Source: Thermococcus sp. EP1
GTDB lineage: Archaea; Methanobacteriota_B; Thermococci; Thermococcales; Thermococcaceae
NCBI RefSeq assembly: GCF_001317345.1
Contig: NZ_JXCG01000001.1
Span: 1-64,000 of the forward strand
Direction of reading: 5' to 3'
Length of the DNA: 64,000 nucleotides
Shown: one piece after another, positions 1 to 64,000 of the stretch
Position numbering within the stretch: position 1 is the stretch's first letter
How the letters are laid out: each line of letters begins with the position of its first letter
Position numbers and translations under genes: made by a program
The notes under the pieces: generated by a model
What the model was told of the DNA's origin: nothing
Databases searched by the model: none
What the model saw: the letters and a program-made list of their open reading frames with translations, nothing else

Positions 1-121
1 AACGTCCCATTGCATAGAGCCAGAAGTTTCTGTTATCCCTCATTTAACCCCCACCAAGACTAATTTATCTGATCAATCCAATAATGCATTTTGCTCAAAA
101 GTGATCACAATTAGGAAAAGA

Positions 122-129
122 TTTAAATG
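122..129 (+). promoter_or_regulatory. TATA box for gcvH
   Basis: An A/T-rich box (TTTAAATG) preceded by the purine-rich BRE-like GAAAAGA. A start site about 25 bases downstream would fall near 150, which makes the upstream ATG at 150 an unlikely start and favours 162. Bases 1-121 hold nothing I recognise. Confidence 0.55.
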
Positions 130-161
130 TTTTTCAGCTATAAAACGCTATGGTGATTACT

Positions 162-566
162 ATGATTGAGGTCGGAGAATACAAGGTTAAAGAGGGGCTT
201 TACTACACCAAGGACCACGAATGGGCTCAGGTAATGGAGGATGGAACTGTTTTGATAGGAATAAGTGATTATGCACAAAAAGAACTTGGCGATTTAGCCT
301 ATGTAGAGCTCCCCGAAATTGGAAAAGAAGTTTCAAAGGGCGATGTTCTTTGTGAAGTAGAGAGTGTCAAGGCAGTAAGTGAAGTCTATGCACCAATTAG
401 TGGAGAAATTATCGAAGTTAATGAAGAGCTCGAAGATGCTCCAGAAAAAATCAATGAAGAGCCATATGAAGCATGGATCGCCAAGATAAAACCAAGCAAC
501 CTAGAAGAGGAACTAAAAGAGCTCATGTCAGCTGAAAAGTATGCTGAATATTTAGAATCTCTCTGA
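162..566 (+). CDS. gcvH: Glycine cleavage system H protein
   Basis: Lipoyl carrier of the glycine cleavage complex. It shuttles the aminomethyl group from the P protein to the T protein in the cytoplasm. The 134-residue product has the usual family length. The lipoyl-domain hairpin is clear, with the modified lysine in ESVKA at residue 70 (Glu-Ser-Val-Lys) and the usual GxxxxxxxG turns after it. I chose ATG 162 over the in-frame ATG at 150 because GGTGAT lies at the right distance before 162 and the predicted transcript starts near 150. The gene stands alone; the P and T protein genes are not in the window. The next gene is convergent, with 11 bases between the stop codons. Confidence 0.95.
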   Translation: MIEVGEYKVKEGLYYTKDHEWAQVMEDGTVLIGISDYAQKELGDLAYVELPEIGKEVSKGDVLCEVESVKAVSEVYAPISGEIIEVNEELEDAPEKINEEPYEAWIAKIKPSNLEEELKELMSAEKYAEYLESL

Positions 567-577
567 TTTTCTTCTCT

Positions 578-1444
578 TTAAATTAATTCTCCCGAAAAAA
601 GAACATCTTCTAATGGTTTAGCATCATACTCCAAACCTCTCAGGATTCTAGCGAATTCTCTAGCATATCCATAGCGAGTATAGATCTTCTCAGGTTTAAC
701 TGTCTCAATTATTTTTATAAGCTCCCAAAAGTCCGCATGGTTGCTTAATTTCAAATCTCCAAATCCAGAAACAAAAAGTCCTGATGAATGGATCCCATTA
801 AACGACATTTGATTCTTAAAGCCACTAATTAAAACCTCCCCATCCTTTGAGATATTGCGGAACTTTATTCCAAATTTCTCATAGACTTTGGCAACTTTCA
901 GTATTTCTCGTGAAACCTTAACGGAGTACCCATGGACATCCAAGATTTTAAGAAGCTCTTGGGCCTTTCCCATCTGATTTGCATATAACATAGGAGTCTT
1001 TCCTTTATCCAGTGAGTGTTCAACAAATGCTATAAGTTTTTTCTCAGCCTCTCTTGGAGTTGGGAAATTATACATGGGTAATCCATATGTGGACTCAATA
1101 ACAAGCACATCTGCTCGTCTAAATTTAGCCTTTTCTGCAGTCCTAAGTTTAAACCATTTAACGTCACCAGTGTAAAGAAGTGAAAATTCATCAAACTTAA
1201 TGTATATTTGAGCAGAGCCAAGCATATGGCCTGCAGGATAAAGCTTGGCCTTGTAATCACCTATGTAAAAGCTTTTACCAAAACCGTAGGTTTTGTAAAA
1301 CCCTCCCTTTTTGAGATGGCTGAGAAATTTCGTGGCCTTTGTTGAAACTATAACTCCTCCACTAACAAAATGATCTGTATGAGCATGGCTCTGAAATGCT
1401 ATTCTAGCGGATGAGTCTAAACCAATTCCTCTAATGATCATCAT
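578..1444 (-). CDS. MBL-fold mRNA 3'-end-processing exonuclease-like protein
   Basis: Metallo-beta-lactamase-fold protein of 288 residues, of the family usually annotated as putative exonuclease involved in mRNA 3'-end processing. The zinc motif SHAHTDH lies near residues 19-25, followed by GHMLGSAQ near 72, YTGDVKW near 91 and IESTYG near 116. A GHxxGSA motif and a second-half beta-CASP-like region favour a nucleic acid substrate over a small molecule, but the protein is shorter than full archaeal CPSF homologues and has no KH domains. Two consecutive ATG codons (1444 and 1441) can both serve as start. It is divergent from glkA across an 86-bp gap that holds both promoters. The exact substrate is unknown. 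Confidence 0.75.
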   Translation of the reverse strand: MMIIRGIGLDSSARIAFQSHAHTDHFVSGGVIVSTKATKFLSHLKKGGFYKTYGFGKSFYIGDYKAKLYPAGHMLGSAQIYIKFDEFSLLYTGDVKWFKLRTAEKAKFRRADVLVIESTYGLPMYNFPTPREAEKKLIAFVEHSLDKGKTPMLYANQMGKAQELLKILDVHGYSVKVSREILKVAKVYEKFGIKFRNISKDGEVLISGFKNQMSFNGIHSSGLFVSGFGDLKLSNHADFWELIKIIETVKPEKIYTRYGYAREFARILRGLEYDAKPLEDVLFSGELI

Positions 1445-1486
1445 TCAAGAATTATTAAAGAACCTTTTGAGGTTTGCCCTCGGAAT

Positions 1487-1495
1487 GTTTATTAA
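1487..1495 (+). promoter_or_regulatory. TATA box for the glucokinase gene
   Basis: GTTTATTAA lies about 36-44 bases upstream of the glkA start codon. A start site about 25 bases downstream falls around 1515, so the leader is short and the glycolytic motif at 1510-1526 sits at or just after the transcription start. Confidence 0.5.
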
Positions 1496-1509
1496 TTTTG
1501 GGAGCATAA

Positions 1510-1526
1510 TAACACTGGAGGTGATA
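1510..1526 (+). promoter_or_regulatory. Thermococcales glycolytic motif (TrmBL1/Tgr-type operator) of glkA
   Basis: TAACAC-TGGAG-GTGATA matches the published consensus TATCAC-N5-GTGATA at 11 of 12 fixed positions with exact spacing. It lies downstream of the TATA box and overlaps the ribosome binding site (GGAGGTGA). In this order, that position is associated with repression of glycolytic genes when sugar is absent. Because GGTGAT is also a normal ribosome binding site, the right half-site alone would mean little; the left half-site at exact spacing carries the evidence. Confidence 0.7.
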
Positions 1527-1527
1527 A

Positions 1528-2934
<1,407 letters not shown>

Positions 2935-2966
2935 GCTTTTCCTATTTTTCTAACTTGGGGTAAAAT

Positions 2967-2976
2967 TTATATATAG
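2967..2976 (+). promoter_or_regulatory. TATA box of the mannosylglycerate operon
   Basis: ATTTATATATAGG, with purines before it, lies about 75 bases upstream of mpgS, giving an unusually long leader for this order (about 50 bases). The leader carries AGGAGGTGAG just before the start codon. I see no glycolytic motif: the nearest ATCAC/GTGAG pair has a 7-base instead of a 5-base spacer. Confidence 0.6.
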
Positions 2977-3048
2977 GGGAAAACAAAGAGTATTTGGCAG
3001 AGTGTTTTTGATTATTCTGCTTGCTATAATCACTTAGGAGGTGAGAAC

Positions 3049-4233
3049 ATGCTTTTAGAGGCTCCAGTTTATAAGGAAATCTTTGGAGCGGTGAAAATTT
3101 ACGAACTACAAAAAGTCATCAAGATGGATACTGAAACCGAAGATGTTCCAATGTTTACGGTGCAAAATATTCCGAGAGGGGATATATACAAAGTTATTGG
3201 GGAAATGGCAATAGTTGTACCTATGAAAAATGAGAAGCTTCATCTTGTTGATGGTGTGTTAAAGGCAATCCCCCATAAATCAACTATCATCATAGTTTCT
3301 AACAGTAAAAGGAAAGGGCCCAACAGATTTAAGCAAGAAGTAGACCTAGTTAAGCACTTTTGCAATCTAACGCACTCAAAGGTCTTGATGATTCACCAAA
3401 AAGATCCTGGACTAGGAGAAGCTTTTAAAGAGGTTGGATATGAGGATATTCTTGATGAAAAAGGGCTTGTAAGAAGCGGAAAGGGCGAGGGAATGCTCCT
3501 AGGAATATTACTTGCAAAAGCTATAGGTGCCAAATACGTTGGCTTTGTTGATGCTGATAATTACATCCCAGGAGCCGTTAACGAGTATGTTAAAGACTAT
3601 GCTGCTGGTTTCTTGATGAGTGAGAGTGACTATGCAATGGTAAGACTCCACTGGCGACACAAACCAAAAGTAAGTAAGGGAACACTCTACTTCAAAAAAT
3701 GGGGAAGGGTAAGTGAGATAACAAATCGCTATCTAAATCAACTCATAAGTGAGAAAACCACATTTGAGACCACTATTATGGTGACTGGAAATGCTGGAGA
3801 GCATGCCATGACAATGAAGCTTGCAGAAATCATACCATTTTCCACAGGTTATTCAATCGAACCCTACGAGATAGTTTATCTCCTTGAGCGCTTTGGCACT
3901 TGGGAGAATGCAAAAGAACTCCAAGAGGTATTTGATCAAGGAATAGAAATTTTCCAGATAGAAACCTTAAACCCACATTTTCATGAGGATAAAGGCCAAG
4001 AACACGTAAAAGAGATGGTTCTGCTTTCATTAACCACTATATACCACTCAAAACTCTCATCAGAGAGTCTAAAACGACAAATCCTAAATGATCTTAGAAT
4101 GCACAATATAATAAAAGAAGACGAAGAGCCTCCAAAACCAAGAGTCATGAGGCCGATAAAAGAGATAGACATTAAAAAATGGATGGACACGTTGGAAGCC
4201 AATCAAGAGACATTATTGAGGTTCGATCTATGA
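3049..4233 (+). CDS. mpgS: Mannosyl-3-phosphoglycerate synthase
   Basis: GT55 glycosyltransferase that transfers mannose from GDP-mannose to 3-phosphoglycerate, giving mannosyl-3-phosphoglycerate, the precursor of the osmolyte mannosylglycerate. The 394-residue length matches the Pyrococcus horikoshii enzyme. A GT-A nucleotide-binding half is visible (VVPMKNE near residue 56), with the metal-binding DAD at residues 168-170 in [13 protein letters not shown]. It is the first gene of a four-gene operon; its stop codon overlaps the mpgP start (ATGA at 4230). AGGAGGTGAG precedes ATG 3049. Cytosolic. Mannosylglycerate accumulates in these organisms under salt or heat stress. Confidence 0.96.
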
Positions 4234-4961
4234 AGATAATATTCCTTGATCTTGACAAAACCCTCATAGGAGAGGACTATTCCCCAGAACCAGCCAAAAA
4301 AATAGTAGAATTTCTAAAGGAGAGGGGATTTAAGATAATATTTAACTCATCAAAAACTAAAGCTGAACAGGAGTACTACCGAAAGGCACTTGATATTAAC
4401 GATCCATTTATCGTAGAAACTGGAAGTGCAGTGTATATCCCAAAAGATGACCTGCCTTTTAACTTTCCCTTTACACGGAAAGAGAGAAATTATCTAGTAA
4501 TTGAGCTTGGAGTTAGCTATACTATAATAAAAAAAGCTCTAGATGAGATAAAAGACGAATTTGGATTAAAATACTATGGAAACTCAAGCCTAGAGGAAGT
4601 AATTAAATACACCAATCTTCCAGGAGATCTAGCAAAATTGGCCATGCAAAGGGAGTATTCAGAAACCATATTCACTTGGGATACCCCAGGCTTCGAAAAA
4701 GAACTGACAAAAAGAGAATTAAAAATATCAAAGGGAAGCAGATTCTACAACGTAACTGGGAACACCGACAAAGGAAAAGCTGCTAAACTTATTTTGAATT
4801 TGTATTCACAGATTGAAAAAGTTGAGAGTTACGCCGTCGGAGATGGCCAAAACGACATTCCTATGCTCAAAGTCGTTGATTATCCCTTCACAATCGGTTT
4901 ATCCTATTCGGGGGCTAAGAATATAAGGGAAATAACTAAATTAATGGAGGTGATAAAATGA
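4230..4961 (+). CDS. mpgP: Mannosyl-3-phosphoglycerate phosphatase
   Basis: HAD-superfamily phosphatase (Cof/MPGP branch) that removes the phosphate from mannosyl-3-phosphoglycerate, releasing mannosylglycerate. The 243-residue product begins with the catalytic motif FLDLDKTL (Asp7 nucleophile, Asp9 acid/base) and ends with the metal motif GDGQND near residue 205. The start at 4230 forms an ATGA overlap with mpgS and places motif I at the extreme N-terminus, as usual; an upstream in-frame ATG at 4179 lies deep inside mpgS and is unlikely. The gene overlaps manC by another ATGA (4958-4961), so the two are translationally coupled. Confidence 0.95.
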
Positions 4962-6340
4962 AAACCCTAATCCTCGCTGGAGGGAAAGGCACTCGACTCT
5001 GGCCCCTGAGTAGAGAACTTATGCCAAAGCAGTTTATAAGAATATTTAACAACACTTCATTATTCCAAAAAACCATAGAAAGAGCACTAAAATTCTCAAA
5101 ACCAAAGGAAATTTTTGTCGTGACAAATAAAGAATACAAGTTCAGGGTTCTTGATGACCTTAAAGAACTTGGTCTTGAAATCCCAGAAGAAAATATCCTT
5201 CTAGAGCCTATAGGAAAGAACACTCTTCCAGCTATTTACTGGGGAATGAAGACTATAGAGGAAAATTATGGTAGATCGAAAGTTGCCGTGTTGCCCTCAG
5301 ATCACTTGATAAAAGTTGATGAAAACTATATTACAGCATTTGAAAAAGCTGAACAGCTTGCTAATAATTATTTCATAACATTCGGAATTAGACCTACAAA
5401 GCCTCACACAGGTTATGGATACATAAAACCTGGCGAAAAGCTTGAGGGAGGATACAAGGTAGATGAATTTAAAGAGAAGCCAGACTACGATACTGCGAAA
5501 CAATATGTAGAAAATGGGTATTACTGGAACAGTGGAATGTTCCTATTCGACAGCACTCTTTTCATCGAGGAAGTAAAAAGAGTCGCTCCTAAAGTTTACA
5601 CTGCTTTTGAAGAGGCAAAGAATATAGAAGAGGCATATGAAAAAGTACCAGATATCTCAGTTGACTATGGTGTCATGGAGAAAACAGACAAAGCTGCTGT
5701 GGTACCCCTAAATACATACTGGAATGACTTGGGGAGTTTTGATGCCATATATGAAGCCTTTGGGAAAGATAAAACTGGGAATGCTGTTAGAATCAGTGGA
5801 TTTAAAGGAGAGTACATAAACATAGACTCCAAAAATAATCTTGTAATAACTGAAAGATTAACAGCAACAGTTGGTGTTGAAGATCTGATAATAATCGATA
5901 CTGGAGACGCATTACTCGTTGCGAAAAAAGGAGAAACTCAGAAAGTTAAGGAAGTTTACAGAAAGCTTGTAGAGAGCAATGATGAGAGGGCCATAGTGCA
6001 CAAGACAGCGTACAGACCATGGGGCTCTTATACCGTGCTGGAAGAAGGAGAGAGATACAAAATAAAGCGCCTAACGGTTTTACCTGGAAACAGACTCTCC
6101 CTCCAACGACACTATCATCGCTCGGAACATTGGGTTGTAGTCAGAGGGACTGCAAAAGTGAAGATAGGGGATAAAGAACTCCTATTAAGGCCTGGAGAGA
6201 GTACTTTCATACCTGCAGGGGTAGTACACAGACTCGAAAATCCCGGGAAAGTCACACTTGAAGTCATAGAAACACAAATAGGAGAATACCTGGGTGAAGA
6301 TGACATTGAACGTTTCCAAGACGATTTTGGAAGAGGTTGA
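4958..6340 (+). CDS. manC: Bifunctional mannose-1-phosphate guanylyltransferase / mannose-6-phosphate isomerase
   Basis: Supplies GDP-mannose and interconverts fructose 6-phosphate and mannose 6-phosphate. The 460-residue protein has an N-terminal nucleotidyltransferase domain (GGKGTRLWPLS at residues 8-18, PSDH near 112, FKEKP near 171) and a C-terminal cupin domain from about residue 345 with the metal-binding pattern RHYHRSEHW near 385 and PAGVVHR near 423. This is the type II PMI/GMP architecture. It lies in the mannosylglycerate operon and overlaps mpgP by four bases. The protein could also supply GDP-mannose for glycan synthesis. Confidence 0.95.
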   Translation: MKTLILAGGKGTRLWPLSRELMPKQFIRIFNNTSLFQKTIERALKFSKPKEIFVVTNKEYKFRVLDDLKELGLEIPEENILLEPIGKNTLPAIYWGMKTIEENYGRSKVAVLPSDHLIKVDENYITAFEKAEQLANNYFITFGIRPTKPHTGYGYIKPGEKLEGGYKVDEFKEKPDYDTAKQYVENGYYWNSGMFLFDSTLFIEEVKRVAPKVYTAFEEAKNIEEAYEKVPDISVDYGVMEKTDKAAVVPLNTYWNDLGSFDAIYEAFGKDKTGNAVRISGFKGEYINIDSKNNLVITERLTATVGVEDLIIIDTGDALLVAKKGETQKVKEVYRKLVESNDERAIVHKTAYRPWGSYTVLEEGERYKIKRLTVLPGNRLSLQRHYHRSEHWVVVRGTAKVKIGDKELLLRPGESTFIPAGVVHRLENPGKVTLEVIETQIGEYLGEDDIERFQDDFGRG

Positions 6341-6375
6341 GATAAAAAGCCTATAATAGGGCACAGGTGATGAAG

Positions 6376-7749
6376 ATGAGCAAGATATTTGGGACATTCG
6401 GCGTTAGGGGCATAGCAAATGAGAAAATAACCCCAGAATTTGCTTTAAAAATGGGCCTAGCTTTTGGAACACTTTTAAAAAGAGAAAAACCAACCAAAGA
6501 GCTTTGGGTAGTTGTGGGAAGAGACACTAGAGTAAGTGGAGAAATGTTGAAAAATGCCTTAATAAGTGGCCTACTAAGCACTGGCATTAATGTTATAGAT
6601 GTAGGTATAGCTCCAACACCGGCAATTCAGTTCGCATGTAAATACTTCAAAGTGGACGGAGGAGCTGTTATCACAGCATCTCACAATCCTCCAGAATACA
6701 ATGGAATAAAACTTCTCGAACCAAATGGATTGGGACTCAAAAAAGAGAGAGAAAGTATAGTTGAGGAACTTTTCTTTAATGAGGAATTTCATAAGGCAAA
6801 ATGGTATGAAATTGGCCAACTCGTAGAAAGAGATATAATAAGACCATATATAGACGCGATAAAGTCTAAAGTGGACATTGAAGTCATAAAAAAGAGAAGA
6901 CCATTTGTAGTCGTCGATACATCAAACGGTGCTGGGTCACTTGTGCTCCCATACCTCCTAAGGGAACTCGGGTGTAAAGTTGTGAGTGTAAATGCTCAGC
7001 CAGATGGCCACTTTCCAGCAAGAAATCCAGAACCGAATGAAGAAAACCTTCAAGGATTTATGAAAATCGTTAAATCGCTTGGCGCTGACTTTGGAGTTGC
7101 TCAAGATGGAGATGCAGATCGTTCAGTATTCATAGATGAAAACGGAAACTTTATTCAAGGAGATAAGACCTTTGCCCTTGTGGTCAAAGCTATGCTCGAA
7201 GAAAATAAGGGTGGTCTGGTGGTGACAACCATTGCCACTTCTCACATAATCGATGAACTTGCCAAGATGTATAATGGAAAGGTCATCAAAACCAAAGTGG
7301 GGGATCTAATAGTATCGAGAACCCTTCTGGAGCATAATGGACTAGTTGGAGGAGAAGAAAATGGTGGAGTTATCTTTCCAGAACATGTTCTTGGTAGAGA
7401 TGGTGCAATGACCGTAGCAAAGATAGTTGAGATCTTTGCAAAGAGCGGCAAGAAATTCAGTGAGTTAATAGACACACTTCCAAAATTCTACCAACTCAAA
7501 ACTAAAAAACATGTCGAAGGAGATAGAAAAACAATTGTCGCAAAAGTAGCAAAATTCGCAAAGAAAGAAGGGCTAACTATTGATACAACCGACGGGACAA
7601 AGATACTCTTCAAAGATGGTTGGGTTCTTGTGAGAGCGAGTGGAACCGAACCCATAATAAGAATCTTTGCCGAAGCAAAAAGCGAAGAAAAAGTAAAAGA
7701 ATACCTCAACTTGGGACTAGACCTATTAGAAAAAGTATTAAACGATTAA
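6376..7749 (+). CDS. Phosphomannomutase/phosphoglucomutase
   Basis: Alpha-D-phosphohexomutase that converts mannose 6-phosphate to mannose 1-phosphate for ManC. The 457-residue product has the four family signatures: the phosphoserine loop TASHNPP (Ser102), the magnesium loop DGDADR near residue 245, GGEENGG near 325 and the phosphate-binding RASGTEP near 423. The start at ATG 6376 is preferred because AGGTGA (6365-6370) lies at the right distance; upstream GTG 6367 and ATG 6370 overlap that site. It is the last gene of the mannosylglycerate operon, 35 bases after manC. Archaeal members often accept both glucose and mannose phosphates. Poly-T-rich sequence follows the stop codon. Confidence 0.92.
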   Translation: MSKIFGTFGVRGIANEKITPEFALKMGLAFGTLLKREKPTKELWVVVGRDTRVSGEMLKNALISGLLSTGINVIDVGIAPTPAIQFACKYFKVDGGAVITASHNPPEYNGIKLLEPNGLGLKKERESIVEELFFNEEFHKAKWYEIGQLVERDIIRPYIDAIKSKVDIEVIKKRRPFVVVDTSNGAGSLVLPYLLRELGCKVVSVNAQPDGHFPARNPEPNEENLQGFMKIVKSLGADFGVAQDGDADRSVFIDENGNFIQGDKTFALVVKAMLEENKGGLVVTTIATSHIIDELAKMYNGKVIKTKVGDLIVSRTLLEHNGLVGGEENGGVIFPEHVLGRDGAMTVAKIVEIFAKSGKKFSELIDTLPKFYQLKTKKHVEGDRKTIVAKVAKFAKKEGLTIDTTDGTKILFKDGWVLVRASGTEPIIRIFAEAKSEEKVKEYLNLGLDLLEKVLND

Positions 7750-7803
7750 ATTCCTCTTCCCTCACTTTTAACTTTTCTATAGGAACCTTTGGTTTCTTCA
7801 ATC

Positions 7804-7811
7804 TTTAAATA
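7804..7811 (+). promoter_or_regulatory. TATA box for the ClC gene
   Basis: TTTAAATA lies 26-30 bases upstream of ATG 7834, so the transcript probably starts at or next to the start codon (leaderless or nearly so). This supports 7834 over the upstream in-frame start at 7789, which precedes the TATA box. Confidence 0.6.
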
Positions 7812-7833
7812 CCATTGCACATACTCCAACGTG

Positions 7834-9555
7834 ATGAGGAGTGAGAAGTATCTCAAGAAATGGCCCACAATATTACTTCTATCCATCATTACCGGAGTAA
7901 TCGGGGGACTCGGAGCCGTTGTTTTTAGGAAGATGGTTGCAATCGTAAGAATACTCTTCTTCAGTTCCTTCCTTCCACATATATCTTTTTATTACCACGG
8001 ATACAATATTGGATACATTTTTCTTCCCGCAATTGGCAGCCTGCTGATAGTAGTAATAATTAGAAACTATCCCGAATTAAAGGGAAATGGTATACCTGAG
8101 GTTATAGAAGCAGTGATATTCAAAAGAGGAGAAATGAAAGGAAAATTGGCATTTCTAAAAGCCTTGGCAACCTCAATAACCATAGGAAGTGGAGGAAGCG
8201 TGGGAAGAGAAGGACCAATCGGATTTATTGGAGCTTCATTAGCCTCAGCGTTAGCACAGGCTTTTAAGCTCCCTTCAGAAACGAAAAAGTTGTTAACCAC
8301 ATGTGGACTTGCTGCTGGAATAGCTGGTACTTTTAACACTCCATTTGCCGGAGCGATGTTTGCCCTCGAAGTAGTCTATATGGGAGTATTTTCTATAAAC
8401 CTCGTCCCTATTTTTCTTTCTGCGGTTGTTGGGAATGCTGTGACATTAATATTATTAGGGGAGGGGGGTTTTGAAGTCACTCTATCTTCTCAAATAACAT
8501 ATAATCATGTAGAACTTCCTCTTCTATTTCTCATGGGACTTATATTCGGACTCTTAGCTGCATATTGGGCAAAGTTTATCTTCTGGCTTACCGATAAATT
8601 TGAAAAATCAAGAGCACCACTTCCTTTTAAATTGTTCATCGGTGGCTTAGGTGTTGGAGTTATTGGAATGTTCTTCCCAAAATATGGAATCTTGGGTGTA
8701 GGTTATGAAGGAATAGAGCTTGCCATTGCTGGATTGCTCCCACTTACTGTTTTAATCTTCTTAGGAATAGGAAAAATGCTTGCTACATCCCTTATGATAT
8801 CTAGTGGACACAGTGGAGGTATCTTCGCACCTAGCCTCTACACGGGAGCTCTACTTGGAGCAGCCTATGGGAAAATGTTAAGTATCCTCTTCCCAACGCT
8901 TGAGATCAATACTGCCGTTTATGCTCTTGCTGGAATGGCAGCGTTTTTCAGTGGTCTAACTCAAGCCCCCATAAATCAGATACTAATGGTAGCAGAACTC
9001 ACAAGAGGGTATGCACTTCTCCCTTGCGTTATAACGTCCACTATCACAAGTTTTCTGACAGCTAGATTCATTCTTAGAGGGTCCTCGGTATATACATTAA
9101 AACTCGAACGCAGAGGTTTCCGTATAAAGACTGGTCGTCCCATAGTTTTGGAGACGATCCCCGTAAAAGACATCATGACAACTAACCCCATCTTTGTGAC
9201 TCCTCAAGATAGACTAATAGATATAGAATATCTTGTGGCACACACAGGACATGATTGCTTCCCAGTGGTTAACGAGAAACTAGAGGTACTCGGAATTGTA
9301 GGAATAAAGGATTTTCTGAACAAACCTCAAAGAGTGAAAAGTCTTCCTATTGAAAGATTTCTTAGAAAGAACTATGCAGTTGGATACCTTAATGAAACCG
9401 CCCATGATGCCTTTGAAAAATTAATAAAATATGATCAAAATCTACTTCCTATAGTAGAGTCTCCTGAATGCAAAAAGCTGATCGGAGTTGTGACAAAAAG
9501 AGATATCTACAAAGCATATTACAGAGCATTACAAGAAATGTATATAGAAGAGTGA
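7834..9555 (+). CDS. ClC-type chloride channel/antiporter with C-terminal CBS pair
   Basis: Membrane protein of 573 residues. The voltage-gated chloride channel domain (about residues 15-430) carries the selectivity-filter motifs GSGGSVGREGP near residue 115, including the gating glutamate, and GGIFAPS near 325. Two CBS domains follow (about 445-500 and 510-570), which in this family bind adenine nucleotides and tune gating. It could be a channel or a Cl-/H+ exchanger; the sequence alone does not decide. It stands alone behind its own promoter. The next gene is convergent, one base away. Confidence 0.92.
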   Translation: MRSEKYLKKWPTILLLSIITGVIGGLGAVVFRKMVAIVRILFFSSFLPHISFYYHGYNIGYIFLPAIGSLLIVVIIRNYPELKGNGIPEVIEAVIFKRGEMKGKLAFLKALATSITIGSGGSVGREGPIGFIGASLASALAQAFKLPSETKKLLTTCGLAAGIAGTFNTPFAGAMFALEVVYMGVFSINLVPIFLSAVVGNAVTLILLGEGGFEVTLSSQITYNHVELPLLFLMGLIFGLLAAYWAKFIFWLTDKFEKSRAPLPFKLFIGGLGVGVIGMFFPKYGILGVGYEGIELAIAGLLPLTVLIFLGIGKMLATSLMISSGHSGGIFAPSLYTGALLGAAYGKMLSILFPTLEINTAVYALAGMAAFFSGLTQAPINQILMVAELTRGYALLPCVITSTITSFLTARFILRGSSVYTLKLERRGFRIKTGRPIVLETIPVKDIMTTNPIFVTPQDRLIDIEYLVAHTGHDCFPVVNEKLEVLGIVGIKDFLNKPQRVKSLPIERFLRKNYAVGYLNETAHDAFEKLIKYDQNLLPIVESPECKKLIGVVTKRDIYKAYYRALQEMYIEE

Positions 9556-9556
9556 A

Positions 9557-10417
9557 TTATCTCTTTGAAATCATCCCCATTAGGTAAAAAAGAAGCTTTG
9601 CTGCTGTTAAAGCTGTGACATCCCCAAGCTCCATCCCAGCCACTTCCATTATATCAAAACCAACTACTTCTTTATTCCGTACAAGCCACTCTAATGCCTC
9701 TACTACTTCCCAAAATCCTAAGCCACCTGCTTCGGGGGTCCCCGTAGAAGGCACCATTGAAAGATCAAAGACATCTATATCTATTGATATGTATATTGGA
9801 TCTGGCAAGTCTCTTACAATCTCCTTGAATCTCTCAAAGCTATAATGTCTTGCATGAACCCAATGAATACCTCTTTCTTTTGCGTATTTTACTTCCTCCT
9901 TAGTTCCACTTCTTATCCCAAATTCCGCTATTTCTATACCTAACTCGGATATACGTCTAGCCACACAAGCATGATTCCATGGGTTTTCTTCATATTGCTC
10001 CCTCAAATCCAAATGAGCATCGAAAACAATGTAGCTCTTTGGCATTAACGCTTTAACCGGTGCATAAGTCATTGAATGTTCTCCACCGAGAACTATTGGA
10101 ATTGCTTTTGGATTCAGTTTTTTTATCTCCTCAATTGTTTTAATACCACGTTTTATTGTCTCAAGTGGATTACCTGCCACTATTGCTAAATCTCCAACAT
10201 CTGTTATTTTAACCTCAGCCAAGTCAGTGTCATAATCAAGAATGTAACTCTCTAAGTTAAGAGTAGCTTGCCTTATTAATGTAGGACCAAACCTGGTTCC
10301 AGGCTTATAAGAAGTTGTTCCATCAAAGGGAATCCCCAAGATTACAAAATCTGCTTTTTCTATATCACTCATAGGAAATTCAAGTTTTAAGGTTTCATAA
10401 GTATAAAGCAATTCCAT
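9557..10417 (-). CDS. Agmatinase-family ureohydrolase (likely aminopropylagmatine ureohydrolase)
   Basis: Arginase/agmatinase-fold enzyme of 286 residues with the binuclear manganese motifs GGEHSMT near residue 113, FDAHLDLRE near 136 and SIDIDVFD near 213. In Thermococcales, the well-studied member hydrolyses N1-aminopropylagmatine to spermidine and urea, so polyamine synthesis is the most likely role. I use ATG 10417 because GGTGGGG precedes it in the coding sense; the longer reading frame reaches into the GH65 gene. It lies 57 bases downstream of the GH65 gene on the same strand and may be read through from it, although the functions are unrelated. Confidence 0.85.
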   Translation of the reverse strand: MELLYTYETLKLEFPMSDIEKADFVILGIPFDGTTSYKPGTRFGPTLIRQATLNLESYILDYDTDLAEVKITDVGDLAIVAGNPLETIKRGIKTIEEIKKLNPKAIPIVLGGEHSMTYAPVKALMPKSYIVFDAHLDLREQYEENPWNHACVARRISELGIEIAEFGIRSGTKEEVKYAKERGIHWVHARHYSFERFKEIVRDLPDPIYISIDIDVFDLSMVPSTGTPEAGGLGFWEVVEALEWLVRNKEVVGFDIMEVAGMELGDVTALTAAKLLFYLMGMISKR

Positions 10418-10473
10418 TGACCCCACCGAGAGAAAATTTAGAAAATAAGTTAAAAATGTTTGCAAAAAGAGAG

Positions 10474-12717
10474 CTATTTCTCCAAGGTTACTTCTTCTCC
10501 TAGACTTAAGATAGCTTCTTTTCCAAATGCACAAACTTTAACATTTCTTGTCCCATTAATGATTTTTGCCCTTATCTTGTTATTTTTGACAACAAGATCA
10601 ATCCATGTTCCTCTGAAAAAGAATCTAAGGTTTACTGATTCCCATTTTTGAGGTAAGCTTGGCGAGATTTCTACTCTATCATCCTTGATGTCAATTCCAC
10701 AAAAACCTCGGAAGAGTGCTTGCCATACTCCCCCTGCTGTTGCAAGATGGAAGCCATCATGAGTGTTCCCATAAATGTTCCTAAGATCTATATAAGCACA
10801 CTTTGTGAAATAGTCATAGGCCAGATCATCATAACCTAGCCAAGAGGCCACTATGCTGTAAGCCGGCATTGAAAGAGAAGAAGCGTGGGTCGTCCGGACA
10901 ATGTAGTAATCAAAGTTCTTTTTAATTGTCTCAAGATCAAACTGTTCCTTTAACAGATATTGAGCTGCTATAACATCCGCTTGCTTTATGAGCCTTGTTT
11001 TTCCTATCCTTTTTCTTATCTCTTCGGGGAGTCTTGCTTCTCCAATACCATAAGGATCAAGTTTGTAGTCTTCCAAGTCAAAATATCCATCAAATTCCTC
11101 GAATACTCCCTCCACTTGTCTTGGAATATAAATCCTTTCTGCTATCTGAAGCCATTTATGCACTTCCTCTTCATCAACTCCAGTTCTTTTTACAGTTTCT
11201 ACCCATTCGCCCCCAAGCTCCAGAGCTTTTTTAAAATACGCAACTCCTAAGAGAAGGTTATGCTTTGCCATTAAATTCGTGAAAAAGCTATTATCTACGT
11301 GCTCATGATACTCATCTGGACCTATGACTTTTCGTATTACATACCCTCTTTTCTCATCAAATTCTACCCTACTGGCCCAAAAACGGGCCGTTTCAAGGAT
11401 TATTTCAAGCCCATATTTTGACATGAACTCTTCATCTCTAGTAAACTTATAGTACAAGTCCACAGTATAAGCTATGTCTGCGGTTATATGGTGCTCTTCC
11501 TCTCCTGTGTAAATTCTCACAACTTCCTTACCAGCCATGTCGAGAGGAACCAGGGAGGGAGTAGCCTCATACCCATCGTCAGCAGACTCCCAAGGGAATT
11601 GAGCACCATCATAACCATTGAGTTTAGCATTTTCTTTAGCAGGTTTTAGATTCCTATACCTATACATCAGCATCCTCCTGGCATCATCTGGAAAAACTGC
11701 TATAAAGAATGGAAGTGCATAGATCTCAGTGTCCCAGAAAACATGTCCCCTATAACCAAAGCCGTGTATTCCTCTGGCTGTTAGAGAAATATTGCTATCT
11801 CTTGGTAGTGACTGAATCAAATGGAAGAGACTAAAGTTAAGCCCTTTTTCTGCCTCATCATCACCTTCAATCTCAATCTTGGCCTTCTTCCAAATGTTAT
11901 TCCAGTACTCTCTGTGCTCTTCATAAAGCTTCCCAAAACCCAATTCCACAGCTTCTTTGAGTTCTCCTAAAACTTGTTCCTTTAAATTCTCATCGTTTTT
12001 AGAGGATATAACCACATATTTAATAAATTCATAGACCTCGTTAGGCCGAACTTGTAGACTTAAGACCTCTGCTATACCCCTACTACTCTTTATAACGCTT
12101 CTCTCCACCTTTTCCTCTGTGATAAGGGAACTTCCAATCCCAATGCTGTATCTATCATCCAGTGTTCTAACCTCCGCATATATTGATTCCTCATCAAAAT
12201 AAAGTTCCTTAAGTGAGCAATGTTTCACCATAATTTCTGGACGGTAAGAAGGGTTTGCAACATCTGTTTCAATTGGATTTACCAAAGTTAATAAACCACC
12301 TTTACTCGCTTGAAATTTAAACTTTAATATAATAAGGTTCTTTCGTTTTCCATGAACAATTCTTAAACTCTCATATTGAATTTTCACTCCTTTGTGGGTC
12401 TCCATGTGAACCCAAGTCTTTAATGTTCCTTCCTTAATATTAAGTTCTCTTTCATATCTTGAAAGCTTGTGTGTGCTCAAATTAAGAGGCTCTCCACTAA
12501 ACATCATCTGCAGCCCAATTACTCGAGGAGCATTCACGATTTCTCTATAAAAGTAGGGAGCATAGTCATAAATCCCCGCAACAGTTGTACCATATATTGT
12601 GGGTTCAAGTTCAATTTCTCCCCTTAACCCAATATGACCATTTCCTAATGTTAATATCGTACCATAAAGTTCCTCTTCTCTTGGTGAGTATCGGTTAAAC
12701 TCGAAATTGAACTTCAT
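10474..12717 (-). CDS. GH65 disaccharide phosphorylase (kojibiose/trehalose/maltose phosphorylase family)
   Basis: Inverting phosphorylase that splits an alpha-glucosyl disaccharide with phosphate, giving beta-glucose 1-phosphate. The 747-residue length, the N-terminal beta-sandwich, the (alpha/alpha)6 barrel and the short C-terminal cap fit the family. The catalytic acid lies in IGPDEYHEH near residue 470, and the phosphate-loop-like THASSLSMPAYS lies near 615. Linkage specificity (alpha-1,2 kojibiose, alpha-1,1 trehalose or alpha-1,4 maltose) cannot be read by eye. It overlaps the stop codon of the beta-phosphoglucomutase-like gene by four bases, which supports beta-glucose 1-phosphate as product. 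No signal peptide, so it acts on imported sugar. Confidence 0.88.
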   Translation of the reverse strand: MKFNFEFNRYSPREEELYGTILTLGNGHIGLRGEIELEPTIYGTTVAGIYDYAPYFYREIVNAPRVIGLQMMFSGEPLNLSTHKLSRYERELNIKEGTLKTWVHMETHKGVKIQYESLRIVHGKRKNLIILKFKFQASKGGLLTLVNPIETDVANPSYRPEIMVKHCSLKELYFDEESIYAEVRTLDDRYSIGIGSSLITEEKVERSVIKSSRGIAEVLSLQVRPNEVYEFIKYVVISSKNDENLKEQVLGELKEAVELGFGKLYEEHREYWNNIWKKAKIEIEGDDEAEKGLNFSLFHLIQSLPRDSNISLTARGIHGFGYRGHVFWDTEIYALPFFIAVFPDDARRMLMYRYRNLKPAKENAKLNGYDGAQFPWESADDGYEATPSLVPLDMAGKEVVRIYTGEEEHHITADIAYTVDLYYKFTRDEEFMSKYGLEIILETARFWASRVEFDEKRGYVIRKVIGPDEYHEHVDNSFFTNLMAKHNLLLGVAYFKKALELGGEWVETVKRTGVDEEEVHKWLQIAERIYIPRQVEGVFEEFDGYFDLEDYKLDPYGIGEARLPEEIRKRIGKTRLIKQADVIAAQYLLKEQFDLETIKKNFDYYIVRTTHASSLSMPAYSIVASWLGYDDLAYDYFTKCAYIDLRNIYGNTHDGFHLATAGGVWQALFRGFCGIDIKDDRVEISPSLPQKWESVNLRFFFRGTWIDLVVKNNKIRAKIINGTRNVKVCAFGKEAILSLGEEVTLEK

Positions 12718-13418
12718 ACCCTACCCTCCTTTCTTTCTATAAGCTGCTGAAGGTTCTTAGTAGTCAATTTGGCAAAATCATCAAAAGTCAAGTCAGCACT
12801 ATCCAACTTCGCTTCCCTTTCATAGCCCAAAGTAAAGGCTCCAAGTTCTTTTCCAGCCCGAATACCTGCTGGAGCATCTTCAATTACGAAGAAAAATTTG
12901 ATATCTGAAAAATTTCTTCTCAACTCTTCCATCGCCAGTTTGAAAACCTCTTTTTTAGTTGGGGCCATTCCACTAACATTCACATCAAACAAATCAGCAA
13001 GTGTTTTCTCCCCAATCTTGACTTTTTTCGCTAGTTTTGTCGCATTTTTAGATGCAGATGCAAGAGCATTCTTTATTCCAGCTTTTTTTGCGTTCTGTAA
13101 AAAGGCTATTGCATTCCAATTAACCTCGTATTCCTCCCTTTCAAACATCTCGTTGACTATCCTGTTCTTAAACTCTGCAAATTCATGTAGAAGTTCCTTT
13201 CTCTCTTCTTCACTTCTTGCATTATATTTTTCATAAATCCCCTTGAGTTCTAATATCTTATGAGCTCCCTCATATCTTGGTTTCCCTGAAACATAGGTCA
13301 CATAAAATTCGTGATCAATGTCCGCTCCGTAGTGCCTTGCAGCTCTTTTCCAAGCTTCTTCATGAGGAGTAAAGACTAATACACCATCAAAGTCCCATAT
13401 TAGTGCTATCTCCTTCAT
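12714..13418 (-). CDS. Beta-phosphoglucomutase-like HAD protein
   Basis: HAD-superfamily protein of 234 residues with motif I DFDGV (Asp9 nucleophile, Asp11), a cap segment containing SGKPRYEGA near residue 44, motif II Ser/Thr in ASASKN near 120 and the acidic motif EDAPAGIRAG near 178. This set fits beta-phosphoglucomutase, which would convert the GH65 product beta-glucose 1-phosphate to glucose 6-phosphate. It sits between a TrmB-family regulator (15-base gap) and GH65 (4-base overlap), all on one strand. Other HAD phosphatase activities are possible, but the context is strong. Confidence 0.82.
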   Translation of the reverse strand: MKEIALIWDFDGVLVFTPHEEAWKRAARHYGADIDHEFYVTYVSGKPRYEGAHKILELKGIYEKYNARSEEERKELLHEFAEFKNRIVNEMFEREEYEVNWNAIAFLQNAKKAGIKNALASASKNATKLAKKVKIGEKTLADLFDVNVSGMAPTKKEVFKLAMEELRRNFSDIKFFFVIEDAPAGIRAGKELGAFTLGYEREAKLDSADLTFDDFAKLTTKNLQQLIERKEGRV

Positions 13419-13433
13419 TTGATGCCCTCCAGT

Positions 13434-14492
13434 TCATCTTTCTATTTTCTCTATTATAATGCGCTGAGCCTCGATATCTTCCACCTCTGCATCAAATCCT
13501 CCTATAGTTAATGTCCCTTCTTCACTTTCAAGAACAAAATTACTTACAATTCCAAAACGGTTTACAGAACGAACTCTTCCTTTGGTTTTTATGGGGTAAC
13601 TACTTTTAATATCCCTTCCTTCTACTGTAACTATGGGAGTGTAACCAAGCTTTAAGAGAGTTTCCAGCTCGTTAAGCGCCATAGAAAATTCTATAAAGGT
13701 CTTTGGATACAGTTCGGGCCTTGAAACCCAACAAAGGGCCTCTTTAGCCTTTATCCATAGATTATTGTGAATGTTTAGTAATCTAAGCAATAAATCCTTT
13801 TCTTGAATGACATACCCATAAATCTCCGTATTTGAAACGGGAAGCTTATGAACACTAAAGAACCTTCTTTTTGCATAAACTGCACTTGAAAGATCTGCAA
13901 TAACAAGCAAAAAGTTCCCAAGTTCAGAGGTTTTTATTTTCACTTGATCTTTGAATCTCTCAAATTCCTCAAATCCGCCAGTTCCAGGGTATACCAAAAG
14001 ATATAAGTTTACTCCTCTCTGAGCAGCCCCTAAAAGATAATGTTTGAGCTCTTTAAAAATAGGGAATGGCAGTTCTGCTCTAATCTCTACTTCTGCAGAG
14101 TTAACTATCTCTATAATACTAGCCAATACACCCTCTAAACTCCTAACCATAGAGATATACGGTCCCTCTTCTTCCGACCTGCTTTTTATTTTCATAAGTT
14201 CTTCTTGAAGAGTGCTTTTTAAAAGGTCAAATTTCATTTTTTGAATATCTATGAGGGCGCTTATATCACTTGCAGTATATATTCTAGGCCTCCCTGCAGA
14301 AGCTCTAATAAACCCCTTCCTGATAAGGCTTTGGATTATGTTATACAATTGAGGTTGATGTATATCCAATGACTCAAGAAGATCCTTCACGGTGGCCCCA
14401 TTCCTCACAAGAATAGCAAGATACACTTCAGCTTCTCTTTTCGTGAGTCCTAGTTCCTGTAGCTTCTCAATCAAAAACGCATAGTTTTCCAT
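13434..14492 (-). CDS. TrmB-family sugar-sensing transcriptional regulator
   Basis: Regulator of 352 residues. An N-terminal winged helix-turn-helix (about residues 8-80, with TKREAEVYLAIL and the recognition segment QPQLYNIIQSL) is followed by a short coiled region and the TrmB-type effector domain; the C-terminal beta-rich part (about 285-352) matches the TrmB sugar-binding end. It differs at the N-terminus from classical TrmB as I remember it, so it is a separate family member. It is divergent from the sugar ABC operon and heads the beta-PGM/GH65 operon, so it very likely controls both. Repeats at 14516-14564 around its own TATA box are candidate operators. The effector is probably the imported sugar. 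Confidence 0.87.
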   Translation of the reverse strand: MENYAFLIEKLQELGLTKREAEVYLAILVRNGATVKDLLESLDIHQPQLYNIIQSLIRKGFIRASAGRPRIYTASDISALIDIQKMKFDLLKSTLQEELMKIKSRSEEEGPYISMVRSLEGVLASIIEIVNSAEVEIRAELPFPIFKELKHYLLGAAQRGVNLYLLVYPGTGGFEEFERFKDQVKIKTSELGNFLLVIADLSSAVYAKRRFFSVHKLPVSNTEIYGYVIQEKDLLLRLLNIHNNLWIKAKEALCWVSRPELYPKTFIEFSMALNELETLLKLGYTPIVTVEGRDIKSSYPIKTKGRVRSVNRFGIVSNFVLESEEGTLTIGGFDAEVEDIEAQRIIIEKIER

Positions 14493-14515
14493 TGGTACAC
14501 CCCCACTGCCCCCTG

Positions 14516-14564
14516 CTACTATACTTTTTCTGCATTAATACTATTTAAATATATTGCATACTAT
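14516..14564. promoter_or_regulatory. TACTAT direct repeats, candidate operator of the TrmB-family regulator
   Basis: TACTAT occurs at 14517-14522, 14539-14544 and 14559-14564, that is 22 and 20 bases apart (about two helical turns), with the last two extended to ATACTAT. They flank the leftward TATA box (TTTAAAT). A related inverse copy (TAGTATA) lies at 14592-14598 after the rightward TATA box. The glycolytic consensus TATCAC-N5-GTGATA is absent here. Which protein binds is inference from location. Confidence 0.45.
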
Positions 14565-14574
14565 ATCAGTAAGG

Positions 14575-14583
14575 TTTATATAA
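14575..14583 (+). promoter_or_regulatory. TATA box of the sugar ABC operon
   Basis: TTTATATAA preceded by AAGG. The predicted start site near 14605 gives a leader of about 40 bases containing GGGAGGGA before ATG 14645. Confidence 0.55.
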
Positions 14584-14644
14584 TATCATTGTAGTATAAA
14601 AATTGAAAGACCATATTACTTAACCCTAGGTGGGAGGGAGAAAA

Positions 14645-15976
14645 ATGAAGAAAGTTCTCTTTGGAGGTCTTTTGATTTTTGCCTTGCTTTTTGCAGTAGT
14701 AGCCTCAGGATGTATTGGAGGCCAAACTCCAACCCCAACAACAGAAACAAAGACTGAAACCGAGACACAGATTCAAGAAAAAGTCTTCATAAGATTTGCA
14801 GGTTGGAGCGCTGGAGAAACTGAGATGAAAAACTACCAAAAAATGATTGCTGAATTTGAGCAAGCAAACCCGAACATTGGTGTTAAATATGAGGTCATTA
14901 CTCAAATGTTCCACGAAAACATCCTAGCTTCATTTGGAGCTGGTGTTGCTCCAGACATATTCTACGTCGATAGCGCATGGTCACCAATATTCATTGACAA
15001 GGGAGCTCTATACCCAATATCCGAACTTGCAGACCAAAGCTTTATCGATCAATTCTATCCATTCCTCTTAGAACCCTTCAAGAAAGATGGAAAGCTTTAT
15101 GGTCTTCCAAAAGATTGGAGTATGTTAGCTCTCTTCTATAACAAGAAACTCTTTGAGCAAGCAGGATTGACAAAACCACCCGAAACTTGGGAAGAGCTTG
15201 AACAATACGCAAAGATAATAGCTGATAAAACTGGAAAACCTGGCTTGGCAATTTACCTTGGTGGATTCAACAGATACGTACCCGTTGCTGTGAGTAACGG
15301 TGCTCCAAAGCCTTGGTTTGAAAAACCTGAAGATGCAGCTTGGTTTGACAATCCAGTGGTTAAAGAAACCCTTACTTGGTACATAAACCTCTACAAGAAA
15401 GGAAAGATTGAGAGAGAAGAACAAGGATTAACTCCTTATGTTGTGCAACCCGGAGATGTAGGTGCAGGATGGCTTGGAGATGCCTTTGGTCAACAAGAAG
15501 TTGCTATGGTAATAAGTGGAAACTGGATGATACCATTCTTAGCTGATCAGTTCCCTGACTTCAAGTATGGAGAAGACTGGGACATTGCTCCAGTTCCAGC
15601 TGGAAAAGAAGGCAGAGTTACAATGGCATATACAGTCATCTTAGGAATAAACGCAAAGAGCGAACATCCACAAGAGGCTTGGAAATTTGTAGAATTCTTA
15701 TTAGGTCCAGATGGACAAAAAGAACTTGTTGTCAAAGGAGGACACACACTACCAAGCATAAAGGGCTTTGAGAACGACCCCGACATGTGGCCACAACACA
15801 AGAAGACACTCTCCTTTGAGTACGACGAAATGATAGTGTTCCTTTGGGGTCCAAAATCAGGACCACTTGAAGGTAAGTTCAGTGACGCAATGGCTGCTGC
15901 AATGAGAGGAGAAATGACAATTGACGAAGCAATAGATGTTATGAAGCAGGTTGTTCAAGAAGAATTAAGTGGCTGA
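14645..15976 (+). CDS. Sugar ABC transporter substrate-binding lipoprotein
   Basis: Extracytoplasmic solute-binding protein of the MalE-like family (443 residues). The N-terminus has a hydrophobic signal with the lipobox VASGC (lipidated Cys23), followed by a Thr/Glu-rich linker (about residues 27-48) that tethers it to the membrane, then the two-lobed binding fold (AGWSAGETEMKNYQ onward; ADQFPDFKYGEDW near 300). It is the first gene of the malEFGK-like operon. I chose ATG 14645 because GGGAGGGA precedes it; a GTG at 14630 would add five residues but overlaps that site. The sugar is unknown; the neighbours point to a di- or oligosaccharide. Confidence 0.92.
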   Translation: MKKVLFGGLLIFALLFAVVASGCIGGQTPTPTTETKTETETQIQEKVFIRFAGWSAGETEMKNYQKMIAEFEQANPNIGVKYEVITQMFHENILASFGAGVAPDIFYVDSAWSPIFIDKGALYPISELADQSFIDQFYPFLLEPFKKDGKLYGLPKDWSMLALFYNKKLFEQAGLTKPPETWEELEQYAKIIADKTGKPGLAIYLGGFNRYVPVAVSNGAPKPWFEKPEDAAWFDNPVVKETLTWYINLYKKGKIEREEQGLTPYVVQPGDVGAGWLGDAFGQQEVAMVISGNWMIPFLADQFPDFKYGEDWDIAPVPAGKEGRVTMAYTVILGINAKSEHPQEAWKFVEFLLGPDGQKELVVKGGHTLPSIKGFENDPDMWPQHKKTLSFEYDEMIVFLWGPKSGPLEGKFSDAMAAAMRGEMTIDEAIDVMKQVVQEELSG

Positions 15977-15986
15977 GGTGACTGAT

Positions 15987-16925
15987 ATGTTTTCTTTTTC
16001 TTCTTTTTATGAGAAGGCTAGAAATAAGGAAATTGTTGCCGGTTTATCTCTCATCTCAATCGCTGTCATTCTAAACCTCGTTTTTGGATATTTTGCAATG
16101 GGATTTGCCTTCTATTTGAGCTTTTTCAAGTGGGATTATATAGGGACAATGCAATTTGTGGGGTTAAAAAATTTTGAGATAGTGTTAAGAGACCTAATGA
16201 GAGGTCTCAACGGAGCCTCATATTTACTTTCTCCGTTTTATACAGGATTAAAAAACATTCTTATTTATACTGCAATAGTTGTCCCCGTACAAACGTTTCT
16301 TGCTATAGTTTTAGCCTCTTTTGCAAATCAAAAGATTAAGGGCCAACAATTCTTTAAAGTATCCTACTTTCTTCCTGCAACCACCTCTTCCGTTATAGTC
16401 GCCTTGATTTTTATTTGGCTCTTCATGAAAAACGGTTTTATTAATTTTGCACTTTCCCATGTAATTCCAGGATTCCAACCAATAGACTGGATAAACGATA
16501 GAAATTATCTCCTCTTAGCGATAGCTACTGTTGCTATATGGGGAACCAGTGGACACTTTATGGTGTCCTTCCTAGCAGCAATGCAAGCGATTCCCAAAGA
16601 AATATACGAGGCGGCTATGCTAGATGGTGCAGGCCCCATAAGAAGATTCTTCTTCATAACAATTCCAATGTTAAGGCCCATGATAGTGTATGTAGTGGTT
16701 ATGGGTCTTATTGGGGCCCTCCAGATGTTTGACCTAGCTTGGGTAATGGCTGGGGCCAATGGCGGGCCAGGAGGGGCAGGATACACCGTGGCACTGGACA
16801 TCTATAATGAGGCATTTACAAGAATTAACCCCGGGGTTGCAGCAGCTAAAAGTTGGTTCCTCTTTGCTATAATCTTTACAACTACATATATCTTCCAGAA
16901 AAAGTATGGGAGGGCTATGAGATGA
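15987..16925 (+). CDS. Sugar ABC transporter permease (MalF-like)
   Basis: Integral membrane permease of 312 residues with about six membrane segments and the ATPase-coupling EAA loop (EAAMLDGAGPIRRFFFITIPML near residues 208-229, where the conserved Gly follows EAAMLD). Transports the ligand of the upstream binding protein. ATG 15987 is preferred over GTG 15969 because GAGGTGA (15975-15981) lies just before it; this puts the start 10 bases after the binding-protein stop codon. The gene overlaps the second permease by four bases. Unlike bacterial MalF, it lacks a large periplasmic P2 domain. Confidence 0.9.
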   Translation: MFSFSSFYEKARNKEIVAGLSLISIAVILNLVFGYFAMGFAFYLSFFKWDYIGTMQFVGLKNFEIVLRDLMRGLNGASYLLSPFYTGLKNILIYTAIVVPVQTFLAIVLASFANQKIKGQQFFKVSYFLPATTSSVIVALIFIWLFMKNGFINFALSHVIPGFQPIDWINDRNYLLLAIATVAIWGTSGHFMVSFLAAMQAIPKEIYEAAMLDGAGPIRRFFFITIPMLRPMIVYVVVMGLIGALQMFDLAWVMAGANGGPGGAGYTVALDIYNEAFTRINPGVAAAKSWFLFAIIFTTTYIFQKKYGRAMR

Positions 16926-17770
16926 CACCCAAAGAAAAAGAACTACTAATACGACGTATCTGGGTTGTAATAACTTATGTAGTCCTATTAACCTTTGCAC
17001 TCGTTTATCTAATGCCATTCATCCGCTCTCTTGTAGCTTCTTTTATGACGTGGGCTCAAGCTTCAAGATACCCCCCAGAGTGGATGCCTAGTCCATTCAC
17101 CCTAGAGAATTATCAGAAACTCTTTAGGTTGGAATTATTCCCAAGATGGATTAGAAACACTGCTCTTTATGCGGGTTTAATAGTTGCGGGCAATATAATG
17201 TTTACCAGCATGGCCGGTTATGCATTTGCTAGATTGAAATTCCCAGGGAGAGATGTTCTTTTTTCAGCTCTACTTTCTCTCTTGATGATCCCCATGTTCG
17301 TAACCTTAGTGCCAAATTACATTATAATATATAAGCTTGGGCTAATAGACAACATCTTTGGACTTGCCCTTCTGGGCCTCACTAATGTCTCGAGCATATT
17401 CCTAATGAGACAGTACTTCATGTCTCTTTCCACCGAAATATTTGAAGCTGCTCGTTTGGATGGATGCGGACCGATAAAATCATTTTTCTACATTGCCTTA
17501 CCTCTAGCAAGACCTGCCCTTGGAGCAGTGGCCGTATATCAATTCTTAGGCTCTTGGAATGCATTTATAGGTCCACTGATCTTCTTAAGATCTCCCGAGA
17601 ACTTCACACTCCCAGTAGGACTTAGTTTTGCTTTCCAAAGAAGCATGTGGACTGAATACACTCCAATAATCGCAGGTTCACTCGTGGCATCTGCACCCAC
17701 GATAATCCTCTTCCTTGTGCTGAATAAGTATCTGATTAGAGGTATAGTAGTTACAGGAGGGAAAGGCTGA
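16922..17770 (+). CDS. Sugar ABC transporter permease (MalG-like)
   Basis: Second permease of the sugar importer, 282 residues, with six predicted membrane segments and an EAA loop (FEAARLDGCGPIKSFFYIA near residue 180). The start at ATG 16922 forms an ATGA overlap with the first permease; a longer frame from 16853 would run inside that gene and add a non-homologous head. The stop codon overlaps the ATPase start by one base (17770), so binding protein, permeases and ATPase are tightly coupled. Confidence 0.9.
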   Translation: MTPKEKELLIRRIWVVITYVVLLTFALVYLMPFIRSLVASFMTWAQASRYPPEWMPSPFTLENYQKLFRLELFPRWIRNTALYAGLIVAGNIMFTSMAGYAFARLKFPGRDVLFSALLSLLMIPMFVTLVPNYIIIYKLGLIDNIFGLALLGLTNVSSIFLMRQYFMSLSTEIFEAARLDGCGPIKSFFYIALPLARPALGAVAVYQFLGSWNAFIGPLIFLRSPENFTLPVGLSFAFQRSMWTEYTPIIAGSLVASAPTIILFLVLNKYLIRGIVVTGGKG

Positions 17771-18843
17771 TGGCGAGGGTTTTGCTGAAGAATGTCACAA
17801 AGAAATTTGGAGATGTGATAGCTGTTAGTAGGCTAAACCTTGAAATTAAAGATGGAGAATTCATGGTGCTACTTGGTCCAAGTGGATGTGGGAAATCAAC
17901 AACTCTTAGAATGATTGCTGGATTGGAAACACCTACAGAGGGTGAAATATGGATTGGCGATCAATTAGTTAATGAAATAGACCCCACTAAGAGAAATACA
18001 GCAATGGTATTCCAGAGCTATGCTTTATACCCCCATATGACTGTCTTTGGGAATATCGAATTTCCTCTAAGAATGGCTGGTGTTCCAAAACAGGAACGAG
18101 CCAAAAAGGTAAAAGAAGTTGCAGAGTTCCTGGGAATAAGTGAGTTGTTAAACAGAAAACCAAGCGAGTTAAGTGGTGGGCAACAGCAAAGAGTAGCACT
18201 TGCAAGAGCACTCGTAAGAGAACCTGAGGTATTTCTACTAGATGAACCTTTAAGTAACTTGGATGCAAAAATAAGAACTCAAATGCGTTTTGAGCTTAAA
18301 AAACTCTTGAGTTACGATTTAGGAATAACAACAATTTATGTAACTCACGATCAGGTCGAGGCTATGACAATGGCCGATAGAATAGCTGTTATGAATAAAG
18401 GAGTTCTCCAACAAGTTGGAACTCCAAATGAAATCTTTTACAAACCCGCAAACACTTTCGTCGGTACATTTGTAGGAAGCCCCCCTATGAATCTAATTGA
18501 AGGAGAAATAATTGTAAAAGACAACAAAACACTCTTTAATGCTGGTGAATTTTTGTTAGAGCTTCCAATAGAAATGGAAGCCAGGGAAAAAGTGATTCTA
18601 GGCTTCAGGCCCCAGCATGTAGAAGTAAGCAAAGACGCAAAGGAAGGGTTTGTTAAAGGAAAGCTCCTAGGTATCGAAAAACTAGGGGTAGAAAGTTATG
18701 GCCATATTCCCTATGGCAACCTAGAGATAGTTGTTCAACTTCCAGAAAGTATGGGAACCAGTGTAAAAGAGGTTTACTGGAAACCAAGGGCAGACAGAAT
18801 ATACATATTCGATGCTAAAACAAGAGAACTCATTTATGGATAA
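17770..18843 (+). CDS. Sugar ABC transporter ATPase (MalK/MsmK-like)
   Basis: Energising ATPase of the sugar importer, 357 residues. Walker A GPSGCGKST is at residues 36-44, the signature LSGGQQQR near 136, Walker B FLLDEP near 156, and the switch histidine in THDQVEAM near 190. A C-terminal OB-fold (TOBE) regulatory domain covers about 240-357, as in MalK. It forms the last transporter gene and is followed after 12 bases by the GH130-like gene, which therefore belongs to the same transcript. Confidence 0.93.
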   Translation: MARVLLKNVTKKFGDVIAVSRLNLEIKDGEFMVLLGPSGCGKSTTLRMIAGLETPTEGEIWIGDQLVNEIDPTKRNTAMVFQSYALYPHMTVFGNIEFPLRMAGVPKQERAKKVKEVAEFLGISELLNRKPSELSGGQQQRVALARALVREPEVFLLDEPLSNLDAKIRTQMRFELKKLLSYDLGITTIYVTHDQVEAMTMADRIAVMNKGVLQQVGTPNEIFYKPANTFVGTFVGSPPMNLIEGEIIVKDNKTLFNAGEFLLELPIEMEAREKVILGFRPQHVEVSKDAKEGFVKGKLLGIEKLGVESYGHIPYGNLEIVVQLPESMGTSVKEVYWKPRADRIYIFDAKTRELIYG

Positions 18844-18855
18844 GGAGGGAACTTT

Positions 18856-19893
18856 TTGAAAAAGAAATATGCGGCTATTATTTTTTTATTAATATTTACA
18901 ATTCTGTTTCTAACTTATGGATTCAGATACGATTGTACTCCTCCAATAAGTGGATACACACGAGTTTCAGACAAACCAATTTTATCCCCAGGGGAGTATC
19001 CTTTCGAAAGCAAAGCAGCGTTTAATCCCGCAGCAATTGTTGTTAACGATACGATTTATCTATTCTACAGAGCCCAAGATAATAAATTTAGATCTTATAT
19101 AGCCCTAGCAACTAGTAAAGATGGGATAAACTTCAAAAAGTATCCTCAACCCGTGATATATCCCACTCTCCCAGAAGAAAGAATGGGATGTGAAGATCCA
19201 AGAATTGTAAAAATCAACGATACTTACTATATGACATATACAGCTTTTGATGGTTCCACTGCAAGACTTGCAATAGCTTCAAGTAAAGATCTAATACACT
19301 GGGAAAAACATGGAATAGTGTTCCCTGAATGGCCATGGACAAAAAGTGGTGCAATACTCCCAGTTAAAATAAACGGAAGCTATATAATGTTTTTTGGAGA
19401 TTGGAAAATCTGGATTGCATACAGCAAAGATTTAATTCATTGGAAAGCAGACTGGAAAAATCCAATACTAGAGGCCAGGTTAAAAATGTTTGATGAACGT
19501 CTCGTAGAACCAGGTCCACCTCCAATACTCACAGACAGAGGCATTTTGCTATTTTATAATGGAGCAAGCTGGGAAAAAGGATATAGTGTTGGGTGGGTTC
19601 TACTCGATCCCTCTAATCCCTACAGGGTTATCGCAAGGTCTGATGAGCCTATATTTGAACCACAATTACTTTGGGAAAAAGTGGGAAATGTTCCAAATGT
19701 GGTTTTTGCTGAAGGCCTAGTAAGGTACAAGGGAAAGTGGATCATGTACTATGGAGCAACGGATAAGTATACCGGAGCCATCATAGCACCAGCGTGCAGA
19801 TTTAGCTTTTATGGAAAAGAGATCAAAAATGCATGGTTTAATGAGTGGCTTAACAAGGTCTTCTGGAGATTATATGGAGAAAATTACCCATAA
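18856..19893 (+). CDS. Membrane-anchored GH130-like glycoside phosphorylase/hydrolase
   Basis: 345-residue protein with an N-terminal membrane segment (about residues 5-21) and a five-bladed propeller of the GH130 type: NPAAIV near 57, FYRAQD near 70, ATSKDGINF near 85, and the family motif GCEDPRI with catalytic Asp114. GH130 enzymes act on beta-mannosides, most as phosphorylases in the cytoplasm, some exported members as hydrolases. The N-terminal anchor predicts an extracytoplasmic position, which favours hydrolysis or mere binding. The start is TTG 18856 with GGAGGGA five bases before it. It is co-transcribed with the ABC genes. Specificity is not known; a GH43/GH32-type propeller is the alternative. 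Confidence 0.72.
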   Translation: MKKKYAAIIFLLIFTILFLTYGFRYDCTPPISGYTRVSDKPILSPGEYPFESKAAFNPAAIVVNDTIYLFYRAQDNKFRSYIALATSKDGINFKKYPQPVIYPTLPEERMGCEDPRIVKINDTYYMTYTAFDGSTARLAIASSKDLIHWEKHGIVFPEWPWTKSGAILPVKINGSYIMFFGDWKIWIAYSKDLIHWKADWKNPILEARLKMFDERLVEPGPPPILTDRGILLFYNGASWEKGYSVGWVLLDPSNPYRVIARSDEPIFEPQLLWEKVGNVPNVVFAEGLVRYKGKWIMYYGATDKYTGAIIAPACRFSFYGKEIKNAWFNEWLNKVFWRLYGENYP

Positions 19894-19966
19894 ATCAAGA
19901 CAAAATCTAAATCTTTGTTACTCAACCCTGAAAATATTGCCACAAGAGTGTTAGAGGGGTGATAAA

Positions 19967-21169
19967 ATGAGAATAGCAATGATAACTCCTCATGGAGATC
20001 CATTGGGGAAATTGGGTGAACCAGACACTGGAGGTCAGTGTGTCTACATTAAAGAACTAAGCAAGCATCTAGGAGAGTTAGGGGCAGAAGTAGATATGTT
20101 CACCAGACAGAGAGGTGGAAAACCTCCTATAGAGCACATTAACGAAAATGTCAGGGTAATTAGGATAGAATGTGGTCCTGAAGGCTTCATTCCAAAGGAG
20201 AAGCTAATACCATATTTGCCAGAATTCACTGAAAAAATTGCCAGATACATGAAGGAAAGAAATTATGAAATTCTCCATACCCATTACTGGGATGGTGGTT
20301 TTGTAGGATTAAAACTCAAGGAAATGTTTGAAGTTAAAATGGTACATACCTCCCATTCTCTTGGAATTCTGAAAGCAAAAGCTCTAGGGGACTTTGAACC
20401 ATACAAAGATAGAATTGCCCTTGAAAAAGAGATTTACGATAAGGGTGATGCTATAATAGCAACTACAAACATTGAAAAGAAAGATATAGCTACCCTTTAT
20501 GAAATTGACGAGAATAAAATCCACGTGATCCCTATAGGGGTTGACACAAGCTTTTATAAACCAATAGAAAAGAAAGAAAAGCTAAAAAAGGAGCTTAAAC
20601 TTCCAAAAGTGCCATTAGTCTTTACTCTAGCAAGACTAGACCCAAGAAAGGGCTTAGACTTGCTCATAAAGAGTGTTCCCTATATCAAGAAGCATTATGA
20701 TGGAGATTTTCTAGTTCTAATAAGTACCGGCACCGGAGCAAAGGAAGAAGAACCAGAAAAACAGAAGCTTTTACGTTTAATTAAAGAATTGAAAGTTGAA
20801 GATCGTGTAAAGATAATTCCTGCAATAGAGCCGAGAGAACTAGTTCCAAAATACTATTCAGCTGCGGATGTCTTTGTTCTTCCCTCTCCATACGAGCCAT
20901 TTGGAATAGTCATGCTTGAAGCAATGGCATGCAAAACTGCTATGGTGGGAACAAAGTTTGGGGGTCCAGCAGAAGTCCTAACAGATGGTTATGATGGATT
21001 CTTAGTAGACCCAAAAAATTCTGAAGAAATGGGAGCCAAGATTGCAGAGCTGTTAAAGAATAAGGAGAAGAGAGATACCTTTGCGGAGAGAGCATATCAG
21101 AGAGTTCTCGAAAGATACTCCTGGCATAGCGTGGCTAAACAAGTACTCCAACTCTTTAAAGAATTATGA
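19967..21169 (+). CDS. GT4 glycosyltransferase of the sucrose(-phosphate) synthase-like clade
   Basis: 400-residue GT-B enzyme. The N-terminal GGQCVYIKELSKHLGELG (near residues 22-39), THYWDGG near 107 and HTSHSLG near 126 are typical of sucrose synthase, sucrose-phosphate synthase and mannosylfructose-phosphate synthase. The donor-site E-x7-E motif is EPFGIVMLE near residue 308. It could make or, like sucrose synthase and TreT, reversibly cleave a disaccharide with NDP. The gene follows the GH130-like gene by 73 bases with GGGGTGA before ATG 19967, and a fructokinase-like gene follows after 9 bases. Resemblance to known trehalose synthase TreT of this order is weaker than to the sucrose-type clade, judged from memory. 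Confidence 0.8.
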   Translation: MRIAMITPHGDPLGKLGEPDTGGQCVYIKELSKHLGELGAEVDMFTRQRGGKPPIEHINENVRVIRIECGPEGFIPKEKLIPYLPEFTEKIARYMKERNYEILHTHYWDGGFVGLKLKEMFEVKMVHTSHSLGILKAKALGDFEPYKDRIALEKEIYDKGDAIIATTNIEKKDIATLYEIDENKIHVIPIGVDTSFYKPIEKKEKLKKELKLPKVPLVFTLARLDPRKGLDLLIKSVPYIKKHYDGDFLVLISTGTGAKEEEPEKQKLLRLIKELKVEDRVKIIPAIEPRELVPKYYSAADVFVLPSPYEPFGIVMLEAMACKTAMVGTKFGGPAEVLTDGYDGFLVDPKNSEEMGAKIAELLKNKEKRDTFAERAYQRVLERYSWHSVAKQVLQLFKEL

Positions 21170-21178
21170 GGTGACAAC

Positions 21179-22036
21179 ATGATTGATATTTTGACATTAG
21201 GGGAAGCATTAGTTGACTTAAAACTCATAAATAGTCAAATAAGTATGCACGCTGGTGGCTCTGTCCTTAACTTTTCTTATTATGCTGAACAAACTGGGGC
21301 AAAAGTGAAATTTGTTGGCACTATAGGAAATGACTTCTTAGCAGACCATATAGAAAGTGAACTCAAATACTTAAATTCAAACATAAAGCCATTTCGTATA
21401 GGTCAAAACACGACTCTAGTTTTAATAAAAGAAGCTGGAAAAGATTTTATCATCTATAGAGGAGCTGACAGGTTCTTAACCTATAATATAATCGAGAGAA
21501 ACTGGAAAAAAGCAGAGATTGTACATACCTCTGCATTCGCACTCTCTCTGAAGCCTGCCAGTGCGGCCATTCTTAGAGCATTGAAAAAAGCAAAGGATGA
21601 AGGAGTATTGATCTCAATAGACCCCAATTATCGTAAAGAAATATGGAAGAAATGGAATGCTAAAAAAGAAAATCTACTACAGGCCCTCGCAATGGCAGAT
21701 TATGTTAAACCCTCATTTGAAGATGCTAAGGAACTCTTTGGAATAGAAACTCCAGAAGAAGCATTAAAGGCTTTTAAAAACGCAGGAGCAAAGAATATTA
21801 TATTAAGTATGGGAGAAAGAGGAGTTATTGCACTTACTGAAGACAACGAGATTATTAAAGTACCTGCAAAGAAAGCTAACATTGTGGACCTCACAGGAGC
21901 TGGAGATTCGCTTTTTGGAACAGTGATAGCAAATATAGCAAAGGGATATTCTCTCAATGAAGCCATACAAGAAGGAATCAATGTAGCCACTCAAGTTATA
22001 AAAAACCCAGGCAACCTCGTAAGAATAACACAATGA
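21179..22036 (+). CDS. PfkB-family sugar kinase (fructokinase-like)
   Basis: Ribokinase-fold kinase of 285 residues. The N-terminal GEALVDL and the glycine pair AGGSVLNFSYY near residue 26 form the sugar site; the C-terminal signature DLTGAGDSLFGT near 235 carries the catalytic aspartate. Most similar by eye to fructokinases and KDG kinases. It lies 9 bases after the GT4 gene with GAGGTGA before its start, and ends the island. If GT4 releases free fructose, this enzyme would phosphorylate it. The substrate is inferred from context only. Confidence 0.82.
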   Translation: MIDILTLGEALVDLKLINSQISMHAGGSVLNFSYYAEQTGAKVKFVGTIGNDFLADHIESELKYLNSNIKPFRIGQNTTLVLIKEAGKDFIIYRGADRFLTYNIIERNWKKAEIVHTSAFALSLKPASAAILRALKKAKDEGVLISIDPNYRKEIWKKWNAKKENLLQALAMADYVKPSFEDAKELFGIETPEEALKAFKNAGAKNIILSMGERGVIALTEDNEIIKVPAKKANIVDLTGAGDSLFGTVIANIAKGYSLNEAIQEGINVATQVIKNPGNLVRITQ

Positions 22037-22064
22037 GAATTTAAACAAAAATAAAAAAAGTTCA

Positions 22065-22478
22065 CTAACTCTCTCCCTTAAGCTTCATGATCTTTATTCT
22101 TCCAAGAGTTTCCCAGTACTCAACGTTGATTCCCTCTTTAAGTTTATCTTTGATATCCTCATTAACCCCTGTAGCTATTGGAACATCAAAGAGATCGTAA
22201 GTTTCCATGTCCATAAGTTGGATTGTATCAGGTGTGATGGCTATGATTTGCCCGGTTCTCTTGTCGATAATTGGAACATCAACCTCTGCGCTTGTTGGCT
22301 TTACAATGCTCCTAACTTTACCATCGAAGATTCCAACTGCCTCGATTCTTGCCTTTGCTGAACCGTGTTTTCCAGGGGATGAAACTGTGATGTTGCCTAT
22401 TCTGCACGGTTCATTATCAATAAGGATATATCTCCCGGGTTTGAGCTTACTAACCTGAACTCTGGTTTTGTCTCCCAT
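22065..22478 (-). CDS. Translation initiation factor 5A
   Basis: aIF5A of 137 residues, the archaeal counterpart of eIF5A/EF-P that helps ribosomes through difficult peptide bonds. The loop [10 protein letters not shown] holds the lysine that is modified to hypusine or deoxyhypusine (Lys37), followed by a C-terminal OB fold. ATG 22478 is chosen because GGGAGGT lies just before it in the coding sense; the frame's upstream start at 22496 overlaps that site. Single gene, convergent with the sugar-kinase gene. Confidence 0.96.
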
Positions 22479-22566
22479 TTTCTTTACCTCCCACAAATGT
22501 TCTTGATGTGGTTTATTCTACTCATTTAAAAAATTTTTGAAGAAGATTTACTTTTTCTTTTTCAAG

Positions 22567-22592
22567 CCTTGCCCTTCAGGGCGGGAAGGAGA

Positions 22593-22593
<1 letters not shown>
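22567..22593. repeat. IS200/IS605 right-end-like hairpin, possible solo remnant
   Basis: CCTT-GCCC-TTCA-GGGC-GGG-AAGG forms a strong hairpin (stem GCCC/GGGC, loop TTCA, outer CCTT/AAGG) followed by AGATCAG. This closely resembles the hairpin that follows tnpB in many archaeal IS605-type elements. No transposase remains nearby. It abuts the stop codon of the Nep1 gene (22593-22595), so it could instead serve as that gene's 3' hairpin. Confidence 0.4.
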
Positions 22594-24321
<1,728 letters not shown>

Positions 24322-24352
24322 TATAAACCACCTCTCCTTTCTTGGACCAAAG

Positions 24353-24360
24353 TTATATAA
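24353..24360. promoter_or_regulatory. Palindromic TATA box between divergent genes
   Basis: TTATATAA is a perfect palindrome in the middle of a 63-bp divergent gap. Rightward, it predicts a start at about 24382-24385, making the phosphoesterase-like mRNA leaderless. Leftward, it would start near 24330, close to the ribosome binding site of the dehydrogenase gene; the AT-rich segment at 24371-24382 is an alternative leftward TATA box. Confidence 0.45.
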
Positions 24361-24384
24361 AATGCTATCGAAAAAATATTTAAG

Positions 24385-24975
24385 ATGAGATTTAACCTTC
24401 CAAGTTTTCTAAGGAGAAGAGGACTCCCAGAGGTATTACTTGAGACTTCAGAACCAAAGATCATGCACATAAGTGATACACCGGATAACATATACTCATT
24501 CATTCTCAACTTAATAGAAAAGAGTAGGCCAAAATACATAATTCATACTGGAGATCTCGTAGACAATATAAAACTCGAGAGACGACCCGAACTTAAAGAT
24601 AGATATAAAAAGAGAGTTCAAGAACTTTTAGATATTCTAGAAAACTCTAATGCCACGGTATATATAGTGCCTGGAAATGAAGATGATCCAGAAATACTCA
24701 AAAAATTTTCTAGAAGGGCAAAAATAGTAAAGCCTGGTGATATCATAGAAATAGAGGGAATTAGACTGGCTTTGGCTCACGAACCTCATGAGTTAAAAAA
24801 CAACGAACCCATTGATTTTGCATTATATGGCCATAACTTTAAAGTTATCGAGAAAGGCCTAAATGGAATCCTAAACATTAATTTCATTCTCCCACAAAGC
24901 AAACGTGTTATTAAGGTCAAATACCCAGATGGAACAAATTTTGAAAGAGGTTATAAAGTGATGAGGGGATTATAA
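24385..24975 (+). CDS. Calcineurin-like phosphoesterase with altered metal motifs
   Basis: 196-residue protein of the metallophosphoesterase fold. The family blocks are recognisable but changed: HISDTPD near residue 28 lacks the usual DxH, GDLVD near 57 is intact, VPGNEDD near 96 has Glu in place of the histidine of GNH(D/E), AHEPHE near 132 keeps histidines, and YGHN near 149 replaces GHxH. It may be a weak or inactive enzyme or a lineage-specific variant. It is probably read from a leaderless mRNA. The next gene starts on its stop codon (TAATG). Confidence 0.68.
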   Translation: MRFNLPSFLRRRGLPEVLLETSEPKIMHISDTPDNIYSFILNLIEKSRPKYIIHTGDLVDNIKLERRPELKDRYKKRVQELLDILENSNATVYIVPGNEDDPEILKKFSRRAKIVKPGDIIEIEGIRLALAHEPHELKNNEPIDFALYGHNFKVIEKGLNGILNINFILPQSKRVIKVKYPDGTNFERGYKVMRGL

Positions 24976-25973
24976 TGAGATTAATGCGTTTTGGACCTTC
25001 AATGTTATTTTTAAGAACCTCCAACGTTGGAGTTGGAGAGAATTTCATTACCAACCTTTTTGGAGTTCCAAAGACATCTGTTGAGGAAGCATGGAACCAA
25101 AGCGGCGAACTTGATACTATTGTTTTTGTGACACCAGCCGAAGAATGGAAAACTATACTTGACCTAACAAGAGGAGCCTTTTTGATAAAAATGAGAAGCG
25201 ATAGCGTGTTAAAGGAACTTTTGAATGCAAAAGCCCCCTTTGACAGGGCAAATCTTGGACCACAAATAATATTGTTGAGAGTTCCCAAAGAAGCAGAAAA
25301 GATCTCGGAAATAATCCCCCAAAGATATAATGCAATTGAGACTAGCTTTGCCCGAGGAGTAAACGAAGGAGAGGAGAAAGATACTCTTCTTTTAGTAACG
25401 GACAAAAAACTTGTCGAACATCTCAGTGTAGGGGATTTAAAAGGAGCCTTTTTAATCAAGAAAAACTTCATAGATGTATATAGAGCCCTCAGAATAGACT
25501 TACCAATCTTGCTTTTTAAGTTACTCCCAGAGGGATGGCGAGAGATAACCATAAGAATATATGACACAAAAAAGAGATACGAAGAAAATATTGAACGTGT
25601 ACTTTTAGTTCTTGAAGACCTCGATCTAGGATACGTTGTAAGCGAAGGATGGGACTGGGACTATCCAAGGCCTTTTATGAGAATTAGAGTTTACAAGATA
25701 AAACTCATAACTTGGGAAGACCCCCTCAGGATAAAATTCCTTCTCAAGGGACTAGAATATAAAGGATATCAACGATTTGCAGATATCGATGTGTTTGTGG
25801 AAAAGAAGAAAATTCCTTGGATAGAAGTTTCCAGAGAATATTCTTCAAAATTCGATGTTGCTAAGGCAGCACGAGATGAGCTTGAAAGTTTGTTAAGTGA
25901 AGAAACTAGAAAAGTGCTTCACGAAATTGAAACTAAAATTTTAAATGACGAAGATCTTCAAGGGGGATCTTGA
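24975..25973 (+). CDS. Conserved protein of unknown function
   Basis: 332-residue soluble protein that I do not recognise. It overlaps the stop codon of the phosphoesterase-like gene by one base, so the pair is translationally coupled. The N-terminal part is rich in short beta/alpha segments, the middle contains two GAFLIK sequences (residues about 57 and 157) suggesting an internal repeat of the N-terminal domain, and the C-terminal third has an Arg/Tyr-rich stretch (PFMRIRVYKIKLITW near 235) and a charged helical tail. No membrane segment, signal peptide or catalytic motif is apparent. Its end overlaps the convergent DUF257 gene by 41 bases. Confidence 0.7.
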   Translation: MRLMRFGPSMLFLRTSNVGVGENFITNLFGVPKTSVEEAWNQSGELDTIVFVTPAEEWKTILDLTRGAFLIKMRSDSVLKELLNAKAPFDRANLGPQIILLRVPKEAEKISEIIPQRYNAIETSFARGVNEGEEKDTLLLVTDKKLVEHLSVGDLKGAFLIKKNFIDVYRALRIDLPILLFKLLPEGWREITIRIYDTKKRYEENIERVLLVLEDLDLGYVVSEGWDWDYPRPFMRIRVYKIKLITWEDPLRIKFLLKGLEYKGYQRFADIDVFVEKKKIPWIEVSREYSSKFDVAKAARDELESLLSEETRKVLHEIETKILNDEDLQGGS

Positions 25974-26610
25974 ATTCCTTTCCATAATCATCCAAACGTG
26001 GAGACTTTCTAATTTTAATTTTTAATGTTCCTTCTTCATGAATAACCTCCATCACTCTAGAAGCTGCCTCTTCTACTTGTAAAAGCAATGCCCTTGTCGC
26101 TATATCCCTGTTTATGAAATAAATTCCTACCCTCTCTTCATCACCAAAAACATACCGTGTGTAATTTGTAGCGTATAATTCAAATGCCTCTTTCCTTTCC
26201 TGCAGATGCACAAGCTTTTCCATTCCGAAAATGAAGTACACTATATTTTTGTGGGTTTCATAGTATTCTCGAAGAATTTTGGAATACTTAGATGCATATA
26301 CTGTAATATCTTGGTGGGGATCCACATAACCTATTATCTTACCAAGCTTTATGTTCCCCCCTATTTTTATTACATCAAGGTTATGTATGAAAGATGTATC
26401 CTTGCCAGCAATATCAAGATTTAATTTTAACATTGATAAAATATCTAAAACATCTAAGACAAGTATATTATCAGTAATTTTCTCAGAGATTTCTACCAGC
26501 CATTTAAAAATTAAATGAATGGGCTCACTAGAAGAATATTCTATGACAATTCCTTCTCTCCACATCACCGATTTTGTATATTCCAAGATTTCCTCCACTG
26601 TGGAAGTCAT
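25933..26610 (-). CDS. DUF257 family protein
   Basis: 225-residue protein of a family almost confined to Thermococcales and of unknown function. The fold is probably a RecA/KaiC-like alpha/beta core without a Walker A motif: VLDVLDIL near residue 51, KIGGNIKLGKIIG near 81 and a C-terminal positively charged strand (LKIKIRKSP near 196). It starts on the stop codon of its paralogue (ATGA at 26607-26610) and its last 41 bases overlap the convergent upstream gene. Family assignment is from remembered sequence pattern. Confidence 0.68.
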   Translation of the reverse strand: MTSTVEEILEYTKSVMWREGIVIEYSSSEPIHLIFKWLVEISEKITDNILVLDVLDILSMLKLNLDIAGKDTSFIHNLDVIKIGGNIKLGKIIGYVDPHQDITVYASKYSKILREYYETHKNIVYFIFGMEKLVHLQERKEAFELYATNYTRYVFGDEERVGIYFINRDIATRALLLQVEEAASRVMEVIHEEGTLKIKIRKSPRLDDYGKEFKIPLEDLRHLKF

Positions 26611-27245
26611 AATTCTATCACCCCATCCAAATGATCAAGTTTAGGTGCTTTTTTAATAAAAAATCTGTCTCCTCTACCATTAATCTCAAGAACTCTTGTG
26701 GAGCTCTCATACCATAGGGCCTTGACCTGAGCACTCATGAGGCCCTTTAGAGCAAAAACAAAGATCATGTTTCCTTTAAACAATGGCCTTCTTACAACTT
26801 TATCAAAATATTCCTCGACCCTATAGGAAGATTCTTGGAAGGAGTACATGAACTTTTCCGTGCCCAAAAACACAATAACGGCCTTATCAGATTTGACTTT
26901 TTCAAAGAATAACCTTACTGCATCATTATACTCTTTAAGTTGCACGTAAAACTCTTCCATTATCCTAACCCTTCCAATTACCTTCCCAAGTTCAACCTTG
27001 CCCCCTCCTTTAATAACACAGAGATTTTCCAAATGATGAGTGCTATATCCCAAAAATCTAAGCTGCTGGACAAAGAGATGAAATGTATCCAGCATGTCAA
27101 CGATTAATAGTGGTATCCCCTCTTCATTGCTCCATTTCACCAATCCATCAAGAAAAAGTTCTGGGTGAGACGTGGATTCATACTCAATGAATATTCTCTC
27201 TCCCTCACAGATGTCATTTAAAAAGTCCCCCAATTGCAACCTCAT
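26607..27245 (-). CDS. DUF257 family protein, paralogue of the next gene
   Basis: 212-residue DUF257-type protein. It shares with its neighbour the order of segments: an N-terminal IFIEYES (IVIEYSS in the partner), LLIVDMLDTFHL near 48 (ILVLDVLDIL), VIKGGGKVELGKVIGRV near 77 (VIKIGGNIKLGKIIGYV) and a C-terminal FFIKKAPKLDHLDG (IKIRKSPRLDDYG). Tandem duplication is therefore direct from the sequence; function is unknown. AGGTGA precedes ATG 27245. No Walker A motif is present. Confidence 0.7.
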   Translation of the reverse strand: MRLQLGDFLNDICEGERIFIEYESTSHPELFLDGLVKWSNEEGIPLLIVDMLDTFHLFVQQLRFLGYSTHHLENLCVIKGGGKVELGKVIGRVRIMEEFYVQLKEYNDAVRLFFEKVKSDKAVIVFLGTEKFMYSFQESSYRVEEYFDKVVRRPLFKGNMIFVFALKGLMSAQVKALWYESSTRVLEINGRGDRFFIKKAPKLDHLDGVIEL

Positions 27246-27302
27246 TGGAATTCACCTAAAATTATTGTTATTAGCATGTTATTAAATGTTTTTCTTTCTA
27301 TT

Positions 27303-28235
27303 TTAGAATTTTTTCTGTACCTTCGCCACAAAAAAACCACTAGTATTATGTTCATCTGGATAGAATCGTCTTGCTTTAGAGAGCTCAGAACTAAGCTCTA
27401 TGTCAAATGGAGAGGTCAAGGCCGGTTCGCCAAATCGAAGAGGTAAAAGTGTAACATCAAAGTTATCAAGCACCCATTGGATCACAAATTCATTCTCCTC
27501 TGGTTCCAATGAACATGTAGAATATACTAATACTCCCCCAACCTTTAGATTCTCTAATGCAACCTTGATCATTTGCATTTGCAGGTTTTGACAGAATTTA
27601 ACATCTTTAATTGTTCTATTTGCTTTTCTCTCTGGATTTTTATGGATTGTGCCACTACCAGTACAGGGGGCGTCCAAAAGAATTTTATCAAACTCTATGC
27701 CAAGTTCTCCCATGTACAGAGAACTTTTATGAACGAGGATGGTATTTGTCACTCCAAGTCTTGAAAGATTAAGTCTAGTCTCTTTTAGTCGATCTCCTCC
27801 CACATCAAAGGCATATATTACTCCCTTGTTTTCCATCAGTTGGGCCATATAAGATGTCTTCCCTCCTGGAGCCGCAGCCATATCCGCTACAATTTCCCCA
27901 GGCTTTGGCTCAAGAGCTACTGGTGGATACATTGAAGAGGCTTCTTGGATATAAATTAATCCTCCCAGATATTCTGGAGTTGATGTGATCGAAAAAGGTT
28001 CTCTAGTCAAACAAAAGCCTTCTCTCGCCCAAGGGACGCGCTTAAATTGAAATCCTTTTTTGTTTAACATCTTAGTAAGTTTTGATACATCAACACGAAG
28101 AGTATTGACTCGAAAACATCTTGGAAGAGATTTTTCCATTGCTTCAGCTATCCTTAAAGCTCTCTCGCCCCAAAGCTGATAATAACGCTCTGCAAACTCT
28201 TTTGAATAGCCAAGGGCAAAAAGTCTTCCTATCAT
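27303..28235 (-). CDS. RNA cytosine-5-methyltransferase (NOL1/NOP2/Sun family)
   Basis: SAM-dependent m5C RNA methyltransferase of 310 residues. Motif I appears as DMAAAPGGKTS near residue 117; motif IV DAPCTGSG near 189 and motif VI VYSTCSLEPEENE near 240 contain the two family cysteines, of which the TC cysteine is the nucleophile. The length fits archaeal Trm4-like tRNA methyltransferases. There is no PUA domain, and archease, often linked to such genes, is not adjacent. It follows the ArsA-linked operon by 39 bases and may be co-transcribed. Target RNA position is not determinable here. Confidence 0.88.
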   Translation of the reverse strand: MIGRLFALGYSKEFAERYYQLWGERALRIAEAMEKSLPRCFRVNTLRVDVSKLTKMLNKKGFQFKRVPWAREGFCLTREPFSITSTPEYLGGLIYIQEASSMYPPVALEPKPGEIVADMAAAPGGKTSYMAQLMENKGVIYAFDVGGDRLKETRLNLSRLGVTNTILVHKSSLYMGELGIEFDKILLDAPCTGSGTIHKNPERKANRTIKDVKFCQNLQMQMIKVALENLKVGGVLVYSTCSLEPEENEFVIQWVLDNFDVTLLPLRFGEPALTSPFDIELSSELSKARRFYPDEHNTSGFFVAKVQKKF

Positions 28236-28274
28236 GAGTAAAAATTTAAAAAGAAATTTATTAGGTTTTTGTCT

Positions 28275-28931
28275 TCATCTCTCAAAGGGACTCTCTTTTA
28301 ACCTTTCATTAACAAAACGGATTATATGTCTCACATCCTGCTCTATGGTTTCAATCTCTGGCTTCATGAAGATATATAGTACGTTGGTTTTTGGAGTAAG
28401 TGATATATGCTTAACATTTTCAGCTTTAGAAAATCCTTGAATGAAGTCTCTAAGTAGTTCCACATCGCGTCTTTTCTCAAAGAGCACCTCGTACTGTTTT
28501 CCATTCACTTCAATTACTTCCCTTTGAAGAAGTTCTTCATCCTCGATCTTCGGTTTAAACCTATAATAACCTCTCTGAATCAAGTGTACTTCACGTCTAA
28601 TTGTGGTGTAGGGCTTTATAACAAAATATATCTTGTCATGCCTATTAACTATCTTTGAAATTGGGAAATAGAGGATGCTTTGTCTTGGTAGAAGTGTCAA
28701 GGTATATTCAAACTTATCCAAATTGGCCTCATTGACCTTATAAAATGCTCTAAATCCCACATATCCTCCTATCCATACATATTCTTTGTCTTTCGGTTTT
28801 ACTATACCTTCTATTGTCCGTAAGTAGTATTCCATTATGCTTAAGTTCAGTCTTCTACCTTTATAGAACTGTAAAGCTGCTACTGCACCCAAAACCATTA
28901 TCAAAAGCAACATCTCAGGAGTAACCTTCAT
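28275..28931 (-). CDS. Membrane-anchored protein of unknown function
   Basis: 218-residue protein with a single N-terminal membrane segment (about residues 6-23, LLLIMVLGAVAALQF) and a soluble remainder that is mixed alpha/beta and contains many aromatic and basic residues. I recognise no family. It is the last gene of a five-gene leftward operon (two small paralogues, ArsA-like ATPase, MIP18-like protein, this protein) and starts 2 bases after the MIP18-like gene, with AGGAGGTC as ribosome binding site inside that gene's end. Confidence 0.65.
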   Translation of the reverse strand: MKVTPEMLLLIMVLGAVAALQFYKGRRLNLSIMEYYLRTIEGIVKPKDKEYVWIGGYVGFRAFYKVNEANLDKFEYTLTLLPRQSILYFPISKIVNRHDKIYFVIKPYTTIRREVHLIQRGYYRFKPKIEDEELLQREVIEVNGKQYEVLFEKRRDVELLRDFIQGFSKAENVKHISLTPKTNVLYIFMKPEIETIEQDVRHIIRFVNERLKESPFER

Positions 28932-28933
28932 TA

Positions 28934-29224
28934 TTAGACCTCCTTTATTGGATAATATCTTTGAAATGTCATATCATCAATTATCTCAAAGTTAACTTTG
29001 CCCTCTAAAACCTTTACTATATCCTTAACAATCCGTGCATGCACTGCCCAGTTAAGGGCCATTTCAAAAGGATGTCTAGGAGTCCTACGAGCAAGACCCA
29101 AAAAGATAACTACTTTATCATCCTCCTTTCTTATCAAACTCACAATGCCAAGGCTTACTATATCCTCCCCACTTATTGGCTCTCTAACTTTTTTGAGTTC
29201 TTCATAGATTTCCTTAATCTCCAA
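28934..29224 (-). CDS. Small MIP18/DUF59-like protein
   Basis: 96-residue protein. The N-terminal half (LKKVREP...DIVSLGIVSLI) resembles the DUF59/MIP18 pattern found in iron-sulfur assembly proteins such as SufT, but the usual C-terminal cysteine is absent; the protein has no cysteine at all. The start is TTG 29224 with GGAGGG eight bases before it. It overlaps the ArsA-like gene by 11 bases. Co-occurrence of a DUF59-like protein with a P-loop ATPase recalls Mrp/ApbC pairs, but no function can be assigned. Confidence 0.55.
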   Translation of the reverse strand: MEIKEIYEELKKVREPISGEDIVSLGIVSLIRKEDDKVVIFLGLARRTPRHPFEMALNWAVHARIVKDIVKVLEGKVNFEIIDDMTFQRYYPIKEV

Positions 29225-30206
29225 CTATTAACCCTCCAATTTTTTCCAACCATTCTATACCTCTGGGCTCCTCCTCAAACATGGGTATCATTGCAATGTC
29301 AATTCCCCTGAATCTTCCCTCTATTTCTCTTAACACTTTTTTCTGGGCCTCTATTTTTACTCTTATCCTTGGGATATCCTCCTCAAGTTCAATAATCTTG
29401 TTTATGACTACCAAATTAAAAGGAATCCTAAACTTTCTTAATGCTTCATAGGCCCTTTCCGTCTCATATAGAGGAAGCATTTCTGGATTCATCACTGCAA
29501 TTACACTGGTTCTTTTAGAATTAGTGATAGTTTCACGAACGAATTTTATTTCTCCCTCATAACCCCTTAGTTCCCTCATAACAGGATCTTCTTCCTCCCT
29601 ACTCGGAAGTTTATACTCTTCACCCTCAATTACAAACTTTCGTTCCCCTTGTATATTTTCTATAGCCCTTCTCTTTTCTAAAATCTTTTTCCTAATTTCT
29701 ATGAGCTTTTTTGTCCATATAAGCGCAATTTCTGGAAGAGCTAACACTCTAAGGGTTAATCCTGTAGGTGGAGTATCAAAGATTATAATATCCCATTTAT
29801 CCCCCTCTTGCAATATTTCTCTAATCGCTTCAAGTGTAGCATACTCCTCTATACCCGGGGAAAAGCTGAGAACTTCAAAGTATTTCTCTAGATTTATCAC
29901 TGTAAGGTAACGGTACATGTGCTTTAGATTCTCCTCTAAATGTCTCAAATAATTCTTGATTAGCTTCTCCATATCAAGTTCCATCGCATAAAGGTTTTCA
30001 GTTATCTGTTTAGGCTTATCCTCCAGTTTAACTTCAAATACATCACCGAGGTTGTGAGCAGGATCTATTGACACTATCAGAGTTTTATAACCCTTCCTAG
30101 CTAAAGCAACCGACACTGCTGCTGAAGTAGTTGTTTTACCAACCCCGCCTTTCCCTATGAAAAATAAAACTCTAAACCCTTCTCGTGGAAATAAATACTC
30201 CTTCAT
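29214..30206 (-). CDS. ArsA/Get3-like P-loop ATPase
   Basis: 330-residue ATPase of the SIMIBI class. The deviant Walker A GKGGVGKTT (residues 19-27), switch I SIDPAHNLGD near 47 and switch II DTPPTGLTLR near 144 define the ArsA/Get3 family. Get3 targets tail-anchored membrane proteins, ArsA drives arsenite export. The protein contains no cysteine, so it has neither the CxxC zinc motif of eukaryotic Get3 nor the ArsA metal site; no arsenite pump gene is nearby. It is the middle gene of a five-gene operon with two small paralogues upstream. GAGGTGAT precedes ATG 30206. Confidence 0.88.
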   Translation of the reverse strand: MKEYLFPREGFRVLFFIGKGGVGKTTTSAAVSVALARKGYKTLIVSIDPAHNLGDVFEVKLEDKPKQITENLYAMELDMEKLIKNYLRHLEENLKHMYRYLTVINLEKYFEVLSFSPGIEEYATLEAIREILQEGDKWDIIIFDTPPTGLTLRVLALPEIALIWTKKLIEIRKKILEKRRAIENIQGERKFVIEGEEYKLPSREEEDPVMRELRGYEGEIKFVRETITNSKRTSVIAVMNPEMLPLYETERAYEALRKFRIPFNLVVINKIIELEEDIPRIRVKIEAQKKVLREIEGRFRGIDIAMIPMFEEEPRGIEWLEKIGGLIVGD

Positions 30207-30215
30207 TTTATCACC

Positions 30216-30485
30216 TCATGTAATCTCAAACATTGCGGCAATTTCTCCAAATATATCATCCATCTCACCGGCTCTCCTTTGCATAACATAAATTTCCCTA
30301 ATCATATGAGGCATTAACCTCATAACAAGTGTCGTCGGGGGTGATGGGATCCCTACGAATGACCCCATAAGTACCAAGGCAAAGACATTTTCAAGTTCTC
30401 TCTCCTCAAATTCAATATACTCCGTTGAGCGTGCTTTGAATGACCTGAAAAAACCTTTAAAAAATGCTTTTATATTCTCAAACAT
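30216..30485 (-). CDS. Small protein of unknown function, paralogue of the preceding gene
   Basis: 89-residue protein with a basic, aromatic N-terminus (FFKGFFRSFK) and a core shared with its neighbour: ELENVFALVLMGSFVGIPSPP followed by MPHMIREIYVMQ (here quoted in parts, residues about 30-69). The core is hydrophobic enough for peripheral or hairpin membrane association. It overlaps its paralogue by 8 bases and ends 9 bases before the ArsA-like ATPase gene. No known family recognised. Confidence 0.65.
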   Translation of the reverse strand: MFENIKAFFKGFFRSFKARSTEYIEFEERELENVFALVLMGSFVGIPSPPTTLVMRLMPHMIREIYVMQRRAGEMDDIFGEIAAMFEIT

Positions 30486-30768
30486 TTAACCACCCCGTCT
30501 TTATAGTTAATGAATTAACAGATTTCTCCTGCATAATATAGATTTCCCTAACCATATGGGGAAGAAGCCGGTAGCTAATATCTATGGGAGGATTTGGGAT
30601 TCCCACATAACTACCCAACAAAAGAAGAGCAAAAACATTCTCTAACTCTTCAAGTTCCCACTGGATCCCCCTAAGATAATAAAGCTTGAACCCTTTATTA
30701 AACTCCCAAAGAACACGAACAGGCATTAAAACCCAATATAAAATCTTTCTTAAAAGTTTTTTCACCAT
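30478..30768 (-). CDS. Small protein of unknown function, first gene of the ArsA-like operon
   Basis: 96-residue protein. The N-terminus is basic and hydrophobic (LLRKILYWVLMPVRVL, residues 4-19), possibly a membrane anchor. It shares ELENVFALLLLGSYVGIPNPP and LLPHMVREIYIMQ with the next gene, so the two arose by tandem duplication. GAGGTGAT precedes ATG 30768, and a TATA-like TTTTAAATAA lies about 20-27 bases upstream. Function unknown; the tight coupling suggests that both work with the ATPase. Confidence 0.66.
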   Translation of the reverse strand: MVKKLLRKILYWVLMPVRVLWEFNKGFKLYYLRGIQWELEELENVFALLLLGSYVGIPNPPIDISYRLLPHMVREIYIMQEKSVNSLTIKTGWLNV

Positions 30769-30825
30769 ACCATCACCTCAAAAATTATTTAAAATACGGA
30801 AAATTTAAAAATAAAGAAAGAAGGT

Positions 30826-32559
30826 TTACGCCGGAGCAGCCTCATACTCTTCTGTCGGTCTCTTCCATGCAAGGTAGAAGTCGTATCCAAGTAGGAAGTT
30901 GAGTAATAGACCTACTGAGAGAGCACCTTTTACTGCTATAGTTGTACTCATGTTGGGCAATGGGATTACTATGAGATACCAGACAATAGCTACCGTAACT
31001 GTAATCCATAAGAATAGTGCAGGAATTAAGACTGCGTAACTCCACTTTCCAGCATTCTGTATCTTGTATGCCCACAAAGCTGCTGTCATCATAGCAATTG
31101 AAGCCAACAACTGGTTCATACCTGCAAATGCTGGCCATAATACCTTATATCCAGCACCCCATGCCATCCAAGTTCCGAGACCTGCAATTATTATAGAAGC
31201 AACCCACTTGTTTGTGAGAGTATTCCAGATTCCCTGGCTGGTATCAGTTACCATTCCAAATAACTCCTGCCATGCAAATCTTCCAAGCCTTGTAGCGGTG
31301 TCAAGTGAAGTCAATGTGAATGCTGCAATCCAAAGAGTTGCAAATGTCTTACCTAGTGTAATGTCTATTCCATAGAAATCAGCCAATCCTTGGGCATAAC
31401 CACCGATAAATGTTCCAAGTCCACCCTTGGTAATATACTGAGTTCCCCATTCAGCAATGTTAAGTCCAGTCAATTTGACACCATAAACTGCTATAGCAGT
31501 GATAACGATTGTAGAAAGGAATCCCTCAGTAAACATTCCACCGTAACCAACAAGTAATCCGTGAATTTCTTTGTCAAGTTGCTTTGATGATGTTCCAGAA
31601 CCAACTATGGAGTGGAAACCGCTTAAGGCACCACATGCAATTACCAACGGTACTGTTGGCCAGAAGGGTGAGGGTTGTCCTCCAACAACATTTGCTGACC
31701 ACATTGTAAATCCTGGAACTTCAAATGGCTTTGCAAGGGCTATAAATGCGATACCTCCAATGAGGAGACCAAACCACAGAATGTAAGCGTTTAAGTAATC
31801 TCTGGGTTGGAGAAGCACCCACACTGGTAATGATGATGCAATGATGATATAAATCATCAATATAATATTCCAGTAGTGGTATGCTTGAGTATAAGCAGCG
31901 CTTGTAGCATCTGTTTGCCCTGGAACAAATATCAAGGGGTTCTTAAACCCAATCCACACTGCTATCACAAGGAGTATCAATCCTATTGCTGTTGCAACGT
32001 AGAAGTTAACGTTCATCTTGTACATCATCCATCCTAGGAGTATTGCCACTAAAAGGAACAGTAATGTTGCTGTTGCTGCTTGTGGAGTTAAAACGAGCAG
32101 TCTTGCGGTAACAGCTACGAATGCTGCAACAACCAATAGCAGAGTAAACCATATGTACACCTCAAATGAAATACCTGTTCTTCTGCTCATTATCTTTCCA
32201 GCAATCCACTGTACAGATTTTCCATCATATCTAACTGAAGCCATTAATGCCAGATAGTCATGTACTGCCCCAATAAAGACGTTACCAAACCATACCCACA
32301 GCAAGGAGGGTATCCATCCCCATGCCATTGCCACTGCTGGACCCACTATTGGGCCAGCTCCTGCAATACTAGCGAAATGGTGTCCATAGAGAACAACTGG
32401 GTGTGCAGGGACGTAGTCCACACCATCATAAAGCTTGTGGGCTGGTGTTGGCCTGTTTGCATCTGCTTTGACTACTTTGTTTTGAAGACTCTTTCCATAA
32501 GTAAAATACATAGCTACATATATTATTGCAGCAGCCAATATAATCACTGCAGAGTTCAT
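30826..32559 (-). CDS. cstA: CstA-family carbon starvation protein (peptide/pyruvate transporter)
   Basis: Multispanning membrane protein of 577 residues with the CstA N-terminal signature (YGHHFASIAGAGPIVGPA near residue 60) and the conserved GSGTSSKQLD near 320. Bacterial CstA proteins import peptides, and related BtsT/CstA proteins import pyruvate. It is shorter than E. coli CstA and has about 14-16 predicted membrane segments. GGGGGTGT precedes ATG 32559. It has its own upstream region with an inverted repeat (32598-32674). A carboxyltransferase gene follows upstream on the same strand. Confidence 0.9.
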   Translation of the reverse strand: MNSAVIILAAAIIYVAMYFTYGKSLQNKVVKADANRPTPAHKLYDGVDYVPAHPVVLYGHHFASIAGAGPIVGPAVAMAWGWIPSLLWVWFGNVFIGAVHDYLALMASVRYDGKSVQWIAGKIMSRRTGISFEVYIWFTLLLVVAAFVAVTARLLVLTPQAATATLLFLLVAILLGWMMYKMNVNFYVATAIGLILLVIAVWIGFKNPLIFVPGQTDATSAAYTQAYHYWNIILMIYIIIASSLPVWVLLQPRDYLNAYILWFGLLIGGIAFIALAKPFEVPGFTMWSANVVGGQPSPFWPTVPLVIACGALSGFHSIVGSGTSSKQLDKEIHGLLVGYGGMFTEGFLSTIVITAIAVYGVKLTGLNIAEWGTQYITKGGLGTFIGGYAQGLADFYGIDITLGKTFATLWIAAFTLTSLDTATRLGRFAWQELFGMVTDTSQGIWNTLTNKWVASIIIAGLGTWMAWGAGYKVLWPAFAGMNQLLASIAMMTAALWAYKIQNAGKWSYAVLIPALFLWITVTVAIVWYLIVIPLPNMSTTIAVKGALSVGLLLNFLLGYDFYLAWKRPTEEYEAAPA

Positions 32560-32597
32560 CTAAAACACCCCCAAAGGAAAATCCATCATAAATTTAT

Positions 32598-32674
32598 TCT
32601 ATGGTAGAATATATATGCCTTTCGGAAATCCGGGCGTTCTCACGAATAAATTTCGAGAAGTGTACCATATAGAA
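32598..32674. promoter_or_regulatory. Inverted repeat around the cstA promoter
   Basis: TTCTATGGTA (32598-32607) and TACCATATAGAA (32663-32674) are imperfect inverted copies. Between them lie the leftward TATA box (GCATATATATTC) and a small hairpin CGGAAATCCG. The arrangement suggests an operator, but the binding protein is unknown. Confidence 0.4.
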
Positions 32675-32748
32675 GTAAAAATAAAGTATTTAATCCACAA
32701 GTTGAGTCAAAAATAAAGAAAAAGACCTAACGCAAAGACACGTGAAAA

Positions 32749-34524
32749 TCACCCTAGTTCTATTAGTGGTTGGCCTGTATCGACTGTGTCACCCTCCTTA
32801 ACAAGGATTCTCTTAACAACACCATCCTTAGGTGAAGGAATCTCATTCTCCATTTTCATTGCCTCTAACACAAGAAGCCCCTCACCAATCTTAACCTCAT
32901 CGCCCTCTTTAACAAGAACCCGAAGAATCTTACCAGGCATCGGAGCGGTGACTACGCCTTCCCCGCTAACAGGAGGTGCAGGAGCACTAGGCACTTCAAC
33001 TGAAGCTGCGGGAGTAGGAGCTTGTGTCATGGGGACTTGTGGTATTGTTTGCATAGGAATTTCTGAGGGAGTATAGGCTGGCATGACTAAAGCTTCAAGA
33101 CTAACTCCTTCTATTCCAACCTCATATTCCCTACCAGCCACGTAGACCTTTATTATCTTGCCCTTGGGTTTTTCCTCAACGGGTTTGAGCTTTCCTTGTT
33201 TTCTTAATTCAAAGAATTCTAATGCTACTTGTGGGAATAATGCATATGTTAGTATGTCCTCTTCTTTTTCTAAATAACCCTTTTCTTCAAGCTCTCTTCT
33301 TGCTTTCTCGAGCACAGGCTCAAGCAGGTCTGCAGGTCTAACGGCTATAGGTTCCTCATCTCCAAGAATAAGCTGCTTAATTTCTTCTTTTATCTGAGCC
33401 GGTGGCATACCATAGAGTCCCTTAACATAGTTTTTAGTTTCTTCTGTGATCATTTTATACCTTCCAAAGAGGACATTAAAAACAGCTTGAGTCCCTACTA
33501 TCTGGGAAGTTGGAGTTACCAAAGGAGGATAGCCAAGTTCTTCTCTAACCTTTGGAACTTCTTCAAGAACTGTTTCTAACTTATCAAGAGCCTTCATTTC
33601 TCTAAGCTGTGAAATTAAGTTTGAATACATTCCTCCTGGGATTTGATGAATCAAAACATTTGGATCGCCGTGAAGTGCTCTTTTGTTCATTAGATGTTCA
33701 TACTTCTCATCAAGCATTTTCCTTAAATAGCGAGAGATTTGGAAGATAAGCTTCATATCAAGTTTGGGTTTGTCCCCATTTCTTAATGAGTAATAGATAC
33801 TTTGAATTGCTGGTTGAGCAGTTCCATTTGCCAATGGATAAATAGCAGTGTCTATGAAGTCAGCTCCAGCTTCCACTGCTTTTAAATAGGTAGCCGAAGC
33901 TAGGCCACTGGTTGCGTGAGTATGAACATTAACTTTTATCCCATAACGTTCTTTAATCTCCTTCACAAGATCATAAGCTGTTTGAGGATCTAAAAGAGCA
34001 GCCATGTCTTTGATTGTGATATAATCTACATCTAGCTCTATTAACTCATCAACTTTCTTCATGTAGTACTCTAGAGTAAAAACTTTTCCGGTAGTATAGC
34101 TTATTGCCCCCTGAACTTCGGCTCCAACTTCTTTGGCTTTTTTAATTGCAGTTTTCATGTTTCTAACATCATTGAGGGCATCAAAGACTCTAAAAATATC
34201 AATTCCATTTTTGTGCGCAAGCTCAACAAACTTTTCCACAACATCATCAGGATAGTGCTTATATCCCACAACATTCTGCCCTCTAAGCAACATCTGGAGC
34301 TTCGTTTTCCTTATATACTCCCTTAAGACTCTTAGTCTTTCCCAAGGATCTTCTCTCAAAAAGCGTAGAGCAGCGTCAAAAGTTGCCCCTCCCCAGACTT
34401 CCATTGAATAAAACCCTATCTTATCCATCTTCTCGGCTATTGGGAGCATATCACTTGTTGAGAGCCTTGTTGCAATAAGTGACTGATGAGCGTCTCTAAG
34501 AGTAGTATCTATTATCCTAACCAT
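32749..34524 (-). CDS. Biotin-dependent carboxyltransferase (oxaloacetate decarboxylase alpha / pyruvate carboxylase subunit B)
   Basis: 591-residue protein. The N-terminal carboxyltransferase barrel starts with RIIDTTLRDAHQS and has metal ligands in HTHATSG near 200; the conserved biotin-carboxyltransferase helical domain follows (to about 460); a Pro/Ala-rich linker leads to a C-terminal biotinyl domain with EAMKME near residue 557, where lysine is biotinylated. It interconverts oxaloacetate and pyruvate as part of a decarboxylase or split pyruvate carboxylase. ATG 34524 is preferred because GAGGTGAGG precedes it; a frame start at 34545 overlaps that site. The biotin ligase gene is 1.1 kb away. 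Confidence 0.88.
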   Translation of the reverse strand: MVRIIDTTLRDAHQSLIATRLSTSDMLPIAEKMDKIGFYSMEVWGGATFDAALRFLREDPWERLRVLREYIRKTKLQMLLRGQNVVGYKHYPDDVVEKFVELAHKNGIDIFRVFDALNDVRNMKTAIKKAKEVGAEVQGAISYTTGKVFTLEYYMKKVDELIELDVDYITIKDMAALLDPQTAYDLVKEIKERYGIKVNVHTHATSGLASATYLKAVEAGADFIDTAIYPLANGTAQPAIQSIYYSLRNGDKPKLDMKLIFQISRYLRKMLDEKYEHLMNKRALHGDPNVLIHQIPGGMYSNLISQLREMKALDKLETVLEEVPKVREELGYPPLVTPTSQIVGTQAVFNVLFGRYKMITEETKNYVKGLYGMPPAQIKEEIKQLILGDEEPIAVRPADLLEPVLEKARRELEEKGYLEKEEDILTYALFPQVALEFFELRKQGKLKPVEEKPKGKIIKVYVAGREYEVGIEGVSLEALVMPAYTPSEIPMQTIPQVPMTQAPTPAASVEVPSAPAPPVSGEGVVTAPMPGKILRVLVKEGDEVKIGEGLLVLEAMKMENEIPSPKDGVVKRILVKEGDTVDTGQPLIELG

Positions 34525-34667
34525 CCTCCTCACCTCAAGCTTCATTTAAAATTGGCCTTTATAACCCTTGTCTTTAGCAAATTAAGATTTTATTGGCCAT
34601 CAAGGCCCAAAAAAGAAAAATTATGAACGTGATTATACATTGCAACCAGAAAAAGGAAATATGTGTA

Positions 34668-35516
34668 TCAGACCAGACCTTCAGCTTTAGCTGCCTCTTC
34701 AGGATCTTCATTCCTATGTATCACCCTCAAAAGGGCCCTTATAAGAGGTTCTGGGTTCTCTCTTTGGAAAATATTCCTACCTACAACAGCTCCACTTCCC
34801 CCAGCTTCAATTACTTCCCACACAAGGTTTAAGAAATCAAGTGGATTACTTGCCTTCGCGCCTCCACTTAGAAGAACTGGAACTCCTGAAGCTGCTTCCA
34901 CAACCTTAGCAAATGTTTCTTTTGAACCTGTCCAGTAAGTTTTAATCATGTCTGCTCCCATCTCTGCAGCCGCCCTTGCTCCATACATTACCACTCGATA
35001 ATCTTCCTTTTTTCCGTACTTTTCATTAATGTAGGGGCCTCTTGGATATGCAAATTGAACAACAGGATACCCTAAATCATGAGCATAACTAGCTATCTCT
35101 GCAAACTGCCTCATCATAGCTCCCTCGTATGGACTTCCCCAATAAACTGTTGCCGCCACAGCATCAGCACCAAGCTTAATTGCGTCCTCTACAAAACCAA
35201 GTTGATCTTGCATGAGCCACTCCTCTTTTGGCCTAAGTTCGGTCTTGCTAGTAAGCTTTACCATCAGACCTACCTCTTTCCCAATGAGCTCGTTTCCAGC
35301 AATCCTAGTTATTCCTGGAAGCATCATAACGCCATCGATCCCTGCCCTTACGACCTTTCTAATAATAACCCTTGGATTAATGTGCTCCCAAGTTTCTTCA
35401 AAATCTGTTGGACCATGTTCAAATCCATGATCCATTGCAAAAATCAAGGCCTTTCCATCTCTTCTAAAGAATCTCCTTAGTCTCCTCTTTATGCCAATAT
35501 TGTTGTAAGATTCCAT
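34668..35516 (-). CDS. Archaeal class I fructose-bisphosphate aldolase
   Basis: 282-residue DhnA-type aldolase that splits or forms fructose 1,6-bisphosphate. [11 protein letters not shown] near residue 27 and the Schiff-base region DMIKTYWTG near 175 fit the archaeal enzyme; LLSGGAKAS near 204 and [10 protein letters not shown] near 237 form the phosphate site. The Lys in DMIKTYW is the expected Schiff-base lysine. The start at 35516 follows GAGGTGAT. A glycolytic motif lies immediately upstream. The related ADH-synthase (DKFP) enzymes of aromatic synthesis are a less likely alternative, given this regulation and close resemblance to Pyrococcus aldolase. Confidence 0.9.
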
Positions 35517-35519
35517 GCT

Positions 35520-35536
35520 AATCACCTCTAGTGATA
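35520..35536 (-). promoter_or_regulatory. Thermococcales glycolytic motif upstream of aldolase
   Basis: On the given strand AATCAC-CTCTA-GTGATA matches TATCAC-N5-GTGATA at 11 of 12 fixed positions. It lies between the leftward TATA box (35549-35557) and the start codon, overlapping the ribosome binding site, the arrangement linked to repression by TrmBL1/Tgr without sugar. Confidence 0.72.
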
Positions 35537-35548
35537 CATTGCCTTTTT

Positions 35549-35557
35549 AGAATTTAA
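35549..35557 (-). promoter_or_regulatory. TATA box for the aldolase gene
   Basis: In the coding sense GTTTAAATTC lies about 35-41 bases before ATG 35516. The predicted start site around 35528-35530 falls inside the glycolytic motif. Confidence 0.5.
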
Positions 35558-35611
35558 ACCTTATCGTTAACTTAAATAACTCTTTAACACCAAATATTTC
35601 TGGTGAAAACC

Positions 35612-36358
35612 ATGTTGGAACTTAACACACAGCTGATCGGCAAAAAGATTATTTACTTTAAGAAAATAGACTCAACTAACGAATACGCAAAGAGAATTGC
35701 TGCTCATGAGGAAGAGGGCACAATAATAGTGGCAGATGTCCAAGAGACAGGATATGGAAGAAAATTTAGAACATGGGCCTCCCCTCAAGGGGGACTTTGG
35801 ATGAGTGTTATTCTAAAGCCAAATACAACCCCAGAACATATGATAAAACTCGTTTTTCTTGGAGCCCTAGCAGTAGTTGAAACCCTTGAACAGCTTGGAA
35901 TTGAAGGAAAAATAAAATGGCCTAATGATGTACTTGTTAATGAAAAGAAAATATGTGGAATCCTAGTAGAAGGAAGCTTCTCCGAGAAAGAGGTTTACTA
36001 CATCGTTCTAGGCATAGGTATGAATGTTAACAATTCCTTACCCCAAGAGCTTGTGAGTACTTCCACCTCGTTAAGAGAGGTATTGGGAGTGGAAATACCC
36101 ATTATAGAAGTTTTTAAGATTCTTGTAGAACGCCTAGAACATTGGTATAGAGAATTTTTGGCAGAGAAAGATGCTCTTATCCTCCAGAAATGGAGAGAAA
36201 AGGCCATTTTAAGAAGAGAGGTAAAAATAATAACGGAAGACAAAACCTTAACTGGAAAGGCCTTAGATATTGACGAATTTGGTGCTTTGATCCTTGAACT
36301 TGAGGATGGAAAAAGGGAAAAAATTCTCTATGGAGATGTGTCATTAAGGTTTAAGTGA
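35612..36358 (+). CDS. birA: Biotin-protein ligase
   Basis: Transfers biotin to the carboxyltransferase lysine via biotinyl-AMP. The 248-residue product is the short, non-regulatory type without a DNA-binding domain, like the P. horikoshii enzyme. Motifs: STNEYAK near 23, ETGYGRKFRTWASPQGG near 47 (biotinyl-AMP loop), KWPNDVLV near 105 and LGIGMNVNN near 137. ATG 35612 is chosen because CTGGTGA lies before it; the upstream GTG 35603 overlaps that site. It is divergent from the aldolase gene. Its probable target is the EAMKME domain encoded at 32749-34524. Confidence 0.94.
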   Translation: MLELNTQLIGKKIIYFKKIDSTNEYAKRIAAHEEEGTIIVADVQETGYGRKFRTWASPQGGLWMSVILKPNTTPEHMIKLVFLGALAVVETLEQLGIEGKIKWPNDVLVNEKKICGILVEGSFSEKEVYYIVLGIGMNVNNSLPQELVSTSTSLREVLGVEIPIIEVFKILVERLEHWYREFLAEKDALILQKWREKAILRREVKIITEDKTLTGKALDIDEFGALILELEDGKREKILYGDVSLRFK

Positions 36359-36385
36359 TTCTCTATTCTTTCCTTAATTAGAAAA

Positions 36386-36395
36386 TATTTATATA
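36386..36395 (+). promoter_or_regulatory. TATA box of the aspartate transporter gene
   Basis: ATATTTATATACC gives a predicted transcription start near 36415. This excludes the in-frame ATG at 36398 and supports ATG 36461, which has GGAGGTGGGA before it. Confidence 0.6.
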
Positions 36396-36460
36396 CCTTG
36401 ATGACCAATTTTCTCCCGCCATATCCCATATATAACACCAATGCCCGGAGGTGGGAGCCA

Positions 36461-37723
36461 ATGGGGCTCCTTAAGAGCTATCTTGAATACCCCGTTTTGA
36501 GAAAAATCTTGATAGGTTTGATTCTTGGTGCAATAGTTGGATTAGTAATAGGAGACAAAGCAGCGACCATAAAGCCGCTTGGAGACCTATTCATCAGACT
36601 TTTAAAAATGTTAGTAATGCCAATAATCCTAGCTTCTCTAGTTGTTGGTGCAGCTAGCATAAGCCCTGCAAGACTTGGAAGAGTTGGTGTAAAAATAGTA
36701 GTTTATTACTTAGTAACCTCAGCTTTTGCAGTGTTCCTTGGTCTTTTGATGGCCAATATTTTCAAGCCAGGTCTAGGGTTAGAACTTGGAGTTGGAGAAG
36801 GGAAAGTTATTGAAGCAACTAAACCATCACTAGTGGACACTCTTCTAAATATCGTACCTAAGAACCCATTTGCAGCATTGTCAGACGGTCAAGTCCTACC
36901 AACAATATTCTTCGCCATTGTTCTAGGAATCGCCTTAAGTTATCTTATGAATAGCGAAAATGAAAGAATAAGAAACTCCGCCACGACCCTCTTTAATGCT
37001 TTCGATGGACTTGCTGAAGCAATGTATAAAATAGTTTGGGGAGTTATGCAGTATGCCCCAATCGGTGTATTTGCCTTAATAGCTTACGTTATGGGAACCC
37101 AAGGAACCAAAGTCGTTGGACCTTTAGCCAAAGTAACATTAGCAGTTTATTTAGGCCTTATAATTCAGATTGGACTAGTATATGGAATTCTCTTGAAGGT
37201 CTTTGGTCTGGACCTAATTAAGTTCCTCAATAAAGCCAAAGACGCTATGATTACAGCATTCGTCACAAGAAGCTCAAGTGGTACCCTACCAGTGACCATG
37301 CGTGTTGCTGACGAAAATATGGGTGTCCCAAGGAGCATTTACTCATTTACCCTCCCACTAGGTGCAACGATTAACATGGATGGAACTGCCCTATACCAAG
37401 GTGTATGTGCAATGTTCATAGCTTTTGCAATTGGACAATCACTCCCGTTCAGCCAACAGTTAGTAATAGTTCTTACAGCAGTCTTGGCTTCAATTGGAAC
37501 CGCTGGTGTTCCCGGAGCTGGAGCAATAATGCTTGCAATGGTCCTTGAAAGTGTTGGATTATCTTTAGAGCCTGGAAGTGCAGTGGCATTGGCATATGCA
37601 ATGATCCTTGGAATTGACGCCATATTGGACATGGGAAGAACAATGGTAAACGTTACTGGAGATTTAGCTGGAACCACAATCGTTGCAAAAACTGAAGGGG
37701 AGCTCGACGAAAGTAAGTGGTGA
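36461..37723 (+). CDS. Sodium-coupled aspartate/glutamate transporter (Glt(Ph)/Glt(Tk) type)
   Basis: 420-residue elevator-type secondary transporter importing aspartate with sodium ions. It is nearly co-linear with Glt(Ph) of P. horikoshii: [10 protein letters not shown] near 265 (hairpin 1), the NMDGT sodium motif near 300, [10 protein letters not shown] near 345 (hairpin 2) and [13 protein letters not shown] near 385, with the arginine and aspartate that bind the amino-acid side chain. Eight membrane helices and two hairpins are expected. The glutamate-transporter family length is normal. A T-rich tract follows the stop. Confidence 0.95.
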
Positions 37724-37744
37724 TCTTTTTTCTTCCTTTTCTTT
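37724..37744 (+). terminator. T-rich terminator after the aspartate transporter gene
   Basis: TCTTTTTTCTTCCTTTTCTTT right after the stop codon on the coding strand; such oligo-T runs terminate archaeal RNA polymerase without a hairpin. Confidence 0.5.
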
Positions 37745-37813
37745 ATGGAATAGATAGAGTTAAATACTCACTTACCATCTGATTCTTAGAACAAGAATAT
37801 TTGGGGGATAGAG

Positions 37814-39247
37814 ATGAAAAAGTTAGGAAGTATTTTAATAATCCTGCTTCTGAGCCTCTCTTTCGTTCATGCAGAGGCCGTGGATTATTATAAAGAGGAG
37901 TTCACTCTTAAGATCAAAATGTTACAAAACGGAGATGCTCAAATCACCGTAATAACTTCAATATTAGGACCCCAAGATAGAATAAATGAAGAGATAGCCA
38001 GTATACTTAATCAAACGAACATGAGCGAAGAAGAAGCAATAGCAAAATTTGAAAAAGAGCAACTTGACAATTACATCGCAAGTTTAGCCAATGCAGGAAT
38101 TAGGACAAAAAACCAGACCTTCAAATTGGTAAGCATTAAAGAAGACAACTTCACCGTGGTCTTTACTGCCTATGCTGAGAGTTTTGCTAAGTATTATTCA
38201 TATGATGATTACTGGGAGATAATAGTTGATCCAACAAGAGGATACGCTACAATGCCAATCCCAGATACAGGGTTACCACAAAAAATAGAGCTCCACAACA
38301 TGTTCATAATAGAGCTACCTGAAGGAGCAGAACTTGTTGAGTATCCTCAAGCATATACCCAAGAATTTAACCAGAGCAAGTTCTATGTGCGTTCAAAGGT
38401 TGAAGGAAATAAAATAATCGTTGCTTCTGACTTATATCTGGAAGAGAATCTTTCTCCAGATGGATTTAGAGCACTTTTCGCCAATTACAATGCATTTTAT
38501 ATTCGCTATAGAACCCCATACAAAGGGGAAGAAACATACCAACCAGTGAAAACAGAACAGTACATACGGGCAGAAATTAAGGAAGATGGCACTACAAATC
38601 TTTTAGTTAGAGAGACATATCTTGAGCCAAAAGATCAGATAGAACTCATGAAACAACAAATAAACCTCTTGGGAGTGCAAAATGTAACAAATATGATACT
38701 TCAGAACTACCTACAAGGTATGATTATGCAAGGAATTCAAGTTGAAGATGCCAATGCAACGATTTTAGGGATGGAAAAAGAAGGGCCTCTAACAATAGAA
38801 GCCAATTATGTCTTGAAAAACTTCACAAAAATGGTAAATGGAACCTACGAATACTCCTTTGATCCAACTCTCTTGAATCCATCTCAACTAGGTTATAGAG
38901 CCCAAAATGAGATTAACCAAAGCTTGAAAATAGAGTTTATTCTACCTCCAACAGCCACTATCGTGGAAGTTCCCAAAAACGTGAGTAAAGAGATAAACGG
39001 AAACGAATACACTCTCATAACAACCATAGAGAAAAACAAAATAGTAATTACCGCAAATGTCTTTGTAAGGTATGGGGCACCTTTTGAGGATATCCAAGCG
39101 CTCCTCGGAAATGTAACAAGAGCTTACATTCGTTATACTATGCCAGAAAACAGCGGAGGTATTAACCTCACAACTACACAAATAGCAGGGATAGCTGGAG
39201 CATTGGTTCTAATTGGGATTGCCCTCTTTATGTTGAAGAAAAAATAG
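37814..39247 (+). CDS. Surface protein with internal duplication and C-terminal membrane anchor
   Basis: 477-residue exported protein of unknown function: signal peptide (residues 1-20), a large extracytoplasmic part rich in Asn-x-Ser/Thr sites, and a C-terminal membrane segment ending in KKK (about 455-475). Two halves repeat: ILGPQDRI (about 51) with YLEPKDQI (about 268); IIELPEGAELVEYP (about 165) with EFILPPTATIVEVP (about 375); and NAFYIRYRTP (about 230) with RAYIRYTMP (about 436). It is a single gene after its own start region. The fold is unknown; anchoring differs from the CGP-CTERM proteins nearby. Confidence 0.78.
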   Translation: MKKLGSILIILLLSLSFVHAEAVDYYKEEFTLKIKMLQNGDAQITVITSILGPQDRINEEIASILNQTNMSEEEAIAKFEKEQLDNYIASLANAGIRTKNQTFKLVSIKEDNFTVVFTAYAESFAKYYSYDDYWEIIVDPTRGYATMPIPDTGLPQKIELHNMFIIELPEGAELVEYPQAYTQEFNQSKFYVRSKVEGNKIIVASDLYLEENLSPDGFRALFANYNAFYIRYRTPYKGEETYQPVKTEQYIRAEIKEDGTTNLLVRETYLEPKDQIELMKQQINLLGVQNVTNMILQNYLQGMIMQGIQVEDANATILGMEKEGPLTIEANYVLKNFTKMVNGTYEYSFDPTLLNPSQLGYRAQNEINQSLKIEFILPPTATIVEVPKNVSKEINGNEYTLITTIEKNKIVITANVFVRYGAPFEDIQALLGNVTRAYIRYTMPENSGGINLTTTQIAGIAGALVLIGIALFMLKKK

Positions 39248-39295
39248 AGGGGCAAATTTTTAACCTCTTTTTTCTATTTGTTGTAGGTGGTGCTT

Positions 39296-39937
39296 GTGAC
39301 AAAGAAGCTTTATTATGAAGATTCCTATCTGAAAGAAGCCACTGCAAAGGTTCTCCAGATAAAAGACAATGCACTTCTTTTGGACCAGACAATCTTTTAT
39401 CCAACAGGGGGTGGACAGCCCCACGATACAGGAAATATAAATGATGTGAAAGTTCTAGACGTGTATAAAGATGAAGAAGGTAACATCTGGCATGTAGTCG
39501 AAGAACCAAGTAAATTCAATTTAGGAGATGAAGTAGAGCTCAAACTTGATTGGGAAAGAAGGTACAAGCTAATGAGAATCCATACAGCATTGCATCTTCT
39601 TGATCATGTTTTCAATGAGGTCCTTGGGAAAGAGAACTGGCAAATACATGGTAGTGGAATGAACCCTGAAAAGGGCCGTTATGACGTAAGATATCCAGAA
39701 AACATCAACCAGTACAAAGAAAAAATAATCGAACTATTTAATCGCTATGTAGATGAAGGTGGAGAAGTGAAAACTTGGTGGGAAGGAGAGAAGAGACTAA
39801 CCCAAATAAGAGACTTTGAGATCCTCCCCTGTGGGGGGACTCATGTAAAAGACATTAAGGAGATCGGCCACCTAAAGAAGCTCAAACGTTCCAGCATAGG
39901 CAAAGGCGTTCAAAGAGTAGAGATTTGGCTCGAATGA
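39296..39937 (+). CDS. Alanyl-tRNA editing protein AlaX (medium form)
   Basis: Free-standing editing domain that removes serine or glycine wrongly attached to tRNA-Ala. The 213-residue product has the N-terminal glycine-rich segment YPTGGGQPHDTG near 38 that distinguishes AlaX-M from AlaX-S, and the zinc ligands HTALH near 95 and CGGTH near 180. The start is probably GTG 39296, because TAGGTGG (39284-39290) precedes it; in-frame GTG 39287 is an alternative overlapping that site. Single gene, followed by a tRNA-Leu gene; the two may be unrelated. Confidence 0.9.
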   Translation: MTKKLYYEDSYLKEATAKVLQIKDNALLLDQTIFYPTGGGQPHDTGNINDVKVLDVYKDEEGNIWHVVEEPSKFNLGDEVELKLDWERRYKLMRIHTALHLLDHVFNEVLGKENWQIHGSGMNPEKGRYDVRYPENINQYKEKIIELFNRYVDEGGEVKTWWEGEKRLTQIRDFEILPCGGTHVKDIKEIGHLKKLKRSSIGKGVQRVEIWLE

Positions 39938-39970
39938 CTTTTCTCTTTCTATTCATGAAAAGGAGAAAGG

Positions 39971-39978
39971 TTTAAAAG
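39971..39978 (+). promoter_or_regulatory. TATA box of the tRNA-Leu gene
   Basis: TTTAAAAG after AGGAGAAAGG lies about 30 bases upstream of the mature tRNA 5' end, as is usual for archaeal tRNA genes. Confidence 0.6.
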
Positions 39979-40003
39979 CTCTATCAGATTCACTTAATAA
40001 CGC

Positions 40004-40091
40004 GCGGGGGTTGCCGAGCCTGGCCAAAGGCGCGGGATTCAGGGTCCCGTCCCGTAGGGGTTCGCGGGTTCAAATCCCGTCCCCCGCACCA
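40004..40091 (+). tRNA. tRNA-Leu (anticodon CAG)
   Basis: Class II tRNA folded by eye: acceptor stem GCGGGGG/CCCCCGC, D-arm GCC...GGC, anticodon stem CGGGA/UCCCG with loop UUCAGGG (anticodon CAG, reading CUG), a long variable arm typical of leucine and serine tRNAs, and T-arm with loop UUCAAAU. Discriminator A and an encoded CCA (40089-40091) follow, as in most tRNA genes of this order. No intron. The 212 bases after it hold no feature I recognise. Confidence 0.93.
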
Positions 40092-40303
40092 TTGAGAACT
40101 TCTCACTCTGTTCTTCAAGAAAAACCACAATCCACTTAATAAGCTTTAATGAACCAAAGAGAATAAACTTCACTAGTATTGCTTAAAGATATTGTAGATG
40201 CGTTGTGCAGGCATCAGTATAAATTGTGTATTTCCTACCTCTTCCCTTTAGCCCAACAAAACCAATAGTGTAATCCAAAAATAAGTTAAAAATCAAAAAA
40301 CAA

Positions 40304-41431
40304 TCATCTTGTAATCTTTATCTCTCTCATAAGCTCTAAAGGCTCTGGGTGCTTTTCGAAGTATTCCCTAACGGGTTCAAGAAGTTCTATCAGGTATTCT
40401 GCAACTGCATTCTTTAGATCAAGTGGATGGAGGTTTCCTTCTGCAAAGTCCCTTTTAAGCTCTTCAAAGGTTGTGTAGGTCACATCTCCTCCAAATTTAG
40501 CTGGTCTGTGGATTGTAAACTCAGTGGGTTCCTCTCTAAAGATTATGTGTTCGGCCCAATCTAACACTGGGTTGTAGTTGACCTCCTTAGCTGGACAGAA
40601 GGCCTTTCTAAGTTTTTGCTTTATCTCCTCTGGAGTGTCATGGATAAATACTGCTGAATATGGCTTGCTTTTGCTCATTTTCATTGCCGCTTTAATCTCC
40701 TTGAACTCCTCCTCACTCTCAATCGGCCACTTTGGAGGTTCTTGAAGACCCAGTAAAAGGTGATGATGAACAGCAACTGGCTTAACTTTTTTCTCATTCC
40801 ACTTGAGTGGGTGGTATTTTAATTTCTCTGCCACCTCAATGGCAATAACATGGGCCTTTCTTTGATCCATTCCAGCATGAGCAATGTTAACTCCCTGGTA
40901 GAATATATCTGCTACTTGCATGGCTGGATAGATGAGCTTTGCAAAATCAATTGCTTCTCCCATTTGTCTTCCCATAATGGTTATTGAGCGCATCATTCTC
41001 GCCAGTGTAACATTCTTTGAGATATCTATCACTGTTCTCCAGTAATCTCCCTTCTCTAAAATCTCGCTTGCTAGAACAAATTCGACTTTGTCTGGATCTC
41101 CACCCATTACTTTAATGCTCTGTTTCATTCCCTCTTTGAAATAACTTAGCGCAACTTTTTGAATAACCTCTAAATCTCCACCAAGCTTATCATTTATCCA
41201 AGAGTGCCAGTCTGCCAAAAAAATTCTTGTTTTAATTCCCGCTTTCTGAAAGTCTGCTATCTTTGCTCCCGCCATTAATCCAGTTCCAAGATGAATGTAA
41301 CCACTTATCTCAAAACCTATGTAATGTTGTAAAGGCATCCCTATTTCTAGAAGATGCTTCAAATTATTCACGGTCAGAATTTCTTCGGTAGGTTTTCTTG
41401 TAATAAGCTCTATCTTTTTTTCAATATCCAT
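40304..41431 (-). CDS. tyrS: Tyrosyl-tRNA synthetase
   Basis: Class I aminoacyl-tRNA synthetase that charges tRNA-Tyr; 375 residues as in archaeal/eukaryotic TyrRS. The HIGH-type motif is GYIHLGTGL near residue 44, MDQRKAH near 187 forms part of the active site, and MKMSKS near 252 is the KMSKS loop. The absence of an S4 domain is normal for archaea. ATG 41431 follows GGTGGTG; GTG 41434 is an alternative directly before it. It is divergent from a CGP-CTERM protein gene. Confidence 0.95.
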   Translation of the reverse strand: MDIEKKIELITRKPTEEILTVNNLKHLLEIGMPLQHYIGFEISGYIHLGTGLMAGAKIADFQKAGIKTRIFLADWHSWINDKLGGDLEVIQKVALSYFKEGMKQSIKVMGGDPDKVEFVLASEILEKGDYWRTVIDISKNVTLARMMRSITIMGRQMGEAIDFAKLIYPAMQVADIFYQGVNIAHAGMDQRKAHVIAIEVAEKLKYHPLKWNEKKVKPVAVHHHLLLGLQEPPKWPIESEEEFKEIKAAMKMSKSKPYSAVFIHDTPEEIKQKLRKAFCPAKEVNYNPVLDWAEHIIFREEPTEFTIHRPAKFGGDVTYTTFEELKRDFAEGNLHPLDLKNAVAEYLIELLEPVREYFEKHPEPLELMREIKITR

Positions 41432-41574
41432 CACACACCACCTTTACCCCACTATACCACGAGTCTTTTAAGTATTTTTCTCCACAACAAGAAATTTTCC
41501 ATCAATGAACAAAATTGTCGAATGGTCAAAAATTTTATAACTTTCAAGTTTTATAAAATACTCTGGTGAACACC

Positions 41575-42717
41575 ATGAGAAAGCTTTCAATACTAATTTC
41601 GGTTTTTGTATTGTTTGGTCTTTTTGGCATGGCTTTTGCTAGTGCAACAACAGTCGCAGTCGATTTAGCCCATGGAGAAAACGAAAAATATCTTGCAGAA
41701 GACGTGCTAGAATATGGGACCAATAGGACCCTTGCACACGGAATCGTTAAGACCATTACAGATGTCGAGTGGGCCTATTTTGGAGATCCCCTAGCAGCAG
41801 ATACTCTTGGAATAAAGCACCTTGGGGAGAAAATAACCGCTGATGCTCTTGCAAACGTTGATATGCTCATTCTTGGTCAGCCCACAAGCCCATTCCAACC
41901 AGATGAGATCCAAGCAATAGCGGAATGGTTCAAACAAGGTGGAAAAGTTTTGTGGGTTGCCGCAGATAGCGACTATGGTAGCGGTCCCCAAGCCCAAGAT
42001 ATTGCAAATGCTATTCTTGAACAATTGGGTGTTGGACATCTAAGGATTGACTTAGCTTCAATTGAAGACCCAACAAGCAACGCTGGAGCCTCTTACAGAG
42101 TTGTGGGTCTTGTCCAACCAGATGATGGAACCCCTGACAAAGACATGATAACCAGAAACTTCCAATATGATGGAAAAGTTCTCTACCACGGACCAGCCGT
42201 TGTTGGTTGGGTTGACGACAATGGAAACTGGCAACAGCTTATAGATGGAAACATCCCAGAAAACGTCTACAGAATTGTTAAAACTTCTTCAGACGGAACC
42301 ATTGTAGAAAATAACGATCCACCAGCTTATGCATACAGCGCTGGAGATATCGGCGTATTCACTCTCCTAGCAGCAGAGATAATCAAATTCGAGAATGGAA
42401 AGCAAAGTGTTCTCATCGTGAGCGGTGAGAGCCCATATGGTGATTACACTCCAACTTGGGAGGCAAAATATCATGGTGTCGACCTAGACGGACCAGCTTT
42501 TGTAACAAACATGGTGCACTGGGCGTTAAAACAAGCATCAAAAGAGACTATTACAGTTACAGTTACTGAAACAGTTACCAAAACTGAGACCAAAACTGAG
42601 ACAGTTACAGAAACAACAACCGAAACTGTTACAGAGACTGCCCAAGGAGGAGTCTGTGGTCCAGCAGCCCTAGTAGGTTTGATTCTAATCCCATTACTAC
42701 TCAAGAGAAGAAGATGA
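41575..42717 (+). CDS. CGP-CTERM surface protein with glutamine-amidotransferase-like fold segment
   Basis: 380-residue exported protein: signal peptide (residues 1-23), a globular part, a Thr/Glu/Val-rich linker (about 323-357) and the C-terminal sorting signal GGVCGPAALVGL followed by a hydrophobic stretch and RRR. The latter is the CGP-CTERM pattern of Thermococcaceae, in which the cysteine is thought to be the processing or lipidation site. The globular part (VDMLILGQPTSPF, FKQGGKVLWVAADSD) resembles GATase1-like/DUF4350 proteins that bind or scaffold at the cell surface. GGTGA precedes ATG 41575. An identically anchored phosphoesterase lies 5 kb downstream. Confidence 0.8.
   Translation: MRKLSILISVFVLFGLFGMAFASATTVAVDLAHGENEKYLAEDVLEYGTNRTLAHGIVKTITDVEWAYFGDPLAADTLGIKHLGEKITADALANVDMLILGQPTSPFQPDEIQAIAEWFKQGGKVLWVAADSDYGSGPQAQDIANAILEQLGVGHLRIDLASIEDPTSNAGASYRVVGLVQPDDGTPDKDMITRNFQYDGKVLYHGPAVVGWVDDNGNWQQLIDGNIPENVYRIVKTSSDGTIVENNDPPAYAYSAGDIGVFTLLAAEIIKFENGKQSVLIVSGESPYGDYTPTWEAKYHGVDLDGPAFVTNMVHWALKQASKETITVTVTETVTKTETKTETVTETTTETVTETAQGGVCGPAALVGLILIPLLLKRRR
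42543..42645 (+). repeat. Low-complexity Thr/Glu/Val codon repeat
   Basis: Imperfect repetition of ACAGTTAC(A/T)G(A)AA-type units encoding TVTVTETVTKTETKTETVTE and similar. It forms the stalk before the CGP-CTERM signal. Such tracts are prone to length variation. Confidence 0.7.
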
Positions 42718-42764
42718 GTCCAAAAACTTCTTTCTTTTTCCAATTTTGCCATTTTTGTGGTAAA

Positions 42765-42773
42765 TTTTAAAAA
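42765..42773 (+). promoter_or_regulatory. TATA box of the iron/thiamine-type ABC operon
   Basis: ATTTTAAAAA about 35-41 bases upstream of GTG 42806; AGGTGAG lies in the short leader. Confidence 0.5.
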
Positions 42774-42805
42774 CGAAGTTGAGAGCATTAAACAGGTGAG
42801 GCAAC

Positions 42806-44269
42806 GTGAAAAAGAGGATTGGTTTTGTGATGCTTTTTATTTTAATCGTAAGCGTAATAGCTGCTGGATGTATTGGTGGCGAGACTACACCCTCAACCAC
42901 GACCCAACCTACTGAGACAGAATCCCCCACAGAATCTCCTACTCAAACCACCTCCCCAACTTCTTCTCCAACACCTACTGGTCCAATAACTCTAGTTGTC
43001 CTTACGAGACATGATGTTACTATTCAAGTGATGGCAAAGAAAATGTTTCTCCAAAGCGACATAGCTAAGCAATACAACATTAAAGATGTAAAGTTCATAA
43101 AAGCTCCAGAGTCCTTATGGCCTACATATATAGAAAAAGGAGCCGACGTCGGATGGGGTGGAGGCCCAACACTCTTTGATGATCTCTTCAAGAATAATTA
43201 TTTAGCTCCCATCGAGGACCAAAAGATTTTAGGGCTTGTTGGAAATCAGATCCAAGAAACACTCGCTGGAATGCCAATGATCAGGAAAGGAGACGATGGA
43301 AAAATCTACTGGATAGCCGCTGCATTGTCATCCTTTGGATTCACTGTAAACCATGATGTCCTCAAGAGGTGGAACCTCCCAGTTCCTCAAAAGTGGGAGG
43401 AAATTGCAAGTGAGACTTTTGCAATGGATCCACCCCAAATGGGAATAGCAGATCCAACAAGAAGCACTTCAAACACAAGAATTTATCAAATAATTCTCCA
43501 AGCATTTGGTTGGGACGAAGGATGGAAGATTCTTAGACTCATTGCTGCAAATTCAAAGATCTACGACGCAAGTGATGCTGTTAGAGAGGCTGTAATAGCG
43601 GGAGACATAGCCGTTGGAAACACCATTGATTTCTATGGATACACTGCAATGAAGCTCAATCCATCTTGTGAATATATTATTCCAAAAGGACAAAGCATAA
43701 TAAATGGAGACCCAATAGCCCTTCTCGCAAACTCCCAAAACAAAGAAGCTGCTCAAGCATTTATTTATTGGGTTCTTACTGAAGGGCAAAAGATATGGCT
43801 TGATGAAAAAATAAACAGACTTCCAGTTAATCCAGATGTATTTAACACACCTGAGGGGCAAAAGAGACCTGATCTGAAAAGAGCATATGAAAGTGCACTT
43901 AAGACCCAAGGTATTGAGTTTGATGATAACGCGGCCTTAGCCACTGTAACTTCAATGCAACTTTACTTCAAAGCAACCCTCGTAGATGCAAACCAAGAGC
44001 TTCACAGAGCCTGGGTGGCTCTTGTAAAAGCTTACAAAGAAGGAAAAATAAGCGAAGAGAAATACAATGAACTCAAGGCAAGACTTTTAGAGCCCATAGA
44101 GTTCAAAGATCCCGATACAGGGCAAATGGTAACTCTAACTGAGGAATATGCAGAAAAGATAAATGACAGACTTGCAAAAGACTCATCCTTTAGGGACACT
44201 CTAATGCAAGAGTGGAGAGAGGCCGCAAGACAAAAATACCAAAGCGTTCTTTCGGAGGTGCAAGGATGA
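42806..44269 (+). CDS. ABC transporter substrate-binding lipoprotein (iron/thiamine type)
   Basis: 487-residue extracytoplasmic binding protein. Signal peptide with lipobox IAAGC (Cys22), a Ser/Thr/Pro-rich linker (residues about 25-58) and the type 2 periplasmic binding fold (LTRHDVTIQVMA near 66; GWGGGPTLFDDL near 115). The nearest families bind iron(III), thiamine or phosphonates; the ligand cannot be told. The start is GTG 42806 with AGGTGAG before it. It overlaps the permease start by four bases. Confidence 0.87.
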   Translation: MKKRIGFVMLFILIVSVIAAGCIGGETTPSTTTQPTETESPTESPTQTTSPTSSPTPTGPITLVVLTRHDVTIQVMAKKMFLQSDIAKQYNIKDVKFIKAPESLWPTYIEKGADVGWGGGPTLFDDLFKNNYLAPIEDQKILGLVGNQIQETLAGMPMIRKGDDGKIYWIAAALSSFGFTVNHDVLKRWNLPVPQKWEEIASETFAMDPPQMGIADPTRSTSNTRIYQIILQAFGWDEGWKILRLIAANSKIYDASDAVREAVIAGDIAVGNTIDFYGYTAMKLNPSCEYIIPKGQSIINGDPIALLANSQNKEAAQAFIYWVLTEGQKIWLDEKINRLPVNPDVFNTPEGQKRPDLKRAYESALKTQGIEFDDNAALATVTSMQLYFKATLVDANQELHRAWVALVKAYKEGKISEEKYNELKARLLEPIEFKDPDTGQMVTLTEEYAEKINDRLAKDSSFRDTLMQEWREAARQKYQSVLSEVQG

Positions 44270-46110
44270 AAGTGAATAAATGGACTGAAAGATTTTTTGG
44301 GACTCCATTGTTTGAGCCCCTTGTTGCCTTTTCCTATATTTTTCCATTGCTTTATCTGATGATCTTTTTAATAGTCCCTGTACTTTCTATGCTGTTAATT
44401 GCATTCACTTATGATGGAAATATCTCACTTCATTGGTTTAAGAGCATATTAATGGATTCCTATTATCTTCAGGTCCCTCCACATGGGGATTTTGCTCAAA
44501 AATTAACAACTTCAACTGGTGAGAGTTTGTATTTAATCAGGGGTGTAGATTTTGGTGTTGTTCTTAACTCCCTTGTTGTTGCCGGTTTAGTGACTCTCTT
44601 TACTGCGATTTTAGGGACAGTTTTTGCCTTTGTAATGGCAAGATATAATTTTAAAGGGAAAAATCTCTTTAGAATCGCCCTCTTTATCCCGCTCCTAGTA
44701 ACTCCCTTTGTAAACGCTTATGTTATAAAACAAATGTTCAGTGAATTCGGGTTGATAAATTACATCTTCCATGAAATTCTTCATGTACTTCCCTTTAGAA
44801 TCAAAATAGATGGCCTAGCAGGAGTTGTTTTAGCCCAATCAATGGCGTATTACCCAATAGTTTATTTAAATGCATATGCGAGCTTTATTAATATCGATCC
44901 TACTCTAGAAGAACAAGCTGAGAACCTTGGAAGCAAGGGGTTCCGACTTTTCAGAACTGTCACCTTCCCCCTGGCTCTTCCTGGAATTGCTGCAGGTGCT
45001 ACTTTGGTATTCATATTCAGTCTTGAGGATTTAGCAGCTCCCATCGTATTCCACGGTGATCCACTGGCTAAAAAGTTAATGTCATACCAGATATTCAGTA
45101 AATTTATATATGGTCTAGGAGAGAGAAGCCCAGAAATAGCAGCCCTATCAATAATAATGCTCATTTTAGCAGTGATAGCCTTCCTCGGAATTAGAAAATA
45201 TGTAAGTTTAAGACAATATGCAATGCTGAGCAAGGGTGGAAGATGGAAACCAAGAATAAGTAAACCAAAACCATGGCAAGCTCTCTTAATCTACCTAGTC
45301 CTCCTCCCAGCGTTACTGCTTACAATCTTCCCCCAAATAGGTGTCATAATGCTCGCTTTCTCTGAGAGGTGGACCACAACAGTCCTTCCCCAAGGATTTA
45401 CTATCGATTACATAAAGGAGATGCTCCTGAACCCAGATGTGAGAAGATTCATTGTAAACAGCCTAAGTTATTCTGGAGCAGCTGTTGTCCTTATAATCCT
45501 CCTCTCAATAACCTCCTCCTATGCAACAAGCAGGTTCAAGGGGATCTTAAGTCCGATATTAGAAAGCATAGTGATACTCCCAATTGCGGTTCCTGGAATA
45601 GTCGTGGCAATGGGGTACTTTTACTTCTTCTCAGCAGTGACACCAGAGAACTCACCCCTAAATCCAACATCCCTCTATGGATTTAATCCTGCCCTCGTCC
45701 TGATACTAGCTTACTCTATACGAAGACTTCCCTTTGCTGCCAGATCAGTTTACGCTGGGTTACAGCAAGTACATATGTCCCTCGAAGAGTCCTCAATAAA
45801 CCTCGGAGCCTCAAGATGGAAGACTGTTACAGGAATATTGATGCCATTAATTTCGTTAAATGTCTTTGGTGGAGCAATGCTTAGCTTTGTTTACTCTATG
45901 AGCGAAACAAGCGTGGGAATAACCCTAGGTTCAATCAACATGGATCAAGCCCCAATAACAGCATTCATGAAAGAAGTCTTAATGTCAGCTGCAGGTAGTA
46001 TCAACATAGCAGCGGCATTAGGTGTATTATTGATAGTTGTGCAGATCACGGCAATCGTTGTTGTGAACATTATCACAAAGCAAAGATATTCATTTATTGG
46101 ATTAACATGA
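44266..46110 (+). CDS. ABC transporter permease with two fused permease domains
   Basis: 614-residue membrane protein containing two binding-protein-dependent permease domains in tandem, as in FbpB/AfuB-type iron or thiamine importers. The EAA loops are EEQAENLGSKGFRLFRTVTF near 225 and EESSINLGASRWKTVTGILM near 520. The N-terminal half has an inserted extracytoplasmic loop (about 55-105). ATG 44266 overlaps the preceding stop codon and follows GGAGGTG; the longer frame start at 44212 lies within the binding-protein gene. Confidence 0.91.
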   Translation: MKVNKWTERFFGTPLFEPLVAFSYIFPLLYLMIFLIVPVLSMLLIAFTYDGNISLHWFKSILMDSYYLQVPPHGDFAQKLTTSTGESLYLIRGVDFGVVLNSLVVAGLVTLFTAILGTVFAFVMARYNFKGKNLFRIALFIPLLVTPFVNAYVIKQMFSEFGLINYIFHEILHVLPFRIKIDGLAGVVLAQSMAYYPIVYLNAYASFINIDPTLEEQAENLGSKGFRLFRTVTFPLALPGIAAGATLVFIFSLEDLAAPIVFHGDPLAKKLMSYQIFSKFIYGLGERSPEIAALSIIMLILAVIAFLGIRKYVSLRQYAMLSKGGRWKPRISKPKPWQALLIYLVLLPALLLTIFPQIGVIMLAFSERWTTTVLPQGFTIDYIKEMLLNPDVRRFIVNSLSYSGAAVVLIILLSITSSYATSRFKGILSPILESIVILPIAVPGIVVAMGYFYFFSAVTPENSPLNPTSLYGFNPALVLILAYSIRRLPFAARSVYAGLQQVHMSLEESSINLGASRWKTVTGILMPLISLNVFGGAMLSFVYSMSETSVGITLGSINMDQAPITAFMKEVLMSAAGSINIAAALGVLLIVVQITAIVVVNIITKQRYSFIGLT

Positions 46111-46119
46111 GGTGAGAAA

Positions 46120-47181
46120 ATGGTCGAGGTTAAACTTGAGAACATAGTAAAAACATTTGGTGAAACCGTTGCACTAAAGGGTATTGATCTCCATATAAAA
46201 CACGGAGAGTTATTTACTCTCCTCGGACCAAGCGGTTGTGGAAAATCAACCACCTTGAGAATAATAGCAGGTTTAGATTTTCCTGACAGTGGACAATTAC
46301 ATTTTGATGACGAGGATGTCACCTACAAAAGTTCAAGTGAAAGAGGTGCCGTTTTGGTCTTCCAAAACTACGCCTTGTGGCCCCATATGACAGTATATGA
46401 CAACGTGGCATATGGACTCAAGGTAAAAAAGCTTCCCAAACAAGAAATCGAAAAAAAGGTAAAATGGGCGCTTGAACTGGTTAAGCTCCAAGGTTATGAA
46501 GATAGATATCCAACCCAGCTGAGTGGAGGCCAACAACAAAGAGTAGCAATAGCAAGGGCTCTCGTAGTTGAACCTAAGCTTCTACTCTTAGATGAGCCTC
46601 TCTCAAACTTGGATGCAAAGCTTAGACTTGAAATGAGGTCTGAAATAAGGAGAATCCAAAGAGAACTCGGAATCACAGTTATCTACGTTACCCATGATCA
46701 AGAAGAGGCTATGGCAATAAGTGATAGAATCGCAGTAATGAATATAGGTCAAATAGAGCAAGTAGGAACTCCAAAAGAGATATATGAACAGCCTAAAACA
46801 GAATTTGTTGCTTCTTTCATGGGTAAGACCAACGTAATCCCAGCGGAAGTCGTGGAAAGAGATGGGGACAAAGTAACAGTAGAGTTTGAAGGATTCAGGC
46901 TCGATGGCCTAACTTATACCGGAGAGAACGATAAAGTTGTGGTGGTCATAAGACCTGAACGTATCAGCCTACACCCCATCGAAAACGCTGTTTCAATAAC
47001 TGGAAAAGTAGATCTAATAGAGTACTATGGCTTTTTCATCGAGGTCGTTGGACTATTTGGAGAGAGGAGAATAATAGCTAGGACAATAAATGATAGGGAC
47101 GTTATAGGTCTGAGACCCCAAGGAGATGTCACCTTCTACATAGAGAGAGAAGACATCCTTGTACTTCCTAAGACTCTCTAG
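46120..47181 (+). CDS. ABC transporter ATPase (iron/thiamine/spermidine type)
   Basis: 353-residue ATPase of the PotA/FbpC class. Walker A GPSGCGKST near residue 37, Q-loop VFQNYALWPHM near 80, signature LSGGQQQR near 134, Walker B LLLDEP near 155 and switch THDQEEAM near 190. A TOBE domain covers about 235-353. It lies 9 bases after the permease and completes the importer. Confidence 0.93.
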   Translation: MVEVKLENIVKTFGETVALKGIDLHIKHGELFTLLGPSGCGKSTTLRIIAGLDFPDSGQLHFDDEDVTYKSSSERGAVLVFQNYALWPHMTVYDNVAYGLKVKKLPKQEIEKKVKWALELVKLQGYEDRYPTQLSGGQQQRVAIARALVVEPKLLLLDEPLSNLDAKLRLEMRSEIRRIQRELGITVIYVTHDQEEAMAISDRIAVMNIGQIEQVGTPKEIYEQPKTEFVASFMGKTNVIPAEVVERDGDKVTVEFEGFRLDGLTYTGENDKVVVVIRPERISLHPIENAVSITGKVDLIEYYGFFIEVVGLFGERRIIARTINDRDVIGLRPQGDVTFYIEREDILVLPKTL

Positions 47182-47209
47182 TTTTTCTCCTTTTATTGGA
47201 GGTCTTAGA

Positions 47210-47812
47210 ATGGAAATGTTTGAAGAAGGCAAAGTGTATGAACTTCTTTTAGTCACAAAATCCAATGTAACCCCAGTGGGTGTTGTTAAAAAAGGAAACA
47301 AGTTCCATTTTAAACTATTTGAAGGAAAAAGTGCCAAAGATATAAGAGAACACCCTTATGGCGTACTCCATATAACTTGGGATGTGGATATATTAGTAAG
47401 AACTGCTCTTAACTTACCCTGTGAATTAGAATGGGAGGATTCCAAAACAATTCCTTTAAAGAAAATAAAGAACTTGCCCAACATAGAAGGAAAAATAGAA
47501 TTCCAAGAAGACTTGATAAAAGACAGTCTTGGAGAAGCTCGAATCCTGAGATGTTCACTAATCCCTTCAAGAATCGAGGTGTTCCCAGTTTCCAATCCCC
47601 CTCTTAGTAGAGCAGATTTTTACCTTCTTGAGATGGCAATAAACCTAACTAGACTGTATGTGGCAACAAGAAAACTAAACGTGAAGGAAGCTCAAAATAT
47701 ATATTCAAAGATATGGGTTGAATATAGAACCTACAAACGACTTGGAGGCAAAAATAAACTTGCAGAAAAGATTATGGGGTTTGCTACGGCAGCTTTAAGA
47801 TGGAATCCTTGA
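47210..47812 (+). CDS. DUF447 family protein
   Basis: 200-residue protein with the DUF447 pattern (YELLLVTKSNVTPVGV near 8; PLSRADFYLLEMAINLTR near 131). Structures of the family show a flavin-reductase-like split barrel, but its reaction is unknown. ATG 47210 follows GGAGGTC; an earlier ATG 47159 lies within the ATPase gene. It is 28 bases after the ATPase gene and probably co-transcribed; a link to transport of a cofactor or metal is only suggested by position. Confidence 0.72.
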   Translation: MEMFEEGKVYELLLVTKSNVTPVGVVKKGNKFHFKLFEGKSAKDIREHPYGVLHITWDVDILVRTALNLPCELEWEDSKTIPLKKIKNLPNIEGKIEFQEDLIKDSLGEARILRCSLIPSRIEVFPVSNPPLSRADFYLLEMAINLTRLYVATRKLNVKEAQNIYSKIWVEYRTYKRLGGKNKLAEKIMGFATAALRWNP

Positions 47813-47868
47813 AGTATTTCAAACAACAATTTTTTAATGTTTGAGATCGCTATTATTTTGGTGGTGCT

Positions 47869-49923
47869 ATGAGAAGAATAGTTGCTTTTTTGTTAGTTCT
47901 TTTAACTCTGTCTTTAATTAATGTAAACCAAGTAAGTGCAGAAGCCCTCCCGGGAGACGTGTTGAAGTATCCAATGCCCGGAGCCCCTGTGGTGGCACTT
48001 CCAGGAGAGGTCGTGGAGATACAACCACAAGATGGAGTAGACATAACCTCTCTCTCAATAGTCTCTGTGTTGAATGGTCCATATGAGCTAGAGATCATTG
48101 AGAAAGGTGCTACATTAAAGGTAAAAGTTCCAGAGAACGTTGTTCCAGATGTGTATTTCCTTCAAATTAAATCAAACAAAGGAGAAGTAACAATTCCAGG
48201 TGCAGTTTGGATTCTCAAAGAGTATCCTAAAGTTCTTAGAATAGCACATGTTAGTGACACACACGTTACAAGTGGTACTAAGTTTGGTTATGTTTGTGGA
48301 GAATACTTCCAGAGAGACATGAAAAGAATCAAAGAACTATGCGATGGAGGTATAATAGTCCCGTTACACAGCTATGTTGCAACAGATAGTGCTTACACAT
48401 ACTGGGCCATGGATGATAGAGTTGATGTTACAATAAACACGGGTGATGTGGTAGATACTGCCGGAGATGGCAAAGGATACAAGTTACTGCTTGATATAAT
48501 CTCCCATGCAACCGCAGCCGGAAGGCCTACAATAATTGTCAAAGGAAATCATGATGATCCACCTAATTATTATCCCAGACTTATAGGGCCTACGGACTAC
48601 TACATTGTTATTGGAAAGTTTATCATCATAGCCCTCGACTCTCATGGAGATGAAGCTCATCCCTACATGAACCAGCTAGAATGGATGGAAAAAGTGCTTG
48701 AAGACCATCCCGATAAAATCCCAATAGTAATTGTCCACCACCCATATTGGTATTCTGCCCCACAAGGATGGATCGGGGGTAGAATTGAGGGTGTTTCAGC
48801 ATTCGATGACGAAGATTGGCAAGAAATGATACAATATGGTAGCTATTATTGGTTTGGAAGAAATCAAGAGTATCTTGACATAGCAAGGCGTTTCCTCCAA
48901 GATGTCGAGAAGTACAACATTAAACTTATTATGAGTGGCCATATTCACCATGACAAACTTCACATTTACGTGGACAAGAACGGTAATGAGCACTGGTTTG
49001 TAACGTCAACAACTACAGGAGCCCCAGATAAAGAAACCAACCCACCTAGGCCTGACAGGAGCCCAACATGGTATGGATCAAAAATCATAGAGATAGATGA
49101 AAATGGAAACGTTAGACTTCCTGAAATTGAAGAAATGTTTGGAAATCTCTTCAACGACTTTATCTCATTACCCGTTCCACAAGAGTTTATTACATTCAAA
49201 TGGACATCAGAGTTTGGAAGCGCTGTAAAATTCGTGAACTTACTAGGAGAAGAAAGTGGAAAATTTGCCATTGAAATCCCAGATGGAGCCCAAGTTGACA
49301 CAAGTGTAACAAACGTCACATACAAGCTTCTTGGAGAGAGAAAAATAGGAGATAAAACATATGAACTCTTTGAAATCACTGTACCCAAAGGAATATCCCA
49401 ACTCGTTATAAGCAAAGGAAAAGACACAGAGAAGCCCCAAATAGATATCCCATACCTTACTCCGTCCAAACCCACAAAAGGAAAACCATTTAAAGTTTAT
49501 ATCAGCGTAAAAGACAACTTAGGAGTCAAGGATATTTATGTAGAAATTGAAGCAAATGGGGTTGTTACGAAATATCCAGCAGTTCAAACCAGTGGAGGAC
49601 AAGCAGAGTACTTTATGGCTGAGATTCCAGGAATTGATGCAGATGGATATATAATAAGGGCTGTAGCAATAGACTTCTACGGGAACAAGGCCACCATAGA
49701 AAAAATCATGGGAGAAATAGAGACAAGTACAACTTCAACTCCCACTCAAACTACACCCTCCGAAACAACCACGTCCTCATCAACCACGCCAACAACTAGT
49801 TCTCCAACAGAAACTACTTCTTCATCATCTCCCACAACGACAGAAGCGGGTGGGGTATGTGGCCCTGCAGCAATTGTAGGTCTCGCCCTATTGCCATTAC
49901 TTGCTGCTAAAAGGAAAAAATGA
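47869..49923 (+). CDS. CGP-CTERM-anchored extracellular calcineurin-like phosphoesterase
   Basis: 684-residue exported enzyme. Signal peptide (about residues 1-24), N-terminal beta domain, then a complete metallophosphoesterase domain: HVSDTH near 127, NTGDVVD near 193, GNHDD near 228, VHHPYW near 290 and SGHIHHD near 357. A C-terminal Ig-like domain (about 525-610) precedes a Ser/Thr-rich stalk and the CGP-CTERM signal GGVCGPAAIVGL...KRKK. All metal ligands are present, in contrast to the small homologue at 24385-24975. GGTGGTG precedes ATG 47869. It could release phosphate or a nucleoside near the ABC importer encoded upstream. Confidence 0.88.
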   Translation: MRRIVAFLLVLLTLSLINVNQVSAEALPGDVLKYPMPGAPVVALPGEVVEIQPQDGVDITSLSIVSVLNGPYELEIIEKGATLKVKVPENVVPDVYFLQIKSNKGEVTIPGAVWILKEYPKVLRIAHVSDTHVTSGTKFGYVCGEYFQRDMKRIKELCDGGIIVPLHSYVATDSAYTYWAMDDRVDVTINTGDVVDTAGDGKGYKLLLDIISHATAAGRPTIIVKGNHDDPPNYYPRLIGPTDYYIVIGKFIIIALDSHGDEAHPYMNQLEWMEKVLEDHPDKIPIVIVHHPYWYSAPQGWIGGRIEGVSAFDDEDWQEMIQYGSYYWFGRNQEYLDIARRFLQDVEKYNIKLIMSGHIHHDKLHIYVDKNGNEHWFVTSTTTGAPDKETNPPRPDRSPTWYGSKIIEIDENGNVRLPEIEEMFGNLFNDFISLPVPQEFITFKWTSEFGSAVKFVNLLGEESGKFAIEIPDGAQVDTSVTNVTYKLLGERKIGDKTYELFEITVPKGISQLVISKGKDTEKPQIDIPYLTPSKPTKGKPFKVYISVKDNLGVKDIYVEIEANGVVTKYPAVQTSGGQAEYFMAEIPGIDADGYIIRAVAIDFYGNKATIEKIMGEIETSTTSTPTQTTPSETTTSSSTTPTTSSPTETTSSSSPTTTEAGGVCGPAAIVGLALLPLLAAKRKK

Positions 49924-49924
49924 T

Positions 49925-49955
49925 ATTTCCTTTTTTAATTCTTCTTTTTCTCATA
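49925..49955 (+). terminator. T-rich terminator after the phosphoesterase gene
   Basis: TTTCCTTTTTTAATTC followed by TTCTTTTTC, on the coding strand, immediately after the stop codon. Confidence 0.45.
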
Positions 49956-50004
49956 TAGAAGAGTTTTTAAACCTACCCATCCTCCCCTCTCTAGGTGATG
50001 CCCT

Positions 50005-50616
50005 TTGAAATTTAAAGGGAAAGCTTTTGGAAATCTAGTTAGAATCGAATTTGATATACTAAACCTCAGCGAGCTTAGGATTGAGGATTTGAAGGATTTT
50101 GACATAGAGAGTTTAAAAATCGAGCTTAGACCAACCTCTTCTGGCATAAAGCTTATTGGAATATGGGAAGGCGAGATTGAAAACGCTGGTGAGGGGATGA
50201 AAAAAGCCCTAGAAGAGAGCTATAAGTTGAGAGACCGCTTGTTGAATAGGATGAAAGCAAAAATTGAGAGAATGAGAAGTGTTATGAAGAAACTTGGATT
50301 TAATGAAGAGGTCTTAGGATACGGAAATATGATAAAGTTCACAAAAAAAGTTGGAGGTTATGAAATAGCAGTTATGGCATCCTCGAAGGACGACGTTATT
50401 AGAGTGGAAGTCTATGGAAACGACAAAAAGGTCATTGGACCTGAAATAGAAAACTTCTTTGAAGATGTAGACATTGAAGAGCTCGAAGTCTATGGACTAG
50501 ATGAAGAAGGACAAGAAGAAAGGCTTGTAATAAATTTGGAGTTACCAGAGGAAGATGTACCAGAAACAAAAATAGTAGAAGCTATAAAACTCATCGAAAG
50601 CCTCTTAATGACCTAA
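50005..50616 (+). CDS. Hypothetical protein
   Basis: 203-residue soluble, strongly charged protein that I do not recognise. It has alternating strands and a basic helix (LLNRMKAKIERMRSVMKKLGF near 79-99, quoted in part by its key Arg/Lys residues) and an acidic C-terminal third. The start is TTG 50005 with AGGTGATG before it; no in-frame ATG lies nearby. Its end adjoins the convergent Mrr-like gene (stop codons abut). No membrane segment. Confidence 0.62.
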   Translation: MKFKGKAFGNLVRIEFDILNLSELRIEDLKDFDIESLKIELRPTSSGIKLIGIWEGEIENAGEGMKKALEESYKLRDRLLNRMKAKIERMRSVMKKLGFNEEVLGYGNMIKFTKKVGGYEIAVMASSKDDVIRVEVYGNDKKVIGPEIENFFEDVDIEELEVYGLDEEGQEERLVINLELPEEDVPETKIVEAIKLIESLLMT

Positions 50617-52767
50617 TCACTTGTACTTTGCATCCAGCTGGAGTTTCTTTATTTTTGCCTTCAACCCTTTCCTTGGTACCATGTCCTCTTTTAAGATTTT
50701 ACCCGTACGAAGATCAATTTTTGCATAATAAAACCCATTATCTCCAGAAAGCTTTATAATTGCATCCCCTCTTTCTTTGTGAACTATTATTGTTTCTGTT
50801 TTCAGATTTTTCTCAGCAAACTTCTCTGAAACATGAGCCTGATAAGTTTCTTCAATTATAAATTCTGTTAGGAAAATATCACTCTTTAAGACTCTCCCTG
50901 AAACTCGTTCTATGAGAATCTCTCCCACCCGTTCTTTACCCGCAAATTTGACCTTCCAGTTTTCATCAAGCTCTAACTCTTTAATATCTGCAGTAATTCC
51001 TTTTTCCTCTAAGAACTCCTCCGCTATTTTCTTCACAACGTCTTCTTTCAAGTATTTATCGACTTCTGTTAGTAGTTTCCCATCTTTACTAAGAGAGAGT
51101 TTTAACAGAAGTTTGTCATTTTCGAGTTCTATCCTATAGCTATCTTTTAATTCTTCTATTTTCTTTATTCGCCAGTCAGGGTACTTTTTCAAGATTATTT
51201 TTTCAGCTTTTTCAGGAGTAATTTCCACAAAGTAATCCATTATATCTCCTGTCTTTCCATCAACCTTTACCAAAACTTTTCCATCCTCACTTTTAAGGAG
51301 TAGTTCTAGGTTCTTATGATCATGAACCTTAAAATCACTAAGTTCTAGGTTTTTTATATCAAAATTGGCTTCAATAAGATCTTTCGCTATTTTCGCAAGA
51401 TTATACGGATGGACAAGCTTTTCTTTGATCACATAATCTCCCGTTTCCAAGTTAAATTCCAAAACCACAATACCTTCAGGTGCTAGTACATCAATAATTG
51501 CTTTATCCTCTTTTTCAGTAAAGGAAATAACTTTTCCTCCTGGATATTTCTTTGAAACTTCAGAGAGAATTGCATCTCTCTTTATCTTCGATTTTCTCTT
51601 TAAAACCCTCCCACTATATATATGAACAGCTGCACCAAAAAGGAACCTGCTAACTTGACCATTTATTATAGCCACATTCTCTTTTGGTTCAAATGAAATC
51701 TCCCTAAGTTCTTCCCCAAGTAAATTCATGCACTCCTCCTTAGCAATTTCAATTAACTTCTCCTTTGGAAGAGGTTCTATTTTAACTCTGGCCTCTTTGC
51801 TTTTGAGATCAACCTCCCCCTTTGCGGAATTTATTCCAACTTGCAATTCTAGTAATACTCTTTTAGGAATATACACTTTCTTCCGAGAATGCAAGATAAT
51901 ACTACTTTGAGAGACTTTCAGATCCTCTGCAAGTCTGGACTTAACTAGTAAAACCGCCTCATTTGGAGTTAATGGCTCAATGATCCTTATCTCTGTTGCC
52001 TTAATAGCAGATCCACTCTCTAAAAGGGCCTTAGACACTTTTTTATCTAATTCCTCATCCTTGCTCACAAAGGGCAATATTTCCTCCTTAGAAAATATCA
52101 CAGCCTTATCTTTTGTATCTTCCACCAGAGCTGACCAAGAGAAGATATAAGCCGTTGAAGCTTCTAAAATCAAGGTTTTTAGAATGATGTCTTCCTTCTT
52201 TATTTTATACTTTTTCTCGAGTAATGAGGATATTTGCTCAAAAACTTTATCTGGAGAGAAAGAGTACAAAAGTGGAGTATCTAGTCGTATTACCTTTAGA
52301 ACACCTTTTCGCTTCTCTTCCAATTTTTCCTCTTCTTTTTTTCTCTTGATTTTTTCGAGTAAGTCTTCACTCACTGGCACTTCTTTGTCGTTTAAATCTT
52401 CAACAAGCTTTTCGCCATCCCATATAATTATCCTTCCTTTGTACTCCTTTCCAACTAAGAGTTTAGCATCTTTAGTATACCCATTTATTGAGACGAAAAT
52501 CCCCTTATCTGCCTTTGCTCTCCCTATGGCTTCATTAAAGTGCTCAATATCTTGAGAAGATGTTAGAGCTCCTGATTTTACTTTTATTACATATTTTTCA
52601 AATCCCGCGATAGGATCGTCCCTAAGAGCGAGAATATCTATTCCCCACTCTTCTGGGCTATCCACCATCTCTACATTCCTAAACCCCATCAATTCGAGCA
52701 GATTTACCAGAGTTTTGATAAGCGTTTCCCGAGAGGCCTCTTGTAAGATCTCTAAATTCCACTTCAT
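50617..52767 (-). CDS. Mrr-like restriction-endonuclease-fold protein with PepSY-like repeats
   Basis: 716-residue protein. The N-terminal 125 residues follow the Mrr pattern: LLELMGF near 23, WGIDILAL near 43 with the catalytic-type Asp, and YVIKVKSG near 59, where the usual Gln/Glu of QVK/EVK is Lys. A charged linker follows (about 128-155). The rest contains at least five segments ending in a (S/T)G(D/R/K)-type turn: YSGRVLK, ETGDYV, KTGDIM, VSGRVLK and RTGKILK, each after a strand, resembling PepSY repeats. No signal peptide or membrane segment. Its role, whether in DNA cleavage, regulation or protease inhibition, is unknown. Starts at ATG 52767. Confidence 0.72.
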   Translation of the reverse strand: MKWNLEILQEASRETLIKTLVNLLELMGFRNVEMVDSPEEWGIDILALRDDPIAGFEKYVIKVKSGALTSSQDIEHFNEAIGRAKADKGIFVSINGYTKDAKLLVGKEYKGRIIIWDGEKLVEDLNDKEVPVSEDLLEKIKRKKEEEKLEEKRKGVLKVIRLDTPLLYSFSPDKVFEQISSLLEKKYKIKKEDIILKTLILEASTAYIFSWSALVEDTKDKAVIFSKEEILPFVSKDEELDKKVSKALLESGSAIKATEIRIIEPLTPNEAVLLVKSRLAEDLKVSQSSIILHSRKKVYIPKRVLLELQVGINSAKGEVDLKSKEARVKIEPLPKEKLIEIAKEECMNLLGEELREISFEPKENVAIINGQVSRFLFGAAVHIYSGRVLKRKSKIKRDAILSEVSKKYPGGKVISFTEKEDKAIIDVLAPEGIVVLEFNLETGDYVIKEKLVHPYNLAKIAKDLIEANFDIKNLELSDFKVHDHKNLELLLKSEDGKVLVKVDGKTGDIMDYFVEITPEKAEKIILKKYPDWRIKKIEELKDSYRIELENDKLLLKLSLSKDGKLLTEVDKYLKEDVVKKIAEEFLEEKGITADIKELELDENWKVKFAGKERVGEILIERVSGRVLKSDIFLTEFIIEETYQAHVSEKFAEKNLKTETIIVHKERGDAIIKLSGDNGFYYAKIDLRTGKILKEDMVPRKGLKAKIKKLQLDAKYK

Positions 52768-52903
52768 AATATCACATCCAATTAACTCGCATACCTAAAA
52801 TAATAGAGTAATTATAATATAAATCCCTTTTGCCATTTTCCAACCTCTCATGTTTTCATCTAAAATTAAAGAACCAAATACCTCATACATCACCACTATA
52901 AGT

Positions 52904-52912
52904 GTTTAAAAT
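52904..52912 (+). promoter_or_regulatory. TATA box of pgk
   Basis: GTTTAAAATAAC lies about 45-52 bases upstream of ATG 52956. The nearby ATCAC/GTG pair does not have the spacing of the glycolytic motif. Confidence 0.45.
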
Positions 52913-52955
52913 AACCTTTTTAACTCCCCAAAATTTACAAGAATCAGGTGAGAGC

Positions 52956-54197
52956 ATGTTTAGACTACCAGAGTTCAATTACCACAATAAGGTCGTTTTT
53001 CTCAGGGCAGATCTCAACTCACCTGTAAAAGATGGAAAAATTATTAGTGACGCGAGATTTAGGGCTGTGCTACCCACTATACGCTACCTCTTAGAGCATA
53101 AAGCAAAAATAGTAATAGGAACACATCAAAGCAAGCCTTATGAAGATGATTATTTGACCACAGAAGAGCATGCTGAAATTTTGAGTTCTCTTTTAGGGGT
53201 GGATGTGGGATATGTGGAAGACATTTTCGGAAAATGTGCGAGAAATGCTATAAACTCTCTAAAGCCAAGTGGGATTTTAATGCTTGAGAATCTCAGATTT
53301 GCAGCGGAGGAGACCAAACAACGACCATTAGAAGAATGTGAAAAGACGTATTTTGTTAAAAAATTATCTCCCTTAGTTGACTATGTTGTAACTGAAGCAT
53401 TTGCTGCTGCTCATCGATCTCAACCTTCGCTAGTTGGTTTTGCAAAGATAAAACCTATGATACCTGGTTTTTTAATGGAGAAAGAGATAAAAGCCCTAAC
53501 AAAAGCCTACGAAAGCGAAGAAGTGCCTAAAGTGTACGTACTTGGTGGAGCTAAAGTTGAAGATTCATTAAATGTTGCAGAAAATGCTTTAAAAAATGGA
53601 AAGGCAGACTTGATTTTAACTGGAGGTTTGGTGGGACACATCTTCACCCTCGCTAAAGGCTTTGACCTGGGAGATGCAAACATAAGTCTCTTGGAGCGGA
53701 AAGGACTAATAAACCTCGTAGATCGAGCTGAAAAAATTTTAAATGAGTTTTATCCCTACATCCGAACTCCTGTAGATTTTGCAGTAGAATACAAAGGAGA
53801 GAGAGTTGAGATAGATCTTTTAAGTGACAAGAAATGGGTATTCGATGAAAGACCCATTATGGATATTGGAAGCAGAACAATAGAAAAATACAGTGAAATC
53901 TTAAGAGAAGCCGCCATAATAGTAGCTAATGGTCCAATGGGAGTATTTGAGATTGAGGAATTTGCCAAAGGCACTATTGAGGTCTTTAAAGCAATAGGAA
54001 AAAGCAACGCATTTTCTATAGTGGGCGGTGGGCACAGTATAGCCAGTATATATCAATATAATATAAAAGGAATTTCTCACATAAGCACAGGTGGGGGAGC
54101 AATGCTGACGTTCTTTGCGGGAAAGACTCTCCCGGTTTTAGAAGCTCTTAGAATAAGTTATGAGAAATTTAAAAATAAAAAAGATTTCAATCAATAG
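52956..54197 (+). CDS. pgk: Phosphoglycerate kinase
   Basis: Interconverts 1,3-bisphosphoglycerate and 3-phosphoglycerate with ADP/ATP. In Thermococcales, glycolytic flux bypasses it through GAPOR, so it mainly serves gluconeogenesis. The 413-residue protein has RADLNSP near 19, the basic-patch THQS near 57 and HRSQPSLVGFA near 153, LGGAKVEDS near 190, and the nucleotide-site NGPMGVFE near 328 and GGGHS near 356. ATG 52956 follows AGGTGAG. The last 11 bases overlap the end of the convergent ABC-2 permease gene. Confidence 0.95.
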   Translation: MFRLPEFNYHNKVVFLRADLNSPVKDGKIISDARFRAVLPTIRYLLEHKAKIVIGTHQSKPYEDDYLTTEEHAEILSSLLGVDVGYVEDIFGKCARNAINSLKPSGILMLENLRFAAEETKQRPLEECEKTYFVKKLSPLVDYVVTEAFAAAHRSQPSLVGFAKIKPMIPGFLMEKEIKALTKAYESEEVPKVYVLGGAKVEDSLNVAENALKNGKADLILTGGLVGHIFTLAKGFDLGDANISLLERKGLINLVDRAEKILNEFYPYIRTPVDFAVEYKGERVEIDLLSDKKWVFDERPIMDIGSRTIEKYSEILREAAIIVANGPMGVFEIEEFAKGTIEVFKAIGKSNAFSIVGGGHSIASIYQYNIKGISHISTGGGAMLTFFAGKTLPVLEALRISYEKFKNKKDFNQ

Positions 54198-54957
54198 TCG
54201 CCTTTTCAAACTCTAACATTGCGAAACTGAGGAATACCAACGCAAGTAATCCCAAAACTATCCAATCAGTCGTTATAGAGAATCTCGTGACATTAGATCC
54301 TACCAGATAATAGCGGGCCCCATCAACCGCATAAGTTAGTGGATTTATATATGCCAAAGCTTTCATCCAGCCAGGCATAGTCTCTATGGGGTATATTGCA
54401 CCACTAAGGAAAGTGAGTGGCATCATGAGAACCATCATTATCATCTGAAATCCTTCCAGACTCTCCATTTTAAGCGCTAGGGTTGTTCCAAAGCCCGAGA
54501 ATGCTATTGCTAAAAGGAATCCCATCACAAGAGCAGGCAAAACCCCAGAAAGTTTAAGATTTTCTGCTAAAAGAAACGTTAAGAGTAGTATTATGAGGCC
54601 CTGAACTGTCGTAAGGAGAGAATCTCCAGTTAGTCTCCCAACAATAGCCTCCTTTCTTGATGCTGGTGCTACCAAAATTTCCTTAAGAAAGCCAAACTGC
54701 TTATCCCATATAACACTAACCCCACTTACAAAACTCTGATTAAATATAGTCATGGCAAATATACCTGGAGCCAGGAAAGTTAAGTAATCCACACCCCCAA
54801 ATATCGTCCTAGCCATAGGATTGTCGAAAACCTTGCTCCAACCAAGACCGAAGAAAATCAACCATATAAGAGGGTTGATTATCATCCCCATAACTCTGGA
54901 TCTCGCTCTAAAGAAACGCTTCGCCTGCCTGTAAATCATAGTAGTGAACGCTCTCAT
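54187..54957 (-). CDS. ABC-2 type transporter permease
   Basis: 256-residue membrane protein with six predicted membrane segments and the ABC-2 signature region (LTFLSGAIYPIETMPGWM near 183, followed by NPLTYAVDGAR near 205). Together with the upstream ATPase it forms a DrrAB-type exporter, commonly of drugs or lipids. The start ATG 54957 follows AGGAGGTGAT located at the end of the ATPase gene. Confidence 0.9.
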   Translation of the reverse strand: MRAFTTMIYRQAKRFFRARSRVMGMIINPLIWLIFFGLGWSKVFDNPMARTIFGGVDYLTFLAPGIFAMTIFNQSFVSGVSVIWDKQFGFLKEILVAPASRKEAIVGRLTGDSLLTTVQGLIILLLTFLLAENLKLSGVLPALVMGFLLAIAFSGFGTTLALKMESLEGFQMIMMVLMMPLTFLSGAIYPIETMPGWMKALAYINPLTYAVDGARYYLVGSNVTRFSITTDWIVLGLLALVFLSFAMLEFEKATID

Positions 54958-54961
54958 TTTA

Positions 54962-55942
54962 TCACCTCCTCAGTCTCATACGAGCTATCATTTTGAGTGT
55001 ACTTTCCCCACGTTCCTCCCTTATCTCTCTCCCTGTCAAGTGCAAGAAAACATCATTGAGTGTAGGCCTGTGATAAGTAACCTCTAATATTTTGACTCCT
55101 TCTTTTTGAGCAAGGAGAAAGAGTTTTGGAAGGGCTTCTGCAGCATTTTCAACCTCTAAATGGACTCTATTATCACTAAGGAGCTTGCAACCTTTAATGA
55201 AATCAGATTTGAGACACTTGAGTCTTTCTGGAGCCTCAAGTTTGAGAGATATTACATCATTGCCCACCAGCTTCTTCAGCCCTTCCGCTGTTCCCTCCGC
55301 AATTATTTTTCCATGATCAATTATCGCGATTCTATCAGCAAGTTGCTCGGCCTCATCCATATAATGTGTTGTCAAGAAAATAGTCATGTTATGCTCTTCT
55401 TTCATTGCTTTAATGTACCCCCATATATGAGTCCTCGTCTGAGGGTCAAGGCCTATTGTAGGTTCATCCAAGAAGAGAATTTCGGGTTCATGAAGAAGTG
55501 AACGTGCTATTTCAAGTCTTCTCTGCATACCACCACTAAATGTCTTTACAGGTTTATCCCTGAAATCCCAAAGCTCTACAAATCTTAGAAGCCTTTCTAT
55601 TTTTTCTTTTAGTTCATTTCCATCCAGCCCATAAATTCTTCCATGAATGTACATGTTCTCATATGCCGTCAGCTCCCTATCCAAGCTAGGATCCTGAAAA
55701 ACTATTCCTATCTTTTTTCTTACTTCTATTGGTTCCTTAACGACATCATGACCAGCCACAATAGCTTTTCCTGAAGTTAACCTAAGAAGTGTCGTAAGCA
55801 CATGAACAGTAGTGGTTTTACCTGCTCCATTAGGGCCTAAAAATGCAAATATCTCTCCTCTCTTTACTTTAAAAGAGATCCCTCTAACGGCCTCAAAATT
55901 ACCATACCTTTTAACTAAGTTTTCAACTTCAATTGCATACAT
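54962..55942 (-). CDS. ABC transporter ATPase (DrrA/daunorubicin-resistance type)
   Basis: 326-residue ATPase. Walker A GPNGAGKTT near residue 38, signature FSGGMQRR near 139, Walker B LFLDEPTIGLD near 158, switch TTHYMDEA near 193, and the DrrA-type C-terminal domain to about 310. It sits between the PadR regulator (1-base gap) and its permease (4-base gap) in one operon. The C-terminal RMRLRR is unusual but short. Confidence 0.92.
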   Translation of the reverse strand: MYAIEVENLVKRYGNFEAVRGISFKVKRGEIFAFLGPNGAGKTTTVHVLTTLLRLTSGKAIVAGHDVVKEPIEVRKKIGIVFQDPSLDRELTAYENMYIHGRIYGLDGNELKEKIERLLRFVELWDFRDKPVKTFSGGMQRRLEIARSLLHEPEILFLDEPTIGLDPQTRTHIWGYIKAMKEEHNMTIFLTTHYMDEAEQLADRIAIIDHGKIIAEGTAEGLKKLVGNDVISLKLEAPERLKCLKSDFIKGCKLLSDNRVHLEVENAAEALPKLFLLAQKEGVKILEVTYHRPTLNDVFLHLTGREIREERGESTLKMIARMRLRR

Positions 55943-55943
55943 G

Positions 55944-56399
55944 CTATTTCCCCCCCAAAATTATTAACCTAATTCTTCTCGTGAACTCCATGATCTCGTT
56001 TGAAAGTGCCATTTTTTGCTCTCTGGTGAGCGATGGGAGAACCCTTAGAACTTCTTTAATTACCTCTTTGAGTTCATTTCCTCCAAGACTTCTAAATTCC
56101 TTAAAGGATTCTATCATCCTGATAACTTCAAAGAGTTCATCTTTATGCTCATCGAGATATTCTATTCCTTTATCTGTTATTTGATAGAGTTTCTTCTCTC
56201 TTTTACCTTCCCCAGCCGCTTCAATCAGGCCATTCCTTTTTAAACTTGATAAAATAGGATATATAGCCCCCGCACTTGGACTTGGGATCCCATATCTATT
56301 TTCAAGCTCGGACATTATCCCATATCCATGTTGTGGCTTTTCCTTTAGCAGATAAAGGATAAGGAGCTTAAGATGACCTTTATATTTTGGTCTTTCCAT
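55944..56399 (-). CDS. PadR-family transcriptional regulator
   Basis: 151-residue winged helix regulator. HLKLLILYLLKEKPQHGYGIM near 9-29 and PSAGAIYPILSSLKRNGLI near 43-61 are PadR features (motifs quoted here by position; key residues are HGYGI and AIYPIL). The C-terminal half is helical for dimerisation. PadR proteins repress efflux genes and release upon ligand binding; this one leads the ABC exporter operon. ATG 56399 is preferred to the frame start at 56420, which lies in the palindromic operator. Confidence 0.9.
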   Translation of the reverse strand: MERPKYKGHLKLLILYLLKEKPQHGYGIMSELENRYGIPSPSAGAIYPILSSLKRNGLIEAAGEGKREKKLYQITDKGIEYLDEHKDELFEVIRMIESFKEFRSLGGNELKEVIKEVLRVLPSLTREQKMALSNEIMEFTRRIRLIILGGK

Positions 56400-56410
56400 A
56401 TGCCTCACCA

Positions 56411-56430
56411 GATATATCAAAAGATATATC
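56411..56430. promoter_or_regulatory. Palindromic GATATATC repeat, candidate PadR operator
   Basis: GATATATCaaaaGATATATC consists of two copies of a perfect 8-base palindrome 12 bases apart; the whole is palindromic except its centre. It lies directly upstream of the PadR start and includes the leftward TATA-like element, so a bound dimer would block transcription. Confidence 0.62.
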
Positions 56431-56497
56431 GATTATAAAGTTTGTGGTTCAAAACCCTTATTATAATTTAGTGAGAATATTGAGTGGGTGGAAATTC

Positions 56498-56932
56498 ATG
56501 AAAGTTGTATTAAAGCCGCTTTTTGATGCTCCTTTAACACCTGATTTTATAGAGGTCATAAGAGCAAAACTTATAGGAAAAGAAATTAAAGAAGGAGATA
56601 CTGTAGAGATAGAACTTTTGGGAAAGGCCCTTCAATTTAAGGTAATGTACAGTGAACCAAAACTCATAAAGGTAAACAAAAACACGAAAATAGAGCTTAC
56701 TGAGGAGGAAATATTTAGCCTAACGTTGGATTTTGAAAAAGAGATTAGAGACGTGCTTCTCTTTGAAAAAAGAATCGTGATACTTCTTGAAAATGAAGTT
56801 CTGATTTTAAACCAAAAAGGACACAAGATTTTTAACCAACGGTTCGACAATCTCAAAGAGGCCAAGATCTTAGGTGAAATTATAGCGGTGATTCATGATG
56901 GGGGCAAAAAACTCACACTCATTCACCTTTGA
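56498..56932 (+). CDS. Small protein resembling the CDC48 N-terminal domain 2
   Basis: 144-residue protein. VLKPLFDAPLTPDFIEVIRAK, IKEGDTVEIEL, LQFKVMYSEPKLIKVNKNT and IEL (residues about 4-72) follow the pattern of the second N-terminal subdomain of CDC48/VAT AAA ATPases (here given by its key positions Pro-Phe, Gly-Asp, Phe-Lys-Val and Pro). The C-terminal half (about 73-144) looks like short repeated strands (IVILLENEVLILNQKG). No AAA module is present. ATG 56498 follows GGGTGGA. Its last 38 bases overlap the endonuclease III gene. Assignment is tentative. Confidence 0.55.
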   Translation: MKVVLKPLFDAPLTPDFIEVIRAKLIGKEIKEGDTVEIELLGKALQFKVMYSEPKLIKVNKNTKIELTEEEIFSLTLDFEKEIRDVLLFEKRIVILLENEVLILNQKGHKIFNQRFDNLKEAKILGEIIAVIHDGGKKLTLIHL

Positions 56933-57599
56933 AGAAAGTTGGAATGAGAAGAAGAGAAGAGCTCATGAAATCGTAAAACGATTGATGAACCATCACCAAA
57001 GGGAAAAACTTCTAATTGGAGACCCTTATAAAACTCTTATTCATTGTATAATCTCTCAAAGAATGAGAGATGAAGTCACGTATAAAGTGTGGAAAATGTT
57101 ATTTGAAAAATACAAAAACATTAGAACCATTGCTAAAATATCCCCTGAGGAAATGCAAGACTTCTTGCGAAAAAATGGAGTAGGGCTTTGGAAAGCCAAG
57201 GGAGAGTGGATAGTTAAAAGTTCCCAGATAATCCTAGAGAAATATGGAGGTAAAGTTCCTGATAAAATTGAGGAACTTATGAAGCTCCCTGGAATTGGAA
57301 GAAAATGTGCAAACATCGTTCTGGCATATGGATTTGGACAACAGACGATCCCTGTTGACACTCATGTGAATAGAATAAGCAAACGTCTAGGCCTCGCACC
57401 TCCAAAAATCGCACCTGAGAAGGTCGAAGAATATTTAAAGGAATTAATCCCTGAGAGGCTATGGATATACGTAAACCATGCGATGGTAGACCATGGAAAA
57501 AGTATTTGTAGGCCCATAAAACCCAAATGCAGTGAATGCTTTTTACAAGATCTTTGTCCATACAATAAGGGACTCATAAAAAAAGAAGATATAAAATAG
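56895..57599 (+). CDS. nth: Endonuclease III
   Basis: DNA glycosylase/AP lyase of 234 residues that removes oxidised pyrimidines. The helix-hairpin-helix LPGIGRKCANI near 132 has the catalytic lysine, VDTHVNRIS near 154 the catalytic aspartate, and the C-terminal C-x6-C-x2-C-x5-C near 206-222 binds a 4Fe-4S cluster. CGGTGAT precedes ATG 56895; ATG 56898 is equally possible. It overlaps the preceding small gene. Confidence 0.95.
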   Translation: MMGAKNSHSFTFEESWNEKKRRAHEIVKRLMNHHQREKLLIGDPYKTLIHCIISQRMRDEVTYKVWKMLFEKYKNIRTIAKISPEEMQDFLRKNGVGLWKAKGEWIVKSSQIILEKYGGKVPDKIEELMKLPGIGRKCANIVLAYGFGQQTIPVDTHVNRISKRLGLAPPKIAPEKVEEYLKELIPERLWIYVNHAMVDHGKSICRPIKPKCSECFLQDLCPYNKGLIKKEDIK

Positions 57600-57610
57600 G
57601 CCAAAAAAGG

Positions 57611-57620
57611 TTTATATATT
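57611..57620 (+). promoter_or_regulatory. TATA box upstream of the AIM24-family gene
   Basis: TTTATATATT gives a predicted start near 57640, so TTG 57638 is not a plausible start codon; GGTG (57640-57643) before ATG 57650 is. Confidence 0.55.
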
Positions 57621-57649
57621 CTAAAATCTCAGTATTTTTGGTGTCACAA

Positions 57650-58318
57650 ATGAGATATGAAATTATTCAAAGACCAAGCTTTAGCTTGGTCGAAATAGAA
57701 CTTGAAGATGGGGAGGCCATAAAAGCCGAGCCCGGTGCAATGGTCCACATGAGCCCGAGTATAAAAATAGAAACAAAAACTGGAGGCATCTTTAAGGCCT
57801 TAAAGCGCTCAATGCTAGGAGGAGAGAGTATATTCATAAACACTTTTAGGGCAGAAGGAGAAAAAGGCACTATAGGCCTTGCCCCACCATATATGGGCGA
57901 TATTGAGGCACTAGAGCTTAGAGGAACAATGTATGCTCAAAGTGGGGCATTTTTAGCAAGTTCCGAAACCATAGAAATAGACACTAAGTTTGGTGGTGCA
58001 AAGACATTCTTCTCAAGAGAAGGTCTGTTCCTATTAAAACTAAGCGGAGAAGGCCCAGTATTTCTGTCCAGTTTTGGAGCAATCTACAAGAAAGAACTTC
58101 GAAACGAGAGTTTTATTATAGACACTGGGCATTTAGTTGCATTTACAGAAGGGCTTGACTTTAGAGTAAGAAGAGTTGGAGGAATTAAGAGCACAATTTT
58201 TGGTGGAGAAGGTCTTGTTGCTGAATTCTATGGTACTGGTACTTTGTACATACAAACAAGGAGCATAGACAGCTTTTTAGATTGGTTGATACCATTTTTG
58301 CCAAGAGCTAGAGAGTGA
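57650..58318 (+). CDS. AIM24/TIGR00266 family protein
   Basis: 222-residue protein of the AIM24 family, a beta-helical/beta-roll scaffold of unclear function present in archaea, bacteria and mitochondria. Characteristic are AEPGAMVHMS near 24, LKRSMLGGESIF near 48, FFSREGLFLLKLSG near 123 and a final LDWLIP. The chosen ATG 57650 follows GGTG. Single gene behind its own TATA box. No signal peptide. Confidence 0.82.
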   Translation: MRYEIIQRPSFSLVEIELEDGEAIKAEPGAMVHMSPSIKIETKTGGIFKALKRSMLGGESIFINTFRAEGEKGTIGLAPPYMGDIEALELRGTMYAQSGAFLASSETIEIDTKFGGAKTFFSREGLFLLKLSGEGPVFLSSFGAIYKKELRNESFIIDTGHLVAFTEGLDFRVRRVGGIKSTIFGGEGLVAEFYGTGTLYIQTRSIDSFLDWLIPFLPRARE

Positions 58319-58352
58319 TATCTTTTTATACCCTCTTCTTTATGATTTTCAG

Positions 58353-59129
58353 GTGAAAAAAGTGATAGGAGTATCAACACAAGCATTATACGACAGGAGC
58401 CTCAGTCTAGCTCTTTACAAAATAAGGCAACTTAAAGTCAACTTTGTCGAAATAGTGAATGAAGGATATCACGCACTAAATAAACACAATTACAAAACTC
58501 ATGCAGAGTTCTTAGAAGAGGCCAGATTAAAAAGCGTAATTCATGCACCATTTAGTGACATAAACATTGGATCATTAAATGAAAAGATAAGAAGAGCATC
58601 GCTAGAACTTCTCTTTGAAACTCTTAAAATTGCGCACTATATGGGCTCCATGCTAGTTGTGATTCATCCAGCACATCATTCTCCTCTGAGTGGTCGCTTC
58701 CCAAAAGCATATGAAAAGATCCAGAAACGCTCACTAGAGGAAATTGACAAAGTAGCTCAAAAAGTGGGGATAAAAGTGGCCCTAGAAAATATGCCTTCTT
58801 TTTGGATTCTAGATGGCCAAACTCCAGAACGTATTAAAGAACTGATAGAAGGAACCGACATATTTGTCACTTTTGACATCGGCCACTTAAATACAGTTAA
58901 TGGAGAGTTCACGGAATTTATCAAACTCTTAAAAGACAGAATTATCTATGCGCATTTAAGTGACAATGATGGAGTGCATGACTCTCATCTAGCTCTCGGA
59001 GAAGGCAATGTACCCTGGAAAGACGTGATCAGACAAACCCCCAATGTTCCAATGTCACTAGAAGTAAAAAGCTTTGACGGAGTCCTTAAAAGCCTTGAAT
59101 TTTTGGATGTCATGATAAACGCTGTTTGA
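58353..59129 (+). CDS. Sugar phosphate isomerase/epimerase-like TIM barrel
   Basis: 258-residue protein of the xylose-isomerase-like TIM-barrel superfamily (AP endonuclease family 2). VIHAPFSD near 62, VVIHPAHH near 98, ALENMP near 143, FDIGHLN near 173 and AHLSDND near 194 carry the metal ligands. It could be a sugar isomerase/epimerase or an AP endonuclease; no DNA-binding loops are evident. Start: GTG 58353 fits a leaderless mRNA from TTTTTATA (58323-58330); GTG 58362, preceded by AGGTGA, is the other candidate. Confidence 0.78.
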   Translation: MKKVIGVSTQALYDRSLSLALYKIRQLKVNFVEIVNEGYHALNKHNYKTHAEFLEEARLKSVIHAPFSDINIGSLNEKIRRASLELLFETLKIAHYMGSMLVVIHPAHHSPLSGRFPKAYEKIQKRSLEEIDKVAQKVGIKVALENMPSFWILDGQTPERIKELIEGTDIFVTFDIGHLNTVNGEFTEFIKLLKDRIIYAHLSDNDGVHDSHLALGEGNVPWKDVIRQTPNVPMSLEVKSFDGVLKSLEFLDVMINAV

Positions 59130-59145
59130 TGTTCCTTCAATTTTC

Positions 59146-59159
59146 GGGCAGTAATGCCC
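59146..59159 (+). terminator. Hairpin after the TIM-barrel gene
   Basis: GGGCA-GTAA-TGCCC forms a 5-bp stem with a GTAA tetraloop, followed by TTATTAATT. It may be a terminator, although archaeal termination normally needs only oligo-T. Confidence 0.4.
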
Positions 59160-59199
59160 TTATTAATTCATCAAAGAGCTTATTTTACCCACATAAAAC

Positions 59200-59207
59200 T
59201 TTTATAC
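59200..59207 (+). promoter_or_regulatory. TATA box of the acetyl-CoA synthetase alpha gene
   Basis: CTTTTATAC before ATG 59263; predicted start near 59230, with a leader of about 30 bases containing GAGGTGAT. Confidence 0.55.
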
Positions 59208-59262
59208 AGAAGAAGATAAAGTTCAAGTGGAAGATTATTCATAAAAATTTTGAGGTGATACC

Positions 59263-60684
59263 ATGAAAAGCCCAAAAATCATCGAAGAACTTAAACCCTT
59301 CTTCGAACCCAATGCTGTTGCTATCATAGGGGCAACAGATAAAAAAGGAAAGGTTGGAAACGTCATTTTTGAAAACTTTAAGAAAAACAAAGAGCAAGGA
59401 ATTTTTAAAGGAAAGATATATCCAGTGAATCCCAAGCTGGACGAGATCGAGGGGTACAAGGTTTACAAAGGTGTGAAAGAGCTCCCAGAGGATACAGACT
59501 TGGCGGTAATATCCATACCAGCCCCATTTGTCCCACAAACCATGAAAGAAATTGCCGACAAGGGAATAAAGTCTGTGATAATCATTACGGGCGGTTTTGG
59601 GGAACTTGGAGAAGAAGGAAAGAAAATGGAAGAAGAAATCCTCCAGATAGCAAGAGAAAATGGTATAAGAGTTATAGGGCCCAATTGTGTTGGTGTGTAC
59701 GTCCCAGATACTGGAGTTGACACAGTTTTTCTCCCAGAGCAAAAAATGGATAGGCCAAAAAGCGGTTCAATTGCATTTGTTTCTCAAAGTGGAGCCTTTG
59801 CTGCAGCAATGCTTGACTGGGCGGCCTTAGCAGGAATAGGAATTGGAAAAATGGTAAGCTATGGTAACAAACTTGATGTTGACGATGCTGATTTGATGGA
59901 CTACTTCATACACGATGAAAGCATAAAGGTTGTTACTTTTTACATAGAAGGTGTAAAAGAAGGAAGAAAATTCATTGAAGCTGCAAAGAGGATAACAAAA
60001 GTAAAACCAGTGATAGCTCTCAAGAGCGGAAGAACCGAATACGGTGCCAAAGCAGCCTCATCCCACACTGGATCATTAGCTGGAGCAGATACAATATATG
60101 ATGCTGTGTTTAAGCAAACTGGAATTCTGAGGGCAGAGGACTTTGAACACATGTTCGACGTCGCAAAGGCCTTCGCAAAGTGCAAACTTCCAAAAGGAGA
60201 CAGAATTGGAATCATTACTGATGGTGGTGGAGCAGGAGTTATGGCAAGTGATGCTGTGGCAAAATTTGGACTCAAAATGGCTGAGCTTAGTGAAGAAACC
60301 ATCAAATACCTAAAAGAGCACTTCCCACCACACGCCGTAGCTGGCAATCCAACTGACGTAGTAGGTGATACTGACGCTCAGAGATACAAATACGCTATTG
60401 AGGCCTTTGTAAACGACCCCAACGTAGACGCAATAGTTATAATAGTCCTCTTCCAAGTACCATTGTTAAACGAAGAAGAGATCATAGAAATTCTTGCAGA
60501 TTACGCAAAGAAGAGTGAGAAACCAATAGTGGCAGTTGCAATGGGTGGTAAAAAGACAGAGTACTATGCAAAGATACTCGAGGATAAAGGAGTGCCAGTA
60601 TATCCCACACCCGAGAGAGGAGTTAGGGCAATAGCTGGACTCGTCCAATATGCAAAATACTTAGAAAAATTAAATGAGGAGTGA
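59263..60684 (+). CDS. acdA: Acetyl-CoA synthetase (ADP-forming), alpha subunit
   Basis: 473-residue subunit of the enzyme that converts acyl-CoA, ADP and phosphate to acid, CoA and ATP; it is the main substrate-level ATP step of sugar and peptide fermentation in these archaea. The N-terminal CoA-binding domain (AVAIIGATDKKGKVGNVI near 20) and two succinyl-CoA-synthetase-like domains follow, with the phosphorylated histidine in SSHTGSLAGAD near 268. Which isoform (acetyl- or aryl-acetyl-preferring) is not clear. GAGGTGAT precedes ATG 59263. The beta gene follows after 35 bases. Confidence 0.92.
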   Translation: MKSPKIIEELKPFFEPNAVAIIGATDKKGKVGNVIFENFKKNKEQGIFKGKIYPVNPKLDEIEGYKVYKGVKELPEDTDLAVISIPAPFVPQTMKEIADKGIKSVIIITGGFGELGEEGKKMEEEILQIARENGIRVIGPNCVGVYVPDTGVDTVFLPEQKMDRPKSGSIAFVSQSGAFAAAMLDWAALAGIGIGKMVSYGNKLDVDDADLMDYFIHDESIKVVTFYIEGVKEGRKFIEAAKRITKVKPVIALKSGRTEYGAKAASSHTGSLAGADTIYDAVFKQTGILRAEDFEHMFDVAKAFAKCKLPKGDRIGIITDGGGAGVMASDAVAKFGLKMAELSEETIKYLKEHFPPHAVAGNPTDVVGDTDAQRYKYAIEAFVNDPNVDAIVIIVLFQVPLLNEEEIIEILADYAKKSEKPIVAVAMGGKKTEYYAKILEDKGVPVYPTPERGVRAIAGLVQYAKYLEKLNEE

Positions 60685-60719
60685 TCTGCTCTTTATTTCC
60701 TTATTATGGAGGGAATAGT

Positions 60720-61427
60720 ATGAAAGAAGAAGCATTAAAGATAATTAAAGAGGTTTTGGCTCAAGGTAGGAAATCTTTAGTTGAATACGAAGCAAAACAA
60801 GTTTTAAAGGCTTATGGCTTGCCCCTTCCAGAAGAGAAACTAGCAAAAACTGTGGATGAGGCCATAAAATATGCTAACGAAATTGGCTATCCAGTAGTTA
60901 TGAAGCTAATGTCACCCCAAATCCTTCACAAAAGTGACGCAAAAGTTGTTATGCTCAAAATAAAGAACGATGAAGAACTTAAACAAAAGTGGGAAGAAAT
61001 CCATGAAAATGCCAAGAAATACAGACCAGATGCAGAAATTCTCGGTGTCTTAATAGCCCCAATGCTCAAACCAGGAAGGGAGATTATCATTGGTGTTACC
61101 GAAGACCCACAGTTTGGACATGCAATAATGTTTGGTCTTGGTGGAATTTTCGTAGAAATTCTCAAGGATGTCACATTCAGGATAATCCCAATTGAAGAGA
61201 AAGACGCTTGGACAATGATAAAAAGTATTAACGGATACCCAATTCTAGCAGGTGCAAGAGGGGAACCACCAGCCGACATGAAAGCAATTGTTGACATGAT
61301 GCTAAAAGTCTCAGAGCTTGTTGACGATCTTAAGGACTACATCAAGGAAATGGACCTTAACCCAATTTTTGTTTACCCTGAAGGAGAAGGTGTGGTCATA
61401 GTAGATGCAAGAATTATCTTGAAGTAA
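60720..61427 (+). CDS. acdB: Acetyl-CoA synthetase (ADP-forming), beta subunit
   Basis: 235-residue ATP-grasp subunit that phosphorylates ADP via a second histidine. ALKAYGLPLP near 29, VVMKLMSPQILHKSD near 57 (containing the phosphohistidine) and FGLGGIFVEILKD near 140 are typical. ATG 60720 follows GGAGGGA; a longer frame start at 60681 lies in the end of the alpha gene. The alpha/beta pair being adjacent is notable because P. furiosus keeps them at separate loci, as I remember. Confidence 0.92.
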   Translation: MKEEALKIIKEVLAQGRKSLVEYEAKQVLKAYGLPLPEEKLAKTVDEAIKYANEIGYPVVMKLMSPQILHKSDAKVVMLKIKNDEELKQKWEEIHENAKKYRPDAEILGVLIAPMLKPGREIIIGVTEDPQFGHAIMFGLGGIFVEILKDVTFRIIPIEEKDAWTMIKSINGYPILAGARGEPPADMKAIVDMMLKVSELVDDLKDYIKEMDLNPIFVYPEGEGVVIVDARIILK

Positions 61428-61616
61428 TGTCTTCTTTTGCTTTATATTTTTGGCTTTTCTCTTGTAAAGTTAAATGTTACTTTATCTTGACATAATACTA
61501 AGGTATATACACTTTGAGCACAGAACACGTAGACGGAGGAGTCTCATAAGCTCCAACTTTCTTTCAGAAATACTAGCGATCGAATAATAAGACAGAAGCA
61601 TGAAGGAGGTGATAAA

Positions 61617-62036
61617 ATGACGGCAGAAAAAGAAAGGATTATCCAACAGTTAGTAGACGAGCTCTGGAACAAGGGAGATGTCAGTCTAGCAGACAGGTTT
61701 TACGCACCCAATTTCATAAATCACGATCCTGGCAACCCTGAGGTTACAAATCTCGAAACCTTTAAACAATGGGTGCTCTTTTTACATAAAGTATTTCCAG
61801 ATTTTCACGTAACTATTGAAGATACTATTGCCGAAGATGATAAAATAGTAAAGCGCTGGACAGTTACTGGAACACAAAAAGATACGTTTATGGGAATCCC
61901 GCCAACCGGAAATGGAATAACCCTCAAGGGAATCGCTATATATCGGTTTGAAGAGGACAAAATTGCAGAGTTGTGGTGGGGTTACGATGTATTTGGCATG
62001 CTACAGCAACTTGGCGCATTTCCTCCAAAAGAATAG
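61617..62036 (+). CDS. SnoaL-like ester cyclase-fold protein
   Basis: 139-residue protein with the SnoaL/NTF2-like fold: LVDELWNKGDVSLADRFYAPNF near 9-30, FPDFHVTIEDTIAEDDKI near 59 and WTVTGTQKDTFMGIPPTG near 82-99 (given by position; the conserved residues are Trp, Gly, Asp and His). Members bind small hydrophobic molecules; some are cyclases, many have no known activity. GGAGGTGAT precedes ATG 61617. The 189-bp region before it has a TATA-like GGTATATAC (61502-61510), implying a long leader. Single gene. Confidence 0.8.
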   Translation: MTAEKERIIQQLVDELWNKGDVSLADRFYAPNFINHDPGNPEVTNLETFKQWVLFLHKVFPDFHVTIEDTIAEDDKIVKRWTVTGTQKDTFMGIPPTGNGITLKGIAIYRFEEDKIAELWWGYDVFGMLQQLGAFPPKE

Positions 62037-62083
62037 GGGGAATATCAGGAGGATGTTCTCTTTTTAATTTTTAGATTTTCTAG

Positions 62084-63136
62084 TCATCCGATTTCTAAAA
62101 CCTTTGGCTTCCTTCCTAAAAACTCTGCAGCAGTTAAGACTGCCTTACCACCCTTTTCTGCTGCTTCCCACACTTCTTTTGTGTGTTCCCTAAAGTGGCG
62201 CTCTCTTGGTAAGTGATGATCATAGATAATGACTTCCGCATCTATCTCCTTTACAATTTTTACTGCATTTTCAATCGTTCTTCTTAAGTTGATTTTATTA
62301 AGGAGATAGCCGAGCATGTATGTCATGGGGCCATCCAAAACAAGAATATCTGGATTTTCCTTGGCTATCCAGTCTGCATAATCCTCTATTATTGGCCCAT
62401 TCAAATCACTTGAATGGATAAATTTTTCTTCTTTGCATTCAATCACTACTGAGATCACCCACCCCACTCTTGAAAACTCTATTCCATGAAAGAGAGGCCT
62501 TGTAAATCTAATTTTCGTGTCTCCAAATTGGAATGTCCTTCCATCGGCAAATATGACTTTGAAATTCTCGAAGCCCATCTCAGGGATTCTGGGATTCCGA
62601 TTCCACTTATTAACCCTATTTTTGAACCATTTGAGACCTTTTTCAAGGAGTTGTTTCCTCCGCGTATTGTAATCACCAAAGTCTTTAGAAAATGCAATTG
62701 GTAACTCCTCTAACGGATTTGGATACTCCTTTGATTCTGATTTTCCCCAAATGTCCTCCAATTTTAGATCTCCAAAGTACTTGTAGAGATTAGAGTAGAA
62801 ATACTCAGCCCGTTCTCTCTGGGAATCGTTTATATACTCATTTGGATCCTTAACTAGGAGAAGTTTGCCTTCATATACGTCTAAATCATTTGGAAAGTAG
62901 TGATCATAGTGATAGTGTGTGATAACAACAATATCTGCCCTTTCACTGGCTCTCTTTATTGCCTTCTCACCCTCAATAAGCCATTCGATTTTCTCTTCTT
63001 CACTCGCTGGAAAACTCGGTTGCATAATAGCAATTCCAGGATCTATTAAGATCGAGACATCAGAAGTCCTAACCAAGACACATGAGCTTTTAGCACCTAA
63101 TGAATCAAACCAAATGGGGTTAAATGAGAGTGCCAT
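62084..63136 (-). CDS. UPF0282-family metallo-beta-lactamase-fold hydrolase
   Basis: 350-residue MBL-fold protein. THYHYDHYFPND near 77 holds the zinc ligands, IHSSDLNGP near 242 and YDHHLPRERHF near 306 the remaining conserved residues of the UPF0282 family. The substrate is not known. ATG 63136 is chosen because GTGGGGA lies before it; in-frame GTG/ATG codons up to 63148 overlap the end of the MFS gene. Two bases separate it from that gene, so both are probably co-transcribed. Confidence 0.8.
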   Translation of the reverse strand: MALSFNPIWFDSLGAKSSCVLVRTSDVSILIDPGIAIMQPSFPASEEEKIEWLIEGEKAIKRASERADIVVITHYHYDHYFPNDLDVYEGKLLLVKDPNEYINDSQRERAEYFYSNLYKYFGDLKLEDIWGKSESKEYPNPLEELPIAFSKDFGDYNTRRKQLLEKGLKWFKNRVNKWNRNPRIPEMGFENFKVIFADGRTFQFGDTKIRFTRPLFHGIEFSRVGWVISVVIECKEEKFIHSSDLNGPIIEDYADWIAKENPDILVLDGPMTYMLGYLLNKINLRRTIENAVKIVKEIDAEVIIYDHHLPRERHFREHTKEVWEAAEKGGKAVLTAAEFLGRKPKVLEIG

Positions 63137-63138
63137 GC

Positions 63139-64000
63139 TCATCCCCACTTCATACCCTTGAAAGCCGTTATAAATACCACTAATGCCACCATTCCAAAAA
63201 TACCAACAAAAGCAAACCCCACTTTAAAACCAAGAAATCCTACTATTATAGGGCCCAATGCCTGTCCTATATCCTTTATACTCTCCAGAAAACCTAAGGC
63301 TGTACCTCTAAGTTTTGAAATCTCCGTTGCCAAGGGTTTTGTAGAGGCTTCACTCACCGAAGCTCCAAGAGAGAATAAAATAGCTCCCCCAATTATTAAT
63401 GGTAAAGAGCCTGAAAAAGCAAATATCAACATTGCAACGCTCACCATCCCCATTCCTACAATTATTGGTTTTATTCTCCCAATTTTATCACTCAAATACC
63501 CCGCATAAGGTTTCACAATGGCCATTATAGAGATTTCAATTGTAAGAATCAACCCAGAGAGCCAAGCTTTGTCTTCCAAGAAGTAAAATAGTGGCAAAAA
63601 GGTTTCAATACTTTGATAAGCCATGTAAACTGCTGCATCCAATAAACCTAGCAATAACAGAGTAGAGCTAAATGAAAACTCAAACTTTCTCATTCTTCCT
63701 TCCGCTTTAGGGAGTCCAAAGGTCAATGCAAATGTTATGAGACCAAAAATGGAGCATGAAATAAAGACAATCCAAAAGCCAGCGAGGTATATCAAAGTTC
63801 CCGCCAGTAGAGGGGCTATAGCTCTTCCCACTAACGTCGCAGAGCTCAAAATTCCCATAAAAGTGCCCTTCCTCTCAGGATAGATATCACTTATTAATGC
63901 AAGAGAAACCGGGACAAAAATTGCAGTTGCTATCCCATAGTATGCCCTTACCAGAGCTAGGGTTACAGCATCATCTGCAAGAAAATACAAAAGCGGGGCT
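63139..64000 (-). CDS. Major facilitator superfamily transporter (5' end outside the window)
   Basis: The reading frame continues without a start codon to the window edge, so the N-terminus, including at least the first two or three membrane helices, is missing. The visible part (about 285 residues) has eight to nine membrane segments and the MFS loop GRIKP in LSDKIGRIKPIIVG near the middle. DxxPERKGTFMG, the repeated loop after helix 4, is also seen. Substrate unknown; drug or sugar efflux is possible. It overlaps or adjoins the UPF0282 gene. Confidence 0.82.
   Translation of the reverse strand, partial: APLLYFLADDAVTLALVRAYYGIATAIFVPVSLALISDIYPERKGTFMGILSSATLVGRAIAPLLAGTLIYLAGFWIVFISCSIFGLITFALTFGLPKAEGRMRKFEFSFSSTLLLLGLLDAAVYMAYQSIETFLPLFYFLEDKAWLSGLILTIEISIMAIVKPYAGYLSDKIGRIKPIIVGMGMVSVAMLIFAFSGSLPLIIGGAILFSLGASVSEASTKPLATEISKLRGTALGFLESIKDIGQALGPIIVGFLGFKVGFAFVGIFGMVALVVFITAFKGMKWG

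Follow-up and report, generated by a model that had tools for sequence, protein, structure and literature searches.

We analysed a 64,000-nucleotide stretch of the Thermococcus sp. EP1 genome (contig NZ_JXCG01000001.1, positions 1–64,000; hereafter the window), in which a sugar island occupies positions 10474–22036. Its genes and shared control region are as follows:

10474..12717, minus strand: GH65 phosphorylase, putatively of the kojibiose type, with Pfam GH65 N-terminal, central and C-terminal domains
12714..13418, minus strand: beta-phosphoglucomutase-like HAD protein (beta-PGM); PGMB-YQAB-SF 80 bits and bPGM 68 bits, each below its own NCBIfam cut-off
13434..14492, minus strand: TrmB-family regulator (Pfam PF01978 and PF11495)
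14538..14600, no strand: shared divergent promoter/operator region, with motifs conserved at constant spacing
14630..15976, plus strand: ABC sugar-binding protein (SBP; PF01547); best PDB match the putative maltose-binding protein 8art (115 bits)
15969..16925, plus strand: ABC permease 1 (PF00528)
16853..17770, plus strand: ABC permease 2 (PF00528), listed from a TTG at 16853
17770..18843, plus strand: MalK-type ATPase; NCBIfam scores of 439 bits for the UgpC subfamily (cut-off 432) and 369 bits for the MalK profile, the latter below cut-off
18856..19893, plus strand: membrane-anchored GH130-like protein (PF04041, 228 bits) with an N-terminal hydrophobic segment
19967..21169, plus strand: GT4 glycosyltransferase resembling sucrose-phosphate synthase (SPS); best PDB match TeSPS, 6kih
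21179..22036, plus strand: PfkB sugar kinase, fructokinase-like; best PDB match 3hj6

All ten predicted genes are intact open reading frames, and an ORF check together with Pfam and NCBIfam profiles bore out the coordinates and families that a preliminary description had given them. The ends of the beta-PGM and GH65 genes overlap, and for the second permease an ATG near 16922 is a more probable start than the listed TTG. In comparison with genome G009, dN/dS ranged from 0 to 0.23 for nine of the ten genes (the second permease was left out), indicating purifying selection on the nine genes compared; in comparison with G016, synonymous sites were saturated in all three genes tried. The genes do form two divergent operons, as described, but the TrmB gene, which had been placed between them, heads the leftward one.

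These two operons share one promoter region, which on the side of the left operon carries TACTAT at 14539 and an AT-rich box, and on the side of the right operon carries TTTATATAA at 14575; TAGTATAAA lies at 14592. Among the 19 loci in which both the TrmB and SBP genes were in view, the motifs formed mirrored half-sites at an invariant spacing of 54 nucleotides in every case. By itself TACTATTTAAAT is no rarer in the window than expected by chance, and the evidence lies in its conservation and spacing. The TrmB operator TACT-N3-AGTA was found neither in the intergenic region nor anywhere else in the window, and the TGM motif (TATCAC-N5-GTGATA) had no match within 10474–22036 with two mismatches allowed; its five matches in the whole window compare with 2.08 expected, and 9 of 100 shuffles reached five. 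An inverted-repeat search of the intergenic region returned two weak pairs only.

The GH65 protein, beta-PGM, TrmB and the divergent ABC importer look like a system for the uptake and phosphorolysis of kojibiose. The published fingerprint of kojibiose phosphorylases within GH65 is EEAPxx at CsKP positions 64, 392, 394, 402, 416 and 585 (PMC8537180), at which the window enzyme reads EEAPYR. The residues EEAP recurred in all 22 near-complete Thermococcaceae GH65 proteins, the window copy counted; this count leaves out a split gene in G020 and a contig-end fragment in G024, both incomplete and both in agreement over the parts covered. The closest solved structure is a kojibiose phosphorylase (3wiq, 501 bits), and the motif GPDEYHEH and the loop RTTHASSLS are both present. 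What had been called a disaccharide phosphorylase is thus, by its fingerprint, predicted to be of the kojibiose type. GH65 occurs in 24 of 94 Thermococcaceae genomes. The window TrmB is distant from P. furiosus TrmB (3qph, 58 bits) and, in the alignment, keeps G320 and E326 of the sugar-binding segment. A kojibiose catabolic cluster and pathway was reportedly published for Pyrococcus sp. ST04 by Jung and colleagues in 2014, and this half of the island is already known rather than new.

A single hydrophobic segment lies near the N-terminus of the GH130 protein (mean Kyte-Doolittle value of 2.29 across residues 5–23); no lipobox was evident by eye. Its Asp182 and Glu218 occupy the places of BT3780 Glu227 and Glu268, which PMC4599007 proposes as the base positions of a GH130 beta-1,2-mannosidase, and F-G-D stands where phosphorylase 7fip has HRR, which we took for the phosphate site on the basis of its alignment with BT3780 Glu227. 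With these presumed phosphate-binding basic residues replaced, we rejected the protein as a mannoside phosphorylase; its active site instead resembles that of a hydrolase, and the acidic pair and the predicted N-terminal anchor, which suggests export, would suit a beta-mannosidase. Within the island GH130 alone points to mannosides, which does not sustain the idea of a mannosylated sugar as the common substrate.

GT4 most resembles SPS. Its best PDB matches are TeSPS (6kih, 223 bits), MshA (196 bits) and HoSPS (165 bits), and its structural model matches 6kih best (Z 41.5), tied with MshA (Z 40.8). At the TeSPS active-site positions that served as test residues (Gln51, Arg105, His158, Arg178, Arg249, Arg253 and Glu331), all nine GT4 orthologues described below carry Q, K, H, R, R, R and E, with Lys replacing Arg105 as it does in H. 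orenii SPS. The Lys/Arg pair at Arg105/Arg178, the site for the phosphate of sucrose 6-phosphate, is therefore kept in nine of nine, and both residues are missing in three TreTs, where the alignment is weak. The placement of GT4 in the sucrose(-phosphate) synthase clade accordingly held, with SPS closest in both sequence and model and MshA close behind. MshA, an inositol-phosphate GlcNAc transferase with another phosphorylated acceptor, has the same phosphate-site residues, and most of the SPS pattern also occurs in some uncharacterised glycosyltransferases of bacteria (for example Paracoccus TOH, Burkholderia, Streptomyces); SPS-type residues are thus no proof of SPS activity. Against the SPS profile TIGR02472 GT4 scored 190 bits, below the cut-off of 576, and in a tree with several long branches flagged the orthologues formed a clade of their own (100/100) that joined H. 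orenii-type SPS weakly (80/79), TeSPS lying on another branch.

Other identities for GT4 were rejected. A canonical sucrose synthase (SuSy) has about 800 amino acids and N-terminal SSN domains; GT4 has 400 amino acids, no SSN domains and a TIGR02470 score of 104.6 bits against a cut-off of 810.4, with only the C-terminal half matching. As MshA, it scored 249.5 bits against 462.5 for TIGR03449, and at positions 51 and 159 of TeSPS it has Gln and Ser where MshA has Met and Thr. The TreT profile NF041139 (cut-off 775 bits; positive control L113, 858 bits) was not among the best 25 of 50 NCBIfam matches, the lowest of which scored 50 bits.

The solved structure closest to PfkB is 3hj6, a fructokinase from H. 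orenii (149 bits, against 87 bits for the match that follows), which agrees, at the level of sequence, with its description as fructokinase-like. Its score against the fructokinase profile PRK09434 was 118 bits (cut-off 450), and in a fold search its model matched many sugar kinases equally, with fructokinases not set apart. Among potential partners in a sucrose pathway, no S6PP-family (sucrose-phosphate phosphatase) protein was found in any of 11 genomes (the control was positive in 11 of 14), and no GH32 invertase in nine genomes, in which all eight GH32N matches were GH130 proteins. Other HAD phosphatases could stand in for the sucrose-phosphate phosphatase.

GT4 orthologues (74–96% identity) are present in nine of 94 Thermococcaceae genomes, that of the window counted, and PfkB is present in exactly these nine, adjacent to GT4 in every one. 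A phylum-wide set of 115 genomes held no GT4 orthologue beyond the nine, and a broad GT4 scan of contigs, which covered close relatives, returned 11 loci with JdFR-02 as the sole orthologue. Eight of the nine cassettes lie in or behind sugar-import operons and the ninth lies beside a TrmB gene. Five genomes (G015, G030, G075, G069 and G007) have a stand-alone operon in the order SBP'-permease'-permease'-GT4-PfkB-TrmB' (primes mark the genes of these operons), with MalK' also present in all but G015. TACT-N3-AGTA lies upstream of four of the five, the G015 operon having no exact site, and those four operons account for five of the six such sites in 179,109 bases. The cassette occurs in three of the 23 kojibiose loci read, some of which end at a contig edge; G005, whose importer is 97–100% identical to that of the window, has no cassette and keeps a GH130 remnant. 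In three further genomes (G019, G020 and G033) a TreT gene, over the NF041139 cut-off in each, lies behind malK of the kojibiose operon.

The published order of the TM (maltose/trehalose) operon is malE malF malG treT trmB malK (PMC4158304), and we read the same order directly in G003. GT4-PfkB is a separate accessory two-gene cassette that takes a slot held elsewhere by TreT, and the island is a composite of a kojibiose system and this cassette. The earlier view that the island differs from TreT loci stands, with the addition that it is built on the same plan; the proposal of two routes for one disaccharide gives way to a common kojibiose system joined by a rarer, independently moving cassette. 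Among the matches listed, from literature mostly outside subscription journals, we recognised no description of such a cassette.

We propose a reading in two modules, which we consider evenly balanced between right and wrong: phosphorolysis of kojibiose, and breakdown of a sucrose-type (alpha-glucosyl-fructose) disaccharide by GT4-PfkB. In the first, kojibiose would be taken up through the importer and phosphorolysed by GH65 to glucose and beta-glucose 1-phosphate, the latter of which beta-PGM would convert to glucose 6-phosphate. In the second, GT4-PfkB would handle its disaccharide as TreT handles trehalose, with the net reaction disaccharide + NDP + ATP to NDP-glucose + fructose 6-phosphate. 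Both modules would use one importer and one promoter region; the alpha-1,2-glucosidic linkage common to kojibiose and sucrose would allow a single importer and a single regulator to serve the two sugars. For the second module we infer the identity of the substrate, the direction in which GT4 works and whether the kinase or GT4 acts first. With its phosphate-binding acceptor site retained, GT4 most likely cuts or makes a bond that has fructose 6-phosphate on the acceptor side. One order, which we offer as a doubtful candidate, is kinase-first: imported sucrose would be phosphorylated by PfkB on its fructosyl 6-OH, after which GT4, as a reverse SPS, would turn sucrose 6-phosphate and NDP directly into NDP-glucose and fructose 6-phosphate, making the cassette an interchangeable counterpart of TreT on the TrmB-linked import operons of hyperthermophilic archaea. 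We know of no such kinase-first, reverse-SPS pathway. The two-module reading contains a tension, in that the acceptor-phosphate site disfavours direct cleavage of unphosphorylated sucrose, yet the importer would deliver an unphosphorylated sugar.

The order originally suggested, in which GT4 is SuSy-like and cleaves free sucrose before PfkB traps the fructose, is possible though not probable. A fructokinase-like PfkB lies downstream and the overall logic is that of TreT, which acts on an unphosphorylated sugar; against it stand the missing SuSy N-terminal domains, the low TIGR02470 score and the Lys/Arg pair, which in the alignments sets GT4 apart from the three TreTs. Given the residues for phosphorylated fructose, plain SuSy-type cleavage of free sucrose is not what the active site favours.

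GT4 could instead be an SPS working in the synthetic direction, with the cassette making a phosphorylated disaccharide or, together with some phosphatase, a compatible solute. The complete SPS-type active site in nine of nine orthologues and the structural match to SPS speak for this, and elsewhere SPS has a presumed role in osmotic adaptation (PMC2626281). Synthesis of a compatible solute is nevertheless set back by the lack of an S6PP-family protein in the 11 genomes and by the importer context, to which the TrmB operator at four of five stand-alone operons can be added, and fructose 6-phosphate from glycolysis needs no fructokinase; once offered as an alternative, synthesis is weakened and not our first choice, and we regard it as unlikely. 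We find it similarly hard to favour a sugar other than sucrose, such as another hexosyl-ketose, with GT4 using a different donor (e.g. GDP-mannose, as mannosylfructose-phosphate synthase does) or PfkB not acting on fructose. Donor and kinase specificity are not readable from these sequences, the PfkB model is indiscriminate, GH130 points to mannosides, and the upstream genes at 4958–7749 are what we take to be mannose-phosphate genes; however, the cassette sits in slots otherwise held by TreT, and the solved proteins to which GT4 and PfkB are closest in sequence belong to sucrose pathways. That an unrelated GT4-PfkB pair lies by chance downstream of the known kojibiose pathway would fit its rarity among the kojibiose loci, some cut by contig ends, and its absence from G005, where the GH130 remnant persists, but is very unlikely given that GT4-PfkB turns up again elsewhere in sugar-import operons that include a TrmB gene and that TreT fills its slot in three other kojibiose operons.

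The two-module reading predicts that hyperthermophilic archaea use a sucrose-type sugar. In the import operons of Thermococcales, corresponding slots carry exchangeable GT4-family enzymes with known or predicted action on disaccharides, either TreT or the GT4 of the GT4-PfkB cassette. GT4 would be a thermostable SPS-like enzyme that may run in reverse, giving NDP-sugars from a cheap disaccharide.

Each part of the island has a known relative. Like the kojibiose catabolic cluster of the type known from Pyrococcus sp. ST04, the window has beta-PGM and a GH65 with the kojibiose phosphorylase fingerprint, and the kojibiose locus of G022 matches its gene order, with TrmB and ABC importer; the G022 GH65, however, is just 54% identical to that of the window, and G022 has no GT4-PfkB cassette, its sole GH130 match being a distant homologue elsewhere in the genome. 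The GH130 beta-1,2-mannosidases BT3780 and BACOVA_03624 are acidic at both proposed base positions and outside-facing (PMC4599007), as the window GH130 appears to be, whereas the latter is archaeal and membrane-anchored, with no mannan locus seen around its gene. GT4 has in common with SPS (TeSPS Tll1590 and H. orenii SPS) its fold, ~30% identity and the catalytic and acceptor-phosphate residues, and differs in having no S6PP phosphatase found with it, in lying mostly in sugar-import operons and in its separate clade. TreT likewise belongs to the GT4 family and fills corresponding slots in the operons, but is far from the GT4 of the cassette in sequence and without the acceptor-phosphate residues. 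No PfkB gene lies directly behind treT in the TreT loci read; the TreT operons of G003 and G007 have a different PfkB gene (26% identical) divergently alongside. The window departs from the TM operon in that its TrmB gene is transcribed divergently, GT4 comes after malK and GH130, and the pair is attached to a kojibiose operon without TACT-N3-AGTA. The SBP and TrmB' of the stand-alone operons are 28% and 35% identical to their counterparts in the G003 TreT operon, and MalK' shows the same identity (82%) to the MalK of that operon as to its counterpart in a further importer operon of G003; with this equal closeness and the low identity of TrmB', the comparison does not demonstrate a shared origin with the TM operon. 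The stand-alone cassette operons nonetheless have the gene order of the TM operon (PMC4158304), four of five with the TACT-N3-AGTA operator, and in them the treT slot holds GT4-PfkB.

All ten ORFs of the island at window positions 10474–22036 are intact and belong to the families that the preliminary description had named (ORF calls, Pfam and NCBIfam), and comparison of nine of them with their counterparts in G009 indicated purifying selection (dN/dS of 0 to 0.23). (G numbers denote genomes in our set of 94 Thermococcaceae genomes, G000 evidently being the window's own; L numbers denote extracted loci.) Functional assignments were derived from sequence, from structure models and from gene neighborhood. 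The window's genome assembly comprises 43 contigs and is of Thermococcaceae type, judged by relatives such as Thermococcus sp. JdFR-02. Locus counts take in close relatives and should not be read as numbers of independent events. Upstream of the island (4958–7749) lie mannose-phosphate enzyme and phosphomannomutase-like genes, which resemble a mannosylglycerate operon.

The GH65 gene points to kojibiose metabolism for one half of the island. In the scheme set out in PMC8537180, GH65 specificity is read from six positions, at which kojibiose phosphorylases have the motif EEAPxx; in our alignment the window GH65 reads EEAPYR. Its best solved relative is kojibiose phosphorylase 3wiq (501 bits), and the neighboring beta-PGM fits the product of GH65. 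The kojibiose pathway has reportedly been characterized in Pyrococcus sp. ST04. GH65 matches were found in 24 of the 94 genomes, and EEAP was present in all 22 near-complete proteins, a count that leaves aside the split G020 protein and a G024 copy cut by a contig end, whose covered parts agree with the motif. We read 23 of the 24 GH65 neighborhoods; no importer was in view at G006, G011, G098 and G109, where the contig ends, and the G117 contig stops shortly past malK. The G020 GH65 lies in two reading frames (L062 and L066, G020:C11:21337–23563), reflecting either gene disruption or a mistake in the sequence, in a locus with TreT behind the importer. A protein of 637–660 amino acids adjoins GH65 in some kojibiose loci (L098:2525–4444 and L145:8047–10005), with glycogen-debranching-type domains in both examples searched; in G003 a 637-amino-acid ORF (L139:3944–5857) sits behind the TreT operon, beside a cytoplasmic GH130.

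The two divergent operons appear to share one promoter region. TACTAT, a TTTATATAA box and TAGTATAAA were present in all 19 loci in which both TrmB and the substrate-binding protein (SBP) gene were in view (14 plus five more, several of them close relatives), and the outer motifs TACTAT and TAGTATAAA were spaced exactly 54 nucleotides start to start in every case, within extracted regions ranging from 118 to 168 bases. These outer motifs are TACT-type half-sites, inverted relative to each other, and resemble the TACT half-site known for TrmB, as described in PMC4158304. We regard them as predicted regulator sites, conservation not being proof of binding.

The GT4–PfkB cassette moves independently of the kojibiose operon. 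GT4 orthologues occur in nine of the 94 genomes and PfkB orthologues in the same nine, and the two genes are adjacent in each, the window included. The cassette lies downstream of the kojibiose importer in G000, G009 and G016, forms a stand-alone operon (SBP'-permease'-permease'-GT4-PfkB-TrmB', the primes marking genes outside kojibiose loci) in G015, G030, G075, G069 and G007, with MalK' also present in the last four, and is accompanied only by TrmB' in G020. The flanks of the G015 operon (ClC and SpeB; IF5A) are those of the window island.

The GH130 protein of the island has one N-terminal hydrophobic segment and lacks the HRR of phosphorylase 7fip, and its Asp182 and Glu218 align with Glu227 and Glu268, the residues given at these positions for the hydrolase BT3780 (PMC4599007). 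From its sequence we read it as an outward-facing putative hydrolase. The anchored protein occurs in G000, G009, G015 and G024, and a remnant persists in G005, a near relative without the cassette. The fragment (L106:8623–8971) has malK on one side and the IF5A gene on the other, and neither GT4 nor PfkB is there, which looks like a cassette deletion.

The best solved relatives of GT4 are the sucrose-phosphate synthase (SPS) TeSPS (6kih; 223 bits), MshA (196) and H. orenii SPS (165). Among the TeSPS active-site residues named in PMC7264703, where Arg105 and Arg178 bind the phosphate of sucrose 6-phosphate, GT4 keeps Gln51, His158, Arg178, Arg249, Arg253, Glu331, Pro332 and Glu339, while Arg105 is replaced by Lys, Ala48 by Thr and Leu335 by Ile; all nine orthologues show this pattern. 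Three TreTs, which use an unphosphorylated acceptor, lack both phosphate residues (Arg105/Arg178) that GT4 keeps, whereas MshA shares them and differs by a Met in place of Gln51 and a Thr in place of Ser159. An AlphaFold2 model (nine sequences, mean pLDDT 81) had TeSPS as its best match (Z 41.5, rmsd 4.1, 380 residues), in a tie with MshA (Z 40.8, 4.3, 375), followed by H. orenii SPS (Z 32.6, 5.0, 393) and TreT (Z 29.4, 3.0, 342). In a 26-row tree with long branches flagged, the nine orthologues formed their own clade (support 100/100), placed weakly beside the H. orenii-type SPS (80/79). Because MshA has the phosphate-site residues too, and some uncharacterized bacterial glycosyltransferases have most of the pattern, we take it as evidence for SPS chemistry in GT4 but not as proof. 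A bacterial pairing of an SPS-type GT4 with PfkB is seen on Acidithiobacillus plasmid p6 (L121), which carries an MFS transporter, a PfkB kinase, a GH100 enzyme and a 720-amino-acid SPS-like protein annotated as a HAD hydrolase.

No sucrose-phosphate phosphatase (S6PP-family) was found in any of 11 genomes, the control having been detected in 11 of the 14 named genomes, and the GH32N matches in nine genomes all (8/8) coincided with GH130 proteins, which leaves classical SPS–SPP synthesis and GH32 invertase routes without support. Together with the TreT-like operon context, this makes a catabolic role the simplest account, and the cassette probably acts on a sucrose-type sugar, which GT4 and PfkB would convert to NDP-glucose and fructose 6-phosphate. 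The acceptor-phosphate residues of GT4 favor PfkB acting on the disaccharide ahead of GT4, while a fructokinase-like PfkB (best solved relative 3hj6, 149 bits; next, 87 bits) fits action on fructose afterwards; the PfkB structure model singled out neither order.

The stand-alone operons keep the order published for the Thermococcales maltose/trehalose operon (malE malF malG treT trmB malK, as given in PMC4158304), with GT4–PfkB in place of treT. We read the TreT operon directly in G003, whose MalK is 82% identical to MalK'. Because MalK from a further importer operon of G003 is equally close (82%), and the TreT-operon TrmB and SBP are only 35% and 28% identical to their stand-alone counterparts, the layout is common to both but shared descent is not shown. 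The TrmB operator TACT-N3-AGTA lies 17–36 bases upstream of the called SBP start in four of the five stand-alone operons, which hold five of the six exact sites in nine loci (179,109 bases); none was found in G015 or anywhere in the window. Another PfkB gene, 26% identical to that of the window, is divergent beside the TreT operon in G003 and G007 (L139:14200–15138 and L152:8831–9850), the G003 copy scoring 198 bits against fructokinase PRK09434, below its cut-off. The reverse exchange also occurs: in G020, G019 and G033 the kojibiose importer is followed by TreT, which scores above the NF041139 cut-off in each case, and in G033 tblastn confirmed malK beside it.

Follow-up and report, generated by a model that had tools for sequence, protein, structure and literature searches.

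A GT4 glycosyltransferase with a predicted SPS-type acceptor site, paired with a PfkB-family kinase in sugar-importer operons of Thermococcaceae

When a GT4-family glycosyltransferase and a PfkB-family sugar kinase are encoded side by side in an archaeon, it has to be asked which sugar they act on, in which direction and in which order. Such a pair occurs in the window analysed here, a stretch of 64,000 nucleotides from Thermococcus sp. EP1, whose genome is a Thermococcaceae draft of 43 contigs. The original prediction placed the glycosyltransferase (hereafter GT4) in the clade of sucrose-phosphate synthase (SPS) and sucrose synthase (SuSy), regarded the kinase as fructokinase-like, and took the lack of a neighbouring sucrose phosphatase as a sign of a reversible SuSy-type reaction.

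The gene pair and its surroundings

GT4 (400 aa) occupies positions 19967-21169 of the plus strand and is followed, after 9 bases, by the PfkB kinase (285 aa; 21179-22036, plus strand), as open reading frames and Pfam domains both confirm: PF13439 (102 bits) and PF00534 (152 bits) in GT4 and PF00294 (154 bits) in the kinase are far above their cut-offs. A ribosome-binding-like sequence, GAGGTGA, lies 5' of the kinase gene, and GT4 also has a good one. The motifs on which GT4 had been recognized (GGQCVYIKELSKHL, THYWDGG, HTSHSLG and EPFGIVMLE) were all found in its translation.

The original prediction was silent on the main context of the pair, an ABC sugar importer lying directly upstream together with a TrmB-family regulator. 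The upstream genes make up a single unit. Its minus strand carries a GH65 glycoside phosphorylase (10474-12717), a beta-phosphoglucomutase (beta-PGM)-like HAD protein (12714-13418) and the TrmB-family regulator (13434-14492). Divergent from the regulator, on the plus strand, are the importer genes for a substrate-binding protein (SBP; 14642-15976), two permeases (15984-16925 and 16922-17770) and a MalK/UgpC-like ATPase (17770-18843) whose score of 439 bits exceeds the NF008653 cut-off (432). A GH130-family protein with an N-terminal hydrophobic anchor (18856-19893, plus strand) is encoded between the importer and GT4. Among solved structures, GH65 is closest to the kojibiose phosphorylase of Caldicellulosiruptor (501 bits; next best, 302 bits). 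The kojibiose pathway of Pyrococcus sp. ST04 reportedly consists of GH65 and beta-PGM. The TrmB-type gene of the window corresponds to the regulator of kojibiose clusters elsewhere in Thermococcales, and we take it, by its position in the cluster, to be TrmBL4 (PH0751). Publication of the ST04 pathway is credited to Jung et al. 2014, as cited in PMC8537180.

Five matches to the TGM glycolytic motif were counted in the window at no more than two mismatches, which is not above chance, and none lies near the locus. Positions 1531-7749 carry an ADP-dependent glucokinase followed by a mannosylglycerate operon (MpgS, MpgP, mannose-1-phosphate guanylyltransferase and phosphomannomutase), all named by sequence reading.

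Distribution and operon context

GT4 orthologues with 74-96% identity were found in nine of 94 Thermococcaceae genomes, the window's own included, and PfkB orthologues in exactly the same nine. The two genes adjoin in every one of them, so that their pairing, as first proposed, is not due to chance. In eight of the nine genomes, the pair lies within an ABC sugar-importer operon. Three of these (the window's genome, G076 and G002) have it behind a kojibiose-type importer, and four others (G073, G027, G020 and G075; loci L031-L034) have it in an operon of the order SBP-permease-permease-GT4-PfkB-TrmB-MalK, hereafter type II. SBPs of the type II operons are only 27-30% identical to that of the window, and the two cluster types may therefore handle different sugars. 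Genome G093 carries SBP-P1-P2-GT4-PfkB-TrmB between SpeB and eIF5A and a separate kojibiose cluster at L111, and G001 has GT4-PfkB-TrmB alone. Comparison of L030 with L111 in G093 places the type II operon between SpeB and eIF5A, where the window has its kojibiose cluster and GT4-PfkB, which suggests cluster replacement around a retained pair at this site.

Dependence of the pair on kojibiose phosphorylase was ruled out, GH65 being present in 24 of the 94 genomes and mostly without the pair. A functional partnership with GH130 was also dropped, since this gene is not conserved with the pair: it is missing at this place in L029 and lies beside the kojibiose cluster in L111. In the sister genome G084 (L106), which is 95% identical to the window here, a clean 2.9-kb deletion opposite 19115-22023 has removed the 3' part of GH130, the whole of GT4 and nearly all of PfkB, leaving a GH130 remnant of about 260 bp. 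Based on this deletion and on the varied contexts across genomes, the pair is a separable and dispensable unit.

The type II regulator is a homologue of Pyrococcus furiosus TrmB (PfTrmB; 202 bits); residues N305, G320 and E326 are conserved in it, and three others are replaced (M321P, V324I and I325L). An inverted-repeat search revealed, and exact counting of the motif in each 20-kb locus confirmed, a TACTN3AGTA sequence ahead of SBP in all four type II operons (L031-L034), at a distance of under 60 bp and just downstream of a TATA-like sequence. The exact motif, expected about once per 64 kb, has no further occurrence in any of these 20-kb loci apart from a second copy in the same promoter at L034; the four loci are related and hence do not count as independent evidence. 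Only a degenerate version was found in G093, and the exact motif is absent from the window's own cluster, which thus lacks the operator found with this gene order in L031-L034. Immediately 5' of the type II operon of G075 (L034:3400-6300), CRISPR-array-like repeats are visible only as repetitive spurious ORFs.

Outside Thermococcaceae, the closest GT4 homologue found is 37% identical and occurs in three Thermoproteota genomes, where a gene of the sucrose-phosphatase family (PF05116, 180 bits) comes immediately after it. This SPS/MshA-like GT4 and its neighbour, seen at L048:8398-10371 and also in L049 and L050, form a candidate archaeal pair for sucrose synthesis. Searches run without a positive control detected no close GT4 homologue in 295 genomes of the G117 phylum and 392 of the G115 phylum. 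Two bacterial plasmids were also noted: Acidithiobacillus plasmid p6 (L072, 10.8 kb), which is largely a sucrose cluster of MFS transporter, PfkB, GH100 and an SPS with HAD domain, and a cyanobacterial plasmid (L075:2155-6639) in which a sucrose synthase gene is immediately followed by one annotated pgmB.

Enzyme families and acceptor site

GT4 scored 250 bits with the MshA model (TIGR03449, cut-off 462.5), 190 with SPS (TIGR02472, cut-off 576) and 105 with SuSy (TIGR02470, cut-off 810), all below cut-off; the value of 576 belongs to NCBI's named SPS equivalog, so that failing it bars the name and not the resemblance. Among solved proteins, those nearest to GT4 in sequence are the SPS of Thermosynechococcus (TeSPS), MshA and the SPS of Halothermothrix (HoSPS). 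The predicted model (pLDDT 91) has MshA and TeSPS as best fold matches by E-value, with HoSPS next and SuSy later; the fold is common to all of them, and the highest TM-score was obtained with one SuSy chain. In the tree, the nine Thermococcaceae sequences form one clade, whose union with HoSPS, a bifunctional SPS and a SuSy is moderately supported (89/82). AU tests rejected a grouping with MshA (p 0.007) and with SuSy alone (p 0.005), and also two further groupings, one with only HoSPS and one with the Thermoproteota homologue. The assignment of GT4 to the SPS/SuSy clade therefore holds. This 400-aa protein lacks the two N-terminal SSN tetramerisation domains of SuSy (described in PMC11046441) and aligns with 6kih/3c4q from residue 1-3 onwards.

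In TeSPS, R105 and R178 hold the phosphate of sucrose 6-phosphate (S6P), fructose is contacted by A48 and Q51, and H158 and E331 are indispensable (PMC7264703). By alignment, with the numbering checked, R105, R178, A48, Q51, H158 and E331 correspond to GT4 K77, R149, T21, Q24, H130 and E310, and the catalytic E339 to E318; further donor/catalytic positions of GT4 are R223, R227 and K228. Q24, K77 and R149 are invariant in the nine orthologues. K77 and R149 are shared with SPS and MshA, and SuSys carry Lys or Arg at the position of K77, which alone does not separate them. R149 is replaced by Gln in three SuSys (AtSUS1, NeSuSy and Pseudanabaena) and T128, likewise invariant in the nine orthologues, by Ile, so that these two residues provide a clear test of SPS-type versus SuSy-type enzymes. 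Q24 is Gln in SPS and SuSy and Met in MshAs. The combination of Q24 and R149 is the SPS pattern, and with the invariant residues matched to TeSPS it identifies the GT4 acceptor site as SPS-type at the level of sequence.

As originally noted, no sucrose phosphatase lies near the pair, and a genome-wide search for its family (PF05116) matched none of the nine pair-carrying genomes, against 12 of 14 control genomes. The step from this absence to a SuSy-type reaction does not follow, since the acceptor-phosphate residues are SPS-type in all nine orthologues, the three SuSys having Gln and Ile at the two diagnostic positions; the lack of SSN domains and the AU test also speak against it.

Judged by PF00294 and the invariant TGAGD (G240-D243), the catalytic motif, the kinase is a genuine member of the PfkB superfamily. 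Its specificity is less clear-cut than "fructokinase-like" implies. Fructokinase is indeed the best match, among HMMs and among solved sequences (the Halothermothrix fructokinase), but it is a weak one (118 bits against the PRK09434 cut-off of 450), with IolC (112 bits) and KDG kinase (103 bits) close behind, all far below cut-off. Fold comparison of the kinase model (pLDDT 83) could not tell fructokinase and KDG kinase apart. The sugar-site motif in the nine orthologues is GGS[VAC]LN and not GG(A/S)PAN, a motif drawn from the few fructokinases compared.

Possible function and known counterparts

The gene pair, its invariant SPS-type pocket, the importer with its TrmB-family regulator and the lack of any detectable phosphatase of the sucrose-phosphatase family are observed directly, and would be most simply reconciled by conversion of a sucrose-like sugar to NDP-glucose and fructose 6-phosphate (F6P); the sugar, the direction and the order of the two steps we infer from them. 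We propose, at slightly less than an even chance, that GT4, as a retaining glycosyltransferase of SPS type, and PfkB together make up an accessory catabolic unit supplied by the ABC importer, which would take up an alpha-glucosyl-fructoside, sucrose being the first candidate. The importer operons support the direction towards cleavage. In the favoured order, PfkB would phosphorylate the fructosyl C6, and GT4 would then run the SPS reaction backwards, from S6P and NDP to NDP-glucose and F6P. As both products would enter metabolism, a sucrose phosphatase would be unneeded. Phosphorylation before cleavage is favoured by the SPS-type pocket and cleavage first would be favoured by a normal fructokinase; on balance, the kinase-first order is somewhat ahead.

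Taken as a complete route, PfkB phosphorylation of the imported sugar followed by reverse SPS-type cleavage is rather doubtful. Several points weigh against the proposed unit: the substrate of known PfkB fructokinases is free fructose, and a sucrose kinase of this family would have no precedent; the kinase pocket differs from the GG(A/S)PAN of the fructokinases compared; and known SPS, which has been investigated as the biosynthetic partner of a phosphatase, works in vivo in the direction of S6P. We know of no description of a disaccharide catabolic route made of a kinase and a reverse SPS, and a literature search yielded neither a Thermococcales SPS nor growth of pair-carrying species on sucrose. 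If true, the bond energy would be kept as nucleotide sugar, with no invertase, phosphorylase or sucrose phosphatase required. More speculatively, the kojibiose phosphorylase and GT4-PfkB of the window might act successively on one alpha-1,2-glucosylated sucrose.

A SuSy-type order, as envisaged by the original prediction, would have GT4 split free sucrose with NDP into NDP-glucose and fructose, which PfkB would convert to F6P, the phosphate-binding residues being relics or serving another role. A standard fructokinase would then suffice, in line with the Halothermothrix match, the clade does include SuSy, and the operon layout parallels that of TreT, which takes an unphosphorylated glucose acceptor. 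The invariance of R149 and T128, Gln and Ile in the three SuSys, the absent N-terminal domains and the rejection of SuSy alone as sister nevertheless make it rather unlikely. A GT4 working forward as SPS, with NDP-glucose and F6P giving S6P or another glycosyl phosphate, PfkB recycling fructose and an unrelated phosphatase freeing the solute, would agree with the clustering of SPS and PfkB/fructokinase genes in sucrose-making bacteria (MFS-PfkB-GH100-SPS/SPP on the Acidithiobacillus plasmid; spsA-sppA-frkA-amsA) and with the sucrose-phosphatase-family gene that the Thermoproteota homologue precedes. This we regard as improbable, given the lack of a sucrose phosphatase in all nine genomes and the location of the pair inside importer operons, four of them with a TrmB operator; moreover, sucrose is, to our knowledge, not among the known Thermococcales solutes.

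About as improbable is a substrate that is not sucrose-like, GT4 using inositol phosphate or a different hexose phosphate as acceptor, or a mannose donor, and PfkB phosphorylating that acceptor. MshA is the best single HMM and a top fold match of GT4, and IolC and KDG kinases match PfkB about as well as fructokinase does, but Q24 is Met in MshAs and their grouping with GT4 is rejected. On these same two grounds, an inositol-phosphate transferase resembling MshA and partnered by a myo-inositol kinase was rejected as first choice. Thermococcus kodakarensis TK2285 was considered with that reading; a literature search brought up nothing linking the two.

Returning to the proposed catabolic unit, several known systems resemble it in part. 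The Thermococcales kojibiose cluster (GH65 phosphorylase, beta-PGM, TrmBL4-type regulator and ABC importer) matches the window genes at 10474-18843, but is usually without GT4-PfkB, which in the window is appended to its importer operon. SPS (TeSPS 6KIH, HoSPS 2R60/2R68; EC 2.4.1.14) shares with GT4 the GT-B fold, single-domain length, acceptor-phosphate residues, fructose-contact Gln, catalytic His and E-x7-E, whereas GT4 stays well under the SPS cut-off, is found in genomes with no detected sucrose-phosphatase-family gene and belongs to an uptake operon with PfkB. SuSy (AtSUS1 3S27, NeSuSy 4RBN; EC 2.4.1.13) has the same clade, fold, GGQ motif and, as proposed here, NDP-dependent cleavage, but differs by its acceptor Gln in place of Arg and its two extra N-terminal domains. 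In bacterial sps-spp-fructokinase clusters, genes of the SPS and PfkB families likewise lie side by side, but a phosphatase is included and an ABC importer with TrmB regulator is lacking.

A parallel to the type II operon is known from T. litoralis and P. furiosus: their trehalose/maltose (TM) operon is malE malF malG treT trmB malK, its TrmB operator is TACTN3AGTA, and PfTrmB binds sucrose (PMC4158304). By its matching gene order (SBP-permease-permease-GT4...TrmB-MalK, with a GT4 enzyme beside the importer), its TrmB homologue and its operator, the type II operon is this published layout with treT replaced by an SPS-type GT4 plus PfkB. An SPS-type enzyme in an uptake operon, with a kinase replacing the phosphatase, would represent an energy-saving use of disaccharides at high temperature and, beside TreT, a second case of a Thermococcales GT4 disaccharide enzyme placed in an uptake operon.
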